A stretch of DNA of 44,356 nt from a virus, in the IMG/VR virus record IMGVR_UViG_3300029286_000080, positions 1 to 44,356 of that record; one strand, given 5' to 3'. A program made the translations under genes and the position numbers. Numbering within the stretch: position 1 is the first letter of the stretch; each line of letters opens with the position of its first letter. This document shows, one piece after another, positions 1-44,356 of this stretch. Under the pieces are notes generated by a model. It worked only from the letters and a program-made list of their open reading frames with translations, had not been told where the DNA came from and searched no databases.

Positions 1-528
1 TTTATTTAATAACCAACACAGTTTCTCAAACTTGTTATCATCATTAATATCTAATACCAAAAAATTGGGATTACCTGAGAAGTAATCTTTAATCTTATTG
101 TTCCTATCTAAATAAGTTTGTTTGGATAACTCAGGATTATCTAAGAAACTATTCACACCATAACACACCTCACTGTTTATTCTGTAGTGCCACGATTCTT
201 TTAGACCTATATTATTATTCCATCTAATGTAAGAATCCCACCATTGTTCCACATCCCGTGTGGTGAGTATGAACTTTGAACCCTCGTAGGTTTTATCTAA
301 TACTTTATAGAAATCAGTGTGATTCCACGGTCTGTCTTAAAACACATCGTATTGGTTAACCAAGTTTAATATCCCATCAAACTTACCATCTTGAAAGTCT
401 TTAAAATGAACCGAACCAAAATTATACATTATATCTTCAGGACATAATCTATATCCTAAAATAGATAGAGCCCTTGTTAATGAAGTGGTCCCTGTCTTAT
501 TTTGCCCTATACAAAATATCTTACACAT
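1..528 (-). pseudogene. Sulfotransferase-like gene with an in-frame stop, truncated by window edge
   Basis: The N-terminus holds the PAPS-binding P-loop of sulfotransferases (IGQNKTGTTSL, residues 7-17). The first 63 codons end at a TAA (337-339), but the same frame then stays open to base 1 and still reads like a sulfotransferase (DRPWNHTDFYKVLD, then FILTTRDVEQWWDSY). No frame change is needed, so one stop codon is the only lesion seen. A G-to-T change turning GAA into TAA would explain it. The start overlaps the stop of the upstream acetyltransferase gene by 8 nt, so it is the last visible gene of a glycan-modification operon. A sequencing error, a real nonsense mutation or readthrough are all possible. 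Confidence 0.75.
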
Positions 529-1162
529 TCTCTCTGATTACTCTACACGGTGAACCATATGCAACCACATTGTCAGGGATGTCTTTAGTAACAACTGAAC
601 CTGCACCTATAATGGAGTTCTTACCTATTTTAACCGTATGTAATATGTTTGTCCCCATCCCTATTGTTGTACCTTCTCCTATTGTTACGTTTCCCGCAAT
701 GTTGGTGCCAGGATTAATGGAACAATAGTCACCTATGATTGTATGATGACCAATAGATACATGTCTGTTGATTGATACAAAATCCCCCACTGTGGTATGT
801 GCAGCAATTGAAACCTTTGAGTTGATTAGAACCCCACGTCCGAGTTCACTCATGTGTGATATGTCCAAACCATGATGTATCACATTAATGAACTTATCAA
901 TGTCAGGATTTATTGTCTCTATAATCTTTATCTTATGTTGAGGTTGGTATACTCCAAGAACAATCTTATTGTAGTTATTTAAATCCACATCATCAAACAA
1001 TTCTATATTGAAACCATCATGTGTGAATGTATTAATAATTGGTAAACCCAAATTATTGTATATGTGAATGTCAGGAGTTCTTCTGCCTATTGAATATAAA
1101 TTATCCAATATCATTGTTATTATATTATCCCCCTTACCGAGAATTAATAATTTTGTTTCCAT
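521..1162 (-). CDS. NeuD-like sugar O-acyltransferase (left-handed beta-helix)
   Basis: The 213-residue protein has the two-part NeuD/PglD layout: an N-terminal Rossmann-like part starting LLILGKGDN, then from about residue 105 hexapeptide repeats (INSKVSIAAHTTVGDFVSIN and similar) forming a left-handed beta-helix. It ends with the usual VVTKDIPDNVVAYGSP cap. Family members transfer acetyl groups from acetyl-CoA to sialic acid or amino-sugar hydroxyl or amino groups. The His residues in the helix coils (HHTIIG) are candidates for the catalytic base. It overlaps the BKACE gene upstream by 29 nt and the sulfotransferase downstream by 8 nt, so the three are probably co-translated. The real substrate is unknown. 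Confidence 0.8.
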   Translation of the reverse strand: METKLLILGKGDNIITMILDNLYSIGRRTPDIHIYNNLGLPIINTFTHDGFNIELFDDVDLNNYNKIVLGVYQPQHKIKIIETINPDIDKFINVIHHGLDISHMSELGRGVLINSKVSIAAHTTVGDFVSINRHVSIGHHTIIGDYCSINPGTNIAGNVTIGEGTTIGMGTNILHTVKIGKNSIIGAGSVVTKDIPDNVVAYGSPCRVIRENV

Positions 1163-1961
1163 ATCCCTTTTCTCTTAATTCCTCAGATGTATAATGTTCC
1201 ATGTCAAATTCATCCATCAATCTGTGGGCTCTTTTTAATAACTGCATGTTGGTGGTCTTTTCCTTACCCCTATAATATAAATTATCTTCCAAACCTATTC
1301 TAATTCCATCAAAATCCAATAACCCATAGGTCATACTCTTTAACTGTTGTGAACCTATTCCACCCAAACACGTAAATGAGTTCGTTGGTGAGTTATTTTT
1401 AATTGTTGATAACGTACCAAAGTCACATTGACCATTGTAGATATTCCCCAAAATTATATTGATGTGGTGTGGAGACTTTAATATGTTCTTTGAAATAAGA
1501 TAGTTTGTATAGTTTAACATACCCGTATCAAAACATTCTATCTCAGGTTGTACCCCGTATTTGTCCATCTCATTAATTAAAGACAATATCATCTCAGGTT
1601 GGTTAACCGATGTTCCTGATGGGAAGTTTAATGATGACATTGTTAGTGAACCCATGTCAGGATATAACTGTAGAACCTCCGCTCTTTGTGATAGTTCAGG
1701 GAAATTCCTACCTGTTAATGAAACGCAAATCAATAACTCAGGACAATACTTCTTTATCCCCTCTATTATCTTCTGATATACTTCCTTCTTGTATGTGTTT
1801 TCTAACGTAACCTCATCCCTTGCATGAAGATGAACAATGGATACACCAACCTCATTCGCACCTATTACCTCATCCACAATCTCACTTGAAGTCAATGGTG
1901 CGAACGAATTAATCCTCGTTGTCTGAGTACCTGTTGGAGTAAAATTAATTATTTTCTTCAT
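1134..1961 (-). CDS. BKACE family (beta-keto acid cleavage enzyme, DUF849)
   Basis: This is a 275-residue TIM-barrel protein. It has the HLHARD metal-binding motif near residue 45, typical of 3-keto-5-aminohexanoate cleavage enzymes, plus the later PEIECFDTG and DGIRIGLEDN segments that supply further active-site residues, the latter probably including the zinc-ligand Glu. The family joins or splits a beta-keto acid and acetyl-CoA in a zinc-dependent Claisen-type reaction. It sits between a glycosyltransferase-like gene (17-nt overlap) and a NeuD-like acetyltransferase (29-nt overlap). That suggests a role in making or decorating an unusual surface sugar rather than lysine fermentation. The role is inferred; family membership is well supported. 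Confidence 0.8.
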   Translation of the reverse strand: MKKIINFTPTGTQTTRINSFAPLTSSEIVDEVIGANEVGVSIVHLHARDEVTLENTYKKEVYQKIIEGIKKYCPELLICVSLTGRNFPELSQRAEVLQLYPDMGSLTMSSLNFPSGTSVNQPEMILSLINEMDKYGVQPEIECFDTGMLNYTNYLISKNILKSPHHINIILGNIYNGQCDFGTLSTIKNNSPTNSFTCLGGIGSQQLKSMTYGLLDFDGIRIGLEDNLYYRGKEKTTNMQLLKRAHRLMDEFDMEHYTSEELREKGYGNKIINSR

Positions 1962-2913
1962 AAATTACGTGAGATTTTAATTTAAAAATCTCTTTGAAAG
2001 TATCATCAAAATGTTTTTCGTATATTATTTTTTCTGAATTATCAATTCTGATTGTTTTTACTTCATCCATAGTATACAAAGTTTCAATATACCAATGGTT
2101 AGGTTTTACATTCAAGGTATGTACTTCGGAATTATTTATAATAACAATTATAGTTTCCTCTTCATTTTTTTGTGAATTGTAGAAAAGTTTGATTTTGTTG
2201 TCTTTTTTATCATAAAAAAGAGTATAATGTAAATTTCTCTCGTAAAAATGCCCTCCCTTTTTGAAAAAACCATTGAGTTCAGATTCTTTTCTAAACAAAA
2301 CATTTGTGTGATTGTTGAACTCTGTTTTGGTAATATATTCCAAATTTACATTTTGCCCAAAATCTCTAATCCTTTTTTCAATCTCATCACGATTATAATC
2401 GGTGAACAATCGTGGTAATTTGTCAACCCTCGCAGACTTTAAAGACCCAAACATAAACCCATCACTATCACCAGTTGTTGTGTAAAGAATTGAGTCATAA
2501 TTTTCTAATAACTCATTGTGTTGTTTTAAAATTTCTAAATCAAGGACCTCACCATCATACTCAATGTGATGTATATTTTTATATCCAAAATTGATTGCAA
2601 TTTGTGATGCCATTGAAAACATTCTGTAGATAGCAAATCCATAAAAGTTTTTTATGAAAAAAATGGATTTTATGATTTTGTCATCAAAAGAAAAAAAGAA
2701 ACCAGGAGGTAACAAATCTACGTCCTCAGAAGTATCATTCAAATAGTCGTAGAAATAAAAATTACATTTTTTTTGAATATGAAAAGAAATATGAGTGTGA
2801 GATAATAAGGCAATGTGATATCCACTTTTTGAAACAGAATCAATACACCTCTCAAGAGCCCTTTCTTGTTCTTCTGATGGGCAATGTGCGGTTATCACCA
2901 CTAAGTTTTCCAT
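1945..2913 (-). CDS. Putative glycosyltransferase-like protein
   Basis: The 322-residue protein has no signal peptide. The N-terminal half resembles a GT-A nucleotide-sugar fold: a beta-strand start (LVVITAHCPS), an ERCIDSVSKSGY helix, and an acidic HHIEYDGEV segment near residue 115 where the metal-binding DxD normally lies. The C-terminal third is beta-rich and could be a small carbohydrate-binding or accessory domain. It is the first gene of the operon running to the left edge and overlaps the BKACE gene by 17 nt. The glycosyltransferase call rests on the fold-like pattern and the neighbours, not on a clear family match. Confidence 0.5.
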   Translation of the reverse strand: MENLVVITAHCPSEEQERALERCIDSVSKSGYHIALLSHTHISFHIQKKCNFYFYDYLNDTSEDVDLLPPGFFFSFDDKIIKSIFFIKNFYGFAIYRMFSMASQIAINFGYKNIHHIEYDGEVLDLEILKQHNELLENYDSILYTTTGDSDGFMFGSLKSARVDKLPRLFTDYNRDEIEKRIRDFGQNVNLEYITKTEFNNHTNVLFRKESELNGFFKKGGHFYERNLHYTLFYDKKDNKIKLFYNSQKNEEETIIVIINNSEVHTLNVKPNHWYIETLYTMDEVKTIRIDNSEKIIYEKHFDDTFKEIFKLKSHVIYEENN

Positions 2914-2956
2914 TCAATAAAAAGTAATACAATAACGTATTCTGTAAAGGATAAAT

Positions 2957-3211
2957 CTAATTAGAGTAATCCCCCCACTCCAAATCTTCTATTTGTGAGG
3001 ACAGTTCACTCAGTTTGTTCTCCACATAACTACGGAGCTTTAAAGTACTCTCTAAGAACTCCGTCCTTAACTTGTGGAACTCCTCATCCTCTATCTCCTC
3101 AAATTGACTGTAGTGTTCAAAACAATAATCCATACCTTCATCACCCATTCGGTATCTTACACTCTCATAGTTCTCACGTTCTTCCTCTAATTTCGCTAAT
3201 TTCTTTTCCAT
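2957..3211 (-). CDS. Small acidic phage protein
   Basis: The product has 84 residues, is highly charged and almost entirely helical. It has a predicted N-terminal coiled coil (EKKLAKLEEEREN), a central MDYCFEHYSQFEEIEDEEF segment and a second helix. Similar small proteins are common among phages as conserved hypotheticals, as I recall, but no function can be named. It lies 3 nt behind the 81-residue gene and is probably co-transcribed from the host-type promoter at 3465-3495. Confidence 0.7.
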   Translation of the reverse strand: MEKKLAKLEEERENYESVRYRMGDEGMDYCFEHYSQFEEIEDEEFHKLRTEFLESTLKLRSYVENKLSELSSQIEDLEWGDYSN

Positions 3212-3214
3212 AAA

Positions 3215-3460
3215 TTAATCCTCCAAATCAAGATTGGCTTGGTTCAAAATCTTGTATAGTTCATCTCTGATTTCCAAAGCCATCTTCTGTTCATCATCAG
3301 TTAGTTCACGATTACCATACATAGCATATCCGTGTTTTACCATAGAACGTAGTTTTTGGTCCAAATCCCACATGGCAATCTTCCATTTAGTTCCGTCAAG
3401 TGCATTTTTCGCCTCCACAGATTCCTCAATACTGTCAAATTCTAAAATTATCTTTCCCAT
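3215..3460 (-). CDS. Conserved small phage protein
   Basis: The product has 81 residues. It starts with a beta-strand and helix (KIILEFDSIEESVEAKNAL), then WKIAMWDLDQKLRSMVKHG and an acidic tail. The arrangement of an LEFD strand, an 'LDQKLRSxVKHG' helix and a short EIRDELYKIL helix is one I associate with conserved phage hypotheticals. It has no known function. It is the first gene after a good Bacteroidetes-type promoter whose -7 box ends 4 nt before the ATG, so its mRNA has almost no leader. It leads a two-gene unit with the 84-residue protein. Confidence 0.75.
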   Translation of the reverse strand: MGKIILEFDSIEESVEAKNALDGTKWKIAMWDLDQKLRSMVKHGYAMYGNRELTDDEQKMALEIRDELYKILNQANLDLED

Positions 3461-3464
3461 ACCA

Positions 3465-3495
3465 CAAAGATAATATTTTTTGGTTTAAAAACAAA
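3465..3495 (-). promoter_or_regulatory. Host-type (Bacteroidetes) promoter for the 81-aa gene
   Basis: Read on the minus strand: TTTG (3495-3492), 19 nt, TATCTTTG (3472-3465). This matches the Bacteroidetes primary sigma consensus (TTTG / TAnnTTTG). The start codon follows after 4 nt. Confidence 0.7.
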
Positions 3496-3507
3496 CCAAC
3501 CACTTTA

Positions 3508-3514
3508 TATTTAT
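3508..3514 (+). promoter_or_regulatory. TATTTAT motif before a tagged gene
   Basis: TATTTAT lies 5 nt before the ATG of the 129-residue tagged protein. The same heptamer recurs before most isolated plus-strand genes of this window and may be a phage-specific (late) promoter element. It is back to back with the host-type promoter at 3465-3495. Confidence 0.4.
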
Positions 3515-3519
3515 TCTAT

Positions 3520-3909
3520 ATGAAATACATCATCACCGAATCATCTTTGGACAAAGTTATTTTCAGATATTTGGATAAAATCTTCCCTACAGATAATATA
3601 AGAACTTACGTAACTATTGATTTTGACTATGAAACAGGTGAGGAATATGATGATGAATCTTACATTATATTTTATGAGGGACCTGAAGATTATAATGAAA
3701 ACAATAACGAATTGTTTAGTTGGTACGGTTGTGATTTTTTTTATGAAGATGCACCACAAAGACAAAATCAAACCTGTCCTATCATGGTGGTAAACCATCC
3801 TTATGATGATGACTTATCTGACACTTTTGGTGAATATTCTTGGCAAGAACCATTCAAAAACCTGAGTTTCTATACCAAGTATTACCATTTGTTGGGTAAA
3901 GAGAACTAA
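3520..3909 (+). CDS. Tagged protein with 'MKYIITES' N-terminus
   Basis: The 129-residue acidic protein was started at the internal ATG because MKYIITESSLDKVIFRYLDK matches the N-terminus of the gene at 4918-5283 (MKYVITQSQFHKLVYGYLNK). The codons upstream lie in promoter-like DNA. After the tag the protein is rich in Asp, Glu and Tyr with mixed beta character (DFDYETGEEYDDESYIIFYE). No fold is recognised. The shared tag suggests a common destination, for example the prohead, followed by a variable passenger. It overlaps a convergent minus-strand gene by 56 nt at its 3' end. Confidence 0.75.
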   Translation: MKYIITESSLDKVIFRYLDKIFPTDNIRTYVTIDFDYETGEEYDDESYIIFYEGPEDYNENNNELFSWYGCDFFYEDAPQRQNQTCPIMVVNHPYDDDLSDTFGEYSWQEPFKNLSFYTKYYHLLGKEN

Positions 3910-4075
3910 ACTTACCAACGCACTCATCTTTTGAAACCCATCTAGATATACCATTTTCATCTGTGAGTCCAACGTAAATGTTTGTATTATTTGGAACATA
4001 GAAAAAATATTTCACCGTCCAAGTTTTTTCTTTGTAGTAAACTTCTTTCCCGATTATTGAATACGCGTCTCTCAT
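3854..4075 (-). CDS. Small hypothetical protein, convergent overlap
   Basis: The product has 73 residues. The middle of the protein (YVGLTDENGISRWVSKDEC) looks like a short beta-rich domain of the SH3 or KOW size class. The final 18 codons overlap the 3' end of the plus-strand tagged gene. It has a plausible ATG preceded by ATATTTAAATGTC. The overlap lowers confidence, but the composition is protein-like and there is no other use for 3910-4075. Confidence 0.6.
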   Translation of the reverse strand: MRDAYSIIGKEVYYKEKTWTVKYFFYVPNNTNIYVGLTDENGISRWVSKDECVGKFSSLYPTNGNTWYRNSGF

Positions 4076-4102
4076 GACATTTAAATATTATATTCATGAG
4101 AT

Positions 4103-4834
4103 TTATGTTAATGTATCAATTTCATTTTTCCAAATGGCCCTGTTAACAAGATTATATTTTGGGTTTTCCCTATTATAATAATATAATGCAAAACTTTTTC
4201 TGTACTCATTTTCAGGACAGTTTAGTGGGTTAGGATGTCCGTGAGGCGCCCTATCAATGTTAAACATTACAACACGATTACCAATTGGAGATATTAATTT
4301 GACAGGTCCTGACATGTCTTTGTCCCATAATTCTAAATCACCACCCCATTCAGATTCCCAATTTTTATTAAGGTAAAGTAAAAAATTGATTTGACGAAAC
4401 AAAGTAGAATCATGATGAGATAAATTAAAATCATGATGAACATCCAAAAAACCTCCACGGTGAGTTTGATGGTATCCTGAGTTACTATAATTTTCAATTG
4501 ATTGTAATTCTTTAAATCCTGTCATATCTTTTACCAAACCCAAAAAATATTTAGAATTAAGAAATTTAATCACCTCAACCATTTTTAAATCCATTTTTTC
4601 TATTCCATCAACTTGTCTTTTACCCCTTTGACTATCATGCTCATCTATAATACCATAAACATTGTTAATAAAAAATGAATCAGGTTTTTTTGATAATTGA
4701 TTAACCTCGTTCATCAACGCATTATAAACATCATCTCTTAGAAAATTATCAATAACAACATGAGGATAGGGACTCTGATTATTGTAAATATTTTTATAGG
4801 ATTCAAAATTATTATAAAAACTATCGCTCAACAT
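4103..4834 (-). CDS. 2-oxoglutarate/Fe(II)-dependent oxygenase (prolyl hydroxylase-like)
   Basis: The 243-residue protein has the double-stranded beta-helix iron site: His133 and Asp135 (FLDVHHDFN), the distal His near 198 (RAPHGHPNP), and Arg212 (YRKSFALYYY) to hold 2-oxoglutarate. The N-terminal part (PYPHVVIDNFLRDDVYNAL) is typical of prolyl 4-hydroxylase-like members. Such oxygenases are common in large phages (T4-like cyanophages), where the substrates are usually unknown. Candidates are virion proteins, sugars or nucleotides. It stands alone between the terminator at 4884-4911 and the 73-residue gene, with an AT-rich upstream region. Confidence 0.85.
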   Translation of the reverse strand: MLSDSFYNNFESYKNIYNNQSPYPHVVIDNFLRDDVYNALMNEVNQLSKKPDSFFINNVYGIIDEHDSQRGKRQVDGIEKMDLKMVEVIKFLNSKYFLGLVKDMTGFKELQSIENYSNSGYHQTHRGGFLDVHHDFNLSHHDSTLFRQINFLLYLNKNWESEWGGDLELWDKDMSGPVKLISPIGNRVVMFNIDRAPHGHPNPLNCPENEYRKSFALYYYNRENPKYNLVNRAIWKNEIDTLT

Positions 4835-4883
4835 ATTTTTAAATATAAAAATAAATTTTTACATTTAAATAATTACTTACAAC

Positions 4884-4911
4884 AAAAAACCCCCAATTTT
4901 CATTGAGGGTT
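4884..4911 (-). terminator. Rho-independent terminator after the tagged gene
   Basis: On the minus strand a 9-bp stem (ACCCTCAAT with ATTGGGGGT, one G-T pair) closes on a 3-nt loop and is followed by TTTTTT. It lies just past the stop of the 121-residue gene. Confidence 0.75.
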
Positions 4912-4917
4912 TTAAAT

Positions 4918-5283
4918 TTAATATGAGCTTTCCGATACACTGTCCACATCAACTTTGTATGTCTCCGTAAACCAATCCGCAATTAAATCAAATAACTTAC
5001 TTTTTCTAAGTCCAAACAAATCTTTCATATCGTCAGTAATACCATTTTTAATTATAAGTGTACCGTTATCAGGATAAATTTTGTCCGTAGGGTCATCCCA
5101 GCTTTCACCTTCAGGTGTGAATTGATAAGTGAATCGTCGTTGACCATTGGTATCTACAGTCACACTAAAACCACCTTCTACATATCTACTTTCTTCTCTA
5201 ACAACTTCGGCAGACTTAACCAATTTGTTCAGGTAACCATAAACTAACTTATGAAATTGACTTTGAGTGATAACATACTTCAT
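4918..5283 (-). CDS. Tagged protein with 'MKYVITQS' N-terminus
   Basis: This is a 121-residue protein. The internal ATG was chosen because MKYVITQSQFHKLVYGYLNK aligns with the tag of the gene at 3520-3909. The residues before it are not conserved and overlap an AT-rich promoter-like stretch. The passenger has a beta-rich middle (GGFSVTVDTNGQRRFTYQF) and a C-terminal helix (DLFGLRKSKLFDLIADWF). The function is unknown. On the minus strand it is preceded by TATAAATATCACGATATTTA, which contains a T4-late-like octamer and a dyad. Confidence 0.75.
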   Translation of the reverse strand: MKYVITQSQFHKLVYGYLNKLVKSAEVVREESRYVEGGFSVTVDTNGQRRFTYQFTPEGESWDDPTDKIYPDNGTLIIKNGITDDMKDLFGLRKSKLFDLIADWFTETYKVDVDSVSESSY

Positions 5284-5376
5284 AACTTTAAATATCGTGA
5301 TATTTATATTATGAAACAAATGTTGTTTCAAGCCCCCTGTTTCAGGGCAATTAGGACCGTTATCGTTTTCGGTAAC

Positions 5377-5411
5377 AAAAAAAGGGGAATTCGCTACTCC
5401 CCTTTTATTTT
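5377..5411. terminator. Bidirectional terminator hairpin
   Basis: AAAAAAAGGGGA, a 9-nt loop, then TCCCCTTTTATTTTT. The A-run before and T-run after the stem make it a likely terminator in both directions. It separates the tagged gene's upstream region from the sigma-factor remnant. Confidence 0.7.
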
Positions 5412-5419
5412 TACCAATA

Positions 5420-5524
5420 AGTGAAGTTGCCAGTGTCTTAGGGATTGACCCAGGAACATCTCGTTCACAAATCAGTAAAGCAAAATCTGCTTTGAAAAAA
5501 TCACTTGAGGGTTATTTGGATTGA
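5420..5524 (+). pseudogene. Remnant of sigma-70 region 4 (ECF-like C-terminus)
   Basis: This short open frame has no start codon. It reads SEVASVLGIDPGTSRSQISK then AKSALKKSLEGYLD and a stop. This is the helix-turn-helix of sigma-70 region 4.2 as found in ECF sigma factors, where 'EIAxxLGIxxGTSRSQLxxAKxxLK' is typical of Bacteroidetes. The frame continues open upstream only through the terminator hairpin, with no regions 2 or 3. It looks like the tail of a broken, probably host-derived sigma gene. It overlaps the last codons of the convergent gene at 5512-5745. Confidence 0.55.
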
Positions 5525-5745
5525 CCATCAACCAATTCACGAAATTTGGTATGGAAGGTAACTGTCAAGTCATTATCAACCAAACGGTATAATTCTCTAT
5601 CAGTACTTTTATCGGTATCCAAACTTCTCAAAAAATTATTCTTAAGTTGTCTGGCAGTATGAAGTTGTTGTATAGTCTCACAACTACGAATTACTTTTTT
5701 TATCCATGTATTCACATCAAGGGTTTTGGTTGAACGTTTTTCCAT
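5512..5745 (-). CDS. Small hypothetical protein
   Basis: The 77-residue helical protein is rich in Lys, Arg, Asp and Thr (LHTARQLKNNFLRSLDTDK). No family is recognised. A promoter-like TAAATTTG lies just before the start (5757-5750 on the minus strand), with CTTG 20 nt further out. That resembles, more weakly, the host-type promoters of this window. It is a single-gene unit between two hairpins. Confidence 0.6.
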   Translation of the reverse strand: MEKRSTKTLDVNTWIKKVIRSCETIQQLHTARQLKNNFLRSLDTDKSTDRELYRLVDNDLTVTFHTKFRELVDGQSK

Positions 5746-5761
5746 ACAACAAATTTAAAAT

Positions 5762-5787
5762 AAAAAAACCCCACTTACAAGTGAGTG
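5762..5787 (-). terminator. Terminator after the 75-aa gene
   Basis: On the minus strand CTCACTT pairs with AAGTGGG (one G-T pair) and is followed by a run of seven T. It sits between the stop of the gene at 5794-6021 and the start of the gene at 5512-5745. Confidence 0.6.
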
Positions 5788-5793
5788 TTCAAA

Positions 5794-6021
5794 TTATTCT
5801 TCATCTTTAAATGGGAATCCACCCCAAAAGATTCTAACCAATCCCAAATAGAGAGCATGATGTTGTCCATCATAATAAAAGTGGTCGTAATGAAACCTCC
5901 ACAAACCAAATTCCAATGTAAGATAATCTAATTTTGTAATTTTGGATAACCATTGGGAGTGTCCACCGCTTTTTGTGGGTTTACCATCAAATACCTTAAT
6001 TTTTTTTCGCAGAACTTTCAT
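5794..6021 (-). CDS. Small hypothetical protein, aromatic-rich
   Basis: The 75-residue basic protein is rich in Trp, Tyr, Phe and His (FGLWRFHYDHFYYDGQHH and LVRIFWGGFPF). It has no signal peptide or clear membrane segment. The function is unknown. It is followed by a terminator and preceded by an AT-rich tract, so it may be its own unit or the end of the unit beginning with the tagged gene at 6050-6310. Confidence 0.6.
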   Translation of the reverse strand: MKVLRKKIKVFDGKPTKSGGHSQWLSKITKLDYLTLEFGLWRFHYDHFYYDGQHHALYLGLVRIFWGGFPFKDEE

Positions 6022-6049
6022 TGGTTATATTTTTTAAAAATATAGTAAA

Positions 6050-6310
6050 CTATTCTTCTCCGCCCAACTCTGAACTCAAAATTTCATATACTCTATCAAG
6101 AACTTCTAAGGTAAAGTCCTCACCATACACACCATTAATCTCTCTGAACTTAGAAATCATTCTATCTGATATGTAATTTACTTTGATTTGTTTGTTTGGT
6201 TTTTTTTCAATATCCATATTAAATTCAAATGATTGTGGGAGTTCAGGGGATTTTACCGCAATCTCCTTAATTAAATCAATAAGTTGTGATTCCGTTAACC
6301 GAACTTTCAT
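6050..6310 (-). CDS. Tagged small protein with 'MKVRLTESQL' N-terminus
   Basis: This is an 86-residue protein. The first 17 residues (MKVRLTESQLIDLIKEI) are a clear copy of the recurrent 'MKxxITESQ' tag. The rest is an acidic helical segment (MISKFREINGVYGEDFTLEV). It has no recognised domain. It starts 11 nt after the stop of the secreted nuclease gene and may be the last gene of that transcript. The tag suggests it is packaged or assembled in the virion like the other tagged proteins, which is inference. Confidence 0.7.
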   Translation of the reverse strand: MKVRLTESQLIDLIKEIAVKSPELPQSFEFNMDIEKKPNKQIKVNYISDRMISKFREINGVYGEDFTLEVLDRVYEILSSELGGEE

Positions 6311-6321
6311 ACTATTAAATA

Positions 6322-6909
6322 TTAGTGACTACAAGAAATTTGATGTTCACCCCACTTTTTAGTTGGTTTTACATTTGGGAAGTAATAACATTTCCAAAAT
6401 CTTTGATTGTTAAAGTATATGTGTTTGGTAAATCCTGTTGGTACTGTAGCACCTGTTGGTAAGACAGTGTTTTTATTTTTGAATTCAACACTTATCTTGA
6501 TGGTTAACTTCTCAGCATCATCCCATTTTCTTTCTTGTTCCTCAAGTAATCTCCATTCCCCTCTGTTGAGGTATTGATTTTGTAATGCACAATTAAGATA
6601 TGAAAAAGTTGTTTTAAGGTTCTGTTCATTATCTGAAAAAGTTGCTGCAGGTGCAAGATGTCCTTTATCATAAATGTTATTAACGTAGTCTGCGCCGTCT
6701 GAAGTTTTAACATTTGGTTCTAAGTAGAAATCCATAGACCCTCTGTTAACATTGGTAGGTCGGTTTGATGACTCATAAGTCAATTCCAAAGGTTGTTCGA
6801 AAACTTGTGAATATCGTACTTTATAGATTGTTTTCTGTAATGTTACATCATCTAAATTTATTGAGGATGTAAAAAATAATATTGGGATTAATAAAAATAA
6901 TTTCTTCAT
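6322..6909 (-). CDS. Secreted DNA/RNA non-specific endonuclease (NucA/EndoG family)
   Basis: A hydrophobic signal peptide (KKLFLLIPILFFTSS) is followed by the nuclease fold. The catalytic motif is YDKGHLAPA with the general-base His at 84 (family consensus DRGH; here Lys replaces Arg). It is followed by the metal-binding helix NQYLNRGEWRLLEEQER carrying Asn115, Trp119 and Glu123. At 195 residues it is somewhat short for the family. Such enzymes cut DNA and RNA without sequence preference and work outside the cytoplasm. It lies 3 nt behind the PA14/dockerin-like gene at the end of the exported-protein operon. It could degrade host or competitor DNA outside the cell, or clear extracellular DNA. 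Confidence 0.85.
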   Translation of the reverse strand: MKKLFLLIPILFFTSSINLDDVTLQKTIYKVRYSQVFEQPLELTYESSNRPTNVNRGSMDFYLEPNVKTSDGADYVNNIYDKGHLAPAATFSDNEQNLKTTFSYLNCALQNQYLNRGEWRLLEEQERKWDDAEKLTIKISVEFKNKNTVLPTGATVPTGFTKHIYFNNQRFWKCYYFPNVKPTKKWGEHQISCSH

Positions 6910-6912
6910 TTT

Positions 6913-8073
6913 TTAATAGGTAACTTGTTTATAATATCCTGTAGCAATCAAATATAAATTCAAACTTCCACCACTTGTTAGGGTTGAAGATGTATAAGTC
7001 GCAACACCTGAATAAGTATTTCTTAAATTGGAATTTGCCACTTTCAATGAATCAAATTCACTCTGAATGAAAAATCTTGAGATAGGTAAAGACCCCCACG
7101 TAGATTTAAGACCTGATTTTTTAGCAAAAAGTAAAAATTGGTCCGAAACTGTTAATTTACCATCATTGTTCAAATCGTAGGTTTGAAAGATAATACCATT
7201 TACAGATTTGTTTTTCAAGACATAATTACCAATTATTAACCCGTCAGAATTATTCAAACTTGTAACAGGAGTTTGTGAGACAACTTCAATATAGTATTGT
7301 TTTGATGGGTCACTCGTTCTGTTAAAACTATAATAACCGGTAGAATTTGTATTAGAAGTTGCTTCCAAAGCCCAAGTTGTTGTTGTAGTAGATTGAGTAC
7401 CAATCTCTGATGATTGATATGAGTGAGTTGTTTGGGAGGGTCTTCTCCACACTAAATATAAACCATCCCCACCACCATACTCTTGCATTCTTGCGATAAA
7501 AGTATATGAATTTCCTTTTGTCAAATTAACGGTACCGTATCTGTAGACACCATATCCTTTACCACCGTACCACTCGACTATATTACCAGTGTTAACCAAC
7601 AATAAATCTGAACCATCATCAGAGGTTATTCCAAAAGAATAACTTCCTGTTTCTTGGGGAGTAAAAGTGAATGTTACCTCAACAGCATAATACTCACCAC
7701 TTGTCGGAACGGTTGCTCCGGCAGATGTAAGACTTGTATATTGCCCAAAATTCAATGATACGTTCCCTGACATGGTCCCACTCCACCAAAGATTAGTTGC
7801 ACTATAAGAAGTGTTGAAACACCTATCCATTTCAGTTCTTGTGGATGGATATGCTTGGTATTGAGATGTATTACCTGTTCCGAAGTGAGTCCGATATACT
7901 TTTACAGACGTACTGTTGTTTCCAGTAGTACTGACGCTCCTTTTGTATAATTTGACAGGTACATTATTTGCACCTGTTTCATCAGCATTGTATATTGTTC
8001 CTGAATAAGTAAAATTTTGGGATACCAAATCACCAAAAATAAAGTAACTCATTATGAACAACAAAATTCTCAT
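6913..8073 (-). CDS. Exported PA14-like protein with dockerin-like module
   Basis: The 386-residue protein has a signal peptide (RILLFIMSYFIFGDLVSQ). A central region of about residues 60-230 looks like a PA14 sugar-binding beta-barrel (ETGSYSFGITSDDGSDLLL, YTFIARMQEYGGGDGLYL). Near residue 303 it has an EF-hand/dockerin-like loop, DLNNDGKLTVSD, followed by a distinct segment (SRFFIQSEFDSL). The same loop and segment occur in the T9SS protein at 11463-13358 (DVNGDNKVTISD, VKFFTQSEYSAI). It has no T9SS tail of its own. The ATG overlaps the previous stop by 1 nt. It is probably a surface or extracellular glycan-binding component. Confidence 0.75.
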   Translation of the reverse strand: MRILLFIMSYFIFGDLVSQNFTYSGTIYNADETGANNVPVKLYKRSVSTTGNNSTSVKVYRTHFGTGNTSQYQAYPSTRTEMDRCFNTSYSATNLWWSGTMSGNVSLNFGQYTSLTSAGATVPTSGEYYAVEVTFTFTPQETGSYSFGITSDDGSDLLLVNTGNIVEWYGGKGYGVYRYGTVNLTKGNSYTFIARMQEYGGGDGLYLVWRRPSQTTHSYQSSEIGTQSTTTTTWALEATSNTNSTGYYSFNRTSDPSKQYYIEVVSQTPVTSLNNSDGLIIGNYVLKNKSVNGIIFQTYDLNNDGKLTVSDQFLLFAKKSGLKSTWGSLPISRFFIQSEFDSLKVANSNLRNTYSGVATYTSSTLTSGGSLNLYLIATGYYKQVTY

Positions 8074-8525
8074 TAGAATTTACTCAAAGCATCTTCAATA
8101 GATTTTTTTACAGCTGTAGCAAAGACTGATTTCTCGAAAGGTAAGTTCTCATCTCTTAATTCGGCAAAACCAGCTTTTACGGATAATTTAGCATCACCCT
8201 CACCCTCGTAAACCACAGAATCAATAATCATTTTAGTCTTTACGATAGTTATTTTCTTTTTAATCATGAATGGTCCGATGTTAAAACCAATTGAAGGTGC
8301 TTCAATAGAAACTATATCAACAGTTATTGGTGCACCATCTTCACATAATGAATATTTTTGACTTACTAATTCTTCGGTAATTTGTTTAACACCAAAGGTG
8401 AATCTCTTTGAAGATAAATCAGGATTGTCTGTTTTATTTTCTACTTTAGTTACAGTGTAACAATCTTGTGCGTTTAGATTTATACCACTTAGTATAATAC
8501 CTATTGTTATAATTAGTTTTCTCAT
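8073..8525 (-). CDS. Exported small protein of unknown function
   Basis: The 150-residue protein has a clear signal peptide (KLIITIGIILSGINLNAQ) and a mature beta-rich domain with two Cys (near residues 22 and 61). The middle (GFNIGPFMIKKKITIVKTKM) is followed by a C-terminal helix. Overlaps of 4 nt and 1 nt with its neighbours show strict co-translation within the CsgG-like operon. By position it could be a periplasmic accessory factor of the CsgG-like exporter, similar in role to CsgE or CsgF, but the sequence does not show membership of those families. Confidence 0.7.
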   Translation of the reverse strand: MRKLIITIGIILSGINLNAQDCYTVTKVENKTDNPDLSSKRFTFGVKQITEELVSQKYSLCEDGAPITVDIVSIEAPSIGFNIGPFMIKKKITIVKTKMIIDSVVYEGEGDAKLSVKAGFAELRDENLPFEKSVFATAVKKSIEDALSKF

Positions 8526-10012
8526 AATAAAATTTTTGCCCCTGTTAATATTTGATAGTTTAATACATTACCTTTTACTTGGTAAGTACTAGAAATACTC
8601 ACGTTGTACTTGAATGATTTTGATATTGTATAATCCCAAGAACTGAACGGTACCAATAAGATTCCTGAATCCCACCACTTACCATCATAGAACTTTGTAA
8701 AGGGTGAATAAACCCCCAACATTAATATATTCCCTGAAAGTTTTTTAGATGCTTTGAATGGCATAAACCCTCCACCAATTGCTGACAAGTTTGAAAACCC
8801 TTCACCGGCTAAAACACCCACAGTCATGTTCAGTCCACCCATCATAGTTAATTTACCAAATCTCTTTGAATTCATTGCAGTTGATGTGTTGAACAGGTTT
8901 TTTTCAAAATCAATCATAGATGAGTTCGCAACAATCAAAGTGTTTGTTTTTTTCTTATTAGAAAACGCCCCGTAAAATGTAAGGTTTGTATTATTAATTG
9001 TTGTTGTGAAGTTCAAAAGAAATCCTTTTGCCTTTGTATTGTTTGTATTTGACTTGGTAACCGACATAGTCCCTTTAAACTGATTTGAACCGTCTTCATT
9101 ACTTCTTAACGCAACGATATCACCCGTACCAATTACTGAACCCACTCTAACTTTGGAACCACCACCATTACCTGATGATGATTCTGCAGCGTTTGCAACA
9201 GAGTTTGTTGTTCCACCAACACCTCCACCCGTAGTCTCTTGTTTAGGTTTATCAGTTGGATTTGTACCCGATTGGGTATTACCACCCCCACTTTGACCTG
9301 TATTTGTACCCGATTGGGTATTACCTTGACTTGAATTATTATTTGAAGGATTGTTTACAGATGGCTGAGTCTGTCCACTTCCACCTTGAGTTGAGTTACC
9401 CGAACTTGATGTGTTTCCTCCATTTTGGTTAGTTGTTTCTCCTTGTTGCGAATTTCCTCCACCATTAGTTGAACCACCTCCTGAGTTTCCTGTTGTGTTA
9501 GGTGTTCCGTTTTGAGTTGTAGAACCATTCGATACAGTTCCTGAAGATGTATTATTTGATTGATTTGTTCCATTGTTTTGTTTGTTTGAAGAACCTCTTC
9601 TTGAGGACGAAGAGTTATTTGACGAAGCATTATCTACACTATTACTAATTGAGTTACCAACCGATGATACACTCATAGTAGATGCCGCAGTAATAGAAGT
9701 CAATGTTGCTATTATGTTTTGAGTAATAATCATATTTTGAGTTGTCTGAGTTTGTGTCATCATCTCATCACATGGTTGATTTGCACCTTGAACTTGAACA
9801 CTTGTTATCCAATTATCAAAAGTACCATTAACAAAATCTGTTTGGCTAAAACTACCAATAAAACCAAGGTAGTTCACGGTAACATTTTGGTTACCCGTAA
9901 TATTAATTACTTTTTGTTTTTTGGAACAAGGGTCCACATACGAATACGTGAACCCCTGTCCAAATAAATTAGAGGAAAATAATAGTGATAATATGATTAA
10001 TATTTTTTTCAT
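8522..10012 (-). CDS. Exported protein with low-complexity linker and barrel-like C-terminus
   Basis: The 496-residue protein has a signal peptide (KKILIILSLLFSSNLFGQ) and a 120-residue N-terminal domain with two Cys. A roughly 170-residue low-complexity stretch follows, built almost only of Asn, Ser, Gly, Thr and Gln (near residues 125-295). The C-terminal 180 residues have alternating hydrophobic strands (KLTMMGGLNMTVGVLAGEGF, SGNILMLGVYSPF) like an outer-membrane beta-barrel. Asn/Gln/Ser/Gly richness is also typical of curli-like amyloid subunits. It overlaps the neighbouring genes by 1 and 4 nt. It may be the outer-membrane or fibre partner of the CsgG-like lipoprotein; no named family is recognised. 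Confidence 0.7.
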   Translation of the reverse strand: MKKILIILSLLFSSNLFGQGFTYSYVDPCSKKQKVINITGNQNVTVNYLGFIGSFSQTDFVNGTFDNWITSVQVQGANQPCDEMMTQTQTTQNMIITQNIIATLTSITAASTMSVSSVGNSISNSVDNASSNNSSSSRRGSSNKQNNGTNQSNNTSSGTVSNGSTTQNGTPNTTGNSGGGSTNGGGNSQQGETTNQNGGNTSSSGNSTQGGSGQTQPSVNNPSNNNSSQGNTQSGTNTGQSGGGNTQSGTNPTDKPKQETTGGGVGGTTNSVANAAESSSGNGGGSKVRVGSVIGTGDIVALRSNEDGSNQFKGTMSVTKSNTNNTKAKGFLLNFTTTINNTNLTFYGAFSNKKKTNTLIVANSSMIDFEKNLFNTSTAMNSKRFGKLTMMGGLNMTVGVLAGEGFSNLSAIGGGFMPFKASKKLSGNILMLGVYSPFTKFYDGKWWDSGILLVPFSSWDYTISKSFKYNVSISSTYQVKGNVLNYQILTGAKILL

Positions 10013-10353
10013 TAATCAACACTCGTCACATCCGATAATACTTGACCATCTTCCTCGTCCACTTTCTGAATTAACATCTTATCTCTATCTTCAGAGTTAA
10101 ACCAATAGTCAACAACCTTATTTAGATTACCAACGAAAGCACCCAATAAGATTAATAACATTTCCTTCCAACTCTCTTGAATTTGAATACCCGCAAATGT
10201 TGCAACGTTGATACCTAAAATGATAAAGAAAAACAAAAACAACACAACGATAGTAATTCTCCATCTGTTTGATTGCATTTGTTGTAACATGTAGTAGAAT
10301 CTGTTTTTATCATCTACCTTAACGTAATCACTTGTACTAAATAATTTTTTCAT
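10012..10353 (-). CDS. Small inner-membrane protein, holin-like
   Basis: This is a 113-residue protein with a charged N-terminus and two hydrophobic segments (about 32-54, IVVLFLFFFIILGINVATFA, and about 65-82, EMLLILLGAFVGNLNKVV). An acidic cytoplasmic tail follows. Two closely spaced TM segments and charged ends fit a class II holin or a related phage membrane protein; the LGAF...YWF pattern is often seen in phage holin-like proteins. It lies 1 nt behind the CsgG-like lipoprotein gene and overlaps the next gene by 1 nt. The lysis role is inferred. Confidence 0.65.
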   Translation of the reverse strand: MKKLFSTSDYVKVDDKNRFYYMLQQMQSNRWRITIVVLFLFFFIILGINVATFAGIQIQESWKEMLLILLGAFVGNLNKVVDYWFNSEDRDKMLIQKVDEEDGQVLSDVTSVD

Positions 10354-10354
10354 T

Positions 10355-11083
10355 TTAACTTTTTAACATTCCTTTTTTAATGAGTTTTTCAACTACTCTT
10401 ACAGTTGAAGTCTCAAGAGCCTTTTTTGTAGATACACCCACAGTTGATTTGTTAAATGTTGGTCCTTCAATATCACCTAAAGTCGTTGAAGTCTTGGTTG
10501 TGATTGCTCTACCTTGACCTGACCCTGTAATAATTTCTCCCGTTTCAGCATCCACAAATCTAACCTGTAGTCCTAACTGAGTTACTTGTTTTATTGTAAC
10601 ACCACTTGTTTCAACAACTTCATCTTCACCTACAGAAAAATCATAGACTTCAATGTAAACAAAGTATTTTGCCAATTTGATTTTACCTTTTCCATCAATT
10701 TTGTTTTCGGTAAATCCTTTATTGGAAGCTTTGAATTGTTGAACCATTCTTTCTTTGATTTCCAATTTGTCTTCTGTGAATACAAATCTTCCTGTTTCCT
10801 CCAAGTATTCCAATACAATGTTTGTAACACCCATCCCAACACGAGCATCTTTTAATTCAGGGTACATTTCATACACTTCATCATTAATACCAATCTTTAA
10901 GATTTGAATTGGGATTTGTATTGTATCTGTATAAGGTGGAAGTGATTCCAAAGACTTTTTCTTTTCAAAATTTGCGGTATACTCCTCAGTTTTAACAGAA
11001 CCGATTTGTTGACCATGGCACTCTTTTGGAGTACCACACCCAACTAATACTAATCCCAAAACAATTAGTTTACCAAGGTGCAT
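10355..11083 (-). CDS. CsgG-like outer-membrane lipoprotein (curli-type secretion channel)
   Basis: The 242-residue protein starts at the internal ATG that gives a lipoprotein signal with lipobox LVLVGC (lipidated Cys16). The mature part follows the CsgG pattern: a strand-rich start, a helix with VTNIVLEYLEETGRFVFTED (CsgG: 'LxxALxxSGRFxxxER'), then KYFVYIEVYDFSVGEDEV, VRFVDAETGEIITGSGQG and a C-terminal helix (KKALETSTVRVVEKLIKKG). CsgG forms a nonameric outer-membrane pore that exports curli subunits. CsgG homologues are reported in some marine myoviruses. It overlaps the one-TM gene by 14 nt. This is the strongest clue that the operon builds an export complex. Confidence 0.75.
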   Translation of the reverse strand: MHLGKLIVLGLVLVGCGTPKECHGQQIGSVKTEEYTANFEKKKSLESLPPYTDTIQIPIQILKIGINDEVYEMYPELKDARVGMGVTNIVLEYLEETGRFVFTEDKLEIKERMVQQFKASNKGFTENKIDGKGKIKLAKYFVYIEVYDFSVGEDEVVETSGVTIKQVTQLGLQVRFVDAETGEIITGSGQGRAITTKTSTTLGDIEGPTFNKSTVGVSTKKALETSTVRVVEKLIKKGMLKS

Positions 11084-11384
11084 CTTCAGACTCACTTTTC
11101 TCTTGTTTAGGAGCAGGTGCCGCTGGTTTTTCAACTGTCTTTTCTTTGATAACTGTTGTTGTTCCACCACCAGAATTCGTGTTCTTAGATGAATTGTCAA
11201 CATTCAAATTAATCACAGGTGCCGCAGGTGCAACTTGCTCTGTTTTTGGTGACTCTTCTTCATCACCACCAAAAAGTGTTGTGGTGAAATAAGCTCCACC
11301 AGCTGTGACTGCTGTTGCAATTGTCCCGATGATAGTTTTTTTCAAACCACTCCAGGTTCCGTCATTTTCTTGTTCTTCTGACAT
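11070..11384 (-). CDS. One-TM protein with proline/alanine-rich tail
   Basis: The 104-residue protein has a short acidic N-terminus, an Ala/Thr/Gly-rich hydrophobic segment (residues 16-40, including IIGTIATAVTAGGAYFTTTL) and a disordered tail rich in Pro, Ala, Lys and Glu ending SEDAPW. The tail could span the periplasm in the manner of TonB or spanin-like linkers; this is speculation. It is the first gene of the CsgG-like transcript, 78 nt behind the T9SS gene and its hairpin. Confidence 0.6.
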   Translation of the reverse strand: MSEEQENDGTWSGLKKTIIGTIATAVTAGGAYFTTTLFGGDEEESPKTEQVAPAAPVINLNVDNSSKNTNSGGGTTTVIKEKTVEKPAAPAPKQEKSESEDAPW

Positions 11385-11432
11385 TGTTTTTTGATTTTTA
11401 ATTTATTGGGTTTATTGTTTTTATTTGGCTAA

Positions 11433-11459
11433 CTTGAGGTCTCAATTTGAGACCTCAAG
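11433..11459. terminator. Perfect 12-bp palindromic hairpin behind the T9SS gene
   Basis: CTTGAGGTCTCA, a 3-nt loop, then TGAGACCTCAAG, starting 3 nt past the stop of the T9SS gene. There is no strong T-run, so it may be a weak terminator, an attenuator or an mRNA-stabilising 3' structure separating the T9SS gene from the CsgG-like operon. Confidence 0.5.
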
Positions 11460-11462
11460 ATT

Positions 11463-13358
11463 TTACTTGACTACTGAAGTTCTCTCTGAATACAACTCAT
11501 CGTCTTTTCTGAGAATAGCGATGTATTCACCAGCACTTAACATTCCTAAGTTTACAGTTGTAGAGTATTGACCAACAGAGTATGTTCCGTTTAATACTTC
11601 AATACATTTTTTACCACCCATATCGTAAACACCTAAGGTAACAAAACCTTTCTCGTATATCTTGAATGTAATCATGGTTTCACCCATGGTTGGGTTTGGG
11701 TAAACTCTCATCTTTTCAAAACCCGATAACTCGGTAGGGTTTCTTTTGAAGACTTGTAAGATACCATCTGTTGGTGTGATAATTAAATCAGTTGCAACAT
11801 TGTCACCAGCAAATTTTCTTGTAACATATAAAGGACTTTTGTTCCATTCACTCTGAGTCATTTTAGAACGGAATTCTAATGTGAATAAAGTCTCACCGTC
11901 TTTAACCAAATTTCTATTATTTGTTGGGTCGTATCCACCCCACTCAACTTCGTTATCGTTTACATTAATGAAAGAAATCCAATAAGAAGATTTCAATTCA
12001 TTTTGAAGTGATACAAACTCTAACAAATCAGAGTCATATTTCATTGAAAGTTGTAACGCTCCTAAGTCAATTCCTGATGTTTTTAATTTTACAGGAACTC
12101 TTACCAAGTTACCTTCATCAACACCAAGGGTTGGGAAGTTTACTTCAATGGTTTTTAGATTATTGTCGTATTGAGTTGTAACATCAATGATACGTTTGTT
12201 AGCGTTGTTTGGGTTAACAATTTCAATTGGAATCAAACGAGCTCTTTTGAATCCTGTTCCGTTAGCATCACCCGGTACCAACACATAGTATGTAACTGAG
12301 TCAGGTTGACCCGCAACAATATTAAATGTAAAATTAGTTACACCTGCATATGTTGTTTGTTGAGAGGTTGTTGTACCATTAATTGCTGAGTATTCACTTT
12401 GAGTGAAGAACTTAACATCAGGTACTGAATTCGCCCAAGTGGTGAATCTACCTGCAACTCTCGCATAAACACCATAAACGTCAGAAATTGTAACTTTATT
12501 GTCACCGTTAACATCTGATGAATAGAAATCAAAACCTGTCATTGTATTTGTACCCAAAACAGATTGGTTAATTCTCTGAGCATCTGCGGTTGTTACAACA
12601 TTTCCAACTGACATAGTATCACCTTGGATTTTGATTCTAACATTCCAAGCTGAGGTATCTACCTCAACATTATTGAATGCAAATTTACCATCAAGACCCG
12701 ATGCTTGAGAAGTTACTTGAGACCATGTTGAAGATGTCTTAAGTTTCTTTTCAAGAGCTACCGTAATGTTCTTTGCTGCCGTACCTGTAACATTCACAAA
12801 CTTCCCTTTGAATGAGAATACTTGAGGTAATAATTCACCACCAAAGTTTGTTAGATTCAAACTGTAATCATCACCTGATTGTTTTGTCGCTGTTTGTGAA
12901 AAACTACTTGAACCAACAAATGTCAAATCTGAAATTGTAAAGTAAGTTGTTGCAAGTGCAGTTGTGTGATTCAATTTAACATTAAACAACGAACCGTCAG
13001 GAATATCAAAAGTTGAAACAGTACCAGTGTAGGTCATTGTAATAGTTACATAACCAGATGTTGGATTGTCTACATACTGAAGATATTGTGAGAAGCTCGT
13101 GTTAGTTGATGTTACGGTATCCACACCACTGAAGGCCTGTTTGTCGTAAAACATTCTAAATTGAACCGCTGTTATGTTCTCTGATGAACTGTTGTAGAAA
13201 CAGAGCCCTACGTTTGTGAAACCATCACTGTATTTACCTGTTTGATAGGTCGAGTCTAATGTGATGTGAACTCCTGTTGTTGTCGGTGTGGGACAGGTTT
13301 GAGCCTTTGCAGTGACCAACATGGTTAGCGATAAAATCGCAATCATAAGTTTTCTCAT
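11463..13358 (-). CDS. Secreted cohesin/dockerin-like protein with T9SS type A sorting domain
   Basis: The 631-residue protein has a signal peptide (RKLMIAILSLTMLVTAKAQ). It has a cohesin-like beta-sandwich near residues 25-165 (AVQFRMFYDKQAFSGV), a dockerin-like EF-hand module near 255-300 (DVNGDNKVTISDVYGVYARV), and a second cohesin-like domain near 390-538 (ALQLSMKYDSDLLEFVSLQN). A C-terminal T9SS type A sorting domain spans about 545-631 (MRVYPNPTMGETMITF, LGMLSAGEYIAILR). The sorting domain routes proteins through the Bacteroidetes type IX system to the cell surface. No T9SS machinery gene is seen, so it must use the host's. It has its own start region and a hairpin behind it. A T9SS address on a phage gene is highly unusual. 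Confidence 0.85.
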   Translation of the reverse strand: MRKLMIAILSLTMLVTAKAQTCPTPTTTGVHITLDSTYQTGKYSDGFTNVGLCFYNSSSENITAVQFRMFYDKQAFSGVDTVTSTNTSFSQYLQYVDNPTSGYVTITMTYTGTVSTFDIPDGSLFNVKLNHTTALATTYFTISDLTFVGSSSFSQTATKQSGDDYSLNLTNFGGELLPQVFSFKGKFVNVTGTAAKNITVALEKKLKTSSTWSQVTSQASGLDGKFAFNNVEVDTSAWNVRIKIQGDTMSVGNVVTTADAQRINQSVLGTNTMTGFDFYSSDVNGDNKVTISDVYGVYARVAGRFTTWANSVPDVKFFTQSEYSAINGTTTSQQTTYAGVTNFTFNIVAGQPDSVTYYVLVPGDANGTGFKRARLIPIEIVNPNNANKRIIDVTTQYDNNLKTIEVNFPTLGVDEGNLVRVPVKLKTSGIDLGALQLSMKYDSDLLEFVSLQNELKSSYWISFINVNDNEVEWGGYDPTNNRNLVKDGETLFTLEFRSKMTQSEWNKSPLYVTRKFAGDNVATDLIITPTDGILQVFKRNPTELSGFEKMRVYPNPTMGETMITFKIYEKGFVTLGVYDMGGKKCIEVLNGTYSVGQYSTTVNLGMLSAGEYIAILRKDDELYSERTSVVK

Positions 13359-13386
13359 AAGAGTGTTAATTAGTGTAATTATAAAT

Positions 13387-13845
13387 ATGATTAAATCACT
13401 TGTTTTTACACTACTTACAATTTTTTGTATAACTCTTAATGCACAGATAAAAATAGATGTTGTTGGCGATAATTGGGAACATAATGTTCATAAGGCACTA
13501 ACACTAATTAAAAATACCGACACAACGGTATACAACACAGTAATAAAAAATTGTACTCATATTGGTTTTTGGAATGGTAACTATTCAACCACCGAAGGTA
13601 ATGAAATTTATATCACAACCATTGAAGTTAGATATGGTAACATCCAAAATTTGGCTTGTGTAATAGTTCACGAATCAAAACATATTGAACTATCAAAATT
13701 ATCCTTAGATAGCAAAGAAGAGGAGTGTGTTTGTTATCTTTATGAACTTGAGTTTTTAATAAAACTAAAAGATGTTGACCTATTTTTAATAGATAACATT
13801 CAAAGAAAGTTGAATTATTATGATTGTGAAAAGTATTTAAAATAA
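13387..13845 (+). CDS. Secreted HExxH metalloprotease-like protein
   Basis: The 152-residue protein was started at the ATG that gives a proper signal peptide (KSLVFTLLTIFCITLNAQ); the longer upstream frame overlaps the divergent gene. The mature part has a zinc-protease helix IVHESKHIEL (HESKH at 95-99), followed 12-14 residues later by EEEC as a possible third ligand, and three Cys. It is small for a peptidase and no named family is recognised. It could be an active exported protease or an inactive relative. It is divergent from the T9SS gene (28-nt gap) and overlaps the next gene by 1 nt. Confidence 0.65.
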   Translation: MIKSLVFTLLTIFCITLNAQIKIDVVGDNWEHNVHKALTLIKNTDTTVYNTVIKNCTHIGFWNGNYSTTEGNEIYITTIEVRYGNIQNLACVIVHESKHIELSKLSLDSKEEECVCYLYELEFLIKLKDVDLFLIDNIQRKLNYYDCEKYLK

Positions 13846-14351
13846 TGAGTAGTAAAATTAAAGTTGCAACTAAAGTGTTGAAAGATTTTTTTAGTATCTA
13901 TTCAATACCATTTTCAATAAGAGAATCAGGACCTTCGGGTAATTTGAACCTAACTCTTAAGGTTGATAGTTCTAAATTTCATATGTTGGGTCCAAACTAT
14001 GATTCTAATTATTATAAATTTTTTGAAGAAGTTGAAGACGAAATTATAGAATCATTGGAGTTAGTTGGTTTAGAAGAAGATTTTGATAAAATCATATTCA
14101 AACACGTTAATTACAAATTCATGGAAGATAAAATTTTGGAACTTCAGGGTATTATGACAGATAGACTCAGAAGAATTGTTATTGGTAGAAATCTTAATGT
14201 TATAATTACAGGTCCTTATCTTCAAGATTTTAGACCCGAACTAGTTTACAATATAAAATTTCCCAAAGATTTACACCCCGACAAACAAAAATTGTTGATG
14301 AGGTCAATACCAAGTGTCTATGACGATATTAATTTTCACGCAAGGGTTTAA
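13845..14351 (+). CDS. Hypothetical protein, virion candidate
   Basis: The 168-residue mixed alpha/beta protein is basic at its start (SSKIKVATKVLKDFFSIY) and acidic in the middle (FFEEVEDEIIESLELVGLEED). It has no signal peptide. It is coupled to the secreted HExxH gene by a TAATG overlap, so the two are made together even though only the first is exported. No family is recognised. Confidence 0.65.
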   Translation: MSSKIKVATKVLKDFFSIYSIPFSIRESGPSGNLNLTLKVDSSKFHMLGPNYDSNYYKFFEEVEDEIIESLELVGLEEDFDKIIFKHVNYKFMEDKILELQGIMTDRLRRIVIGRNLNVIITGPYLQDFRPELVYNIKFPKDLHPDKQKLLMRSIPSVYDDINFHARV

Positions 14352-14507
14352 TTAATCTAACCCTTCCAAGTCATCATCACATACAACATATTTTCTCCAC
14401 CATTTAGCAAATGAGCTATTTGGTATCTTGTTGGTAATAATCTCACCAAGTATTAGTCCTGCACACAAAACAAAACATAACAATATCAAGTAAAAGAAGT
14501 ATATCAT
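14352..14507 (-). CDS. Small membrane protein
   Basis: The product is a 51-residue peptide. One TM segment (IYFFYLILLCFVLCAGLILG) comes right after the start, followed by a short basic stretch (FAKWWRKYV) and an acidic tail. The stop abuts the stop of the convergent gene. Its size, the positive-inside charge pattern and the lack of any other gene here support it. The function is unknown; phage micro-proteins of this kind often act on the host membrane. Confidence 0.55.
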   Translation of the reverse strand: MIYFFYLILLCFVLCAGLILGEIITNKIPNSSFAKWWRKYVVCDDDLEGLD

Positions 14508-14521
14508 ACTTTAATCATAAT

Positions 14522-14552
14522 AAAAAACCCCCACTCGTAAAGAGTGAGGGTA
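14522..14552 (-). terminator. Terminator after the coiled-coil gene
   Basis: On the minus strand CCCTCACTC pairs with GAGTGGGGG (one G-T pair) across a 5-nt loop and is followed by six T. It ends the transcript that passes through the gene-free stretch 14553-14723. Confidence 0.7.
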
Positions 14553-14723
14553 GTGAGTCTCGTACAGAAAAAAAATATCAGAAAGAGTTTTAAATGTTAA
14601 AGTTTGCTTGTTGAATCTCTTGACGGTTGAATTTTAAAAGCAAAATCAAATCCTGATATCATGGTTTCTAGTGTAAAGCCGAAGCCTGGATGAAAATTTA
14701 ATCTCTGACGGACTCAACTATCT
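14553..14723. other. 171-nt stretch without a recognisable gene
   Basis: It lies between the stop of the coiled-coil gene and its terminator, so it is a long 3' untranslated region on the minus strand. One minus-strand frame stays open for about 38 codons without a start (it includes HPGFGFTLETMISGFDFAFK) and ends at a stop. The composition is more protein-like than expected for spacer, so a gene remnant or a small RNA at the 3' end is possible. Confidence 0.35.
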
Positions 14724-15161
14724 TTAGATTGTTTTGGTTGCGTTGTGAACATCCAATTCATCTTGAAGTCTTTCAATATTACTTTCAAGAAGTTCAATCA
14801 AGTTATTACGACGAACCACATCAATAATAGTGGTTTTTACCATTGGGCTTTCATCACTGTATCGGTGCATTTTTCTTACCGTACCTTCACCACAATCTAA
14901 ACCACGAAGGTTCTTCAACAAACTTTTAAGTTCTGACATCTTAAAAATTTTATTATAAACCTCCATGTTTGCCATGTGGATTTTAGTTTTTAATTCAACC
15001 AAATCGTCAACATTGTTTAACAATTCGGTAAGAGTTTCTTCAACGTCATAGTGACGGATTGCACCTTCTTCAACTGAGTTATTCTCATTTAGACGGTTGT
15101 ATAAGTCTGATGTTTTCTTCACCAACTTATTTTTTTGTTTTAGTGCTTGTTTGATGTTCAT
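14724..15161 (-). CDS. Coiled-coil protein, DIP1984-like
   Basis: This is a 145-residue, almost wholly helical protein. The start (IKQALKQKNKLVKKTSDLY, then RLNENNSVEEG) and the middle (LVELKTKIHMANMEVYN) resemble the DIP1984/septicolysin-like family ('LxEALxxRxxLxxxIxxLxxRLxxNAxVQEG'), whose function is not established. It lies 2 nt behind a two-TM protein gene. The family assignment is tentative. Confidence 0.65.
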   Translation of the reverse strand: MNIKQALKQKNKLVKKTSDLYNRLNENNSVEEGAIRHYDVEETLTELLNNVDDLVELKTKIHMANMEVYNKIFKMSELKSLLKNLRGLDCGEGTVRKMHRYSDESPMVKTTIIDVVRRNNLIELLESNIERLQDELDVHNATKTI

Positions 15162-15163
15162 AG

Positions 15164-15448
15164 TTATAAAAATATAAGAATAAGATTTGAAATAAAAATA
15201 CCTAAACCTAAGGTAAAGAAATGAGTTTTGATACTGTAAGAACTGTAAGGACCAATTTGGTCAAGTTGAGCTTTCTTTAATTGAAACGTAGCGTCTTCGT
15301 AAATTTCAGTATCACCCGTTTTAATTGCTTCACCAAGAAATGAAGTTGCGTCCTTAATTTTTTGATTTTCTTTTTTTTCACGAATGGTTCCCCATATCAT
15401 CCCAATGAGATAAAATAACCATCCAACTAAATTTAATGTCATATTCAT
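15164..15448 (-). CDS. Two-TM membrane protein
   Basis: The 94-residue protein has a TM at each end (about 5-20, NLVGWLFYLIGMIWG, and about 77-94, FFTLGLGIFISNLILIFL). A roughly 50-residue charged helical loop lies between them (KKENQKIKDATSFLGEAIK). The start may also be the second Met. It is co-transcribed with the coiled-coil gene (2-nt gap). The function is unknown. Confidence 0.6.
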   Translation of the reverse strand: MNMTLNLVGWLFYLIGMIWGTIREKKENQKIKDATSFLGEAIKTGDTEIYEDATFQLKKAQLDQIGPYSSYSIKTHFFTLGLGIFISNLILIFL

Positions 15449-15484
15449 AATTCAATGTTAATCAAGTTTTTTTAAATAATCAAA

Positions 15485-15928
15485 CTAGTCGTAGTAGAAT
15501 ATTTCAACACCAGCCTCTTGAAACATCACCAAACTACGTTTTGCATGTTCATCCCAATACTCTCTATTCTTAGTTGTGTCTTCTCTTTTACAATAGATTG
15601 ACTTAACACCTGAAGATATAATACCCTTAGCGCAATCCGTACAAGGTATACCACAGGTCAAATACATTGTAGTACCCTTAGTTGATACACCAATACGAGC
15701 TGCGTTGTAAAGAGCGTTTCTTTCGGCATGTTCCATCCAAAAATATTTTTCAGGACGTTCCTGTCTCTCTTGAACATTGTCATCAATCCCACGAGGGAAT
15801 GAATTAAATCCCGTTGAGACAATCTCTTTGTCCTGTCCAACTATAACCGCACCAATCTGTGTTCGTTGGTCTTTTGACTTTAACTTAACCGACTCGGCAA
15901 TGTTTAAAAAATATTCTTTCCAATCCAT
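15485..15928 (-). CDS. dCMP deaminase
   Basis: The 147-residue enzyme was started at the internal ATG (MDWKEYFLNIAESV), which lies 1 nt after the upstream stop. It has the zinc-dependent cytidine/deoxycytidylate deaminase signature: HAE at 67-69 (HAERNALYNAA) and PCTDC at 95-99. The strand TQIGAVIV before and the helix after complete the fold. It converts dCMP to dUMP and so feeds dTMP synthesis, a step many large phages supply. It is cotranscribed with the P-loop kinase gene from the host-type promoter at 16342-16373, consistent with early expression. Confidence 0.9.
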   Translation of the reverse strand: MDWKEYFLNIAESVKLKSKDQRTQIGAVIVGQDKEIVSTGFNSFPRGIDDNVQERQERPEKYFWMEHAERNALYNAARIGVSTKGTTMYLTCGIPCTDCAKGIISSGVKSIYCKREDTTKNREYWDEHAKRSLVMFQEAGVEIFYYD

Positions 15929-15929
15929 A

Positions 15930-16337
15930 TCAAATCTTAAACTCAAAACGATTTTTCATCTGTTCCAACTTTTCTTCAGGAACACCATGAGTATTCACAC
16001 CACCATGTCGGTTCTCAACAACCAAAGAAAACACTCGGTAACCATATTCTTTAGCCAACTGATAATAATCCTCCATCTCCCATTCTTGAGTGAAAGTGTT
16101 TGACACCGCAATATCAGAATATTCTAACCCGTAGGTATCGTTATTCATTTCCATCCACTCACGAACCGTTGCCTTACACCAAGCATGAGCTTCTTTAATT
16201 TTGGAACCATCAAACACATATTCCCCTTCATGATTTAAGAAGAACATATCCGCCTCAACAAATGCTGTTGATATTTCACGGGCTAATGTAGACTTACCTG
16301 ACCCAGGTAATCCACGAACTAAGTATAGATTTTTCAT
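15930..16337 (-). CDS. P-loop kinase (polynucleotide-kinase-like AAA_33)
   Basis: This is a 135-residue P-loop NTPase with Walker A GLPGSGKST (9-17) and a DMFF acidic strand near 35. The helix (AHAWCKATVREWMEMNND) and the IAVSNTF strand are typical of the NEDD4-binding-protein-2/AAA_33 group related to the kinase half of polynucleotide kinase. It could phosphorylate 5' ends of RNA or DNA, or a nucleotide. No phosphatase domain is present. The start is preceded by a near-perfect host-type promoter, and the dCMP deaminase follows after 1 nt. Confidence 0.8.
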   Translation of the reverse strand: MKNLYLVRGLPGSGKSTLAREISTAFVEADMFFLNHEGEYVFDGSKIKEAHAWCKATVREWMEMNNDTYGLEYSDIAVSNTFTQEWEMEDYYQLAKEYGYRVFSLVVENRHGGVNTHGVPEEKLEQMKNRFEFKI

Positions 16338-16341
16338 TTAA

Positions 16342-16373
16342 CAAAGATATATTATAATAGTATATGAAACAAA
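16342..16373 (-). promoter_or_regulatory. Host-type promoter for the kinase-deaminase operon
   Basis: Minus strand: TTTG (16373-16370), 20 nt, TATCTTTG (16349-16342), then the ATG after 4 nt. It overlaps the start of the divergent 57-codon gene. Confidence 0.7.
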
Positions 16374-16537
16374 AAGAACAATCAATTATTAATCCCGAAA
16401 TTTATTACAAAGTTAAAGGTAAAAATTCTGAGATTGAAAAGGAGTTTATAGATTTTAACAACCCAAGAAAAAGGTTTTGGTATTACCTAAAACGCTGGTT
16501 CAAGAACAAAGTAAGAAAGATAAAATTACACTTCTAA
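16364..16537 (+). CDS. Small basic protein
   Basis: The 57-residue protein has a mixed first half (INPEIYYKVKGKNSEIEKEF) and a very basic, aromatic second half (RKRFWYYLKRWFKNKVRK). The basic amphipathic end could bind nucleic acid or the membrane surface. It runs divergent from the kinase gene and overlaps the 3' end of the metallophosphoesterase gene by 12 nt. No family is recognised; support comes from composition and placement. Confidence 0.5.
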   Translation: MKQKEQSIINPEIYYKVKGKNSEIEKEFIDFNNPRKRFWYYLKRWFKNKVRKIKLHF

Positions 16538-17179
16538 TCTTTTTTCATGGTGGTCTTTAGGTAACACCAATTTTTTACGAGGTCTATCTTTCATAATATT
16601 CCTAATCTCTTCAAATGAGATTGGATATAAATCATTACCATCAACCCCCACGTCCATTGCTTTACCTTCGTTAACTCTCAAGTTAGGTGGTAAGTGAACG
16701 TGTCCGTGTAAGTGAACCACACCATCGTTCATACCATCCCAAGAAGCTATTGGGTAGTGCATACACACCATAGAGTATTTCATAACTTCCTTACCTTCAG
16801 GTTTGCGAATATCCAAGTGAAGATAATCTTGACATGATGAAAATATTCTTTGGATATCACCCTTGTTTCTACGAATGTGGTGGTCGTGGTTTCCAAAGAC
16901 CAAGTGAACATTCTTACAAAGAATACGGCTACGGAACTCCTCAATAGATTCAAAACCACCAAACGACCAATCACCCAAGTGAATTAGAATATCATCTTCA
17001 CCAACCATCTCGTTGATTCTGTTAGCCAACGTGCTATTCATATGTTCAAGTGATTTAAAATCCCTTGTCAAGTTATCTGCACCGTTCCAATTTGTAGTTG
17101 CCTTACAAATGTTATTGTGATTATAGTGAGTGTCAGATGTAAAAAACAAACCCTGACCTTTTTCTAAAACGATTTTCAT
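16526..17179 (-). CDS. Metallophosphoesterase (calcineurin-like)
   Basis: This is a 217-residue protein. The start is the ATG overlapping the stop of the small TM gene (ATGA), not the longer frame. It contains the full calcineurin-like set: TSDTHYNH (Asp16, His18), LGDWSFGG, FGNHDHH, then CMHYPIASW and HLHGHVH. These are the two-metal ligands of phosphoesterases acting on phosphodiesters or phosphomonoesters. Phage members may act on nucleotides, nucleic-acid ends or signalling nucleotides. It is co-translated with the 29-residue membrane peptide from the promoter at 17270-17300. Confidence 0.85.
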   Translation of the reverse strand: MKIVLEKGQGLFFTSDTHYNHNNICKATTNWNGADNLTRDFKSLEHMNSTLANRINEMVGEDDILIHLGDWSFGGFESIEEFRSRILCKNVHLVFGNHDHHIRRNKGDIQRIFSSCQDYLHLDIRKPEGKEVMKYSMVCMHYPIASWDGMNDGVVHLHGHVHLPPNLRVNEGKAMDVGVDGNDLYPISFEEIRNIMKDRPRKKLVLPKDHHEKRLEV

Positions 17180-17265
17180 GAGTGAACTATTAATGATACG
17201 ATGAATATGAATACAAATAAGACACACCATCCGATGAGACCCCAATAATTTTTGTGAACTTTCAT
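17176..17265 (-). CDS. 29-residue membrane peptide coupled to the phosphoesterase
   Basis: This tiny gene lies directly behind a host-type promoter and overlaps the phosphoesterase start by 4 nt (ATGA). The peptide is a short polar head (MKVHKNYWG) and one TM segment (LIGWCVLFVFIFIVSLIV). The promoter position and the translational coupling both support it. It may anchor or control the phosphoesterase, or act alone on the host membrane. Confidence 0.6.
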   Translation of the reverse strand: MKVHKNYWGLIGWCVLFVFIFIVSLIVHS

Positions 17266-17269
17266 ACCA

Positions 17270-17300
17270 CAAAAGTAACTTCAATATTTCACATTACAAA
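17270..17300 (-). promoter_or_regulatory. Host-type promoter for the membrane peptide-phosphoesterase unit
   Basis: Minus strand: TTTG (17300-17297), 19 nt, TACTTTTG (17277-17270), start codon after 4 nt. Confidence 0.65.
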
Positions 17301-17340
17301 GACTTGATAAAAATATTTCCACCCTTATGATTGTAGTATC

Positions 17341-17425
17341 ATTTGAGGGTTGGCTGGTTGTCCAAGAGTGTTGATTAGTGTTTAACCAGACTTTTTGAGG
17401 GGGACTTTGTCCCCTTCTTTTTTTT
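17341..17425 (+). ncRNA. Candidate structured small RNA with terminator
   Basis: On the plus strand TTGG (17350-17353), CTGGTT (17354-17359), CCAA (17362-17365) and AACCAG (17384-17389) can form an interleaved, pseudoknot-type fold. It is followed at 17399-17425 by a GGGGAC/GTCCCC hairpin and a long T-run. No plus-strand gene precedes the terminator except a possible 15-codon frame. The promoter is weak (TATCATTTG upstream, one base off the host box). It could be a small RNA or a leader-peptide transcript. Confidence 0.4.
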
Positions 17426-18134
17426 AGGCTACGTTGGTACCTAATATATTGTTAATTTTTTTAGCGCTTTGAGCAATTACACTATTCCCCGAGTCTATTC
17501 TTGAACGTATTGCAATTTCTGTTAACTTGTTCGGGTCAGTAATACCTTTCTTCACAGCATCATTTATTTTTATAGCAAACTTTCTAAACCAACCTGGTCC
17601 GTTCCACGTACCATAGACAAAGTGAAACATTAAATTAGGATTTGATTCTACTATTTTTCTCGCCTCAGGTGAAAGATAATTATTCATGTTCTTCAAAAAG
17701 AATGGTTTCATCATCTTAACAACCAAACTTCTCAATTTTGGTTCTAAACTACCACCCCTATAATTGTATTTCCACTTTGAACTAGCACCAGCATCATCAA
17801 TTAACTCCCAAAATTCTCTTCCTTCAGGTGAAGTATTAATGTCACCACCATGTCTTCTATCAATACCCATCATAGTTTCACCTGATTTTCCCATGGCGCT
17901 TTGATTCATCTTAGGGTGATAATATCCACCCTCTAAATCATTAATAACTTTGTTTGTAATCTCTTCAAAAGAACCTGAAGATGTCTGAGGAGTTATAATA
18001 TTTGTATCAACATATGTTGCGTCTTGTGGTGTAGAACTACCTTTCATGAATTTCTCAACATCAAAAAATGATTGTTCTTCAATATTCATTAATTTTTGTT
18101 GTCTCTTAATATCTTCTACTAATCGTCTTTTCAT
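17424..18134 (-). CDS. Lysozyme-like protein (muramidase candidate)
   Basis: The 236-residue protein has an N-terminal helix (MKRRLVEDIKRQQKLMNIEE) that resembles a variant of the recurrent tag, then a linker. From about residue 57 a lysozyme-like domain follows: VINDLEGGYYHP with a candidate catalytic Glu68, a GIDRRHGG turn, the helix RSLVVKMMKPFFLKNMNNYL and FHFVYGTWNGPGWFRKFA. The EGGY start and the GPGWF segment recall GH108-type and phage structural lysozymes. There is no signal peptide, so it is either a virion-associated lysozyme (the tag supports this) or a holin-dependent endolysin. The start is preceded by TATTTAT. Confidence 0.6.
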   Translation of the reverse strand: MKRRLVEDIKRQQKLMNIEEQSFFDVEKFMKGSSTPQDATYVDTNIITPQTSSGSFEEITNKVINDLEGGYYHPKMNQSAMGKSGETMMGIDRRHGGDINTSPEGREFWELIDDAGASSKWKYNYRGGSLEPKLRSLVVKMMKPFFLKNMNNYLSPEARKIVESNPNLMFHFVYGTWNGPGWFRKFAIKINDAVKKGITDPNKLTEIAIRSRIDSGNSVIAQSAKKINNILGTNVA

Positions 18135-18149
18135 TGATGACCTTTAAAA

Positions 18150-18156
18150 ATAAATA
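18150..18156 (-). promoter_or_regulatory. TATTTAT motif before the lysozyme-like gene
   Basis: Minus-strand TATTTAT, 15 nt before the ATG; one of the recurrent heptamers near tagged or late-looking genes. Just upstream a CCTC...GAGG dyad lies at about 18174-18200. Confidence 0.35.
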
Positions 18157-18209
18157 CCTATGATATAAGAAATACCTCGTTTATTGAAACATAAATGAGG
18201 ATATTTAAG

Positions 18210-18216
18210 TATTTAT
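18210..18216 (+). promoter_or_regulatory. TATTTAT motif before the 95-aa gene
   Basis: Plus-strand TATTTATG, 18 nt before the ATG at 18235; a member of the recurrent heptamer set. Confidence 0.35.
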
Positions 18217-18234
18217 GTTTATACTTACCAAAAC

Positions 18235-18522
18235 ATGCCGGATAAAAATCTCATATTAAAAAGGTCTCTACAAAAGATTGTCAAGTCGGCAATCAAGAAA
18301 GACCCTATTTTATCTGATGTATACCGTGTTGACATAACATTTTTATTTAAATCACCTGTTATGTCAGCAATGTGTGATTGGGTTTATGGATTAAAAATCT
18401 ATACAGATTCTGAGTTTGTTGATAGAATTGCAATCGCCAATAGACTCAAGTCAAAAATAACCAACATCATCTCTCAAGTATCTAACGATTCATTCTGTTG
18501 TACAGATGTTTCATTTGAGTAA
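18235..18522 (+). CDS. Small hypothetical protein
   Basis: This is a 95-residue protein. A basic helix (NLILKRSLQKIVKSAIKKD) is followed by a beta-rich part (VYRVDITFLFKSPV, WVYGLKIYTDSEF). It has no known family. It is isolated on the plus strand, facing the 3' end of the UDP-galactopyranose mutase gene 3 nt away. The TATTTAT motif upstream suggests the same control as the tagged genes. Confidence 0.65.
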   Translation: MPDKNLILKRSLQKIVKSAIKKDPILSDVYRVDITFLFKSPVMSAMCDWVYGLKIYTDSEFVDRIAIANRLKSKITNIISQVSNDSFCCTDVSFE

Positions 18523-18525
18523 AAC

Positions 18526-19638
18526 TTAAACCATTTTTATTTTCTGACAAAGATGAAGTGCCTGAGCAATCACTTGGTGCATGTCATAGTATTGATAAGT
18601 TCCTAACCTACCACCGAACATATACTTCTCAAGTTTATCACCTTGTATTTTATATTTGGTGTAAATCTCACCATTTGTATCATCCTTGATTGGGTAATAC
18701 GGTTCATTATCACCTGTATAGTCACAGGGATATTCTTTACTAACATAACTTGTTTTTTGATTTTGATAGTCAAAGAACTTATGTTCTAAAATCCTTGTGA
18801 ATGGTGTATCACTGTCAGTATAATTAACCACGGGATGTCCTTGAAAACTGTGTGAAGTAATATGGACGTTCTCCCACCTCAAACTACGGTATTCTAATCT
18901 ACCATGTTCGTAATCAAAAAACTTATCAATTGGTCCTGTGTAGATTATCTTATCCGCAGCCTCTTCCCACATTCTTTTGTTTTCAAAGAAGTCTTGGTTC
19001 AAGAACACATCAACATTGTCCAATAACTTTTCAAATATCTGTGTGTACCCGCCAACAGGAATACCTTGGTATCTATCATTGAAGTAATTATTGTCCCATG
19101 TAAACCTTACAGGTATTCTTTTGATGATTGACGCAGGTAGTTCCGCACATTTCTTCCCCCATTGTTTCTCGGTATATCCCTTAATAAACTTCTCATATAT
19201 GTCGGTACCAACCATAGACAAGGCTTGTTGTTCTAAGTTAGTTACAGGACCTTTATATCTTTGTTCCTCTATCTTCGCCTTTGCTTGTTCTTCTGTCTTC
19301 ACACCCCACAGTTGGTGGAACGTCCACATATTAAATGGAAGGGTGTATAACTCTTCTTTGTAGTTTGCTATGGGTGAATTAACAAACTGTTTAAAATCTG
19401 CAAATTGATTTACCCAGTCCCATATCTTTTTACTGTCTGTATGAAATATGTGTGCACCGTATCGGTGAACATGAATTCCGTCAACATCTTCGGTATAACA
19501 GTTACCCCCAATGTGACTTCTTTTATCTATTACAAGTACTCTATGATTTTTACCCAACTCGTAGGCACAGGTTGCTCCGAAGAGTCCTGCGCCTACGATT
19601 AGGTAATCATATTTGCTATTCGAAATCAAATTCAACAC
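18526..19638 (-). CDS. glf: UDP-galactopyranose mutase
   Basis: This is a full-length 370-residue flavoenzyme. It has the FAD-binding YDYLIVGAGLFGATCAYELG, the DKRSHIGGNCY segment, RYGAHIFHTDS, KGYTEKQWGK and the C-terminal GGRLGTYQYYDMHQVI that contacts FAD and UDP. All are hallmarks of bacterial Glf, which interconverts UDP-galactopyranose and UDP-galactofuranose. It is the last of three glycan genes and overlaps the upstream glycosyltransferase by 23 nt. Together they could add galactofuranose-containing glycans to phage proteins or to the host surface. Glf is unusual in phages. Confidence 0.93.
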   Translation of the reverse strand: MLNLISNSKYDYLIVGAGLFGATCAYELGKNHRVLVIDKRSHIGGNCYTEDVDGIHVHRYGAHIFHTDSKKIWDWVNQFADFKQFVNSPIANYKEELYTLPFNMWTFHQLWGVKTEEQAKAKIEEQRYKGPVTNLEQQALSMVGTDIYEKFIKGYTEKQWGKKCAELPASIIKRIPVRFTWDNNYFNDRYQGIPVGGYTQIFEKLLDNVDVFLNQDFFENKRMWEEAADKIIYTGPIDKFFDYEHGRLEYRSLRWENVHITSHSFQGHPVVNYTDSDTPFTRILEHKFFDYQNQKTSYVSKEYPCDYTGDNEPYYPIKDDTNGEIYTKYKIQGDKLEKYMFGGRLGTYQYYDMHQVIAQALHLCQKIKMV

Positions 19639-20779
19639 CGTCAGAACTTAATACTGGTTCCTCAATTCTACGTTTGAGTTTATCTGACCACTCTTGTAAG
19701 AAATTTGATGTGTTATGGTAACAACGGTCTTCAATCAAGAAACACATCTGAGGGAATGGATTCACTCTTTCTTGTCCCATCATAATTTGTAAGTATCCAT
19801 AGATTTCATCGTATCTTCTTTGAGTTTCCAAGAAGAAACACAGGTAGAGTAAGTGTTCGTTTCTTATTGGAGCGAACGCCTCTGCCTGATGAAAACACTT
19901 TTCAGCTTTTTCCAAGTCACCAATTACTTCCCAAGCCTGACCCATCAAGATAAATGCGAAGTAAGCCATCTCATCAATTCTTGCAGGTCTACCAGTAACA
20001 TAATAGTTGTGAGAATACTCCATGAACTTTTCGTAGTAGAAAATACATCTTCTAGCAAATTCTTTTGAGTGGTCTAAACCAAATGGAAGTTCGTCAGACT
20101 TACCCCAACAATCAGAGTATGATTTTGCAACATACCAAAGGTGATACAAATCTTCTTTAACGGTATTACCAACCACTTTGTCAATCTCAAGTTCCAACGC
20201 GTCTTTCAAGAACTTTCTTGGAACATTCCAAGTCTGTCCGTCACTGTGAACCACATGTCTGAATCCTTCAGGGAGAGTAACTCTAACAAACCCTTCACCG
20301 ATTTCAGGTAAGTGGATTGTTTCGTGTCTTTTATCGTGTTGGAAGAACCATGGTCGGTCAGCATTCCACAACCAAGTTCGGTAGTATCTCATACCGTTTG
20401 CATGTGCAATTACGTTATAAGAATCCACACTCAAGTCATCCAATACGGACCAATCAAAATCTTCATCAATCTCAAGAATCTCATCAGCGTCCATCCTCAA
20501 AATCCATTGACATCCGTGGTCTGTTTGGAGACATGTCTTCAAGGTATGGTCTCGGTTCCAACCTGGATATTGCCATTCAATCTCATAGAGTAAACCAGGG
20601 ATTCCTTTTTCCGCAAAGAAGTTACGGATAATGTCCTGAGTTCCGTCTTTTGAACCGTTATCTTGGATAACCCAATAGTCAATGTGTCTCCACACTGTTT
20701 CTAACATTCGGGTTATTGTTGGTGCCTCGTTGGCAACCATTGCGTTTAAACACAATTTAATTTTCTTGTTATTATTCAT
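19616..20779 (-). CDS. GT2 glycosyltransferase with helical C-terminus
   Basis: This is a 387-residue protein. The N-terminal GT-A domain has IKLCLNAMVANEAPTITRML, VIQDNGSKDGTQDII and the metal-binding RMDADEIL near residue 95. The C-terminal half is helical with a TPR-like rhythm (QAWEVIGDLEKAEKCFHQAE, YLCFFLETQRRYDEIYGYL). This architecture is typical of the SunS/WcaA-like proteins found in large phages and cyanophages. It overlaps the next glycosyltransferase by 8 nt and glf by 23 nt. The acceptor is unknown and could be protein or lipid. Confidence 0.85.
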   Translation of the reverse strand: MNNNKKIKLCLNAMVANEAPTITRMLETVWRHIDYWVIQDNGSKDGTQDIIRNFFAEKGIPGLLYEIEWQYPGWNRDHTLKTCLQTDHGCQWILRMDADEILEIDEDFDWSVLDDLSVDSYNVIAHANGMRYYRTWLWNADRPWFFQHDKRHETIHLPEIGEGFVRVTLPEGFRHVVHSDGQTWNVPRKFLKDALELEIDKVVGNTVKEDLYHLWYVAKSYSDCWGKSDELPFGLDHSKEFARRCIFYYEKFMEYSHNYYVTGRPARIDEMAYFAFILMGQAWEVIGDLEKAEKCFHQAEAFAPIRNEHLLYLCFFLETQRRYDEIYGYLQIMMGQERVNPFPQMCFLIEDRCYHNTSNFLQEWSDKLKRRIEEPVLSSDGVEFDFE

Positions 20780-22019
20780 AGATGTAATTCATTACTTGTT
20801 CTTCATTATGATACTTTCTCACTCCCCCACGGTTTTGAAACTTCTGAGAGTGACCCAGTTCTTCATCCCAATTCCAATCTTCAAAACCCAACTCAATGAT
20901 TCTCTCATGAATTCGTTTGTCATAGTGGTCTCGGATTAATCTTGCTCTACGATTGATGTCTGTCGCATTGTTATCAACCGTTGAATTTTTATTGTTATAT
21001 TGGATGTATAACATTTTTTTGACGTGAATCATTCGTGTATGTAGAAATGTATGAACAATAAGTTCAAAGTCATCAGCAACAGGTGTCAACTTGTTGTGTC
21101 CACCAATCTCATGATATAGTTTTCTCTCCCACATTCTTACATGGTTTGGCATTGATATGTTAAACCGTATGGACAATGGGTTGATATCAGGGTACCAATG
21201 TGCCAATCTCTCCACACCATCAACCATAACTTTGGTATGACCTGCATATCCAAAGTCAAAGTAATTGTCGTGTCTCGCATACCAATCACCTGACCAATCG
21301 TGGTCATAGTATTTGAATTCACCATCCTCGTAACACTCGGTCACGTCTGTGTATAGGAAACCAGCATCGGGGTATTGAAGGATGGCATCATGAGAGATTT
21401 GTAAACACTCTGAAGTTAATGCATCATCATGGTCCAACTCAACCAACCAATCCCCATCACCAAGTGTTGCCGCTCTGTGTTTTGCCAAACCAACGTTACC
21501 ACCTGTAATTGGATACAACTTGTGAGGTTTTACCCTGTAGTCCTTCTCAGCAATTTTCTTGAGGATATTCCACGTAACATCATCAGGGGAATCATCCAAC
21601 ACAATCCATTCCCAATTGGTGAATGTTTGTTTTTTCATACTCTCATAGGTTCTGTAAATCCTTTCGTTTGTCTTATACGTTGGAGTGAATACTGAGAACC
21701 GTGGACGTATGTATTCGGTGTTTCTGAAAACAGACTGACATACAATCACATTTGCCAAAACCATATCAGGTAACGGTTCATCATAATGAATGTGAAATCT
21801 CGTTAGATGAAAATGTGGTATTTCAATGTTCTCATCAAAAGAAATAATTAGGTCAGGTTTATACTGTGTATAATCTTCAATGACTGTATTCTCATAGGGT
21901 AAAGAATAAATCACAACCTCATCATGAAGGTGTTCCTCCCAGTAAATGTCTGAATGTAATATAATCTCCCCCAAAGTGTGCCAACCGTAAACGATTGCCG
22001 ATGGTTTTTTTGTTTGCAT
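20772..22019 (-). CDS. GT2 glycosyltransferase with N-terminal extension
   Basis: The 415-residue protein has an N-terminal domain of about 105 residues (SAIVYGWHTLGEIILHSD, PDLIISFDENIEIPHF) of unclear origin. A family 2 GT-A domain follows: RFSVFTPTYKTNERIYRTYE, WIVLDDSPDD, GGNVGLAKHRAA and the DxD motif VELDHDDAL. Family 2 enzymes use nucleotide sugars with inversion. It is the first gene of the three-gene glycan unit that ends with glf, which could supply UDP-galactofuranose to it. Confidence 0.85.
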   Translation of the reverse strand: MQTKKPSAIVYGWHTLGEIILHSDIYWEEHLHDEVVIYSLPYENTVIEDYTQYKPDLIISFDENIEIPHFHLTRFHIHYDEPLPDMVLANVIVCQSVFRNTEYIRPRFSVFTPTYKTNERIYRTYESMKKQTFTNWEWIVLDDSPDDVTWNILKKIAEKDYRVKPHKLYPITGGNVGLAKHRAATLGDGDWLVELDHDDALTSECLQISHDAILQYPDAGFLYTDVTECYEDGEFKYYDHDWSGDWYARHDNYFDFGYAGHTKVMVDGVERLAHWYPDINPLSIRFNISMPNHVRMWERKLYHEIGGHNKLTPVADDFELIVHTFLHTRMIHVKKMLYIQYNNKNSTVDNNATDINRRARLIRDHYDKRIHERIIELGFEDWNWDEELGHSQKFQNRGGVRKYHNEEQVMNYIYE

Positions 22020-22075
22020 ACAATAAAATTATAGGTAAACAACTCTACGAGTCAATTGAGTTTTTTCAAGAAAAA

Positions 22076-22082
22076 TATTTAT
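22076..22082 (+). promoter_or_regulatory. TATTTAT motif before a micro-gene
   Basis: Plus-strand TATTTAT, 4 nt before the ATG of the 26-residue membrane peptide; same heptamer as before the other isolated plus-strand genes. Confidence 0.35.
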
Positions 22083-22086
22083 TTGA

Positions 22087-22167
22087 ATGTTACAGGAACT
22101 ATTACCACTGATATTGGTTTTTCTACTCCTTGGGATGCTCAGTGTTGCAGTTCGTAATAAAAAATGA
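22087..22167 (+). CDS. 26-residue membrane micro-protein
   Basis: The frame MLQELLPLILVFLLLGMLSV ends in AVRNKK. It is an acidic head, one strongly hydrophobic helix and a positively charged tail. It fills the only gap between two minus-strand units, with a TATTTAT motif in front. Its size and charge pattern fit a phage membrane micro-protein (lysis inhibition, exclusion or virion membrane contact), but no homologue is known to me. Confidence 0.5.
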   Translation: MLQELLPLILVFLLLGMLSVAVRNKK

Positions 22168-22192
22168 AGGGTCTCCTTTTACAGAGACCCTT
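22167..22192 (-). terminator. Terminator after the zinc-binding phage protein
   Basis: AAGGGTCTC pairs with GAGACCCTT across an 8-nt loop. On the minus strand it is followed by CATTTTTTATT. It begins a few bases past the stop of the 247-residue gene. Confidence 0.7.
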
Positions 22193-22197
22193 ACACT

Positions 22198-22941
22198 TTA
22201 GGACAACATTTCCAACATGATACTCCTGTCACCCTCCCACTTTTTGATTTGTGACCTTGGAATCCAAAACTCCATCAAACCAATCTCTTCCACTCTTTTG
22301 AGGTAGTCCTCACGGTATTGTTCCGCCTGAGACCTGTCGGTGATGTATGGGACCCTCATGTGTTTAGAACAAATCTTACCCATACCAGTCAACATTGAGA
22401 ACTCATCAGTCAAAGTTTTAGCACAACACATACAAACCTTACTACGTTTTACCGTCATCTTACCTTGGAACTTCACAGCCTTTGGTGATATACCCAACAT
22501 CTTGGTGATATCAATTAAGGTTGGGTTAAACTCAAGACCGTAAGTCTCTTTGAGTTGTTGACCAATCTTACGACCAATCAAGATAGTCTCACCAGGAGTC
22601 GGAATACGTAGTTTAAGAACCTTGTCTTTGTATTCCTCCTTGTCAATCTGAGCAATTGCTGCTGTGATTTGTTTGTCAGTCAAAGTTCCCCACTTTTGGA
22701 ACTTCTCGGCGATGTCCTTTACGAACTTACTTTCCCCTGTGTATTCTACGATACGTTTGAGTTCGGGACGCTCATCTACAGTAATCTTGGTTGGTTGACT
22801 GTTAAGACATTTTTCTGCGGCTTCCATTTGTTTTGGTGTTAAACGTCCCCATTGGTCAAGGGAATCTTTCATTTTGTTGATAAAACTGTTGTTTCCTTGG
22901 TAGTTACGAACTTTCTCGGTGATTTTGATGGTGTCTGTCAT
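22198..22941 (-). CDS. Phage protein with internal repeat and zinc-binding Cys motif (DUF6011-like)
   Basis: This is a 247-residue protein. Two copies of a roughly 30-residue helical motif lie in the first half (SFINKMKDSLDQWGRLTPKQ and KFVKDIAEKFQKWGTLTDKQ). A treble-clef-like site follows near residue 170 (KVCMCCAKTLTDEFSMLTGM then GKICSKH), as in DUF6011 proteins ('CxxCGRxLxxxxSxxxGxGxxC'). It may bind nucleic acid. It is expressed from a host-type promoter 21 nt upstream of the start and ended by its own terminator, so it is a single-gene unit, probably early. The DUF assignment is tentative. Confidence 0.65.
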   Translation of the reverse strand: MTDTIKITEKVRNYQGNNSFINKMKDSLDQWGRLTPKQMEAAEKCLNSQPTKITVDERPELKRIVEYTGESKFVKDIAEKFQKWGTLTDKQITAAIAQIDKEEYKDKVLKLRIPTPGETILIGRKIGQQLKETYGLEFNPTLIDITKMLGISPKAVKFQGKMTVKRSKVCMCCAKTLTDEFSMLTGMGKICSKHMRVPYITDRSQAEQYREDYLKRVEEIGLMEFWIPRSQIKKWEGDRSIMLEMLS

Positions 22942-22961
22942 GGTGTTTGTTATTTGTTATA

Positions 22962-22996
22962 CAAAGATACAAATAAACTTCATCCCCACAAGCAAA
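22962..22996 (-). promoter_or_regulatory. Host-type promoter for the 247-aa gene
   Basis: Minus strand: TTTG (22996-22993), 23 nt, TATCTTTG (22969-22962). The spacer is at the long end for this promoter class. Confidence 0.6.
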
Positions 22997-23000
22997 AAAG

Positions 23001-23032
23001 AAAAAAATCCCCTCTTTTTTTCAGAGGGGATT
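23001..23032 (-). terminator. Terminator after the 155-aa gene
   Basis: AATCCCCTCT pairs with AGAGGGGATT; on the minus strand the stem is followed by TTTTTC and a T-rich tract. It directly precedes the promoter of the 247-residue gene. Confidence 0.75.
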
Positions 23033-23039
23033 CTCACTC

Positions 23040-23507
23040 TTAGTTTTGAGTGAAGGCTTTGTCTGCCCAAGTTTTGGCTCCCATGAAATCCCAAATGTTC
23101 ATATCACACATTTTGGGGTGAGAACTTCTCATATCACCAACTGTCATAACTTCCAAGAACCCTTTGTCAATACCGTTCCACTTACCACCTTTGGTAGTGA
23201 ATACGTTGAACCAATGTCCACTTTCGCCCTTCACCTGAATGTTAATCAAAGCATCTTTCTTGTAACCAGCAATAACTGAGTGAGGAGTTCCTTTGGTGTC
23301 GTGGATAGTGATGAATCCTGCCTGACATTTTCCTGCCACACGGAATTCGTATTCCTTGTCTGTGTCTTTAAGGAAGTTAGAGACCGTAACCGACAGACGT
23401 TTGCCGTCTATGATGGTGTCAAATGAGCCGTAGAATACGTCTCCTGACATTACGCCTTCAGTTACTTTGATGATTGATTTGGTCGGGGTAGAGATTGTGT
23501 TTGTCAT
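23040..23507 (-). CDS. Hypothetical protein, single early unit
   Basis: The 155-residue protein was started at the internal ATG because the host-type promoter ends 24 nt upstream; the longer frame would begin inside the promoter. It is beta-rich (VTEGVMSGDVFYGSFDTIID, LINIQVKGESGHWFNVF) with a C-terminal helix (MNIWDFMGAKTWADKAF). It has no known family. The promoter and the strong terminator make it a self-contained, probably well-expressed early gene. Confidence 0.65.
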   Translation of the reverse strand: MTNTISTPTKSIIKVTEGVMSGDVFYGSFDTIIDGKRLSVTVSNFLKDTDKEYEFRVAGKCQAGFITIHDTKGTPHSVIAGYKKDALINIQVKGESGHWFNVFTTKGGKWNGIDKGFLEVMTVGDMRSSHPKMCDMNIWDFMGAKTWADKAFTQN

Positions 23508-23530
23508 AGTAGTGGTTGTTTTTAACACTA

Positions 23531-23561
23531 CAAAGATACGCACAAAATCCGAACCGCCAAA
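23531..23561 (-). promoter_or_regulatory. Host-type promoter for the 155-aa gene
   Basis: Minus strand: TTTG (23561-23558), 19 nt, TATCTTTG (23538-23531). Confidence 0.7.
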
Positions 23562-23569
23562 CTTTTTTT

Positions 23570-23875
23570 TTAAATTCTACAAGAACCGTCACAAGCTTGT
23601 CCAACGCCATCAATAAAACCCCTTCTCATATCAACGTGTGTGTTTTTGGTATAACTTGTTTTTCTACCACAAATAACACAACTTTCATACTCATCATCAG
23701 AACGTTCTTCAATACCAACGACATGTCCGTAATCATCAGTAACTAACTTGACATGTTCGTCATAATTTTTCAAACGGTTATCACGCTCATTCCAATACTT
23801 TTCTCTAACGTATTTTCCGAGTTCCAAATCATTTGGTCTTTCCAAAATTTCAAGGTTTGTAATTTTTATTTCCAT
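23570..23875 (-). CDS. Small zinc-binding protein
   Basis: The 101-residue protein was started at MEIKITNLEILERP. A charged helical N-terminal half (LGKYVREKYWNERDNRLKNY) is followed by a Cys pair CVICGRKT, then an MRRGFIDGVGQACDGSC tail with the second Cys pair. This arrangement, CxxC and a distal CxxxC, fits a small treble-clef zinc site as in phage DUF6011-like proteins. The function is unknown. It ends just upstream of the promoter of the 155-residue gene. Confidence 0.6.
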   Translation of the reverse strand: MEIKITNLEILERPNDLELGKYVREKYWNERDNRLKNYDEHVKLVTDDYGHVVGIEERSDDEYESCVICGRKTSYTKNTHVDMRRGFIDGVGQACDGSCRI

Positions 23876-23935
23876 TTTTATTTTAATAATACATACCAAA
23901 TATTGAAAAAAAATACTATCAATTCACTTTTACTG

Positions 23936-23942
23936 TATTTAT
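23936..23942 (+). promoter_or_regulatory. TATTTAT motif before the Cys-rich gene pair
   Basis: Plus-strand TATTTAT, 15 nt before the GTG start at 23958; a member of the recurrent heptamer set. Confidence 0.35.
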
Positions 23943-23957
23943 ATTAAAAGTCAGACT

Positions 23958-24734
23958 GTGACCAACGAGAAAATTTATCAATACGTTTTGAAATACTCTT
24001 ATGTGTTTGACCAAATACCAAACATACTTGACCTTATTACCGTACAAATTAATAAATTGTGGGAATGGGAGTATGGTGGAAGATTTAGGAAATTTACAAA
24101 TGATGATGATTCCAAATTTGCAATTATGTTATTTCTACATAGAGAAGGATATTCTTATGACCAAATTATTAATAAAGTTAAAAATACTACCGCAATAATC
24201 CTTGGTTCCGAAAACGAAGCCCAAATTTCAGATACTTGTGATGAATGCGGTGGAGATGGTCGTTATGATTGCTCAATGTGTGATGGTAGTTCAACAGTTG
24301 AATGTGATGACTGTGATGGAACAGGAGAAGTGGATGGTGAGCCTTGCTCCTCGTGTCAGGGTGGAGGTGAACTTGATTGTGGTGAATGCGATGGAGATGG
24401 TTATAATCAATGTCATGAATGTGATGGAGACGGTGTAGTCGAAAACCCCGACAAAACTATGTTTACAACAATAACTTATCTAACCTTCAATCCTGTGATT
24501 GCCAACTATTTTAGAGAAAATTTAAATGGTGTTGTTCCCGAAATTTCAAACTCAATTTACAATGACTTACATAAATTAGATGAAAGTGATTTTGAAGTTG
24601 AATTATTAAACGATTATAAAAAGGTGTCCAATTATGTTATTGAGGTAACTTCAGACCCTGAGGAATTAACTGAACTAATTTCGGACGCAACTGCCGAAAT
24701 TGAAAAAAAATACTTATGGATTTTAACGGCATAG
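23958..24734 (+). CDS. Protein with six DnaJ-type CxxCxGxG zinc motifs
   Basis: The 258-residue protein uses a GTG start. The N-terminus is helical (YQYVLKYSYVFDQIPNIL). Residues about 94-157 hold six CxxC motifs of the DnaJ Cys-rich type (CDECGGDG, CSMCDGSS, CDDCDGTG, CSSCQGGG, CGECDGDG, CHECDGDG), enough for three zinc sites; canonical DnaJ has four motifs. The C-terminal part is acidic. There is no J domain. It may act as a chaperone-like holdase or scaffold in phage assembly. The next gene overlaps by 19 nt. Confidence 0.75.
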   Translation: MTNEKIYQYVLKYSYVFDQIPNILDLITVQINKLWEWEYGGRFRKFTNDDDSKFAIMLFLHREGYSYDQIINKVKNTTAIILGSENEAQISDTCDECGGDGRYDCSMCDGSSTVECDDCDGTGEVDGEPCSSCQGGGELDCGECDGDGYNQCHECDGDGVVENPDKTMFTTITYLTFNPVIANYFRENLNGVVPEISNSIYNDLHKLDESDFEVELLNDYKKVSNYVIEVTSDPEELTELISDATAEIEKKYLWILTA

Positions 24735-25246
24735 TAAAATTTTTAAAATCCCGCGGTGGATACCCTAACCCAAATATGAATTTATATTTGGAGATGTTTG
24801 ACATGACTCAATCAGAATTTCTCATGTCTATGAACGAGTCTTTAGGTGAAGAAGGTACCAAAACATTATTAAATAAGTCAATCAAAAAATTAACTAAAGA
24901 CGGACCATTTAGGTTTAATATTGATAGTTTAGAACCTGGGTCATACGTTGAGTTGGATTTTACAAATTCATCCGTTTATGTTGAAGAAATTAATGATGAA
25001 AGATATGTAACAGCCATAATAGAAAATTGGGACATACCAAATTCAAATATAATCTACTCACATATAAATGACGATGGGGAAGAAGAGATAAAACATTTTG
25101 ATATTGATGGTTTATTAGATTTTTTATGGGATGAAAACCCGTACGACTACTCCGATGCATTAAATGAATGGATATCATTTCTTACAAAACAAATCAGTTC
25201 ATATATGGGAATCCCAATAGGATTATCTGATAGAGTAAAAAAATAA
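24716..25246 (+). CDS. Acidic hypothetical protein
   Basis: The 176-residue acidic protein starts with a helix (MDFNGIVKFLKSRGGYPNPN), continues with a beta-rich middle (PGSYVELDFTNSSVYVEEIN) and ends in an Asp/Glu-rich helical part (DGLLDFLWDENPYDYSDALN). It is translationally coupled to the Cys-rich gene by a 19-nt overlap and ended by a terminator, so the two form one unit. No family is recognised. Confidence 0.65.
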   Translation: MDFNGIVKFLKSRGGYPNPNMNLYLEMFDMTQSEFLMSMNESLGEEGTKTLLNKSIKKLTKDGPFRFNIDSLEPGSYVELDFTNSSVYVEEINDERYVTAIIENWDIPNSNIIYSHINDDGEEEIKHFDIDGLLDFLWDENPYDYSDALNEWISFLTKQISSYMGIPIGLSDRVKK

Positions 25247-25248
25247 AA

Positions 25249-25277
25249 AAGGTCAGCCGAAACTGACCTTTTCTTTT
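25249..25277 (+). terminator. Terminator after the Cys-rich gene pair
   Basis: AAGGTCAG pairs with CTGACCTT around a 6-nt loop, followed by a T-rich tract. A second small hairpin (CCTGACAT/ATGTCAGG, 25312-25328) lies before the next stop codon on the other strand. Confidence 0.75.
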
Positions 25278-25331
25278 GGGACTGACCGAATGACAGTCAA
25301 TCACTCCACCACCTGACATTATGTCAGGAAA

Positions 25332-25625
25332 TTATTTGGTAACTAAAGCTTCCACCTTAGATTTCATATGTTCTGACAAACTAAGTTCACCAACTGTTGG
25401 TGTAACCAAGGAAGTCAAAACAATAGAGTCAACCAAATACTTGTAAGGAATGTGAACCAAGAAGTCGGTACCATTGAAGAAATCTAAATCTCCTTTGAGT
25501 TCCAAACAACCGTGAACCATTTTCAAAAATAACTTAAACTGAACACCATCAACAAAAGTTTCATTCAAGAGGGTTCCGAACTTCTCGTTCTCAATCCGAA
25601 TATTGTATGTGAAATTTATTTTCAT
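25332..25625 (-). CDS. Hypothetical beta-rich protein, single early unit
   Basis: The 97-residue protein is largely beta-strand (KINFTYNIRIENEKFG, FLVHIPYKYLVDSIVL) with a C-terminal helix (SEHMKSKVEALVTK). It has no known family. A good host-type promoter ends 18 nt before the start. The hairpin at 25312-25328 just past the stop may end the transcript. Confidence 0.65.
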   Translation of the reverse strand: MKINFTYNIRIENEKFGTLLNETFVDGVQFKLFLKMVHGCLELKGDLDFFNGTDFLVHIPYKYLVDSIVLTSLVTPTVGELSLSEHMKSKVEALVTK

Positions 25626-25643
25626 ATCTGTTATTTAACACTA

Positions 25644-25675
25644 CAAATATAAAAAGAACTTTTCAATTCGTCAAA
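25644..25675 (-). promoter_or_regulatory. Host-type promoter for the 97-aa gene
   Basis: Minus strand: TTTG (25675-25672), 20 nt, TATATTTG (25651-25644). Confidence 0.7.
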
Positions 25676-25734
25676 TCTTTTTTTAAAAAAATAGGGAACC
25701 TCGATTTTATGACCGTAGTCAACCCATTCTTAGT

Positions 25735-25806
25735 TGCGATGCCTTGGAATCGAACCAAGCTATGTGGGCTTATGAGACCCATGGAACACCTTGCCCCCCG
25801 CCCGCC
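25735..25806 (-). tRNA. tRNA-like gene with CAT anticodon (Met or Ile2), poor acceptor stem
   Basis: On the minus strand the anticodon arm (TGGGT, loop CTCATAA, GCCCA), a 5-nt variable loop and a perfect T arm (CTTGG, TTCGATT, CCAAG) are clear. A D arm with G-rich stem can be drawn. The acceptor is poor: GGCGGGC against GCATCGC gives only four of seven pairs. No CCA is encoded. It lies 3 nt downstream of the HNH endonuclease gene. It may be a decaying or edited tRNA-Met, or a tRNA whose 5' end was replaced when the HNH gene inserted. Confidence 0.5.
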
Positions 25807-25809
25807 ATT

Positions 25810-26349
25810 TTATAACTTTAAATATCCGTGGTCAAACTCCCAATGATGGTTCGGACAAAGTCCTACTAAATTATCTTTTGAGTTTATTTCTGTTATCAAG
25901 GATTCATCACTGAACGAAGATACAGATTTTATATGACAAACTTGAATGTGTTTATCATAACCACAAACTTTACAAGTTTTATCTCCTTTATTTTTTTCAT
26001 ACACATATTGCGCATGTTTTCTAATTTCGGCTCTAAACTTATAATAAATCCCTTTCTTTTCAAAAAACTTTTTTTTTGTAATTCCATTAAAGAAACTAAA
26101 TCTTTCGGGTCTTACAATCTCTTTTTTTTCTTCTTTTTGTTTTTTCTCTCTTTCTAAATTATTAAACTTAGCAGAACAAGAACTATTACAAAAATATTTT
26201 TTTCTTACTTCAGAAACTTTTTGGTTATCATTAACCCTTATTACCTCACCACAAGATTTACATATATTTGGTGATTGATAATAATCTTCTAATGATTTTT
26301 CTCTTCTTTTTTTATTTCCGATTTCAGCGGCTTTTTGGTATCTGTTCAT
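25810..26349 (-). CDS. HNH endonuclease (homing-type)
   Basis: This is a 179-residue basic protein. The N-terminal zinc ribbon-like part has CKSCGE and FCNSSCSAKF. The C-terminal HNH domain has CKVCGYDKHIQVCHIKS, DNLVGLCPNHHWEFDHG, which carries the HNH catalytic His and metal ligands. Free-standing HNH enzymes in phages commonly act as homing nucleases. The gene has its own host-type promoter at 26365-26396 and lies immediately upstream of the tRNA-like gene, a typical homing site. The two are probably on one transcript. Confidence 0.85.
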   Translation of the reverse strand: MNRYQKAAEIGNKKRREKSLEDYYQSPNICKSCGEVIRVNDNQKVSEVRKKYFCNSSCSAKFNNLEREKKQKEEKKEIVRPERFSFFNGITKKKFFEKKGIYYKFRAEIRKHAQYVYEKNKGDKTCKVCGYDKHIQVCHIKSVSSFSDESLITEINSKDNLVGLCPNHHWEFDHGYLKL

Positions 26350-26364
26350 ATATTATAAATATCA

Positions 26365-26396
26365 CAAATATACCGAAAAACCACCACACAACCAAA
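26365..26396 (-). promoter_or_regulatory. Host-type promoter for the HNH gene
   Basis: Minus strand: TTTG (26396-26393), 20 nt, TATATTTG (26372-26365). A TATTTAT heptamer also lies between it and the start. Confidence 0.65.
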
Positions 26397-26419
26397 AAAA
26401 TACCTCACAATATATTTTA

Positions 26420-26521
26420 ATGATTACAATCCCACTTCCCCACGGTCACCTATCCACGTCATGCGCTGGTTGTACCAGCGGGTGTAATCAAATTTTTAAA
26501 GAGCTAAACAACATCCGATAA
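26420..26521 (+). CDS. 33-residue Cys-motif peptide
   Basis: The plus-strand frame reads MITIPLPHGHLSTSCAGCTS then GCNQIFKELNNIR. Three Cys (CxxCxxxC, residues 15-22) with two upstream His could hold a zinc ion, followed by a short helix. The gene would otherwise leave a gap of more than 150 nt. Its last bases overlap the T-run of the small-RNA terminator on the other strand. It is supported by composition only. Confidence 0.4.
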   Translation: MITIPLPHGHLSTSCAGCTSGCNQIFKELNNIR

Positions 26522-26605
26522 AAAATCCCACAACTTTCTATGTTTTCTCAAACACTCGTTGTGGGATTGTGAACCGAGGATTTAACTCCTCTTCTTCCGA
26601 GTGTC
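26520..26605 (-). ncRNA. Candidate small RNA with promoter, structure and terminator
   Basis: A host-type promoter (26640-26609) points into about 85 nt without a gene. The predicted RNA holds ACACTCG (26604-26598) that can pair with CGAGTGT (26558-26552), an inner GAGGA/TCCTC hairpin, and a 10-bp terminator stem ATCCCACAAC with GTTGTGGGAT (26567-26558 and 26534-26525) followed by TTTTTT. The first helix and the terminator stem interleave, so they form either a pseudoknot or alternative states. It resembles an independent small RNA or a ligand- or protein-controlled attenuator. It lies between the Nudix and HNH genes. Confidence 0.55.
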
Positions 26606-26608
26606 TCA

Positions 26609-26640
26609 CAAAGATAAAACAATTTTTTCAAATTGTCAAA
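26609..26640 (-). promoter_or_regulatory. Host-type promoter for the small-RNA candidate
   Basis: Minus strand: TTTG (26640-26637), 20 nt, TATCTTTG (26616-26609). No start codon with a credible gene follows. Confidence 0.7.
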
Positions 26641-26718
26641 GGGGCTAAGTGAAACTTTTTTGTGGGGTGTCTCTACCTTTCGGTGGAGATTATAAATATA
26701 GTTATACTATTGAAAAGT

Positions 26719-27147
26719 TCAATCTTTTTCAAAAATATTTTGTAAAATTGTTTTTAAATACACTCCTGTATCCATATTATTGACTTTGTCCAATCCAAAA
26801 TACCCACATTCAGTATGTTCATGTCCATCTTGAGCAGTTTCAAGGTTAGGGTACATATACTCGTGAGTATTCAACAAATAAACATACATCATACCTTTTA
26901 TACTACCGTCTGTCTTTTTCTTTTTTGGTAGTATACCCACAAAATCTAAATCATAGTTATCTATGTTAATATCGGTCTCTTCGTAAAACTCTCTATATGC
27001 AGCTTCTTTAGTTGATTCATCTTTTTCAATGTGTCCTGAAGGAATTGACCACATATTAGGGTAAGATGACTTGCCGTTTCTTTTGCACAACAAACATTCA
27101 CCGTTAACTTTAACGACCACACCACTCAACCTTTTATAATTTTCCAT
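26719..27147 (-). CDS. Nudix hydrolase
   Basis: This is a 142-residue protein with a complete Nudix box, GHIEKDESTKEAAYREFYEE (GX5EX7REUXEE), after the strand MWSIPS. Nudix enzymes hydrolyse nucleoside diphosphates linked to another group; phage members may clean oxidised nucleotides, decap NAD-RNA or degrade signalling nucleotides. The substrate cannot be read from the sequence. The start codon is only 14 nt from the divergent start of the DUF192 gene, with the palindromic TATTTATAAATA between. Confidence 0.88.
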   Translation of the reverse strand: MENYKRLSGVVVKVNGECLLCKRNGKSSYPNMWSIPSGHIEKDESTKEAAYREFYEETDINIDNYDLDFVGILPKKKKTDGSIKGMMYVYLLNTHEYMYPNLETAQDGHEHTECGYFGLDKVNNMDTGVYLKTILQNIFEKD

Positions 27148-27158
27148 ATTTATAAATA
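27147..27158. promoter_or_regulatory. Palindromic TATTTATAAATA between divergent starts
   Basis: The 12-nt palindrome contains the TATTTAT heptamer in both directions and TATAAATA, and fills most of the 14 nt between the ATG codons of the Nudix and DUF192 genes. It could serve as the -10 element of both, but transcripts starting from it would be leaderless or start inside the genes. Confidence 0.4.
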
Positions 27159-27161
27159 ATC

Positions 27162-27512
27162 ATGAAAGTTAAAATAGACGATAACACCTTTAATGTAAAG
27201 GTTATGGACGATTACCGTAAACGTGCTGAGGGTATGATGAACAAAACTTTTAACGAATATTTTAACGGTATGTTGTTTCTGATGACCGACCATACTAATT
27301 GTTTTTGGATGAAAAATTGTATAATACCTTTAGATATTATCTACATTGACGACCAAATCATATCAAAGGTTCACCACAATTGTCCACCATGTGTTGATGA
27401 AGACTGTGAGAGTTACTGTGGTAGAGGTTATATTATATTGGAAATTGAAGGTGGTACTTGTAAAAGTTTTAATATTAAAAAAGGAGATTCTGTTAAGTTT
27501 CTCGTTGATTAA
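27162..27512 (+). CDS. DUF192 family protein
   Basis: This is a 116-residue protein. It shows the DUF192 core: KRAEGMMNKTFNEYFNGMLF, CFWMKNCIIPLDIIYID and the C-terminal strand pair ILEIEGGTC...GDSVKF. The family is a small beta-barrel of unknown biochemical function, usually exported; here no signal peptide is present. An insertion with four Cys (CPPCVDEDCESYC) replaces the usual short loop and might bind metal. The gene ends 4 nt inside the convergent DHH gene. Confidence 0.8.
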   Translation: MKVKIDDNTFNVKVMDDYRKRAEGMMNKTFNEYFNGMLFLMTDHTNCFWMKNCIIPLDIIYIDDQIISKVHHNCPPCVDEDCESYCGRGYIILEIEGGTCKSFNIKKGDSVKFLVD

Positions 27513-28921
27513 TTTTCCTTTTTACTTTCCTGAATTTTTTCCTTTAAGACTTTAAAGAACTCTTGTCCAATCATCTTAACAAATTTGATGTATGGTGCGT
27601 CATCTCTTTCAGGGTCATATCTATATGGTCCTGATGGTGGTCTTTGTGCTCTACCCAAATAATTAAGTCCCGAAATATTGGTAATACATTTGTGTCCACC
27701 TGAATTGGCTTGAATCAAATCCCAAGCATTTACACCAATCTTATCCAACAATTTCATTTCAGGTTCACTTAACTCTGAGAATGGTTTGTCAATGATTGTT
27801 TTTAAACTATCTAATATTTGTTCTCCATTATCCATCATCATAATCTTACCACCATAAATGGCATCAAAATCTTTGAATGTGAATCCAACTGATTCTGTAC
27901 CCATACCTGATTCTGCAATGTATTTGATTGTTGATAATGGAATTGTTCTATCTTGAAGTTGTGCTTTCCACTTATTCAAAACCTCGTCTTTAACTTCTCC
28001 AAGATTTACACCTTTGAGCTCTCTATCTTTTTTGAATGGATTACAAGATGCTTGTACCAAACCCAAAGGCCACATGATAATCAAAAAGTCCGCCTCAGGA
28101 TTGTTTCTAAAAGGAGTATATCTGTCGTAAGAACCAGTACCTTTCAAAGTTCCCATACCATATTGAAGAATGATTCCATCTTCAACTTTCACATTTCGGT
28201 GATTTGCCATTGAGTCCATATAGTCTTTGGAATTTCTTTGGAGTCTTTCAGGTGTCTCGCGAGTGTTCACACTCATCCAAGTCTTTATGTTATTAAGAAT
28301 TGAATAAAGTGACGGCTCAGAGTCCATCACTAAACTCTCTAAGAAACCTTTTTTGTTTTTAAACGCCAAGAGTAATTTGTTAGTCACTAACCCTAACAAC
28401 ATTTTGTTTCTCGCCAAACCTTTTTCCTTGTCTAATCTAAATAAAAAGTTAACAACTTCTTTTGTTGTTAAGTCATATTTTGCAAAATCAGCAGAGTCAA
28501 CAGTAGAAATCAACAGAATGTCTGAACTTGGGAACAATTCTTTTGGTGAAATTATTTGAGATATAGTCTCAACATTTGAACGGGCTTGTCTAAATGATTT
28601 TGAAGCATCTTTTTCAGCACCTACTTGAGTATCGTGGTGGTCTGTATGAATAACAAACATCGGTTTACCGTGAGCAAAATCTACTAACACGGGCATTACA
28701 TCACCACTAGCATCAGGTTTCTTTACTGCAAACTCTTTTTCACCATATTGGATAACCTCAGAATCTACAACATCAATACCATTATCCTCAAGGTATTTCT
28801 TCATAGCAATTGCTGTGGTAACACCATCTAAATCTTGGTGAAAATATATTTTAGCCTTTGGGTACCTTTTTGCCAAAGCATTAATATCACGTAAACCCGA
28901 TTCTTTAATAATTTTTTTCAT
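27509..28921 (-). CDS. DHH-family phosphoesterase
   Basis: This is a 470-residue protein. The start that overlaps the upstream stop as ATGA was preferred over one three codons earlier. DHH motifs: HQDLDG near 28-33, the aspartate strand VLVDFAH, HTDHHDTQV, a STVDSADF segment, and a C-terminal DHHA1-like GGHKCITNIS glycine motif. DHH enzymes use two Mn ions to cut phosphodiesters of short RNA, cyclic dinucleotides or single-stranded DNA (RecJ, NrnA, GdpP). It is longer than NrnA and lacks membrane segments. It could recycle nanoRNA or counter cyclic-nucleotide defence. Confidence 0.8.
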   Translation of the reverse strand: MKKIIKESGLRDINALAKRYPKAKIYFHQDLDGVTTAIAMKKYLEDNGIDVVDSEVIQYGEKEFAVKKPDASGDVMPVLVDFAHGKPMFVIHTDHHDTQVGAEKDASKSFRQARSNVETISQIISPKELFPSSDILLISTVDSADFAKYDLTTKEVVNFLFRLDKEKGLARNKMLLGLVTNKLLLAFKNKKGFLESLVMDSEPSLYSILNNIKTWMSVNTRETPERLQRNSKDYMDSMANHRNVKVEDGIILQYGMGTLKGTGSYDRYTPFRNNPEADFLIIMWPLGLVQASCNPFKKDRELKGVNLGEVKDEVLNKWKAQLQDRTIPLSTIKYIAESGMGTESVGFTFKDFDAIYGGKIMMMDNGEQILDSLKTIIDKPFSELSEPEMKLLDKIGVNAWDLIQANSGGHKCITNISGLNYLGRAQRPPSGPYRYDPERDDAPYIKFVKMIGQEFFKVLKEKIQESKKEN

Positions 28922-29328
28922 CAATCCCAACCAAAATAATGTGCAATTTTATCAAATAAATCACCGTAATCAGAAATACACTGTTTGAATATTACTTTAT
29001 CCTTGTCAGGCATCGCATCCATAGTGTCTTCACCCCACACACCATCAGCAGGATAAACATCAATCATTGACTGGTATTTGACAATTGCCTGAGCACTTTT
29101 TGATTTTGGGTAGTTACCGATTGAACCGTCAATTTTCAACGGTTGACCGGCATCATCCCTAACACCTTTTTTATTTAAAAAACATTGGATTCCACAATTG
29201 TAATTGTATCGTTCAATAGTGGTCATACCATTATTGAAATCTTCTTTCAAATATTGTCTTGAGGTTGCTTCAATGTGCATGCCAAGAATTCTACTCTTTT
29301 CTTCCTCTGTTATTACAAACTTTTTCAT
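28921..29328 (-). CDS. Tagged protein with peptidoglycan-binding-like domain
   Basis: This is a 135-residue protein. It starts with the recurrent tag in its 'ITEEEKSRILGMH' form, then from about residue 45 has a PG_binding_1-like helical unit: CGIQCFLNKKGVRDDAGQPL, IDGSIGNYPKSKSAQAIVKY and DGVWGEDTMDAM ('DGxxGxxTxxAV' in the family). Such domains bind the peptide part of peptidoglycan. Together, tag and domain suggest a virion component that contacts the cell wall during entry. It is coupled to the DHH gene by ATGA. Confidence 0.7.
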   Translation of the reverse strand: MKKFVITEEEKSRILGMHIEATSRQYLKEDFNNGMTTIERYNYNCGIQCFLNKKGVRDDAGQPLKIDGSIGNYPKSKSAQAIVKYQSMIDVYPADGVWGEDTMDAMPDKDKVIFKQCISDYGDLFDKIAHYFGWD

Positions 29329-29329
29329 A

Positions 29330-29701
29330 TTAATATTTAAGAGTTAATAAATATTTTAATTTGTTAACTAATCTTAACATCTCATCTCTAAGATTTAATA
29401 AATCAGTATCAAATTTTGAGTTCAGACCTTCAGTCATTGAAAACAAAAACTCACATATTCCATCAATAAAATTTTGCATAGATAATTTATTTATATCTTG
29501 AAACATTATTGAAAATTCTGCAGGAAACTCAGGTCTCCCATATTTTCCCATCATGGCTTCAACAAAGTCATCAATCAAAACACCTAAACCTTCGTAAATG
29601 TCTCCGTATGCTTTATGTTTAGCATCAAACGTAGTTTGCCAATGTAAAAATCTAAATTGATTTTGAACTTGGACTAATTTTAAAATATATTCTTCTTTCA
29701 T
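29330..29701 (-). CDS. DUF5856-like helical phage protein
   Basis: This is a 123-residue, all-helical protein. It begins KEEYILKLVQVQNQFRFLHW and contains AKHKAYGDIYEGLGVLIDDF and a GKYGRPEF turn, the pattern of DUF5856, a phage family with a ferritin/Dps-like helical bundle. The His, Glu and Asp residues on the first helices are where a di-metal site could lie. The role is unknown. It overlaps the preceding gene by 1 nt and is followed after 1 nt by the tagged peptidoglycan-binding-like gene. Confidence 0.7.
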   Translation of the reverse strand: MKEEYILKLVQVQNQFRFLHWQTTFDAKHKAYGDIYEGLGVLIDDFVEAMMGKYGRPEFPAEFSIMFQDINKLSMQNFIDGICEFLFSMTEGLNSKFDTDLLNLRDEMLRLVNKLKYLLTLKY

Positions 29702-30693
29702 TATACTGGACTCATTAATCTTGTTAATGCTGACGTAATCGGCGACATGGATATTTTTTCACCCGTAGCAGCTAAACTCTGTGGTGATACTTGAGTTGTT
29801 GTAGTTCCACCCAACTCAGTTTTTAATGCTTCTTGACCTTCAGGAGTTGATTCATACTGTTTCATCGCAGCTAACATCTGTTCCTTACTCATCATACCTG
29901 AAAGTTCTTCAGGTCCAACAAAATTACCAAGACCTAAAAAATCCAAAAATCCGAGATAGAATTTTGTTTGACCCATTAGTACTCTTGTTCTTAGAGAACT
30001 TTTCCCAAACAGGTCAGAGAATCTACCAAACCCAAGACCACCACCATAAAGGAATCTTTGAAGGATGTTTGGTTTACCTAATATTGCCGGGTCCATAAAC
30101 TTTTCTCTTTTCAAAGCAGATTCTAAACCTTGAACCAATTTCATTTGTTCTTGAGGTGTTTTGTTTACCATTAAACGTCTAACACCCATGGACCTTTTTG
30201 ACGCACTACTAAATAAGTTTGACCAACTCTGAAGAGCTTTTTTAAATCCTGATAATAATCCTCCCATATTCGGAATTTTATCAATTACTGTGTCAACTCT
30301 TGAAGTCCAATTCTGAGCGGTTTTAAATAATTTGTTTGCAGGTCCTTCAACTTTTTCTAACATCTTAAGATTCTTAAGAGCCAATTCAGTATTACCAGCA
30401 TTAATGGCTTTTTCAGCATTTCTAAGGTACTTAGTCCCTTGACTTCCGGCTTTCATAGTTCCCATAGCAGTTTTACCAACCGCATCACCAATATATGGTA
30501 CTGCAGATATTAAAGACAAAAACGCAAATAGGGTATCACCCTGTCTATAATAAGAAATGGCATTTACAAAGTCAGTAATTCCTGTCGGGTCAACAATACC
30601 CAAAATATCCAAAACATTATTGTACCACTTCTCTTCAGTTAGTCTCTGTTTTAGATTGTTAAGTTGTATTTCCGTTAATACTATTTCACCCAT
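29701..30693 (-). CDS. Tagged 330-aa virion candidate
   Basis: This start was chosen at MGEIVLTEIQLNNLKQRLTE, which matches the recurrent tag; the longer frame runs through the divergent 50-codon gene. The protein then has a hydrophobic, Gly/Ala-rich segment (near 50-85, LFAFLSLISAVPYIGDAVGK), basic helices and a Gln/Thr-rich C-terminus. A membrane-active or internal virion protein, such as an ejected pilot protein, would fit. No family is named. It heads a run of four coupled genes down to the DHH gene. Confidence 0.7.
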   Translation of the reverse strand: MGEIVLTEIQLNNLKQRLTEEKWYNNVLDILGIVDPTGITDFVNAISYYRQGDTLFAFLSLISAVPYIGDAVGKTAMGTMKAGSQGTKYLRNAEKAINAGNTELALKNLKMLEKVEGPANKLFKTAQNWTSRVDTVIDKIPNMGGLLSGFKKALQSWSNLFSSASKRSMGVRRLMVNKTPQEQMKLVQGLESALKREKFMDPAILGKPNILQRFLYGGGLGFGRFSDLFGKSSLRTRVLMGQTKFYLGFLDFLGLGNFVGPEELSGMMSKEQMLAAMKQYESTPEGQEALKTELGGTTTTQVSPQSLAATGEKISMSPITSALTRLMSPV

Positions 30694-30714
30694 TTTTTGA
30701 ATATAAACACTAAT

Positions 30715-30722
30715 TATAAATA
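30715..30722. promoter_or_regulatory. TATAAATA / TATTTATA between divergent genes
   Basis: On the plus strand TATAAATA (identical to the T4 late -10 octamer) lies 2 nt before the 50-codon gene. On the minus strand the same bases read TATTTATA, 22 nt before the tagged 330-residue gene. Confidence 0.35.
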
Positions 30723-30724
30723 CT

Positions 30725-30877
30725 ATGATACAACTTAATATAAAGGTTGGTGACACAATTTTGATGGGTAGATTTAAAAATAAAAAGGTGATAGTAAAAA
30801 CTATCACCCTTGACCAACATGGTTTACCATTGGTGAACGGAAAACCAATTTGTAATTTTAGATATACGAAAGATTAA
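30725..30877 (+). CDS. Small phage protein
   Basis: The 50-residue basic protein is mostly beta: KVGDTILMGRFKNKKVIVKT, then LDQHGLPLVNGKPI. The repeated 'GDxILxGRFKNKK...DxxGxPxxNG' layout is one I associate with short conserved phage proteins. The size fits a single SH3-like or OB-like barrel. The function is unknown. It is isolated between two minus-strand units and is divergent from the tagged 330-residue gene. Confidence 0.65.
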   Translation: MIQLNIKVGDTILMGRFKNKKVIVKTITLDQHGLPLVNGKPICNFRYTKD

Positions 30878-30919
30878 AATGTCCAGTTTTTTTGTTAAAA
30901 AACAAGACATTTATATTAT

Positions 30920-31786
30920 TTAGGATTTTTCAGGAAATTCTAAAACCTGTTGTCTTTTTTGTTGAACAAAGAATCCAACCCTTTCTTTTGCCACTTTAGC
31001 GTAGTTAGAACTGATTTCAATACCAATCCAACGACGGTCTAAAGTTTCTGCCGCAACCATAGTTGTACCTGAACCAGCAAACGGGTCAAGGACAATATCA
31101 TTCTTATATGTGAGAATCTTAATTGCCTTGGTTGGGATGTCCATTGAGAAGGTCGCCTTTGTCAATGAACGAGTATCGGCAAAATAATTCCACTGTCCAA
31201 ATACCAAATCAATAAACTCACGTTTCTGTTGTTCGGTATACATCATCTTGGCTCTCATGTTACCGTCTTTACCTTCAACCTCACCCATCTCACCAACCCA
31301 TTCAGGTTGTCCTTTAACAATCTTAATATGTTTCTTCTTGTATGCCAAGATAACACACTCCTTTGGATTATAGATGTAAGGTGCCGAGGGACTCATCCAT
31401 GACCCCCACGCTGTGGTACGACTTCTGTGTGGTGATTCCTCTTCAAGGTCCACAACTCCGAAGAACTTGTAACCAATCTGTTTCATAATTTGCCATATCT
31501 CACTTAACATGAAGATTCTTCCGCCCTTGGCTTGTCGGTTAATCTCATACGGGATATTTAAAGCAATCCTACCGTCATCTTTCAACACACGGTATGCTTG
31601 TTCCATCCACGACTGTGTGAATTTTGAATATTCTTCCCAAACCATATCGTCATCGTGAACATCATAATCAATCCCAACACCATATGGTGGTGATGTTACA
31701 ATCAAATCTACAGACCCTTCTTCCATGGTCTTCATCACTTCAATACAATCTCCGTTTACTATTTTTCCTAAATAATTTTCTGTCAT
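30920..31786 (-). CDS. DNA methyltransferase, beta class (N4-cytosine or N6-adenine)
   Basis: This is a 288-residue protein. Catalytic motif IV TSPPYGVG (near residues 31-38) precedes the AdoMet motif I DPFAGSGTT (near 234), the order of beta-class amino methyltransferases such as N4-C and some N6-A enzymes. Ser in SPPY is commoner in N4-cytosine enzymes but does not decide. A target-recognition part lies between. No restriction enzyme is adjacent, so it is an orphan enzyme likely to protect phage DNA or affect regulation. It ends the string of small genes 31788-34013. Confidence 0.9.
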   Translation of the reverse strand: MTENYLGKIVNGDCIEVMKTMEEGSVDLIVTSPPYGVGIDYDVHDDDMVWEEYSKFTQSWMEQAYRVLKDDGRIALNIPYEINRQAKGGRIFMLSEIWQIMKQIGYKFFGVVDLEEESPHRSRTTAWGSWMSPSAPYIYNPKECVILAYKKKHIKIVKGQPEWVGEMGEVEGKDGNMRAKMMYTEQQKREFIDLVFGQWNYFADTRSLTKATFSMDIPTKAIKILTYKNDIVLDPFAGSGTTMVAAETLDRRWIGIEISSNYAKVAKERVGFFVQQKRQQVLEFPEKS

Positions 31787-31787
31787 T

Positions 31788-31988
31788 TTAATATATTGTT
31801 ACCTTATGTCCCCTAACAATAATAGGATTTTCTGTTTCAAATTCCAACCAAGCTTGATTATTATCAATAAAAGTTTTTGTTTTAACCGACACTTCAAATT
31901 CAACACAGTTGATGGAAAGTTTTTTATCCTCGGATTGTATTACCCAACCATCTAAAATTGAACCTCTTGCTGCTAATTTATATTTCAT
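31788..31988 (-). CDS. Small beta-rich protein, paralogue of next gene
   Basis: The 66-residue beta-rich protein has the pattern WVIQSEDKKLSINCVEFEV and ends in IIVRGHKVTIY. It lines up loosely with the neighbouring 71-residue protein (WKVFIDKQLLKVDSIEFLCQ), suggesting a tandem duplication. It is coupled to that gene by a 1-nt overlap and followed after 1 nt by the methyltransferase gene. No function is known. Confidence 0.65.
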   Translation of the reverse strand: MKYKLAARGSILDGWVIQSEDKKLSINCVEFEVSVKTKTFIDNNQAWLEFETENPIIVRGHKVTIY

Positions 31989-32203
31989 TATTCAATAACC
32001 AAACAATAATCTTCAAGGGTAATTTTTTTAGCATCACAAGTAATATGACCTGTTTCTCTACCATCATCCCTATACCCAATAGAAGAGTTTATCTGACACA
32101 GAAATTCTATTGAATCAACTTTTAAGAGTTGTTTATCAATAAACACTTTCCATGGTCTGTCTCCGTTTTTGTGGTTTGAATTATATCTTGCCTCAACCAG
32201 CAT
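31988..32203 (-). CDS. Small beta-rich protein, paralogue of preceding gene
   Basis: The 71-residue protein's central part (PWKVFIDKQLLKVDSIEFLC) and the following strand with a GHITCD turn resemble the 66-residue protein next to it. Its start overlaps the DUF3310 gene by 11 nt. Small beta-barrel proteins of this type are frequent in phage early regions; no specific function is known. Confidence 0.65.
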   Translation of the reverse strand: MLVEARYNSNHKNGDRPWKVFIDKQLLKVDSIEFLCQINSSIGYRDDGRETGHITCDAKKITLEDYCLVIE

Positions 32204-32417
32204 TTTCTATGTTATCAATCTTTCTTTGAAGATACCAAAGAGCCTTTTTTAAGTCTTGTAATTCTTTATCACTACCTTTCTTACCAGCCCTTGAGATATA
32301 CTTCACCGTATTCCCAAGATGGAAGTCAAGTTCCCACGCCTCAATTACTTTGATAACTTCATACACATTATCCTCACCGCCATAATGAGCTGGGTGATTT
32401 ACCATTTCATTACTCAT
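32193..32417 (-). CDS. DUF3310 phage protein
   Basis: This is a 74-residue protein and a textbook DUF3310 member: NHPAHYGGEDNVYEVIKVIE, GNTVKYISRAGKKGSD, then the helix ELQDLKKALWYLQRKID. The family (also called SaV-like) is found in many phages; the structure resembles MazG-type nucleotide pyrophosphohydrolases, and a nucleotide-binding role is often proposed but not established. Overlaps with both neighbours (11 and 4 nt) tie it into the small-gene operon. Confidence 0.88.
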   Translation of the reverse strand: MSNEMVNHPAHYGGEDNVYEVIKVIEAWELDFHLGNTVKYISRAGKKGSDKELQDLKKALWYLQRKIDNIENAG

Positions 32418-32632
32418 TTTAGTGTAAAATAATAATCTTTAATTTTAATTGATTTAGTATAACCATGTCTAACCGAAAAAAGAGGTTCTTTTGTCCAACC
32501 TACTTTAAATCCAAGTATTGACATCCAACCATTCTTTTCACCATTCACATATGAATATAGGTATTTTTCCCCAAATTTCAAATGTGTCTCACGAGCAATC
32601 TTAGCTCTGATTTTGTACAGTTTGAACGACAT
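32414..32632 (-). CDS. Small hypothetical protein
   Basis: The 72-residue basic, aromatic-rich protein (AKIARETHLKFGEKYLYSYV, GFKVGWTKEPLF) probably has a beta fold. It overlaps the next gene by 4 nt and the previous one by 32 nt. No family is recognised. It belongs to the co-transcribed small-gene string. Confidence 0.6.
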   Translation of the reverse strand: MSFKLYKIRAKIARETHLKFGEKYLYSYVNGEKNGWMSILGFKVGWTKEPLFSVRHGYTKSIKIKDYYFTLK

Positions 32633-32801
32633 AATATTTTGACGACAATGGAGATTCTATTATCAAACCTTCTTCAACAAGGTCATCCAATTCTTTTTGT
32701 GTTGTCTCTAAATCTTCCTTCAAAATGTATTTTGAAATGTAGGAGATGTGTAGAGGTTGACGTAGTTTAGAGAGTAAACTATTTAGTTTTTTTCCTTCCA
32801 T
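32601..32801 (-). CDS. Small winged-helix-like protein
   Basis: The 66-residue protein has a helix-turn-helix-like pattern: LNSLLSKLRQPLHISYISKY, ILKEDLETTQKELDDLVEEG, then LIIESPLSSKYYVV, which reads like the beta-wing of a winged helix. It could be a small DNA-binding regulator. The long overlaps with both neighbours (32 and 23 nt) are unusual even for this operon. The regulatory role is inferred from the helix pattern only. Confidence 0.55.
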   Translation of the reverse strand: MEGKKLNSLLSKLRQPLHISYISKYILKEDLETTQKELDDLVEEGLIIESPLSSKYYVVQTVQNQS

Positions 32802-33012
32802 AAGATTTCTTCTCTACTTCTTTTGATTTCTTTTTCTTGGTGTCTTCTTCGTGAATTACTTCCTTTTCACCGGTAGACCCCTTGAACTCTGATTTTGGAA
32901 TGAAGGTCCAATAACCTGTGGACACTCTTTGGTCAGCATCTTTGTCAGATACACGAAGCATATGACCGAGAGCATACCTTCCGAATTGTTTTGTTGTTTT
33001 AATACATTTCAT
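32779..33012 (-). CDS. Small basic protein with Lys-rich tail
   Basis: The 77-residue protein has a folded first half (RYALGHMLRVSDKDADQRVS, GYWTFIPKSEF) and a highly charged, probably disordered tail rich in Lys and Glu (KKKKSKEVEKKSYGRKKTK). The tail could bind nucleic acid. It overlaps its neighbours by 4 and 23 nt. No family is recognised. Confidence 0.6.
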   Translation of the reverse strand: MKCIKTTKQFGRYALGHMLRVSDKDADQRVSTGYWTFIPKSEFKGSTGEKEVIHEEDTKKKKSKEVEKKSYGRKKTK

Positions 33013-33218
33013 AGAAATAAATTTTGGTTTTGTTTTTTAAGTGTGTAAAAGATTTGGGTTTCATCATGACCCTGTTGAAATAGATTAAAAACATCAGATG
33101 ATAAGGTATCCATAAAAATAAAAGCATCAACCCTCGGAGAGAACAAAGTCTTCAAATCGGAATTTTCCAAATGAACTTTCACTTTCTTTTGGTCTACGAA
33201 TCGTTTTGTGAATCCCAT
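33009..33218 (-). CDS. Small hypothetical protein, first of the small-gene operon
   Basis: The 69-residue mixed protein (VKVHLENSDLKTLFSPRVDA, FNLFQQGHDETQIFYTLKKQ) probably has a helix-turn-helix-like second half: 'VFNLFQQGHDETQIFYTL' recalls the sequence of small recognition helices. It stands behind a host-type promoter located in the 3' end of the upstream gene. The operon continues down to the methyltransferase gene. Confidence 0.6.
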   Translation of the reverse strand: MGFTKRFVDQKKVKVHLENSDLKTLFSPRVDAFIFMDTLSSDVFNLFQQGHDETQIFYTLKKQNQNLFL

Positions 33219-33222
33219 GAAA

Positions 33223-33254
33223 CAAAATTAGGAAATAATTTTTAAACTGTCAAA
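33223..33254 (-). promoter_or_regulatory. Host-type promoter for the small-gene operon
   Basis: Minus strand: TTTG (33254-33251), 20 nt, TAATTTTG (33230-33223). It overlaps the last codons of the 261-residue gene and points to the start 5 nt away. Confidence 0.6.
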
Positions 33255-34013
33255 CGATTCCCAATCTTCTTTTGGAACACTTTGAAGGATATACGCCAAT
33301 AGTTTTCTCTTTAACATCGGAACCAAAGTCTGTTCAAATGGAAAATTCTCATTGGTATTTACCTCAAATATCGGTAACTTGGTGAAATCCACCAAGTCCT
33401 TCCACGATGTTGCATCTTTAACTAACGTGGTAACTCGTTGACCTTGAGGGTCACCACTCCATACCATATCAAAATAAATCTTGGCGTCTGATTTGGTTCT
33501 TTTCATCTTTCTGATTGAATACTCCCACAAAAATACTTGTTTCTTACTTTTGTTGGGATAATAGATGTATCCGTGACCAACCCCCATGTTGTCTTTGTTT
33601 TTCTTTAGATTGATGGTTGTTGATTCATATACTATGGACCAAATGGACTTCCCAATATTAAAGGTGTCCATCAATCTGTTACCAGAAAAAACCAATGTCT
33701 TTTCTAACTCACCAAAATCACTGTCTTGTAGTTCGGGTAACTTAAGTGGTTGAAGTTCTTTCAAAAGAATCTCATCATCACAAGATTCAAATTTCTTTTT
33801 TGTTTGTAGTAATCTTTTTTCTTTAACTAAAGATTGAACATTTGCTAAGTGAAGTGCCAACTCAACAAAATCAGGATAAATTTTAAACTCGTCAAAATTT
33901 TCCTCACATTTTTGAATGTAATTAAGTAAGGTATATTTGTTATATTCAAAATCTATTGGTTGCGAGAGCATCCAATCAGGATTTAATTTAAATGATTTTT
34001 TCTTCCTCGCCAT
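33228..34013 (-). CDS. Hypothetical 261-aa protein
   Basis: The 261-residue protein has a basic N-terminus (ARKKKSFKLNPDWML), a helical middle with a Lys/Glu-rich stretch (VQSLVKEKRLLQTKKKFESC) and a beta-rich C-terminal half (NMGVGHGYIYYPNKSKKQVF, AKIYFDMVWSGDPQGQRVTT). It has no signal peptide and no family is recognised. It lies 27 nt behind the coiled-coil gene. The DNA-modification operon starts from a promoter inside its 3' end. Confidence 0.65.
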   Translation of the reverse strand: MARKKKSFKLNPDWMLSQPIDFEYNKYTLLNYIQKCEENFDEFKIYPDFVELALHLANVQSLVKEKRLLQTKKKFESCDDEILLKELQPLKLPELQDSDFGELEKTLVFSGNRLMDTFNIGKSIWSIVYESTTINLKKNKDNMGVGHGYIYYPNKSKKQVFLWEYSIRKMKRTKSDAKIYFDMVWSGDPQGQRVTTLVKDATSWKDLVDFTKLPIFEVNTNENFPFEQTLVPMLKRKLLAYILQSVPKEDWESFDSLKIIS

Positions 34014-34040
34014 TTACATAAGAATAAAACACCATTTTAT

Positions 34041-35069
34041 TTATTCAACTCTTATGATAAAATAATAAACACCCTCTACTTTTTGTTCATCAACTTTACC
34101 ATCATAAAGAGACATTATCTCATAACCATCACTATCAATCCACCCTTCAATCAAATCATCTTCATAAATAAAGTATGAAAGTCCTAAATCCCATTCCCTA
34201 ATAAAACTTAAAGTATCGTCCATAGCATCACTTACCCTCCCATCAATCACTTGATTAATTAAATCATCAGGAAAATCACCTTCGGGACTTTCTTCTATTT
34301 CTTCTATCTTTTGCTCAAACTCATAGATGGCATTATTTTCCAATTGGGATATTTTATTTTCAAATACCCCACGTAATTCTCTTGGCGATTTTTCCATTAA
34401 TTGTTGTAAATTAACAATCTCACCCCTAACTTTTTCAATCTGATAATTCAAATACTTTATTTCATTATCTTGAACATATGAAGTTTCTCTTTGTGACTTG
34501 TCCAACCAACTTTCAGGGTCTTGGTAAATCAAGTCATTATACATGTCCTCAGCATATCTTTGAACACTATCATCATCAATATAATTTTCAAGAAAATTGT
34601 TTGAGAAAAAATTTATACCTTCACTCTCAATCATTTCTTTTGCGTATTCCTCAGCAGACCACTTCACTTCTTTTTCATTACCTATAGCATATTGGCTATT
34701 ATCCCATGAAGTTTCAAAAATTTCCATATTACTATAGAATTCTTCATTTTTTGGGATGATATCATACACATCATAATAATCATTAAACTCAGATAACTCT
34801 TCATCAATTTGTTCTAACTGTTGTTGTAAACTAGTCTTTAACCCTTGGGTGTCATTTTGCATTTCATCTTCAATTTGACTTTTTCTTAACTCAAGTTGTC
34901 TTTTTCTTTCTTTACCTTGTTCATCCAACGCATTTATCTCATTACTATAGACCAAATGGTCAAATAAAGCGTGCGCCATTAACCCTTCTTTAGGACAATC
35001 AGGTCCCAATTTCCAAAGGTCCTTGTCTCTTCTTAATTCCGCACTGATATTATTTACTTCTGAACTCAT
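34041..35069 (-). CDS. Acidic coiled-coil protein
   Basis: The 342-residue protein was started at the internal Met (MSSEVNNISAELRRDKDLWK). It is very acidic, with two long coiled-coil segments (ERKRQLELRKSQIEDEMQND, and YLNYQIEKVRGEIVNLQQLM). The C-terminal part is mixed (LSYFIYEDDLIEGWIDSDGY). A TATTTAT motif lies 8 nt before the start and TATAAATA further out. It may be a scaffold-like or structural protein; composition alone suggests this. Confidence 0.65.
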   Translation of the reverse strand: MSSEVNNISAELRRDKDLWKLGPDCPKEGLMAHALFDHLVYSNEINALDEQGKERKRQLELRKSQIEDEMQNDTQGLKTSLQQQLEQIDEELSEFNDYYDVYDIIPKNEEFYSNMEIFETSWDNSQYAIGNEKEVKWSAEEYAKEMIESEGINFFSNNFLENYIDDDSVQRYAEDMYNDLIYQDPESWLDKSQRETSYVQDNEIKYLNYQIEKVRGEIVNLQQLMEKSPRELRGVFENKISQLENNAIYEFEQKIEEIEESPEGDFPDDLINQVIDGRVSDAMDDTLSFIREWDLGLSYFIYEDDLIEGWIDSDGYEIMSLYDGKVDEQKVEGVYYFIIRVE

Positions 35070-35077
35070 TACAATTG

Positions 35078-35105
35078 ATAAATATTCGGAGATGTCTATA
35101 TTTAT
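35078..35105. promoter_or_regulatory. Divergent TATTTAT motifs between two genes
   Basis: Minus-strand TATTTAT at 35084-35078 lies 8 nt before the coiled-coil gene; plus-strand TATTTATA at 35099-35106 lies 30 nt before the GIY-YIG gene. On the minus strand the second motif reads TATAAATA. Confidence 0.35.
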
Positions 35106-35135
35106 AGTCAATAAACCTTTAATTTAGATAAACTC

Positions 35136-35723
35136 GTGAATTGTGGTATCTATAAAATAACTAATGTAGTAACCAATAAAGTTTATATTGGTAGTAGTTT
35201 GAATTTATCTAAAAGGGAGTACAAACATTTTTGGATGTTGGATAAAGGTTTACATGATAATTCTTACATTCAAAAGTCATATACTAAACACGGTAAAGAT
35301 AGTTTTAAATTTGAAGTTATTGAGTATTGTGAGTCTTTTAAATTGATTGATAAAGAAAATTATTATATTAATTATTATAATTCAAACGATAGTCGTTTTG
35401 GTTACAATTTAGCTATCGTAAATGAGTTTAGACGAAATACCTACAATGATGAAGTTAAAATTAAATTATCAAAATATAATTTAGAAAAAAACGGAAATTT
35501 TGATAAATATTCATTAACAAATATTGAAACTAACGAGTCATTTATTTTTGAATCATTAGTTGATGGCGCAAACTATTTAATAATGAATGGATTTACCAAT
35601 GGTAGTCCAAGAAATGTTAGAATGAAAATCTCAAACTCATTAAGAGAGAAAAAAGTTAATAATGGTTACAACGGTTCCATAAGAAAAACTTGTTATAAAC
35701 ATAAATTCAAAATAATAAACTAA
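35136..35723 (+). CDS. GIY-YIG homing endonuclease
   Basis: The 195-residue protein (GTG start) begins with the GIY-YIG domain: GIY at 4-6, YIG at 17-19, catalytic-type Arg27 in LNLSKREYKHF, then HDNSYIQKSYTKHGKDSFKF. The second half contains NUMOD-like DNA-binding segments (YNDEVKIKLSKYNLEKNGNF, FIFESLVDGANYLIMNG). Such free-standing enzymes spread themselves between phage genomes. It sits in a plus-strand island between long minus-strand units. Confidence 0.88.
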   Translation: MNCGIYKITNVVTNKVYIGSSLNLSKREYKHFWMLDKGLHDNSYIQKSYTKHGKDSFKFEVIEYCESFKLIDKENYYINYYNSNDSRFGYNLAIVNEFRRNTYNDEVKIKLSKYNLEKNGNFDKYSLTNIETNESFIFESLVDGANYLIMNGFTNGSPRNVRMKISNSLREKKVNNGYNGSIRKTCYKHKFKIIN

Positions 35724-35741
35724 ATTTAAAACTAACAAATT

Positions 35742-35888
35742 ATGGGTGGATGCGGCTGTAAAAACAAAAACAACACTAACACAAATCAGATTCAAGCGCC
35801 AGTGGTTAAACCCCAGGCTCAACCTGTTAATGAAAACATCAAAGATGCCATTAAAAGAACAGTAGAAAAGTATTACGTAAAGAAATAA
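35742..35888 (+). CDS. Small Cys-motif protein with helical tail
   Basis: The 48-residue protein starts MGGCGCKNKNN, continues with a Gln/Pro-rich linker (NQIQAPVVKPQAQPVNE) and ends with a helix (NIKDAIKRTVEKYYVKK). The N-terminal GCGC could bind metal or be modified. It lies between the GIY-YIG gene and a terminator. Similar 'MGGCGCK' mini-proteins occur in phage genomes, as I recall, but the function is unknown. Confidence 0.6.
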   Translation: MGGCGCKNKNNTNTNQIQAPVVKPQAQPVNENIKDAIKRTVEKYYVKK

Positions 35889-35912
35889 ACTAATCTGAGA
35901 TGTTTTTTAGTG

Positions 35913-35939
35913 AAGGGTAGAGAAATCTACCCTTTTTTT
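35913..35939 (+). terminator. Terminator behind the Cys-motif mini-gene
   Basis: AAGGGTAGA pairs with TCTACCCTT around a short AAA-containing loop and is followed by a run of T. The next plus-strand gene has its own TATTTAT motif directly after it. Confidence 0.75.
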
Positions 35940-35940
35940 A

Positions 35941-35947
35941 TATTTAT
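35941..35947 (+). promoter_or_regulatory. TATTTAT motif before the 329-aa gene
   Basis: Plus-strand TATTTAT, 6 nt before the ATG at 35954 and directly behind a terminator, so transcription of that gene must restart here or rely on readthrough. Confidence 0.4.
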
Positions 35948-35953
35948 GAAAAT

Positions 35954-36943
35954 ATGGCGTTTATTGACTTAGTAATTCAAGATTTTAATGAAGGTGATTA
36001 TGACCTTTTAGAAACCGCATTTAATGGGGATGTCAACACATTTTTTAATTATGTTAATAAAAAAGGTAAATTTGAAGAGATAATTGCCGATGATTATAAT
36101 CATAACGATTATGAAAACGATTACATTCTGTGGGTTTCTAATAACAAACCAGAAATTTTCCGTAAACTTATTGAAGATAAATTATCCGATGTAACATACA
36201 TTGATGGTAAATGGTATTTTATAACATCTGATAGAGGGGATTTATCCAAACTTTATTGTGATGATAGAGATATTGGTCGTAACACAATAGAATCTATATT
36301 GTCAGGTGAATATGATAGTTCTGATTATTGGGATTCAGGAATAGATGTCTATGACAACGTAATTGATGATTTAAACGACCAAAACAAACAAACTTTAATT
36401 GAAAGATTATTAGAGGAATTGAAAGATGAAGAAATCTTACCATCAACAGATTTACTAAAAGAAATTGCATCGTCTCAAGGTCATGATGAGTATGTATCTT
36501 TAGACACTGAAACATTAAGTAGAATAATCAATGATAAAAAATCTATTAAAGAAATCTTACCCGATGATTTAGAAAGTGAGTTGGTGAGTTTATACTGGAG
36601 TGCCTATAATGTGGCATATGAAGATGAACTCTACGAATCTATTTGGAGTGAACTTGATTCTATATTTGAAGGTAATGGTGAATGGACTCAAACACCTTCC
36701 CCTTATGATAAAAATAAATTTACCCAAAAATTTCAAATACCTTTTATAGATTTAGAGTCAATTGTAAAAGATTATCTTGAAGATAATCTTAGATATAAAG
36801 ATAGAACCTTGGAGTATTGGGGTAATATTATTAATATAATTGATGATACACATGAGTGTTTAAGAGTTAGAGTACCTGAATATGCAGATTGGACTGAAAC
36901 CAAACAAAATATCAATTCTCTTTACAACGATTACATTTCTTAA
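35954..36943 (+). CDS. Acidic 329-aa hypothetical protein
   Basis: The 329-residue protein is strongly acidic (FIDLVIQDFNEGDYDLLETA, IDGKWYFITSDRGDLSKLYC). It is helical with short strands and has no signal peptide or TM segment. Its composition (Asp, Glu, Tyr, Ile, Asn) resembles the proteins at 24716-25246 and 34041-35069, suggesting a group of acidic proteins of related role, such as scaffolding or DNA mimicry. The evidence is compositional. It overlaps the convergent fibre gene by 4 nt. Confidence 0.65.
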   Translation: MAFIDLVIQDFNEGDYDLLETAFNGDVNTFFNYVNKKGKFEEIIADDYNHNDYENDYILWVSNNKPEIFRKLIEDKLSDVTYIDGKWYFITSDRGDLSKLYCDDRDIGRNTIESILSGEYDSSDYWDSGIDVYDNVIDDLNDQNKQTLIERLLEELKDEEILPSTDLLKEIASSQGHDEYVSLDTETLSRIINDKKSIKEILPDDLESELVSLYWSAYNVAYEDELYESIWSELDSIFEGNGEWTQTPSPYDKNKFTQKFQIPFIDLESIVKDYLEDNLRYKDRTLEYWGNIINIIDDTHECLRVRVPEYADWTETKQNINSLYNDYIS

Positions 36944-39900
36944 AGTAATCTTTTTTCTTTCGCCTTTACTACAAGTTTTTGAGCTCTGTCTTCAATTGAA
37001 TTGATAATGACTTCTTGCTCTTTCAAAGCCTCAATACACACGGCAATCATCTCTTTGTACTTCATGGTGTAGTTGGTCTCTTCACTACCGAATACAAGTT
37101 CAGGGAAATATGGTAAAACTTCTTGAGCAATGAAACCAATGTTTTTGTGTCCAAGTTTTTCTTTATCATCCCAATTATAATAGAATTCAACACCACGAAT
37201 TTTAATTAAACTTTCAAGTGCAGATTCAATAGGTTCGATATTTGTCTTTAATCTAATATCAGATGGTCCTTTAGGTCCTGTAGCACCTTGAGCACCTTGT
37301 GGTCCTGCAGAACCTGTAGCCCCTGTAGCACCTTGAGCGCCAAAACCACTGCCCGCCTTTCCTTGAGCCCCTGTAGCACCTTGAGCGCCTCCAGCACCAG
37401 GTCCTTGAGAACCTTGAGCACCTTGTGAACCTGTAGTCGGATTTGGAGCACCTTGAGCTCCTTGAGCACCAGCTCCTTCAGAAGGGAAACCTTGAGCACC
37501 TTGCGAACCAACAGCACCTTGAGCTCCTTGTCCTCCTTGTGGTCCTTGAGCACCTTGTGGTCCTTGTGAACCTTGGCCACCCGCAGCACCTGTTGAGCCA
37601 CCTCCACCCTGAGAACCTTGTCCCCCTTGTGTACCCTGAGCACCTTGTCCTCCTTGTGAACCTGTGGCACCTCCACCACCAGTACCACCTTGCGAACCTT
37701 GTCCTCCTTGTGAACCTTGTGAACCTTGAGCACCTGTGGAACCACCACCACCCTGAGAACCTTGTCCTCCCTGAGAACCTTGCGAACCTGTGGCACCTTT
37801 ACCTCCACCGCCACCTTGTGAACCTTGTCCTCCTTGAGAACCTTGTGAACCTGTGGCACCTCCACCACCAGTACCACCTTGTGCACCTTGACCTCCTGTC
37901 GGACCTGTGGCACCTTTACCTCCTTGAGAACCTTGTCCTCCCTGAGAACCTTGTCCTCCTGTCGGACCTGTGGCACCTTTACCTCCTTGTGAACCTTGTC
38001 CTCCTTGTGAACCCTGACCTCCTGTAGACCCTTGAGAACCTTGAGCTCCTTGACCTCCTTGAGAACCTTGAGCTCCTTTACCACCTTGAGAACCTTGTGA
38101 ACCTGTGGCACCTCCACCACCAGTACCACCTTGCGAACCTTGTCCTCCTTGTGAACCTTGTGAACCTTGAGCACCTGTGGAACCACCACCACCCTGAGAA
38201 CCTTGTCCTCCTTGTGAACCTTGTGCCCCCGCACCACCTTGTGAACCTTGTCCTCCTTGAGCTCCTTGACCTCCTTGAGAACCCTGAGCACCTTGTCCTC
38301 CTTGAGTACCTTGTGAACCTTGAGCACCCTGGCTACCAACAGCACCTAACGAACCTTGAGCACCCTGACCACCCTGAGCACCTTGGAAACCTTGTCCTCC
38401 TTGAGCCCCTTGATTACCAGTAGCTCCTTGCGAACCGACAGCTCCTTGAGAACCTTGTCCTCCTTGTGAGCCTTGTGAACCAACCGCTCCTTGCGAACCT
38501 TGTCCTCCTTGAGTACCTTGTCCTCCCTGAGCACCTTGTCCTCCCTGAGCACCTTGTCCTCCTTGAGTACCCTGAGCGCCTTGCCCTCCTTGTGAACCTG
38601 TAGCTCCTTGAGCACCTTGTCCTCCTTGGGTACCCTGAGCACCTTGTCCTCCTTGTGAACCTTGTGAACCTGTGTTACCTTGGGAACCTTGAGCTCCCTG
38701 TACTCCTTGACCTCCTTGAGCCCCTTGAGCACCCTGAGCACCCTGTCCTCCTTGTGAACCTTGAACTCCTTGACCCCCTTGAGCTCCTTGTGAACCTGTA
38801 TTACCTTGAGTACCTTGAGTTCCTTGTGCACCTTGTCCTCCTTGAGAACCTGTTGCTCCTTGAGCACCTTGTCCTCCCTGAGTTCCCTGAACACCTTGAC
38901 CACCTTGAGCTCCTTGTGAACCTGTATTACCTTGAGTACCCTGTCCTCCTTGAGCTCCCTGTCCTCCTTGAGCCCCAACTGCTCCTTGGGAACCTTGACC
39001 TCCTTGTGAACCTTGAGCACCTTGACCTCCTTGAGCCCCAACTGAACCGGGACTACCTTGTGAACCTTGTCCTCCTTGAGTACCCTGTCCTCCTTGAGCT
39101 CCAACCGCTCCTTGGGAACCTTGTACTCCTTGCGAACCTTGAGCACCTTTTCCTCCCTGAGAACCTTGAGCACCAACGGCACCTTGCGAACCAACGGCAC
39201 CTTGCGAACCTTGCCCCCCTTGAGCACCTTGATTACCTGTTGCTCCTTGTGAACCAACGGCACCTTGAGAACCTTGTCCCCCTTGAGCACCTTGATTACC
39301 TGTCGCTCCTTGTGAACCAACGGCACCTTGCGAACCTTGTCCTCCTTGAGAACCTTGTGAACCTGTATTACCTTGAGCACCAATAGGACCTTGAACACCC
39401 TGAGCACCTTTAGCACCTTGAGGACCTACATTACCTTGACTTCCTTGTCCTCCTTGAAAACCTTGACCTCCTTGAGTACCTTGAGAACCTACAGGTCCAA
39501 CAGCACCCTGTGAACCTTGAACACCATCAGCGCCTACCGCACCTTGAGCACCTGTATTACCCTGAGAACCTTGTCCTCCTTGAGAACCTTGTCCTCCTTG
39601 AGAACCTTGTGAACCTGTATTACCCTGAGAACCTTGAACACCCTGAGCTCCTTGTCCTCCTTGAGAACCCTGTCCTCCCTGAGTACCTTGAGCTCCTTGT
39701 CCTCCTTGAGAACCCTGTCCTCCCTGAGCACCTTGTGAACCTACACCACCAACAGCACCTTGTGAACCTTGAGTCCCTTGAGAACCCTGCCCTCCCTGAG
39801 TACCTTGTGAACCTTGAGGTCCTTTTCCACCTTGGGCACCTTGTCCTCCTTGAGAACCAACATTACCTGTTGCACCTTGTGAACCAACCGAACCTTGTGG

Positions 39901-40236
39901 ACCTGTAGACCCAAAATCACCTTGTTTTCCTTGACCTCCTTGAGTTCCCTGAGCACCCGCAGCACCCTGAGCACCTGTTGGTCCGGTATTTGTTGTGCCA
40001 GCCCAAAGAGCATTATTAACTACAGTACCTGCAGTTGTTGCAATAGTACTAAAAACATAAAGATTGTTAAAAAATAACCTAAATTTAGGTGAGGTATTAA
40101 TAACTTTAAAATAAACAGTAGTACTAACTTTCCAATCAAGTACAGCACTGGAGTAAACCCAAGTTGCCTTAGTATTATTTGTATCATACAACTCAACAGT
40201 TGCACTACCTGGTAATATAACGATATCCTTAGCCAC
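36940..40236 (-). CDS. Collagen-like fibre protein with S74 self-cleaving chaperone
   Basis: This is a 1098-residue fibre protein (GTG start). The N-terminal 84 residues form an attachment domain ([17 protein letters not shown]) related to that of the next fibre. Residues 85-991 are about 300 Gly-X-Y triplets, mainly GSQ, GGQ, GAQ and GTQ, with few breaks. The C-terminal 107 residues are a peptidase S74 intramolecular chaperone: [11 protein letters not shown] (Ser992 and the Lys of the dyad), [17 protein letters not shown] and a C-terminal helix. S74 domains trimerise the fibre and then cut themselves off before the Ser. The start overlaps the stop of the upstream fibre by 8 nt. It is probably a receptor-binding or side fibre. 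Confidence 0.9.
37264..39984 (-). repeat. Gly-X-Y triplet repeat region of fibre 1
   Basis: About 2.7 kb of degenerate 9- and 18-nt DNA repeats encode GxQ triplets (plus strand: variants of AGCACCTTG and TCCTCCTTG). Gln holds the Y position in most triplets, Pro is rare, and charged residues are few. Nearly identical blocks recur, for example two copies of [20 protein letters not shown] in a row, pointing to recent unequal recombination. Confidence 0.9.
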
Positions 40237-43200
40237 CTATTTTTATACTTAAATCTTTAAGAAAATTATTCAATACTTCAACTCTTTTTTGGTTTTCAAT
40301 TAATGCCGATATGCCAACCGAAACCAATAGCTCATATTGTAAATTCTTATAACCATATTTATCTGTCCAAACTAAATCTGGATATTTTTCTTCAATTTCT
40401 TGAGCAATAAATCCAAGGTTTACACCTGTAATTAGGTATTTGTGTTCTGGTAAATAATCTGACAATTGAGGAATGTCCTCAACCCAATCAAATTTAACAC
40501 CTCTCATGCTAACAATGTTTTGTCTAACGTCTGTAAGAGGTTTAATGTTTGTTTTATATCTGGCATCTGATGGTGGTCCTTGAGCACCTTTAGCACCTTG
40601 AGTACCCTGTGGTCCTTTACCACCTTGAGCACCTGTACCTCCTTGCGGTCCTCTTTGGCCTTGAGAACCCTCGGCTCCTTGAGCTCCGTTACCACTCGGT
40701 CCTTTTGTACCAGTGGCACCTTGAGAACCTTGTGCACCTGCCGGCCCTTTTGGACCTTGAGCACCTTGAGCACCTGGTGTTGGAGGACCTGTGGCACCAA
40801 GAACACCTGTAGTTCCTTGAGCCCCTTGGTTTCCTGCAACTCCTGTATTTCCCGCGGCTCCTTGAGCACCTTGTGTGGATGACGCAGCACCTTGAGTTCC
40901 TTGGGCTCCTTGAGCCCCTTGTACCGAACTTTGAGCACCTTGGGCTCCTTGAGTTGTGCTATTAGCTCCCTGAGCTCCTGTATTACCTTGAGCACCTGTT
41001 GCACCTTGAGTAGAACCTTGAGCACCTTGAGCTCCTGTTGAACCTCCACCACCTTGTGAACCTTGAGCACCGGTGACACTACTTTGAGCACCTTGAGCTC
41101 CTTGACCTCCTTGAGAACCTTGACCTCCTTGTGCACCTTGTACAGAACTTTGAGCTCCTTGAGCACCTTGTCCTCCTTGGGAACCTTGACCTCCTTGTGC
41201 ACCTGTACTAGCACCTTGAGCCCCTTGTGAACCCTGAGCCCCTTGGGCACCTGTGTTACCTTGTGCACCGGTACTAGCACCTTGAGCTCCTTGTGAACCT
41301 TGTGCACCTTGGGCACCTGTATTACCTTGAGCACCGGTACTAGCTCCTTGAGCACCTTGGGCTCCTTGAGCACCTTGTTTACCCGTAGCTCCTTGGTCAC
41401 CTTGGACCGAACTTTGAGCACCTTGAGCTCCTTGTCCACCCTGAGCCCCTTGTCCACCCTGAGCCCCTGTATTAGCTCCTTGGGCACCTTGAGCACCTGT
41501 TGAACCACCACCACCTTGTGAACCCTGAGCACCCGTGACACTACTTTGAGCACCAGTATTTCCTTGTGAACCCTGAGCACCTGTTTTTCCTTGAGCACCC
41601 GTAACTCCACCTTGAGCACCTTGTGCTCCTTGAGCACCTTGTTTACCAACAGCACCTTGAGCACCTGTAATTGCTCCTTGAGGACCCTGAGTACCTTGAG
41701 CCCCTGTATTACCTGTCGCTCCTTGAGCACCTGTATTACCACCTTGAGCACCTGTGCTACCTTGAGTACCTTGAGCTCCTTGAGCCCCTTGGGCTCCCGT
41801 ATTAGCACCTTGAGCACCTTGTGCCCCTTGACCACCTTGAGCACCTGTCGCTCCTTGAGCTCCCGTAGTTCCACCTTGAGCACCTGTACTACCTTGAGCA
41901 CCTGTATTACCCGTCGCACCTTGTGCTCCCGTGGTTCCACCTTGAGCTCCTTGAGCCCCTTGAGCACCTGTATTACCTGTTGCACCTTGAGCACCTGTGA
42001 CTCCACCTTGAGCCCCTTGAGCACCTTGTCCTCCTTGAGCACCTGTAACTCCCGTAGCTCCTGCGGTTCCTCCTTGAGCACCTATATTACCTTGGGCACC
42101 GGTATTACCTGTAGCACCTTGTGCACCCTGTACAGAACTTTGAGCACCTTGAGCACCTTGAGCTCCTTGAGCTCCTGTATTACCTTGGGCACCTTGAGAA
42201 GCACCTTGAGCTCCTTGAGCACCTTGAGCACCTGTATTACCCGTAGCTCCTTGAGCACCCTGAACAGAACTTTGAGCACCTTGAGCTCCTTGAGCACCTT
42301 GAGCACCTGTTTTTCCTTGAGCTCCCGTAACACCACCTTGAGCACCTTGAGCTCCTTGAGCACCTTGTTTTCCGACGGCTCCTTGAGCACCTGTATTAGC
42401 ACCTTGAGCTCCTTGAAATCCTTGAGCTCCTTGTGCACCCGTACTACCTTGAGCACCTGTAACACCACCTTGAGCACCTTGAGCACCTTGAGCACCTTGT
42501 TTGCCTGTAGCTCCTTGGTCACCTTGAACCGAACTTTGAGCACCCACAGAACCTTGAGTACCTTGGGCACCCTGAGCACCTTGTGCACCTGTGTTAGCAC
42601 CTTGTGCTCCTTGAGAACCTGTTGGTCCCTGAGCACCTTGAGCACCTTGTGCACCTGTGTTAGCACCCTGAGCACCTTGAGCACCTTTAGGTCCTTGAGC
42701 TCCTTGTCCACCTTGAGCACCCGTACTAGCACCTTGTGCTCCTTGAGCCCCTTGTCCACCTTGAGCTCCTTGTCCACCTTGAGCACCAGGAGTATCATCC
42801 GTACCACCCTGAGTACCTTGTGCTCCTTGAGCACCTTGGGCACCTTGAGCTCCTGTGTTTGCACCTTGAGCACCTTGAGCACCTATCGGTCCTTGAGAAC
42901 CTTGTGCACCTGTTGGTCCGATTACATTACTTGCAGTTCCCTGACTACCTTGTGCTCCTTGAGCACCTGTGTTACCTTGAGCACCCGTGCTAGCACCTTG
43001 AGCTCCTTGAGCTCCTTGAGTACCTTGAGCACCTGTATTACCTTGAGCTCCTTGAGTGGTACTATTAGCACCTTGAGTTCCTTGAGCACCTTGTGCACCC
43101 GTTTTTCCTTGGGCACCTTGGACTGAACTTTGAGCACCTTGAGTTCCTTGAGCACCTTGAGCACCTTGAGCTCCTGTATTACCTTGAGCTCCTGTGTTCG

Positions 43201-43702
43201 CACCCTGAGCACCCTGAGCACCTTGTGTACCCTGAACTCCTTGAGCCCCTGTGTTAGCCCCTTGGGCACCCTGTCCACCTTGCGTACCTTGGGCTCCCTG
43301 TCCACCTTGTGTACCTTGAGCCCCTTGAGGACCTTGACCTCCTTGAGCCCCTTGAGCACCCGTTGGTCCTTGAGTACCTTGAGCTCCTTGAGCTCCTTTA
43401 ATATTGGCTTGTGAACCTATCCATTCTCCAAGATAGTTAATAATCTGAACATACGATGAACTACCATCCCACGCATAAATACCTTCACCATTACTTATGT
43501 CATTAACAGAAAAACCATTAGAAGTGACTGCTTGAGTACCAATACTACCTACAGAAGAATCCGTGGATGATGAGAATGTTAAATCACCATTAGCATTAAC
43601 TTTTTGAACCAACTGATTACCAGTGGCATCCTCATAAATAATAAAAGGTACTCCACCTGAAAAGGTGTTACCTGAAGGGTATATTATAATATCATTAGCC
43701 AT
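40229..43702 (-). CDS. Collagen-like fibre protein with regular interruptions and S74 chaperone
   Basis: This is a 1157-residue fibre protein. The N-terminus ([16 protein letters not shown]) aligns with that of fibre 1, so both dock at the same kind of site. Residues 103-1044 are Gly-X-Y triplets broken many times by one extra residue ([21 protein letters not shown]) or by GAQSSVQG. The C-terminal 113 residues are an S74 domain: [12 protein letters not shown] (Ser1045), [18 protein letters not shown] and [15 protein letters not shown]. The start overlaps the upstream fibre gene's stop (TAATG). It may be a hetero- or homotrimeric fibre made with its neighbours. Confidence 0.9.
40571..43396 (-). 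repeat. Interrupted Gly-X-Y repeat region of fibre 2
   Basis: About 2.8 kb encode GAQ-rich triplets with frequent four-residue units (G-A-N-T, G-A-S-T, G-V-T-type). The motif set [27 protein letters not shown] and [11 protein letters not shown] reappears in shuffled order. The DNA repeats are degenerate at the third codon position. Confidence 0.9.
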
Positions 43703-44356
43703 TAGTAATTCTCAATATATTCCTCTAACATAGTTAATCTTTCATCAACAGATGCAATGTTATTTTGATGTTCTTTAATACCTTCAACTAAATATGCATT
43801 AAGTTGGGGATAAAGGATATAATAAAATCCATTATCTCTCATTTTTACTACTTCAGGGATGTGTTCTCTAACTTGTTGAGCAACAAACCCTAAAGAGTGT
43901 GTTTTGTTATTTTCTAAATAATAATTGTATTCAGGAGTATCTTCGGTCCAATCAAATTCAACAGGTTGTAACATCATCAATTTTGTTAATGAACCCTCTA
44001 AAGTTATAACTTCGTTTTTAAGTCTTAAATCTGATGAGTCATCACAACACATTAATATACATTCAGGGTTCACTTGAGCCTCACCAAACGACATAAATGC
44101 ACCTCCAAAGAAGGGGTCACAACTATTACAATCACCCCTATCATATACAGAATCATTAGACAAACATTGTGGGTTCATTGTAGATGAATAAACAGTATAA
44201 GAACCAACCTGATTAGTTAAAGTACAATCCATATAAAGCTCATGCATACCCAAATTATAACATGTAGGTCCTGATGGTGGACCTGTATCACCTTGGGCAC
44301 CTTGAGCACCTTGAGGACCTGTTATACCCGTTGCACCTTGAGCCCCTTGAAAACCT
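43702..44356 (-). CDS. Third collagen-like fibre protein, C-terminal part
   Basis: The open frame enters from the right edge with Gly-X-Y triplets ([20 protein letters not shown]) and continues through a Cys-rich linker ([33 protein letters not shown]) into an S74 chaperone: [30 protein letters not shown] and a coiled-coil end ([16 protein letters not shown]). An internal ATG (MGMHELYM) is not the real start. The seven Cys in the linker are unlike the Cys-free fibres downstream. The stop overlaps the start of fibre 2 by 1 nt, so the three fibres are co-translated. Confidence 0.88.

What the first reader, a model, noticed from the sequence alone, without database searches (positions are those of the whole stretch)
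6322..13845. A phage-borne block of exported proteins built around a CsgG-like pore
Seven of nine consecutive genes carry a signal peptide or lipobox: a nuclease, a PA14/dockerin-like protein, a 150-aa protein, a low-complexity/barrel protein, a CsgG-like lipoprotein, a T9SS-addressed protein and a secreted HExxH protein. The remaining two are membrane proteins, one holin-like. Five genes overlap or nearly touch, so they are made together. CsgG-type genes are known in some marine phages, but I know of no phage locus that joins one to a T9SS cargo, dockerin-like modules and a secreted nuclease. It may remodel the surface of the infected cell, export a nuclease or fibre, block superinfection or aid release.
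Basis: partly seen in the sequence, partly recalled or inferred. Interest (0 to 1): 0.88.

Follow-up and report, generated by a model that had tools for sequence, protein, structure and literature searches.

The report
Phage gene cluster for surface lectins
Many uncultured phages, and one grown on Flavobacterium, carry the same six-gene kit that would let an infected cell put exchangeable sugar-binding proteins on its surface; the kit is seen in the sequence, its working is inferred and not tested.

Summary
The block is a conserved, almost phage-only module: (1) a signal-peptide protein with a dockerin-like domain, a cohesin-like domain and a T9SS C-terminal address; (2) p104, a one-helix membrane protein; (3) a CsgG-fold protein; (4) p496, a predicted 12-strand outer-membrane barrel behind a long low-complexity linker; (5) p150, a small paralogue of the CsgG protein; (6) a dockerin-tailed protein with an exchangeable head (C-type lectin, laminin-G/ConA-like, PA14, GEVED). 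Of loci with enough flank, 68 of 68 found by CsgG, 39 of 42 by p496 and 54 of 58 by the cohesin protein carry all six. The T9SS tail is on 104 of 104 cohesin proteins and 0 of 93 dockerin proteins. Heads are unalike in 10 of 60 pairs whose CsgG is at least 95% identical. Isolate relative: Flavobacterium phage immuto. Best reading: T9SS plants a cohesin scaffold on the infected cell, CsgG-fold/barrel proteins assist export, and a lectin docks there, most likely to exclude rival phages or hold hosts together. 'CsgG-like pore' is right as a fold, unproven as a pore. The nuclease and HExxH protein are accessory. No function was tested.

The parts
11463..13358 (-). 631-aa cell-surface scaffold candidate: signal peptide, N-terminal domain of unknown type (about 20-175), linker and dockerin-like domain (about 176-304), cohesin-like domain (about 395-538), T9SS type A sorting tail (552-624)
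   Evidence: Por_Secre_tail 2e-6, over cut-off; Dockerin_1 0.0051, under cut-off. Family profile against PDB: scaffoldin adaptor chain 4uyp_B at 244-304, 0.0017 (a dockerin, from recall), cohesin-containing scaffolding protein 6kg8_A at 401-538, 0.0034. Pfam Cohesin over cut-off in relatives L014, L024 and immuto gp015, not listed for the window's own protein. The N-terminal domain looked cohesin-like by eye, but hhalign with the cohesin domain gave probability 0.5
11070..11384 (-). p104: no signal peptide, one membrane helix near the N-terminus (by eye), Pro/Ala-rich tail ending ESEDAPW; probably anchored in the inner membrane
   Evidence: alignment A4 of 17 members, last Trp invariant; in 68 of 68 CsgG-anchored loci with enough flank
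10355..11083 (-). CsgG-fold protein, 242 aa, with a lipobox-like LVGC in this member
   Evidence: Pfam CsgG 5.7e-4; AlphaFold pLDDT 72.8; Foldseek best hits CsgG, 2e-7; VIA Z 12.3, above PelC 9.9 and LptE 9.0
10012..10353 (-). TM113: membrane protein with two hydrophobic stretches (by eye); its place in the module varies between phages
   Evidence: 68 of 82 loci; no convincing family
8522..10012 (-). p496: signal peptide, small N-terminal domain with two invariant Cys, helix 82-113, about 170-aa Ser/Asn/Gly/Thr-rich linker, 12-strand outer-membrane barrel (292-496)
   Evidence: alignments; AlphaFold whole-chain pLDDT 57.4, but 16 of 21 ten-residue blocks from residue 291 on are 72-84; NalP autotransporter translocator Z 23.9 over 226 residues, FapF Z 17.7
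8073..8525 (-). p150: exported small paralogue of the phage CsgG-fold protein
   Evidence: hhalign with the phage CsgG profile: probability 96.5, E 8.6e-10 and 97.9; the p150 profile finds the window's and immuto's CsgG by HMMER, 2e-4 and 4e-5 in a small ORF set
6913..8073 (-). 386-aa lectin candidate: signal peptide, PA14 head, dockerin-like tail; no T9SS tail
   Evidence: PA14 1e-5; its tail matches the scaffold's dockerin region, hhalign probability 100, E 7e-38; heads in 26 members scanned: Lectin_C 15, Laminin_G_3 7, GEVED 2, PA14 2
6322..6909 (-). secreted DNA/RNA non-specific endonuclease (accessory)
   Evidence: Endonuclease_NS 8e-20; D[KR]GH motif in 13 of 13 non-redundant members; in 27 of 82 loci
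13387..13845 (+). secreted HExxH protein, putative metallopeptidase, divergent from the scaffold gene (accessory, frequent)
   Evidence: HExxH in 31 of 31 non-redundant members; in 64 of 82 loci, on either strand; no Pfam family
11433..11459 (.). palindrome (12-bp stem) between the scaffold gene and p104; possible terminator or attenuator
   Evidence: the gap is shorter in most relatives (median 13 bp in 87 pairs), so not a general feature

Best explanation
The block is a phage-encoded module for displaying lectins on the surface of the infected Bacteroidota cell. Shown by sequence: the six parts travel together, the cohesin protein carries a T9SS address, the dockerin protein does not, and its head is exchanged while the rest stays. 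Inferred: (a) host Sec exports all the signal-peptide proteins; (b) host T9SS carries the cohesin scaffold to the cell surface; (c) host BAM inserts the p496 barrel; (d) the CsgG-fold protein, its paralogue p150 and p104 form a ring or funnel that, with p496, passes the dockerin-lectin across the outer membrane, or anchors the complex; (e) dockerin binds cohesin outside, leaving a glycan-binding head exposed. The likeliest benefit is control of the cell's surface during infection: covering or competing for glycan receptors so that rival phages cannot adsorb, with holding neighbouring hosts together as second choice.
For: Co-occurrence: all six parts in 68 of 68 CsgG-anchored, 39 of 42 p496-anchored and 54 of 58 cohesin-anchored loci with enough flank (the three sets share contigs; 28 of 96, 37 of 79 and 21 of 79 loci with short flanks were left out). 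Division of labour: T9SS tail on 104 of 104 cohesin proteins and 0 of 93 dockerin proteins (the tail profile comes from this family and some dockerin proteins are cut by contig ends; Pfam also lists no T9SS tail in 26 dockerin proteins). Modularity: immuto splits the scaffold into gp014 (dockerin-like) and gp015 (signal peptide, cohesin, T9SS tail) beside a dockerin-lectin, gp013. Heads are of glycan-binding types; 56 of 93 dockerin proteins have EPN followed by W[N/D]D, a C-type lectin signature known to me from recall. Head exchange at 95% or more CsgG identity in 10 of 60 pairs, perhaps three events. Cell rather than virion: in immuto the module sits by replication and nucleotide genes, away from head and tail genes, and no other immuto ORF matches the cohesin, dockerin or T9SS profiles at E up to 0.1. 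Both phages carry glycosyltransferase genes.
Against: No binding, export or surface exposure was tested. Dockerin_1 stays under the Pfam cut-off where it is listed; Cohesin is not listed for the window's own protein and immuto gp014 has no Pfam match. Cohesin is common in cells of the phylum (69 of 198 genomes), so its presence alone says little. CsgG hairpins are short and AlphaFold did not complete the second, so a pore may not form. How the dockerin-lectin crosses the outer membrane is a guess. Early expression is inferred only from position. The heads could bind substrates or virions rather than receptors.
Confidence: 0.5

Rival explanations
1. A curli-like (type VIII) module: the CsgG protein is an outer-membrane pore that secretes a fibre, or gates lysis, as proposed for pelagiphages and phage Melnitz.
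For: CsgG fold; a low-complexity partner; phage CsgG modules are in print (PMC9004378, PMC7029224, PMC9599517; passages read).
Against: No curlin-repeat family among the ten block proteins at E up to 1; no CsgE or CsgF match by profile, though that test was weak; hairpins are short; immuto has annotated endolysin and holin genes elsewhere; curli needs no cohesin, dockerin or T9SS parts.
Confidence: 0.13
2. The lectins end up on virions or in the medium: the proteins are released at lysis and decorate or guide virions, with cohesin-dockerin joining them.
For: Glycan-binding heads and head exchange resemble tail-fibre adhesin swapping.
Against: The core parts other than p104 have signal-peptide-like starts and one is T9SS-addressed; no other immuto ORF matches the cohesin or dockerin profiles; the window's fibre-like proteins are collagen-repeat/S74 proteins without such domains.
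Confidence: 0.12
3. The CsgG-fold proteins are not a pore but a PelC/LptE/TraT-like ring or plug that alters the outer membrane; exclusion would work at that level, and the lectin complex merely sits on it.
For: PelC Z 9.9, PelBC 9.4, LptE 9.0, TraT 7.6 (Z under 8 may mean only a common arrangement); hairpins shortened; a separate barrel protein is encoded next to it, as in PelB-PelC (the analogy is recalled).
Against: CsgG itself is the best match by about 2 Z units and one long hairpin is predicted.
Confidence: 0.2
4. A substrate-capture device, cellulosome-like: infected cells bind algal polysaccharide so that the host keeps feeding the infection.
For: Cohesin-dockerin parts, laminin-G/ConA-like and PA14 heads; enzymatic T9SS cargo is reported in Cryophage (PMC7468147, passages read).
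Against: No glycoside hydrolase family among the seven families matched by 26 dockerin proteins; the heads look like binding modules.
Confidence: 0.1

Closest known systems
Pelagiphage and methylophage type VIII (curli) modules: HTVC008M, HTVC023P-type, Melnitz (PMC7029224, PMC9599517, PMC9004378; passages read)
   Same: Phage-encoded exported gene cluster around a CsgG-fold protein, not known from the host, thought to act on the infected cell.
   Different: Those carry CsgF, and CsgA/B with FecR in the HTVC023P type; here none of these was recognised, and a T9SS-addressed cohesin scaffold, dockerin-lectins, a 12-strand barrel and a CsgG paralogue are present. The one known host here is a Flavobacterium.
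Cryophage T9SS cargo genes (PMC7468147; passages read)
   Same: Phage proteins with T9SS type A tails, one with PA14, variable between variants; the authors suggest competition or superinfection exclusion.
   Different: There the variable proteins themselves carry the T9SS tail; here the constant scaffold carries it and the variable protein has a dockerin. The words CsgG, curli, cohesin and dockerin do not occur in that paper's main text.
Cellulosome cohesin-dockerin scaffolds
   Same: Cohesin-like and dockerin-like domains on separate exported proteins.
   Different: No cellulase family found in the 26 dockerin proteins scanned; T9SS address; lectin heads in place of enzymes.
CsgG (E. coli curli secretion channel)
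   Same: Fold, signal peptide, a lipobox-like motif in some members.
   Different: About 14-18% identity in structural alignments; both hairpin segments shorter; lipobox-like motif in 6 of 24.
Autotransporter translocators (NalP) and FapF
   Same: 12-strand barrel with a helix before it; the NalP alignment starts at residue 80 of the model, where that helix lies.
   Different: A roughly 170-residue low-complexity linker separates helix and barrel; no passenger of known type.

Membership tests
Curli / type VIII secretion | CsgG fold | tested here: met
   CsgG best match, Foldseek 2e-7 and Z 12.3; Pfam just under cut-off
Curli / type VIII secretion | CsgG membrane hairpins long enough for an outer-membrane barrel | tested here: inconclusive
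   hairpin segments 34-38 and 39-41 residues in 24 phage rows; 38 and 50 in six of seven cellular rows for each hairpin, with one value of 31 and one of 44; the second hairpin is not fully built
Curli / type VIII secretion | CsgE and CsgF partners | tested here: inconclusive
   no profile match, but the same shallow profiles also failed to link phage CsgG with cellular CsgG
Curli / type VIII secretion | Curlin-repeat fibre subunit (CsgA/B) | tested here: not met
   no curlin-repeat family among ten block proteins at E up to 1
T9SS cargo | Signal peptide plus C-terminal sorting domain | tested here: met
   Por_Secre_tail 28.4 bits, cut-off 27; tail on 104 of 104 cohesin proteins with a family-derived profile; signal peptide by eye and crude score
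T9SS cargo | Actual export by host T9SS | not testable with these tools
   needs an infected T9SS mutant
Cohesin-dockerin scaffold | Cohesin domain | tested here: met
   family profile against a PDB cohesin protein 0.0034; Pfam over cut-off in L014, L024, immuto gp015; not listed for the window protein itself
Cohesin-dockerin scaffold | Dockerin domain | tested here: inconclusive
   Dockerin_1 under cut-off where listed; PDB scaffoldin adaptor chain 0.0017; home-made loop motif in 74 of 93
Cohesin-dockerin scaffold | Binding of dockerin to cohesin | not testable with these tools
   no complex prediction on hand
Autotransporter (type V) | 12-strand C-terminal barrel | tested here: met
   model and Z 23.9 to NalP
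Autotransporter (type V) | Passenger joined by a pore helix directly to the barrel | tested here: not met
   low-complexity linker 114-287 lies between helix and barrel

The most novel reading that the evidence does not exclude
A dedicated phage surface-display machine not described before: host T9SS plants a phage cohesin socket on the infected cell, a phage CsgG-fold/barrel apparatus exports dockerin-tagged lectins, and the lectins plug in. Because only the head is swapped, phages would re-aim the cell coat against new rivals or hosts by trading one cassette, a second adhesin arms race carried out on the infected cell rather than on the tail fibre.
Probability: 0.35. Interest if true: 0.9.

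Novelty: new variant of a known kind. Interest (0 to 1): 0.77.

Why it matters
The role of CsgG genes in phages has been called a mystery (PMC7029224, passages read), with later proposals of fibres, aggregation, import or lysis timing (PMC9599517, PMC9004378, passages read). Here a CsgG-fold protein comes with an apparent cargo, a docking partner and an address tag, in an isolate phage with a cultured host (immuto on Flavobacterium sp. LMO8), so the question becomes testable. If right, phages carry a socket-and-plug system for recoating infected cells, with exchangeable plugs.

Tried and rejected
Considered and dropped: p150 as CsgE and the p496 N-terminus as CsgF (both looked alike by eye); hhalign gave nothing, and p150 turned out to be a CsgG paralogue. 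A second cohesin in the N-terminal domain of the scaffold: by eye only, not borne out (probability 0.5). LpoB (TIGR02722, 20.1 bits against a cut-off of 110.55) as the identity of the CsgG protein; LpoB is also not among the 50 structural rows shown, which excludes nothing. A ribosomal S1 match of p150 (0.0033) was judged chance: best stretch 0.2. The CsgG profile found nothing in PDB sequences. Cellular origin: the CsgG family was found in 1 of 84,980 genomes (a MAG contig; two short patterns only, so distant relatives can be missed) and in 1 of 296 genomes of that MAG's phylum, the same MAG; p496 likewise. Controls for curli partners: CsgE in 10 of 148 and CsgF in 13 of 148 such genomes, 11 over the cut-off. 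Viral structures: one CsgG-named phage protein at 1e-6, a second unnamed at 2e-4. Defence-system library: no hits. Promoter scan: no excess, 35 against 40.8 in shuffles. Head-exchange counting: one search failed; one search's count (194 of 348) wrongly included heads too short to compare; one search counted a shared N-terminal stretch as homology and gave 0; one search leaves out the first 62 and last 170 residues and gives 10 of 60 (3 of 57 loci with short heads dropped). Paper searches for the combination: searches listed no paper that I recognised as describing it; two searches listed none that I recognised as analysing immuto's genome (listings only), and the word immuto is absent from PMC7077304. 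That library lacks most subscription papers.
Full report
What was checked. The window is a 44,356-base virus record of unknown completeness. All nine ORFs of the finding exist. The HExxH gene most likely starts at 13387. Domain scans confirm a non-specific endonuclease, PA14, a T9SS sorting tail and a borderline CsgG match.

The block is a conserved module. tblastn-confirmed relatives in IMG/VR numbered 138 and 295 for the CsgG protein, 405 for p496 and 228 for the cohesin protein; these are matched stretches, with near-duplicates, and each call kept 79 or 80 loci. By profile search all six core parts (cohesin/T9SS protein, p104, CsgG, p496, p150, separate dockerin protein) are present in 68 of 68 CsgG-anchored loci with at least 5.5 kb upstream and 5 kb downstream, in 39 of 42 p496-anchored ones (three lack a detectable p104) and in 54 of 58 cohesin-anchored ones (p150 seen in 56, the dockerin protein in 55). 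Loci with shorter flanks were left out (28 of 96, 37 of 79, 21 of 79), and the three sets share contigs. Neighbouring genes nearly touch: median gaps 13, -7 and 0 bp in 87, 60 and 65 adjacent pairs. The nuclease is in 27, the HExxH gene in 64 and TM113 in 68 of 82 loci (the 82 include a short piece of the window itself and immuto), so the first two are accessory.

It is nearly confined to phages in what I could search. The CsgG family appeared in 1 of 84,980 species genomes, a metagenome-assembled contig (two short patterns), and in 1 of 296 genomes of that phylum, the same one; p496 likewise. Among 50,697 GenBank phage records only four immuto records, of three phages, match the CsgG protein, the cohesin protein and p496. 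Immuto infects Flavobacterium sp. LMO8; its gp012-gp019 are nuclease, C-type lectin protein, two scaffold pieces, p104, CsgG, p496 and p150.

The parts. The 631-aa protein has a T9SS tail over the Pfam cut-off, regions matching solved scaffoldin and cohesin chains, and Pfam Cohesin over the cut-off in three relatives (L014, L024, immuto gp015), though not in the window's own copy. Its N-terminal domain is of unknown type. In immuto the protein is two genes: gp014 with the N-terminal and dockerin-like parts, recognised by this family's profiles but by no Pfam model, and gp015 with signal peptide, cohesin and T9SS tail. The dockerin protein shares the scaffold's dockerin region (hhalign probability 100, E 7e-38); of 13 profiles compared pairwise only this pair and CsgG-p150 stood out, the next best reaching probability 3. 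Its heads differ: Lectin_C in 15, Laminin_G_3 in 7, GEVED in 2, PA14 in 2 of 26 scanned. None of 93 dockerin proteins has the T9SS tail and all 104 cohesin proteins have it (the tail profile came from this family, and some proteins are cut by contig ends). Cohesin domains are common in cells of the phylum, 69 of 198 genomes, so the phages may have taken them from hosts.

The CsgG protein. AlphaFold with 24 relatives gave pLDDT 72.8. Foldseek's best solved matches are CsgG, and VIA-align places CsgG (Z 12.3) above PelC (9.9) and LptE (9.0). A long first hairpin is predicted (140-178); the second is not completed. Both hairpin segments are mostly shorter than in seven Bacteroidota curli CsgG proteins. 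Only 6 of 24 have a lipobox-like motif. So: CsgG fold yes, pore open.

p150 and p496. p150 is a small paralogue of the phage CsgG protein. p496 ends in a predicted 12-strand barrel most like autotransporter translocators (Z 23.9) and FapF (17.7); whole-chain confidence is low (57.4) because of the linker, but 16 of 21 blocks of the barrel are 72-84. No CsgE, CsgF or curlin repeat was found, with the caution that the profile test could not link even the phage and cellular CsgG families.

Head exchange. Among 54 non-redundant CsgG-anchored loci with usable heads, 60 pairs have CsgG at least 95% identical over the last 200 residues; in 10 the heads have no blastp match at 1e-3 while barrel, scaffold and p150 are 83-98% identical. 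In the other 50 pairs the heads do match. The ten come from three groups (L003/L006; L012/L014; L063 and L073 against L066, L067, L071 and L077), so perhaps three events. In L073 and L077 the two ends of the protein are nearly the same by eye and the middle differs. In L003/L006 the whole gene looks replaced (tail 39%). This fits a specificity cassette.

Setting. In immuto the module lies by ribonucleotide reductase and recombination genes, away from head and tail genes, and no other ORF matches cohesin, dockerin or T9SS profiles (three genes are cut at the edges of the pieces searched). The window has a UDP-galactopyranose mutase and two glycosyltransferases upstream, and immuto a glycosyltransferase cluster: both phages may alter host surface sugars.

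Mechanism. The simplest reading is that T9SS places the cohesin scaffold outside, the dockerin-lectin crosses by another route for which the CsgG-fold proteins and p496 are the natural candidates, and the two meet on the cell surface. The route and the meeting are inference. Among uses, exclusion of rival phages fits variable glycan-binding heads and neighbouring glycan genes best; host aggregation ('sibling capture', PMC7029224) is next; virion decoration, substrate capture and lysis are less likely.

Compared with print. Phage curli modules (PMC7029224, PMC9004378, PMC9599517) and phage T9SS cargo with PA14 and a suggestion of superinfection exclusion (PMC7468147) are known; I read passages of these. 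My searches listed no paper that I recognised as describing a phage cohesin-dockerin display module, in a library that misses most subscription journals.

Noticed in passing
window 18526-22019 (-): UDP-galactopyranose mutase (PF03275, 1.5e-76) and two family-2 glycosyltransferases: the phage may alter host surface glycans.
   Followed up: partly
window 1134-1961 (-): A beta-keto acid cleavage enzyme (BKACE, 2.6e-59), to my knowledge an unusual gene for a phage.
   Followed up: no
window 36940-44355 (-): Two long collagen-repeat proteins ending in endosialidase-chaperone (S74) domains, and a third S74 protein running off the window's end; probably tail fibres.
   Followed up: no
window 4103-4834 (-): 2OG-Fe(II) oxygenase, 1.8e-17.
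   Followed up: no
L111-L120: Six of seven cellular Bacteroidota CsgG proteins read beside CsgF are 450-469 aa, with a long C-terminal extension after the CsgG domain that looks barrel-like by eye; in the phages a barrel is a separate protein.
   Followed up: no
window 11433-11459: A strong palindrome between the scaffold gene and p104 that may split the transcript.
   Followed up: partly
L083, L100, L285: A 254-kb contig in a Bacteroidetes MAG carries CsgG, p496 and cohesin genes of this family side by side and is probably a misbinned phage genome.
   Followed up: no
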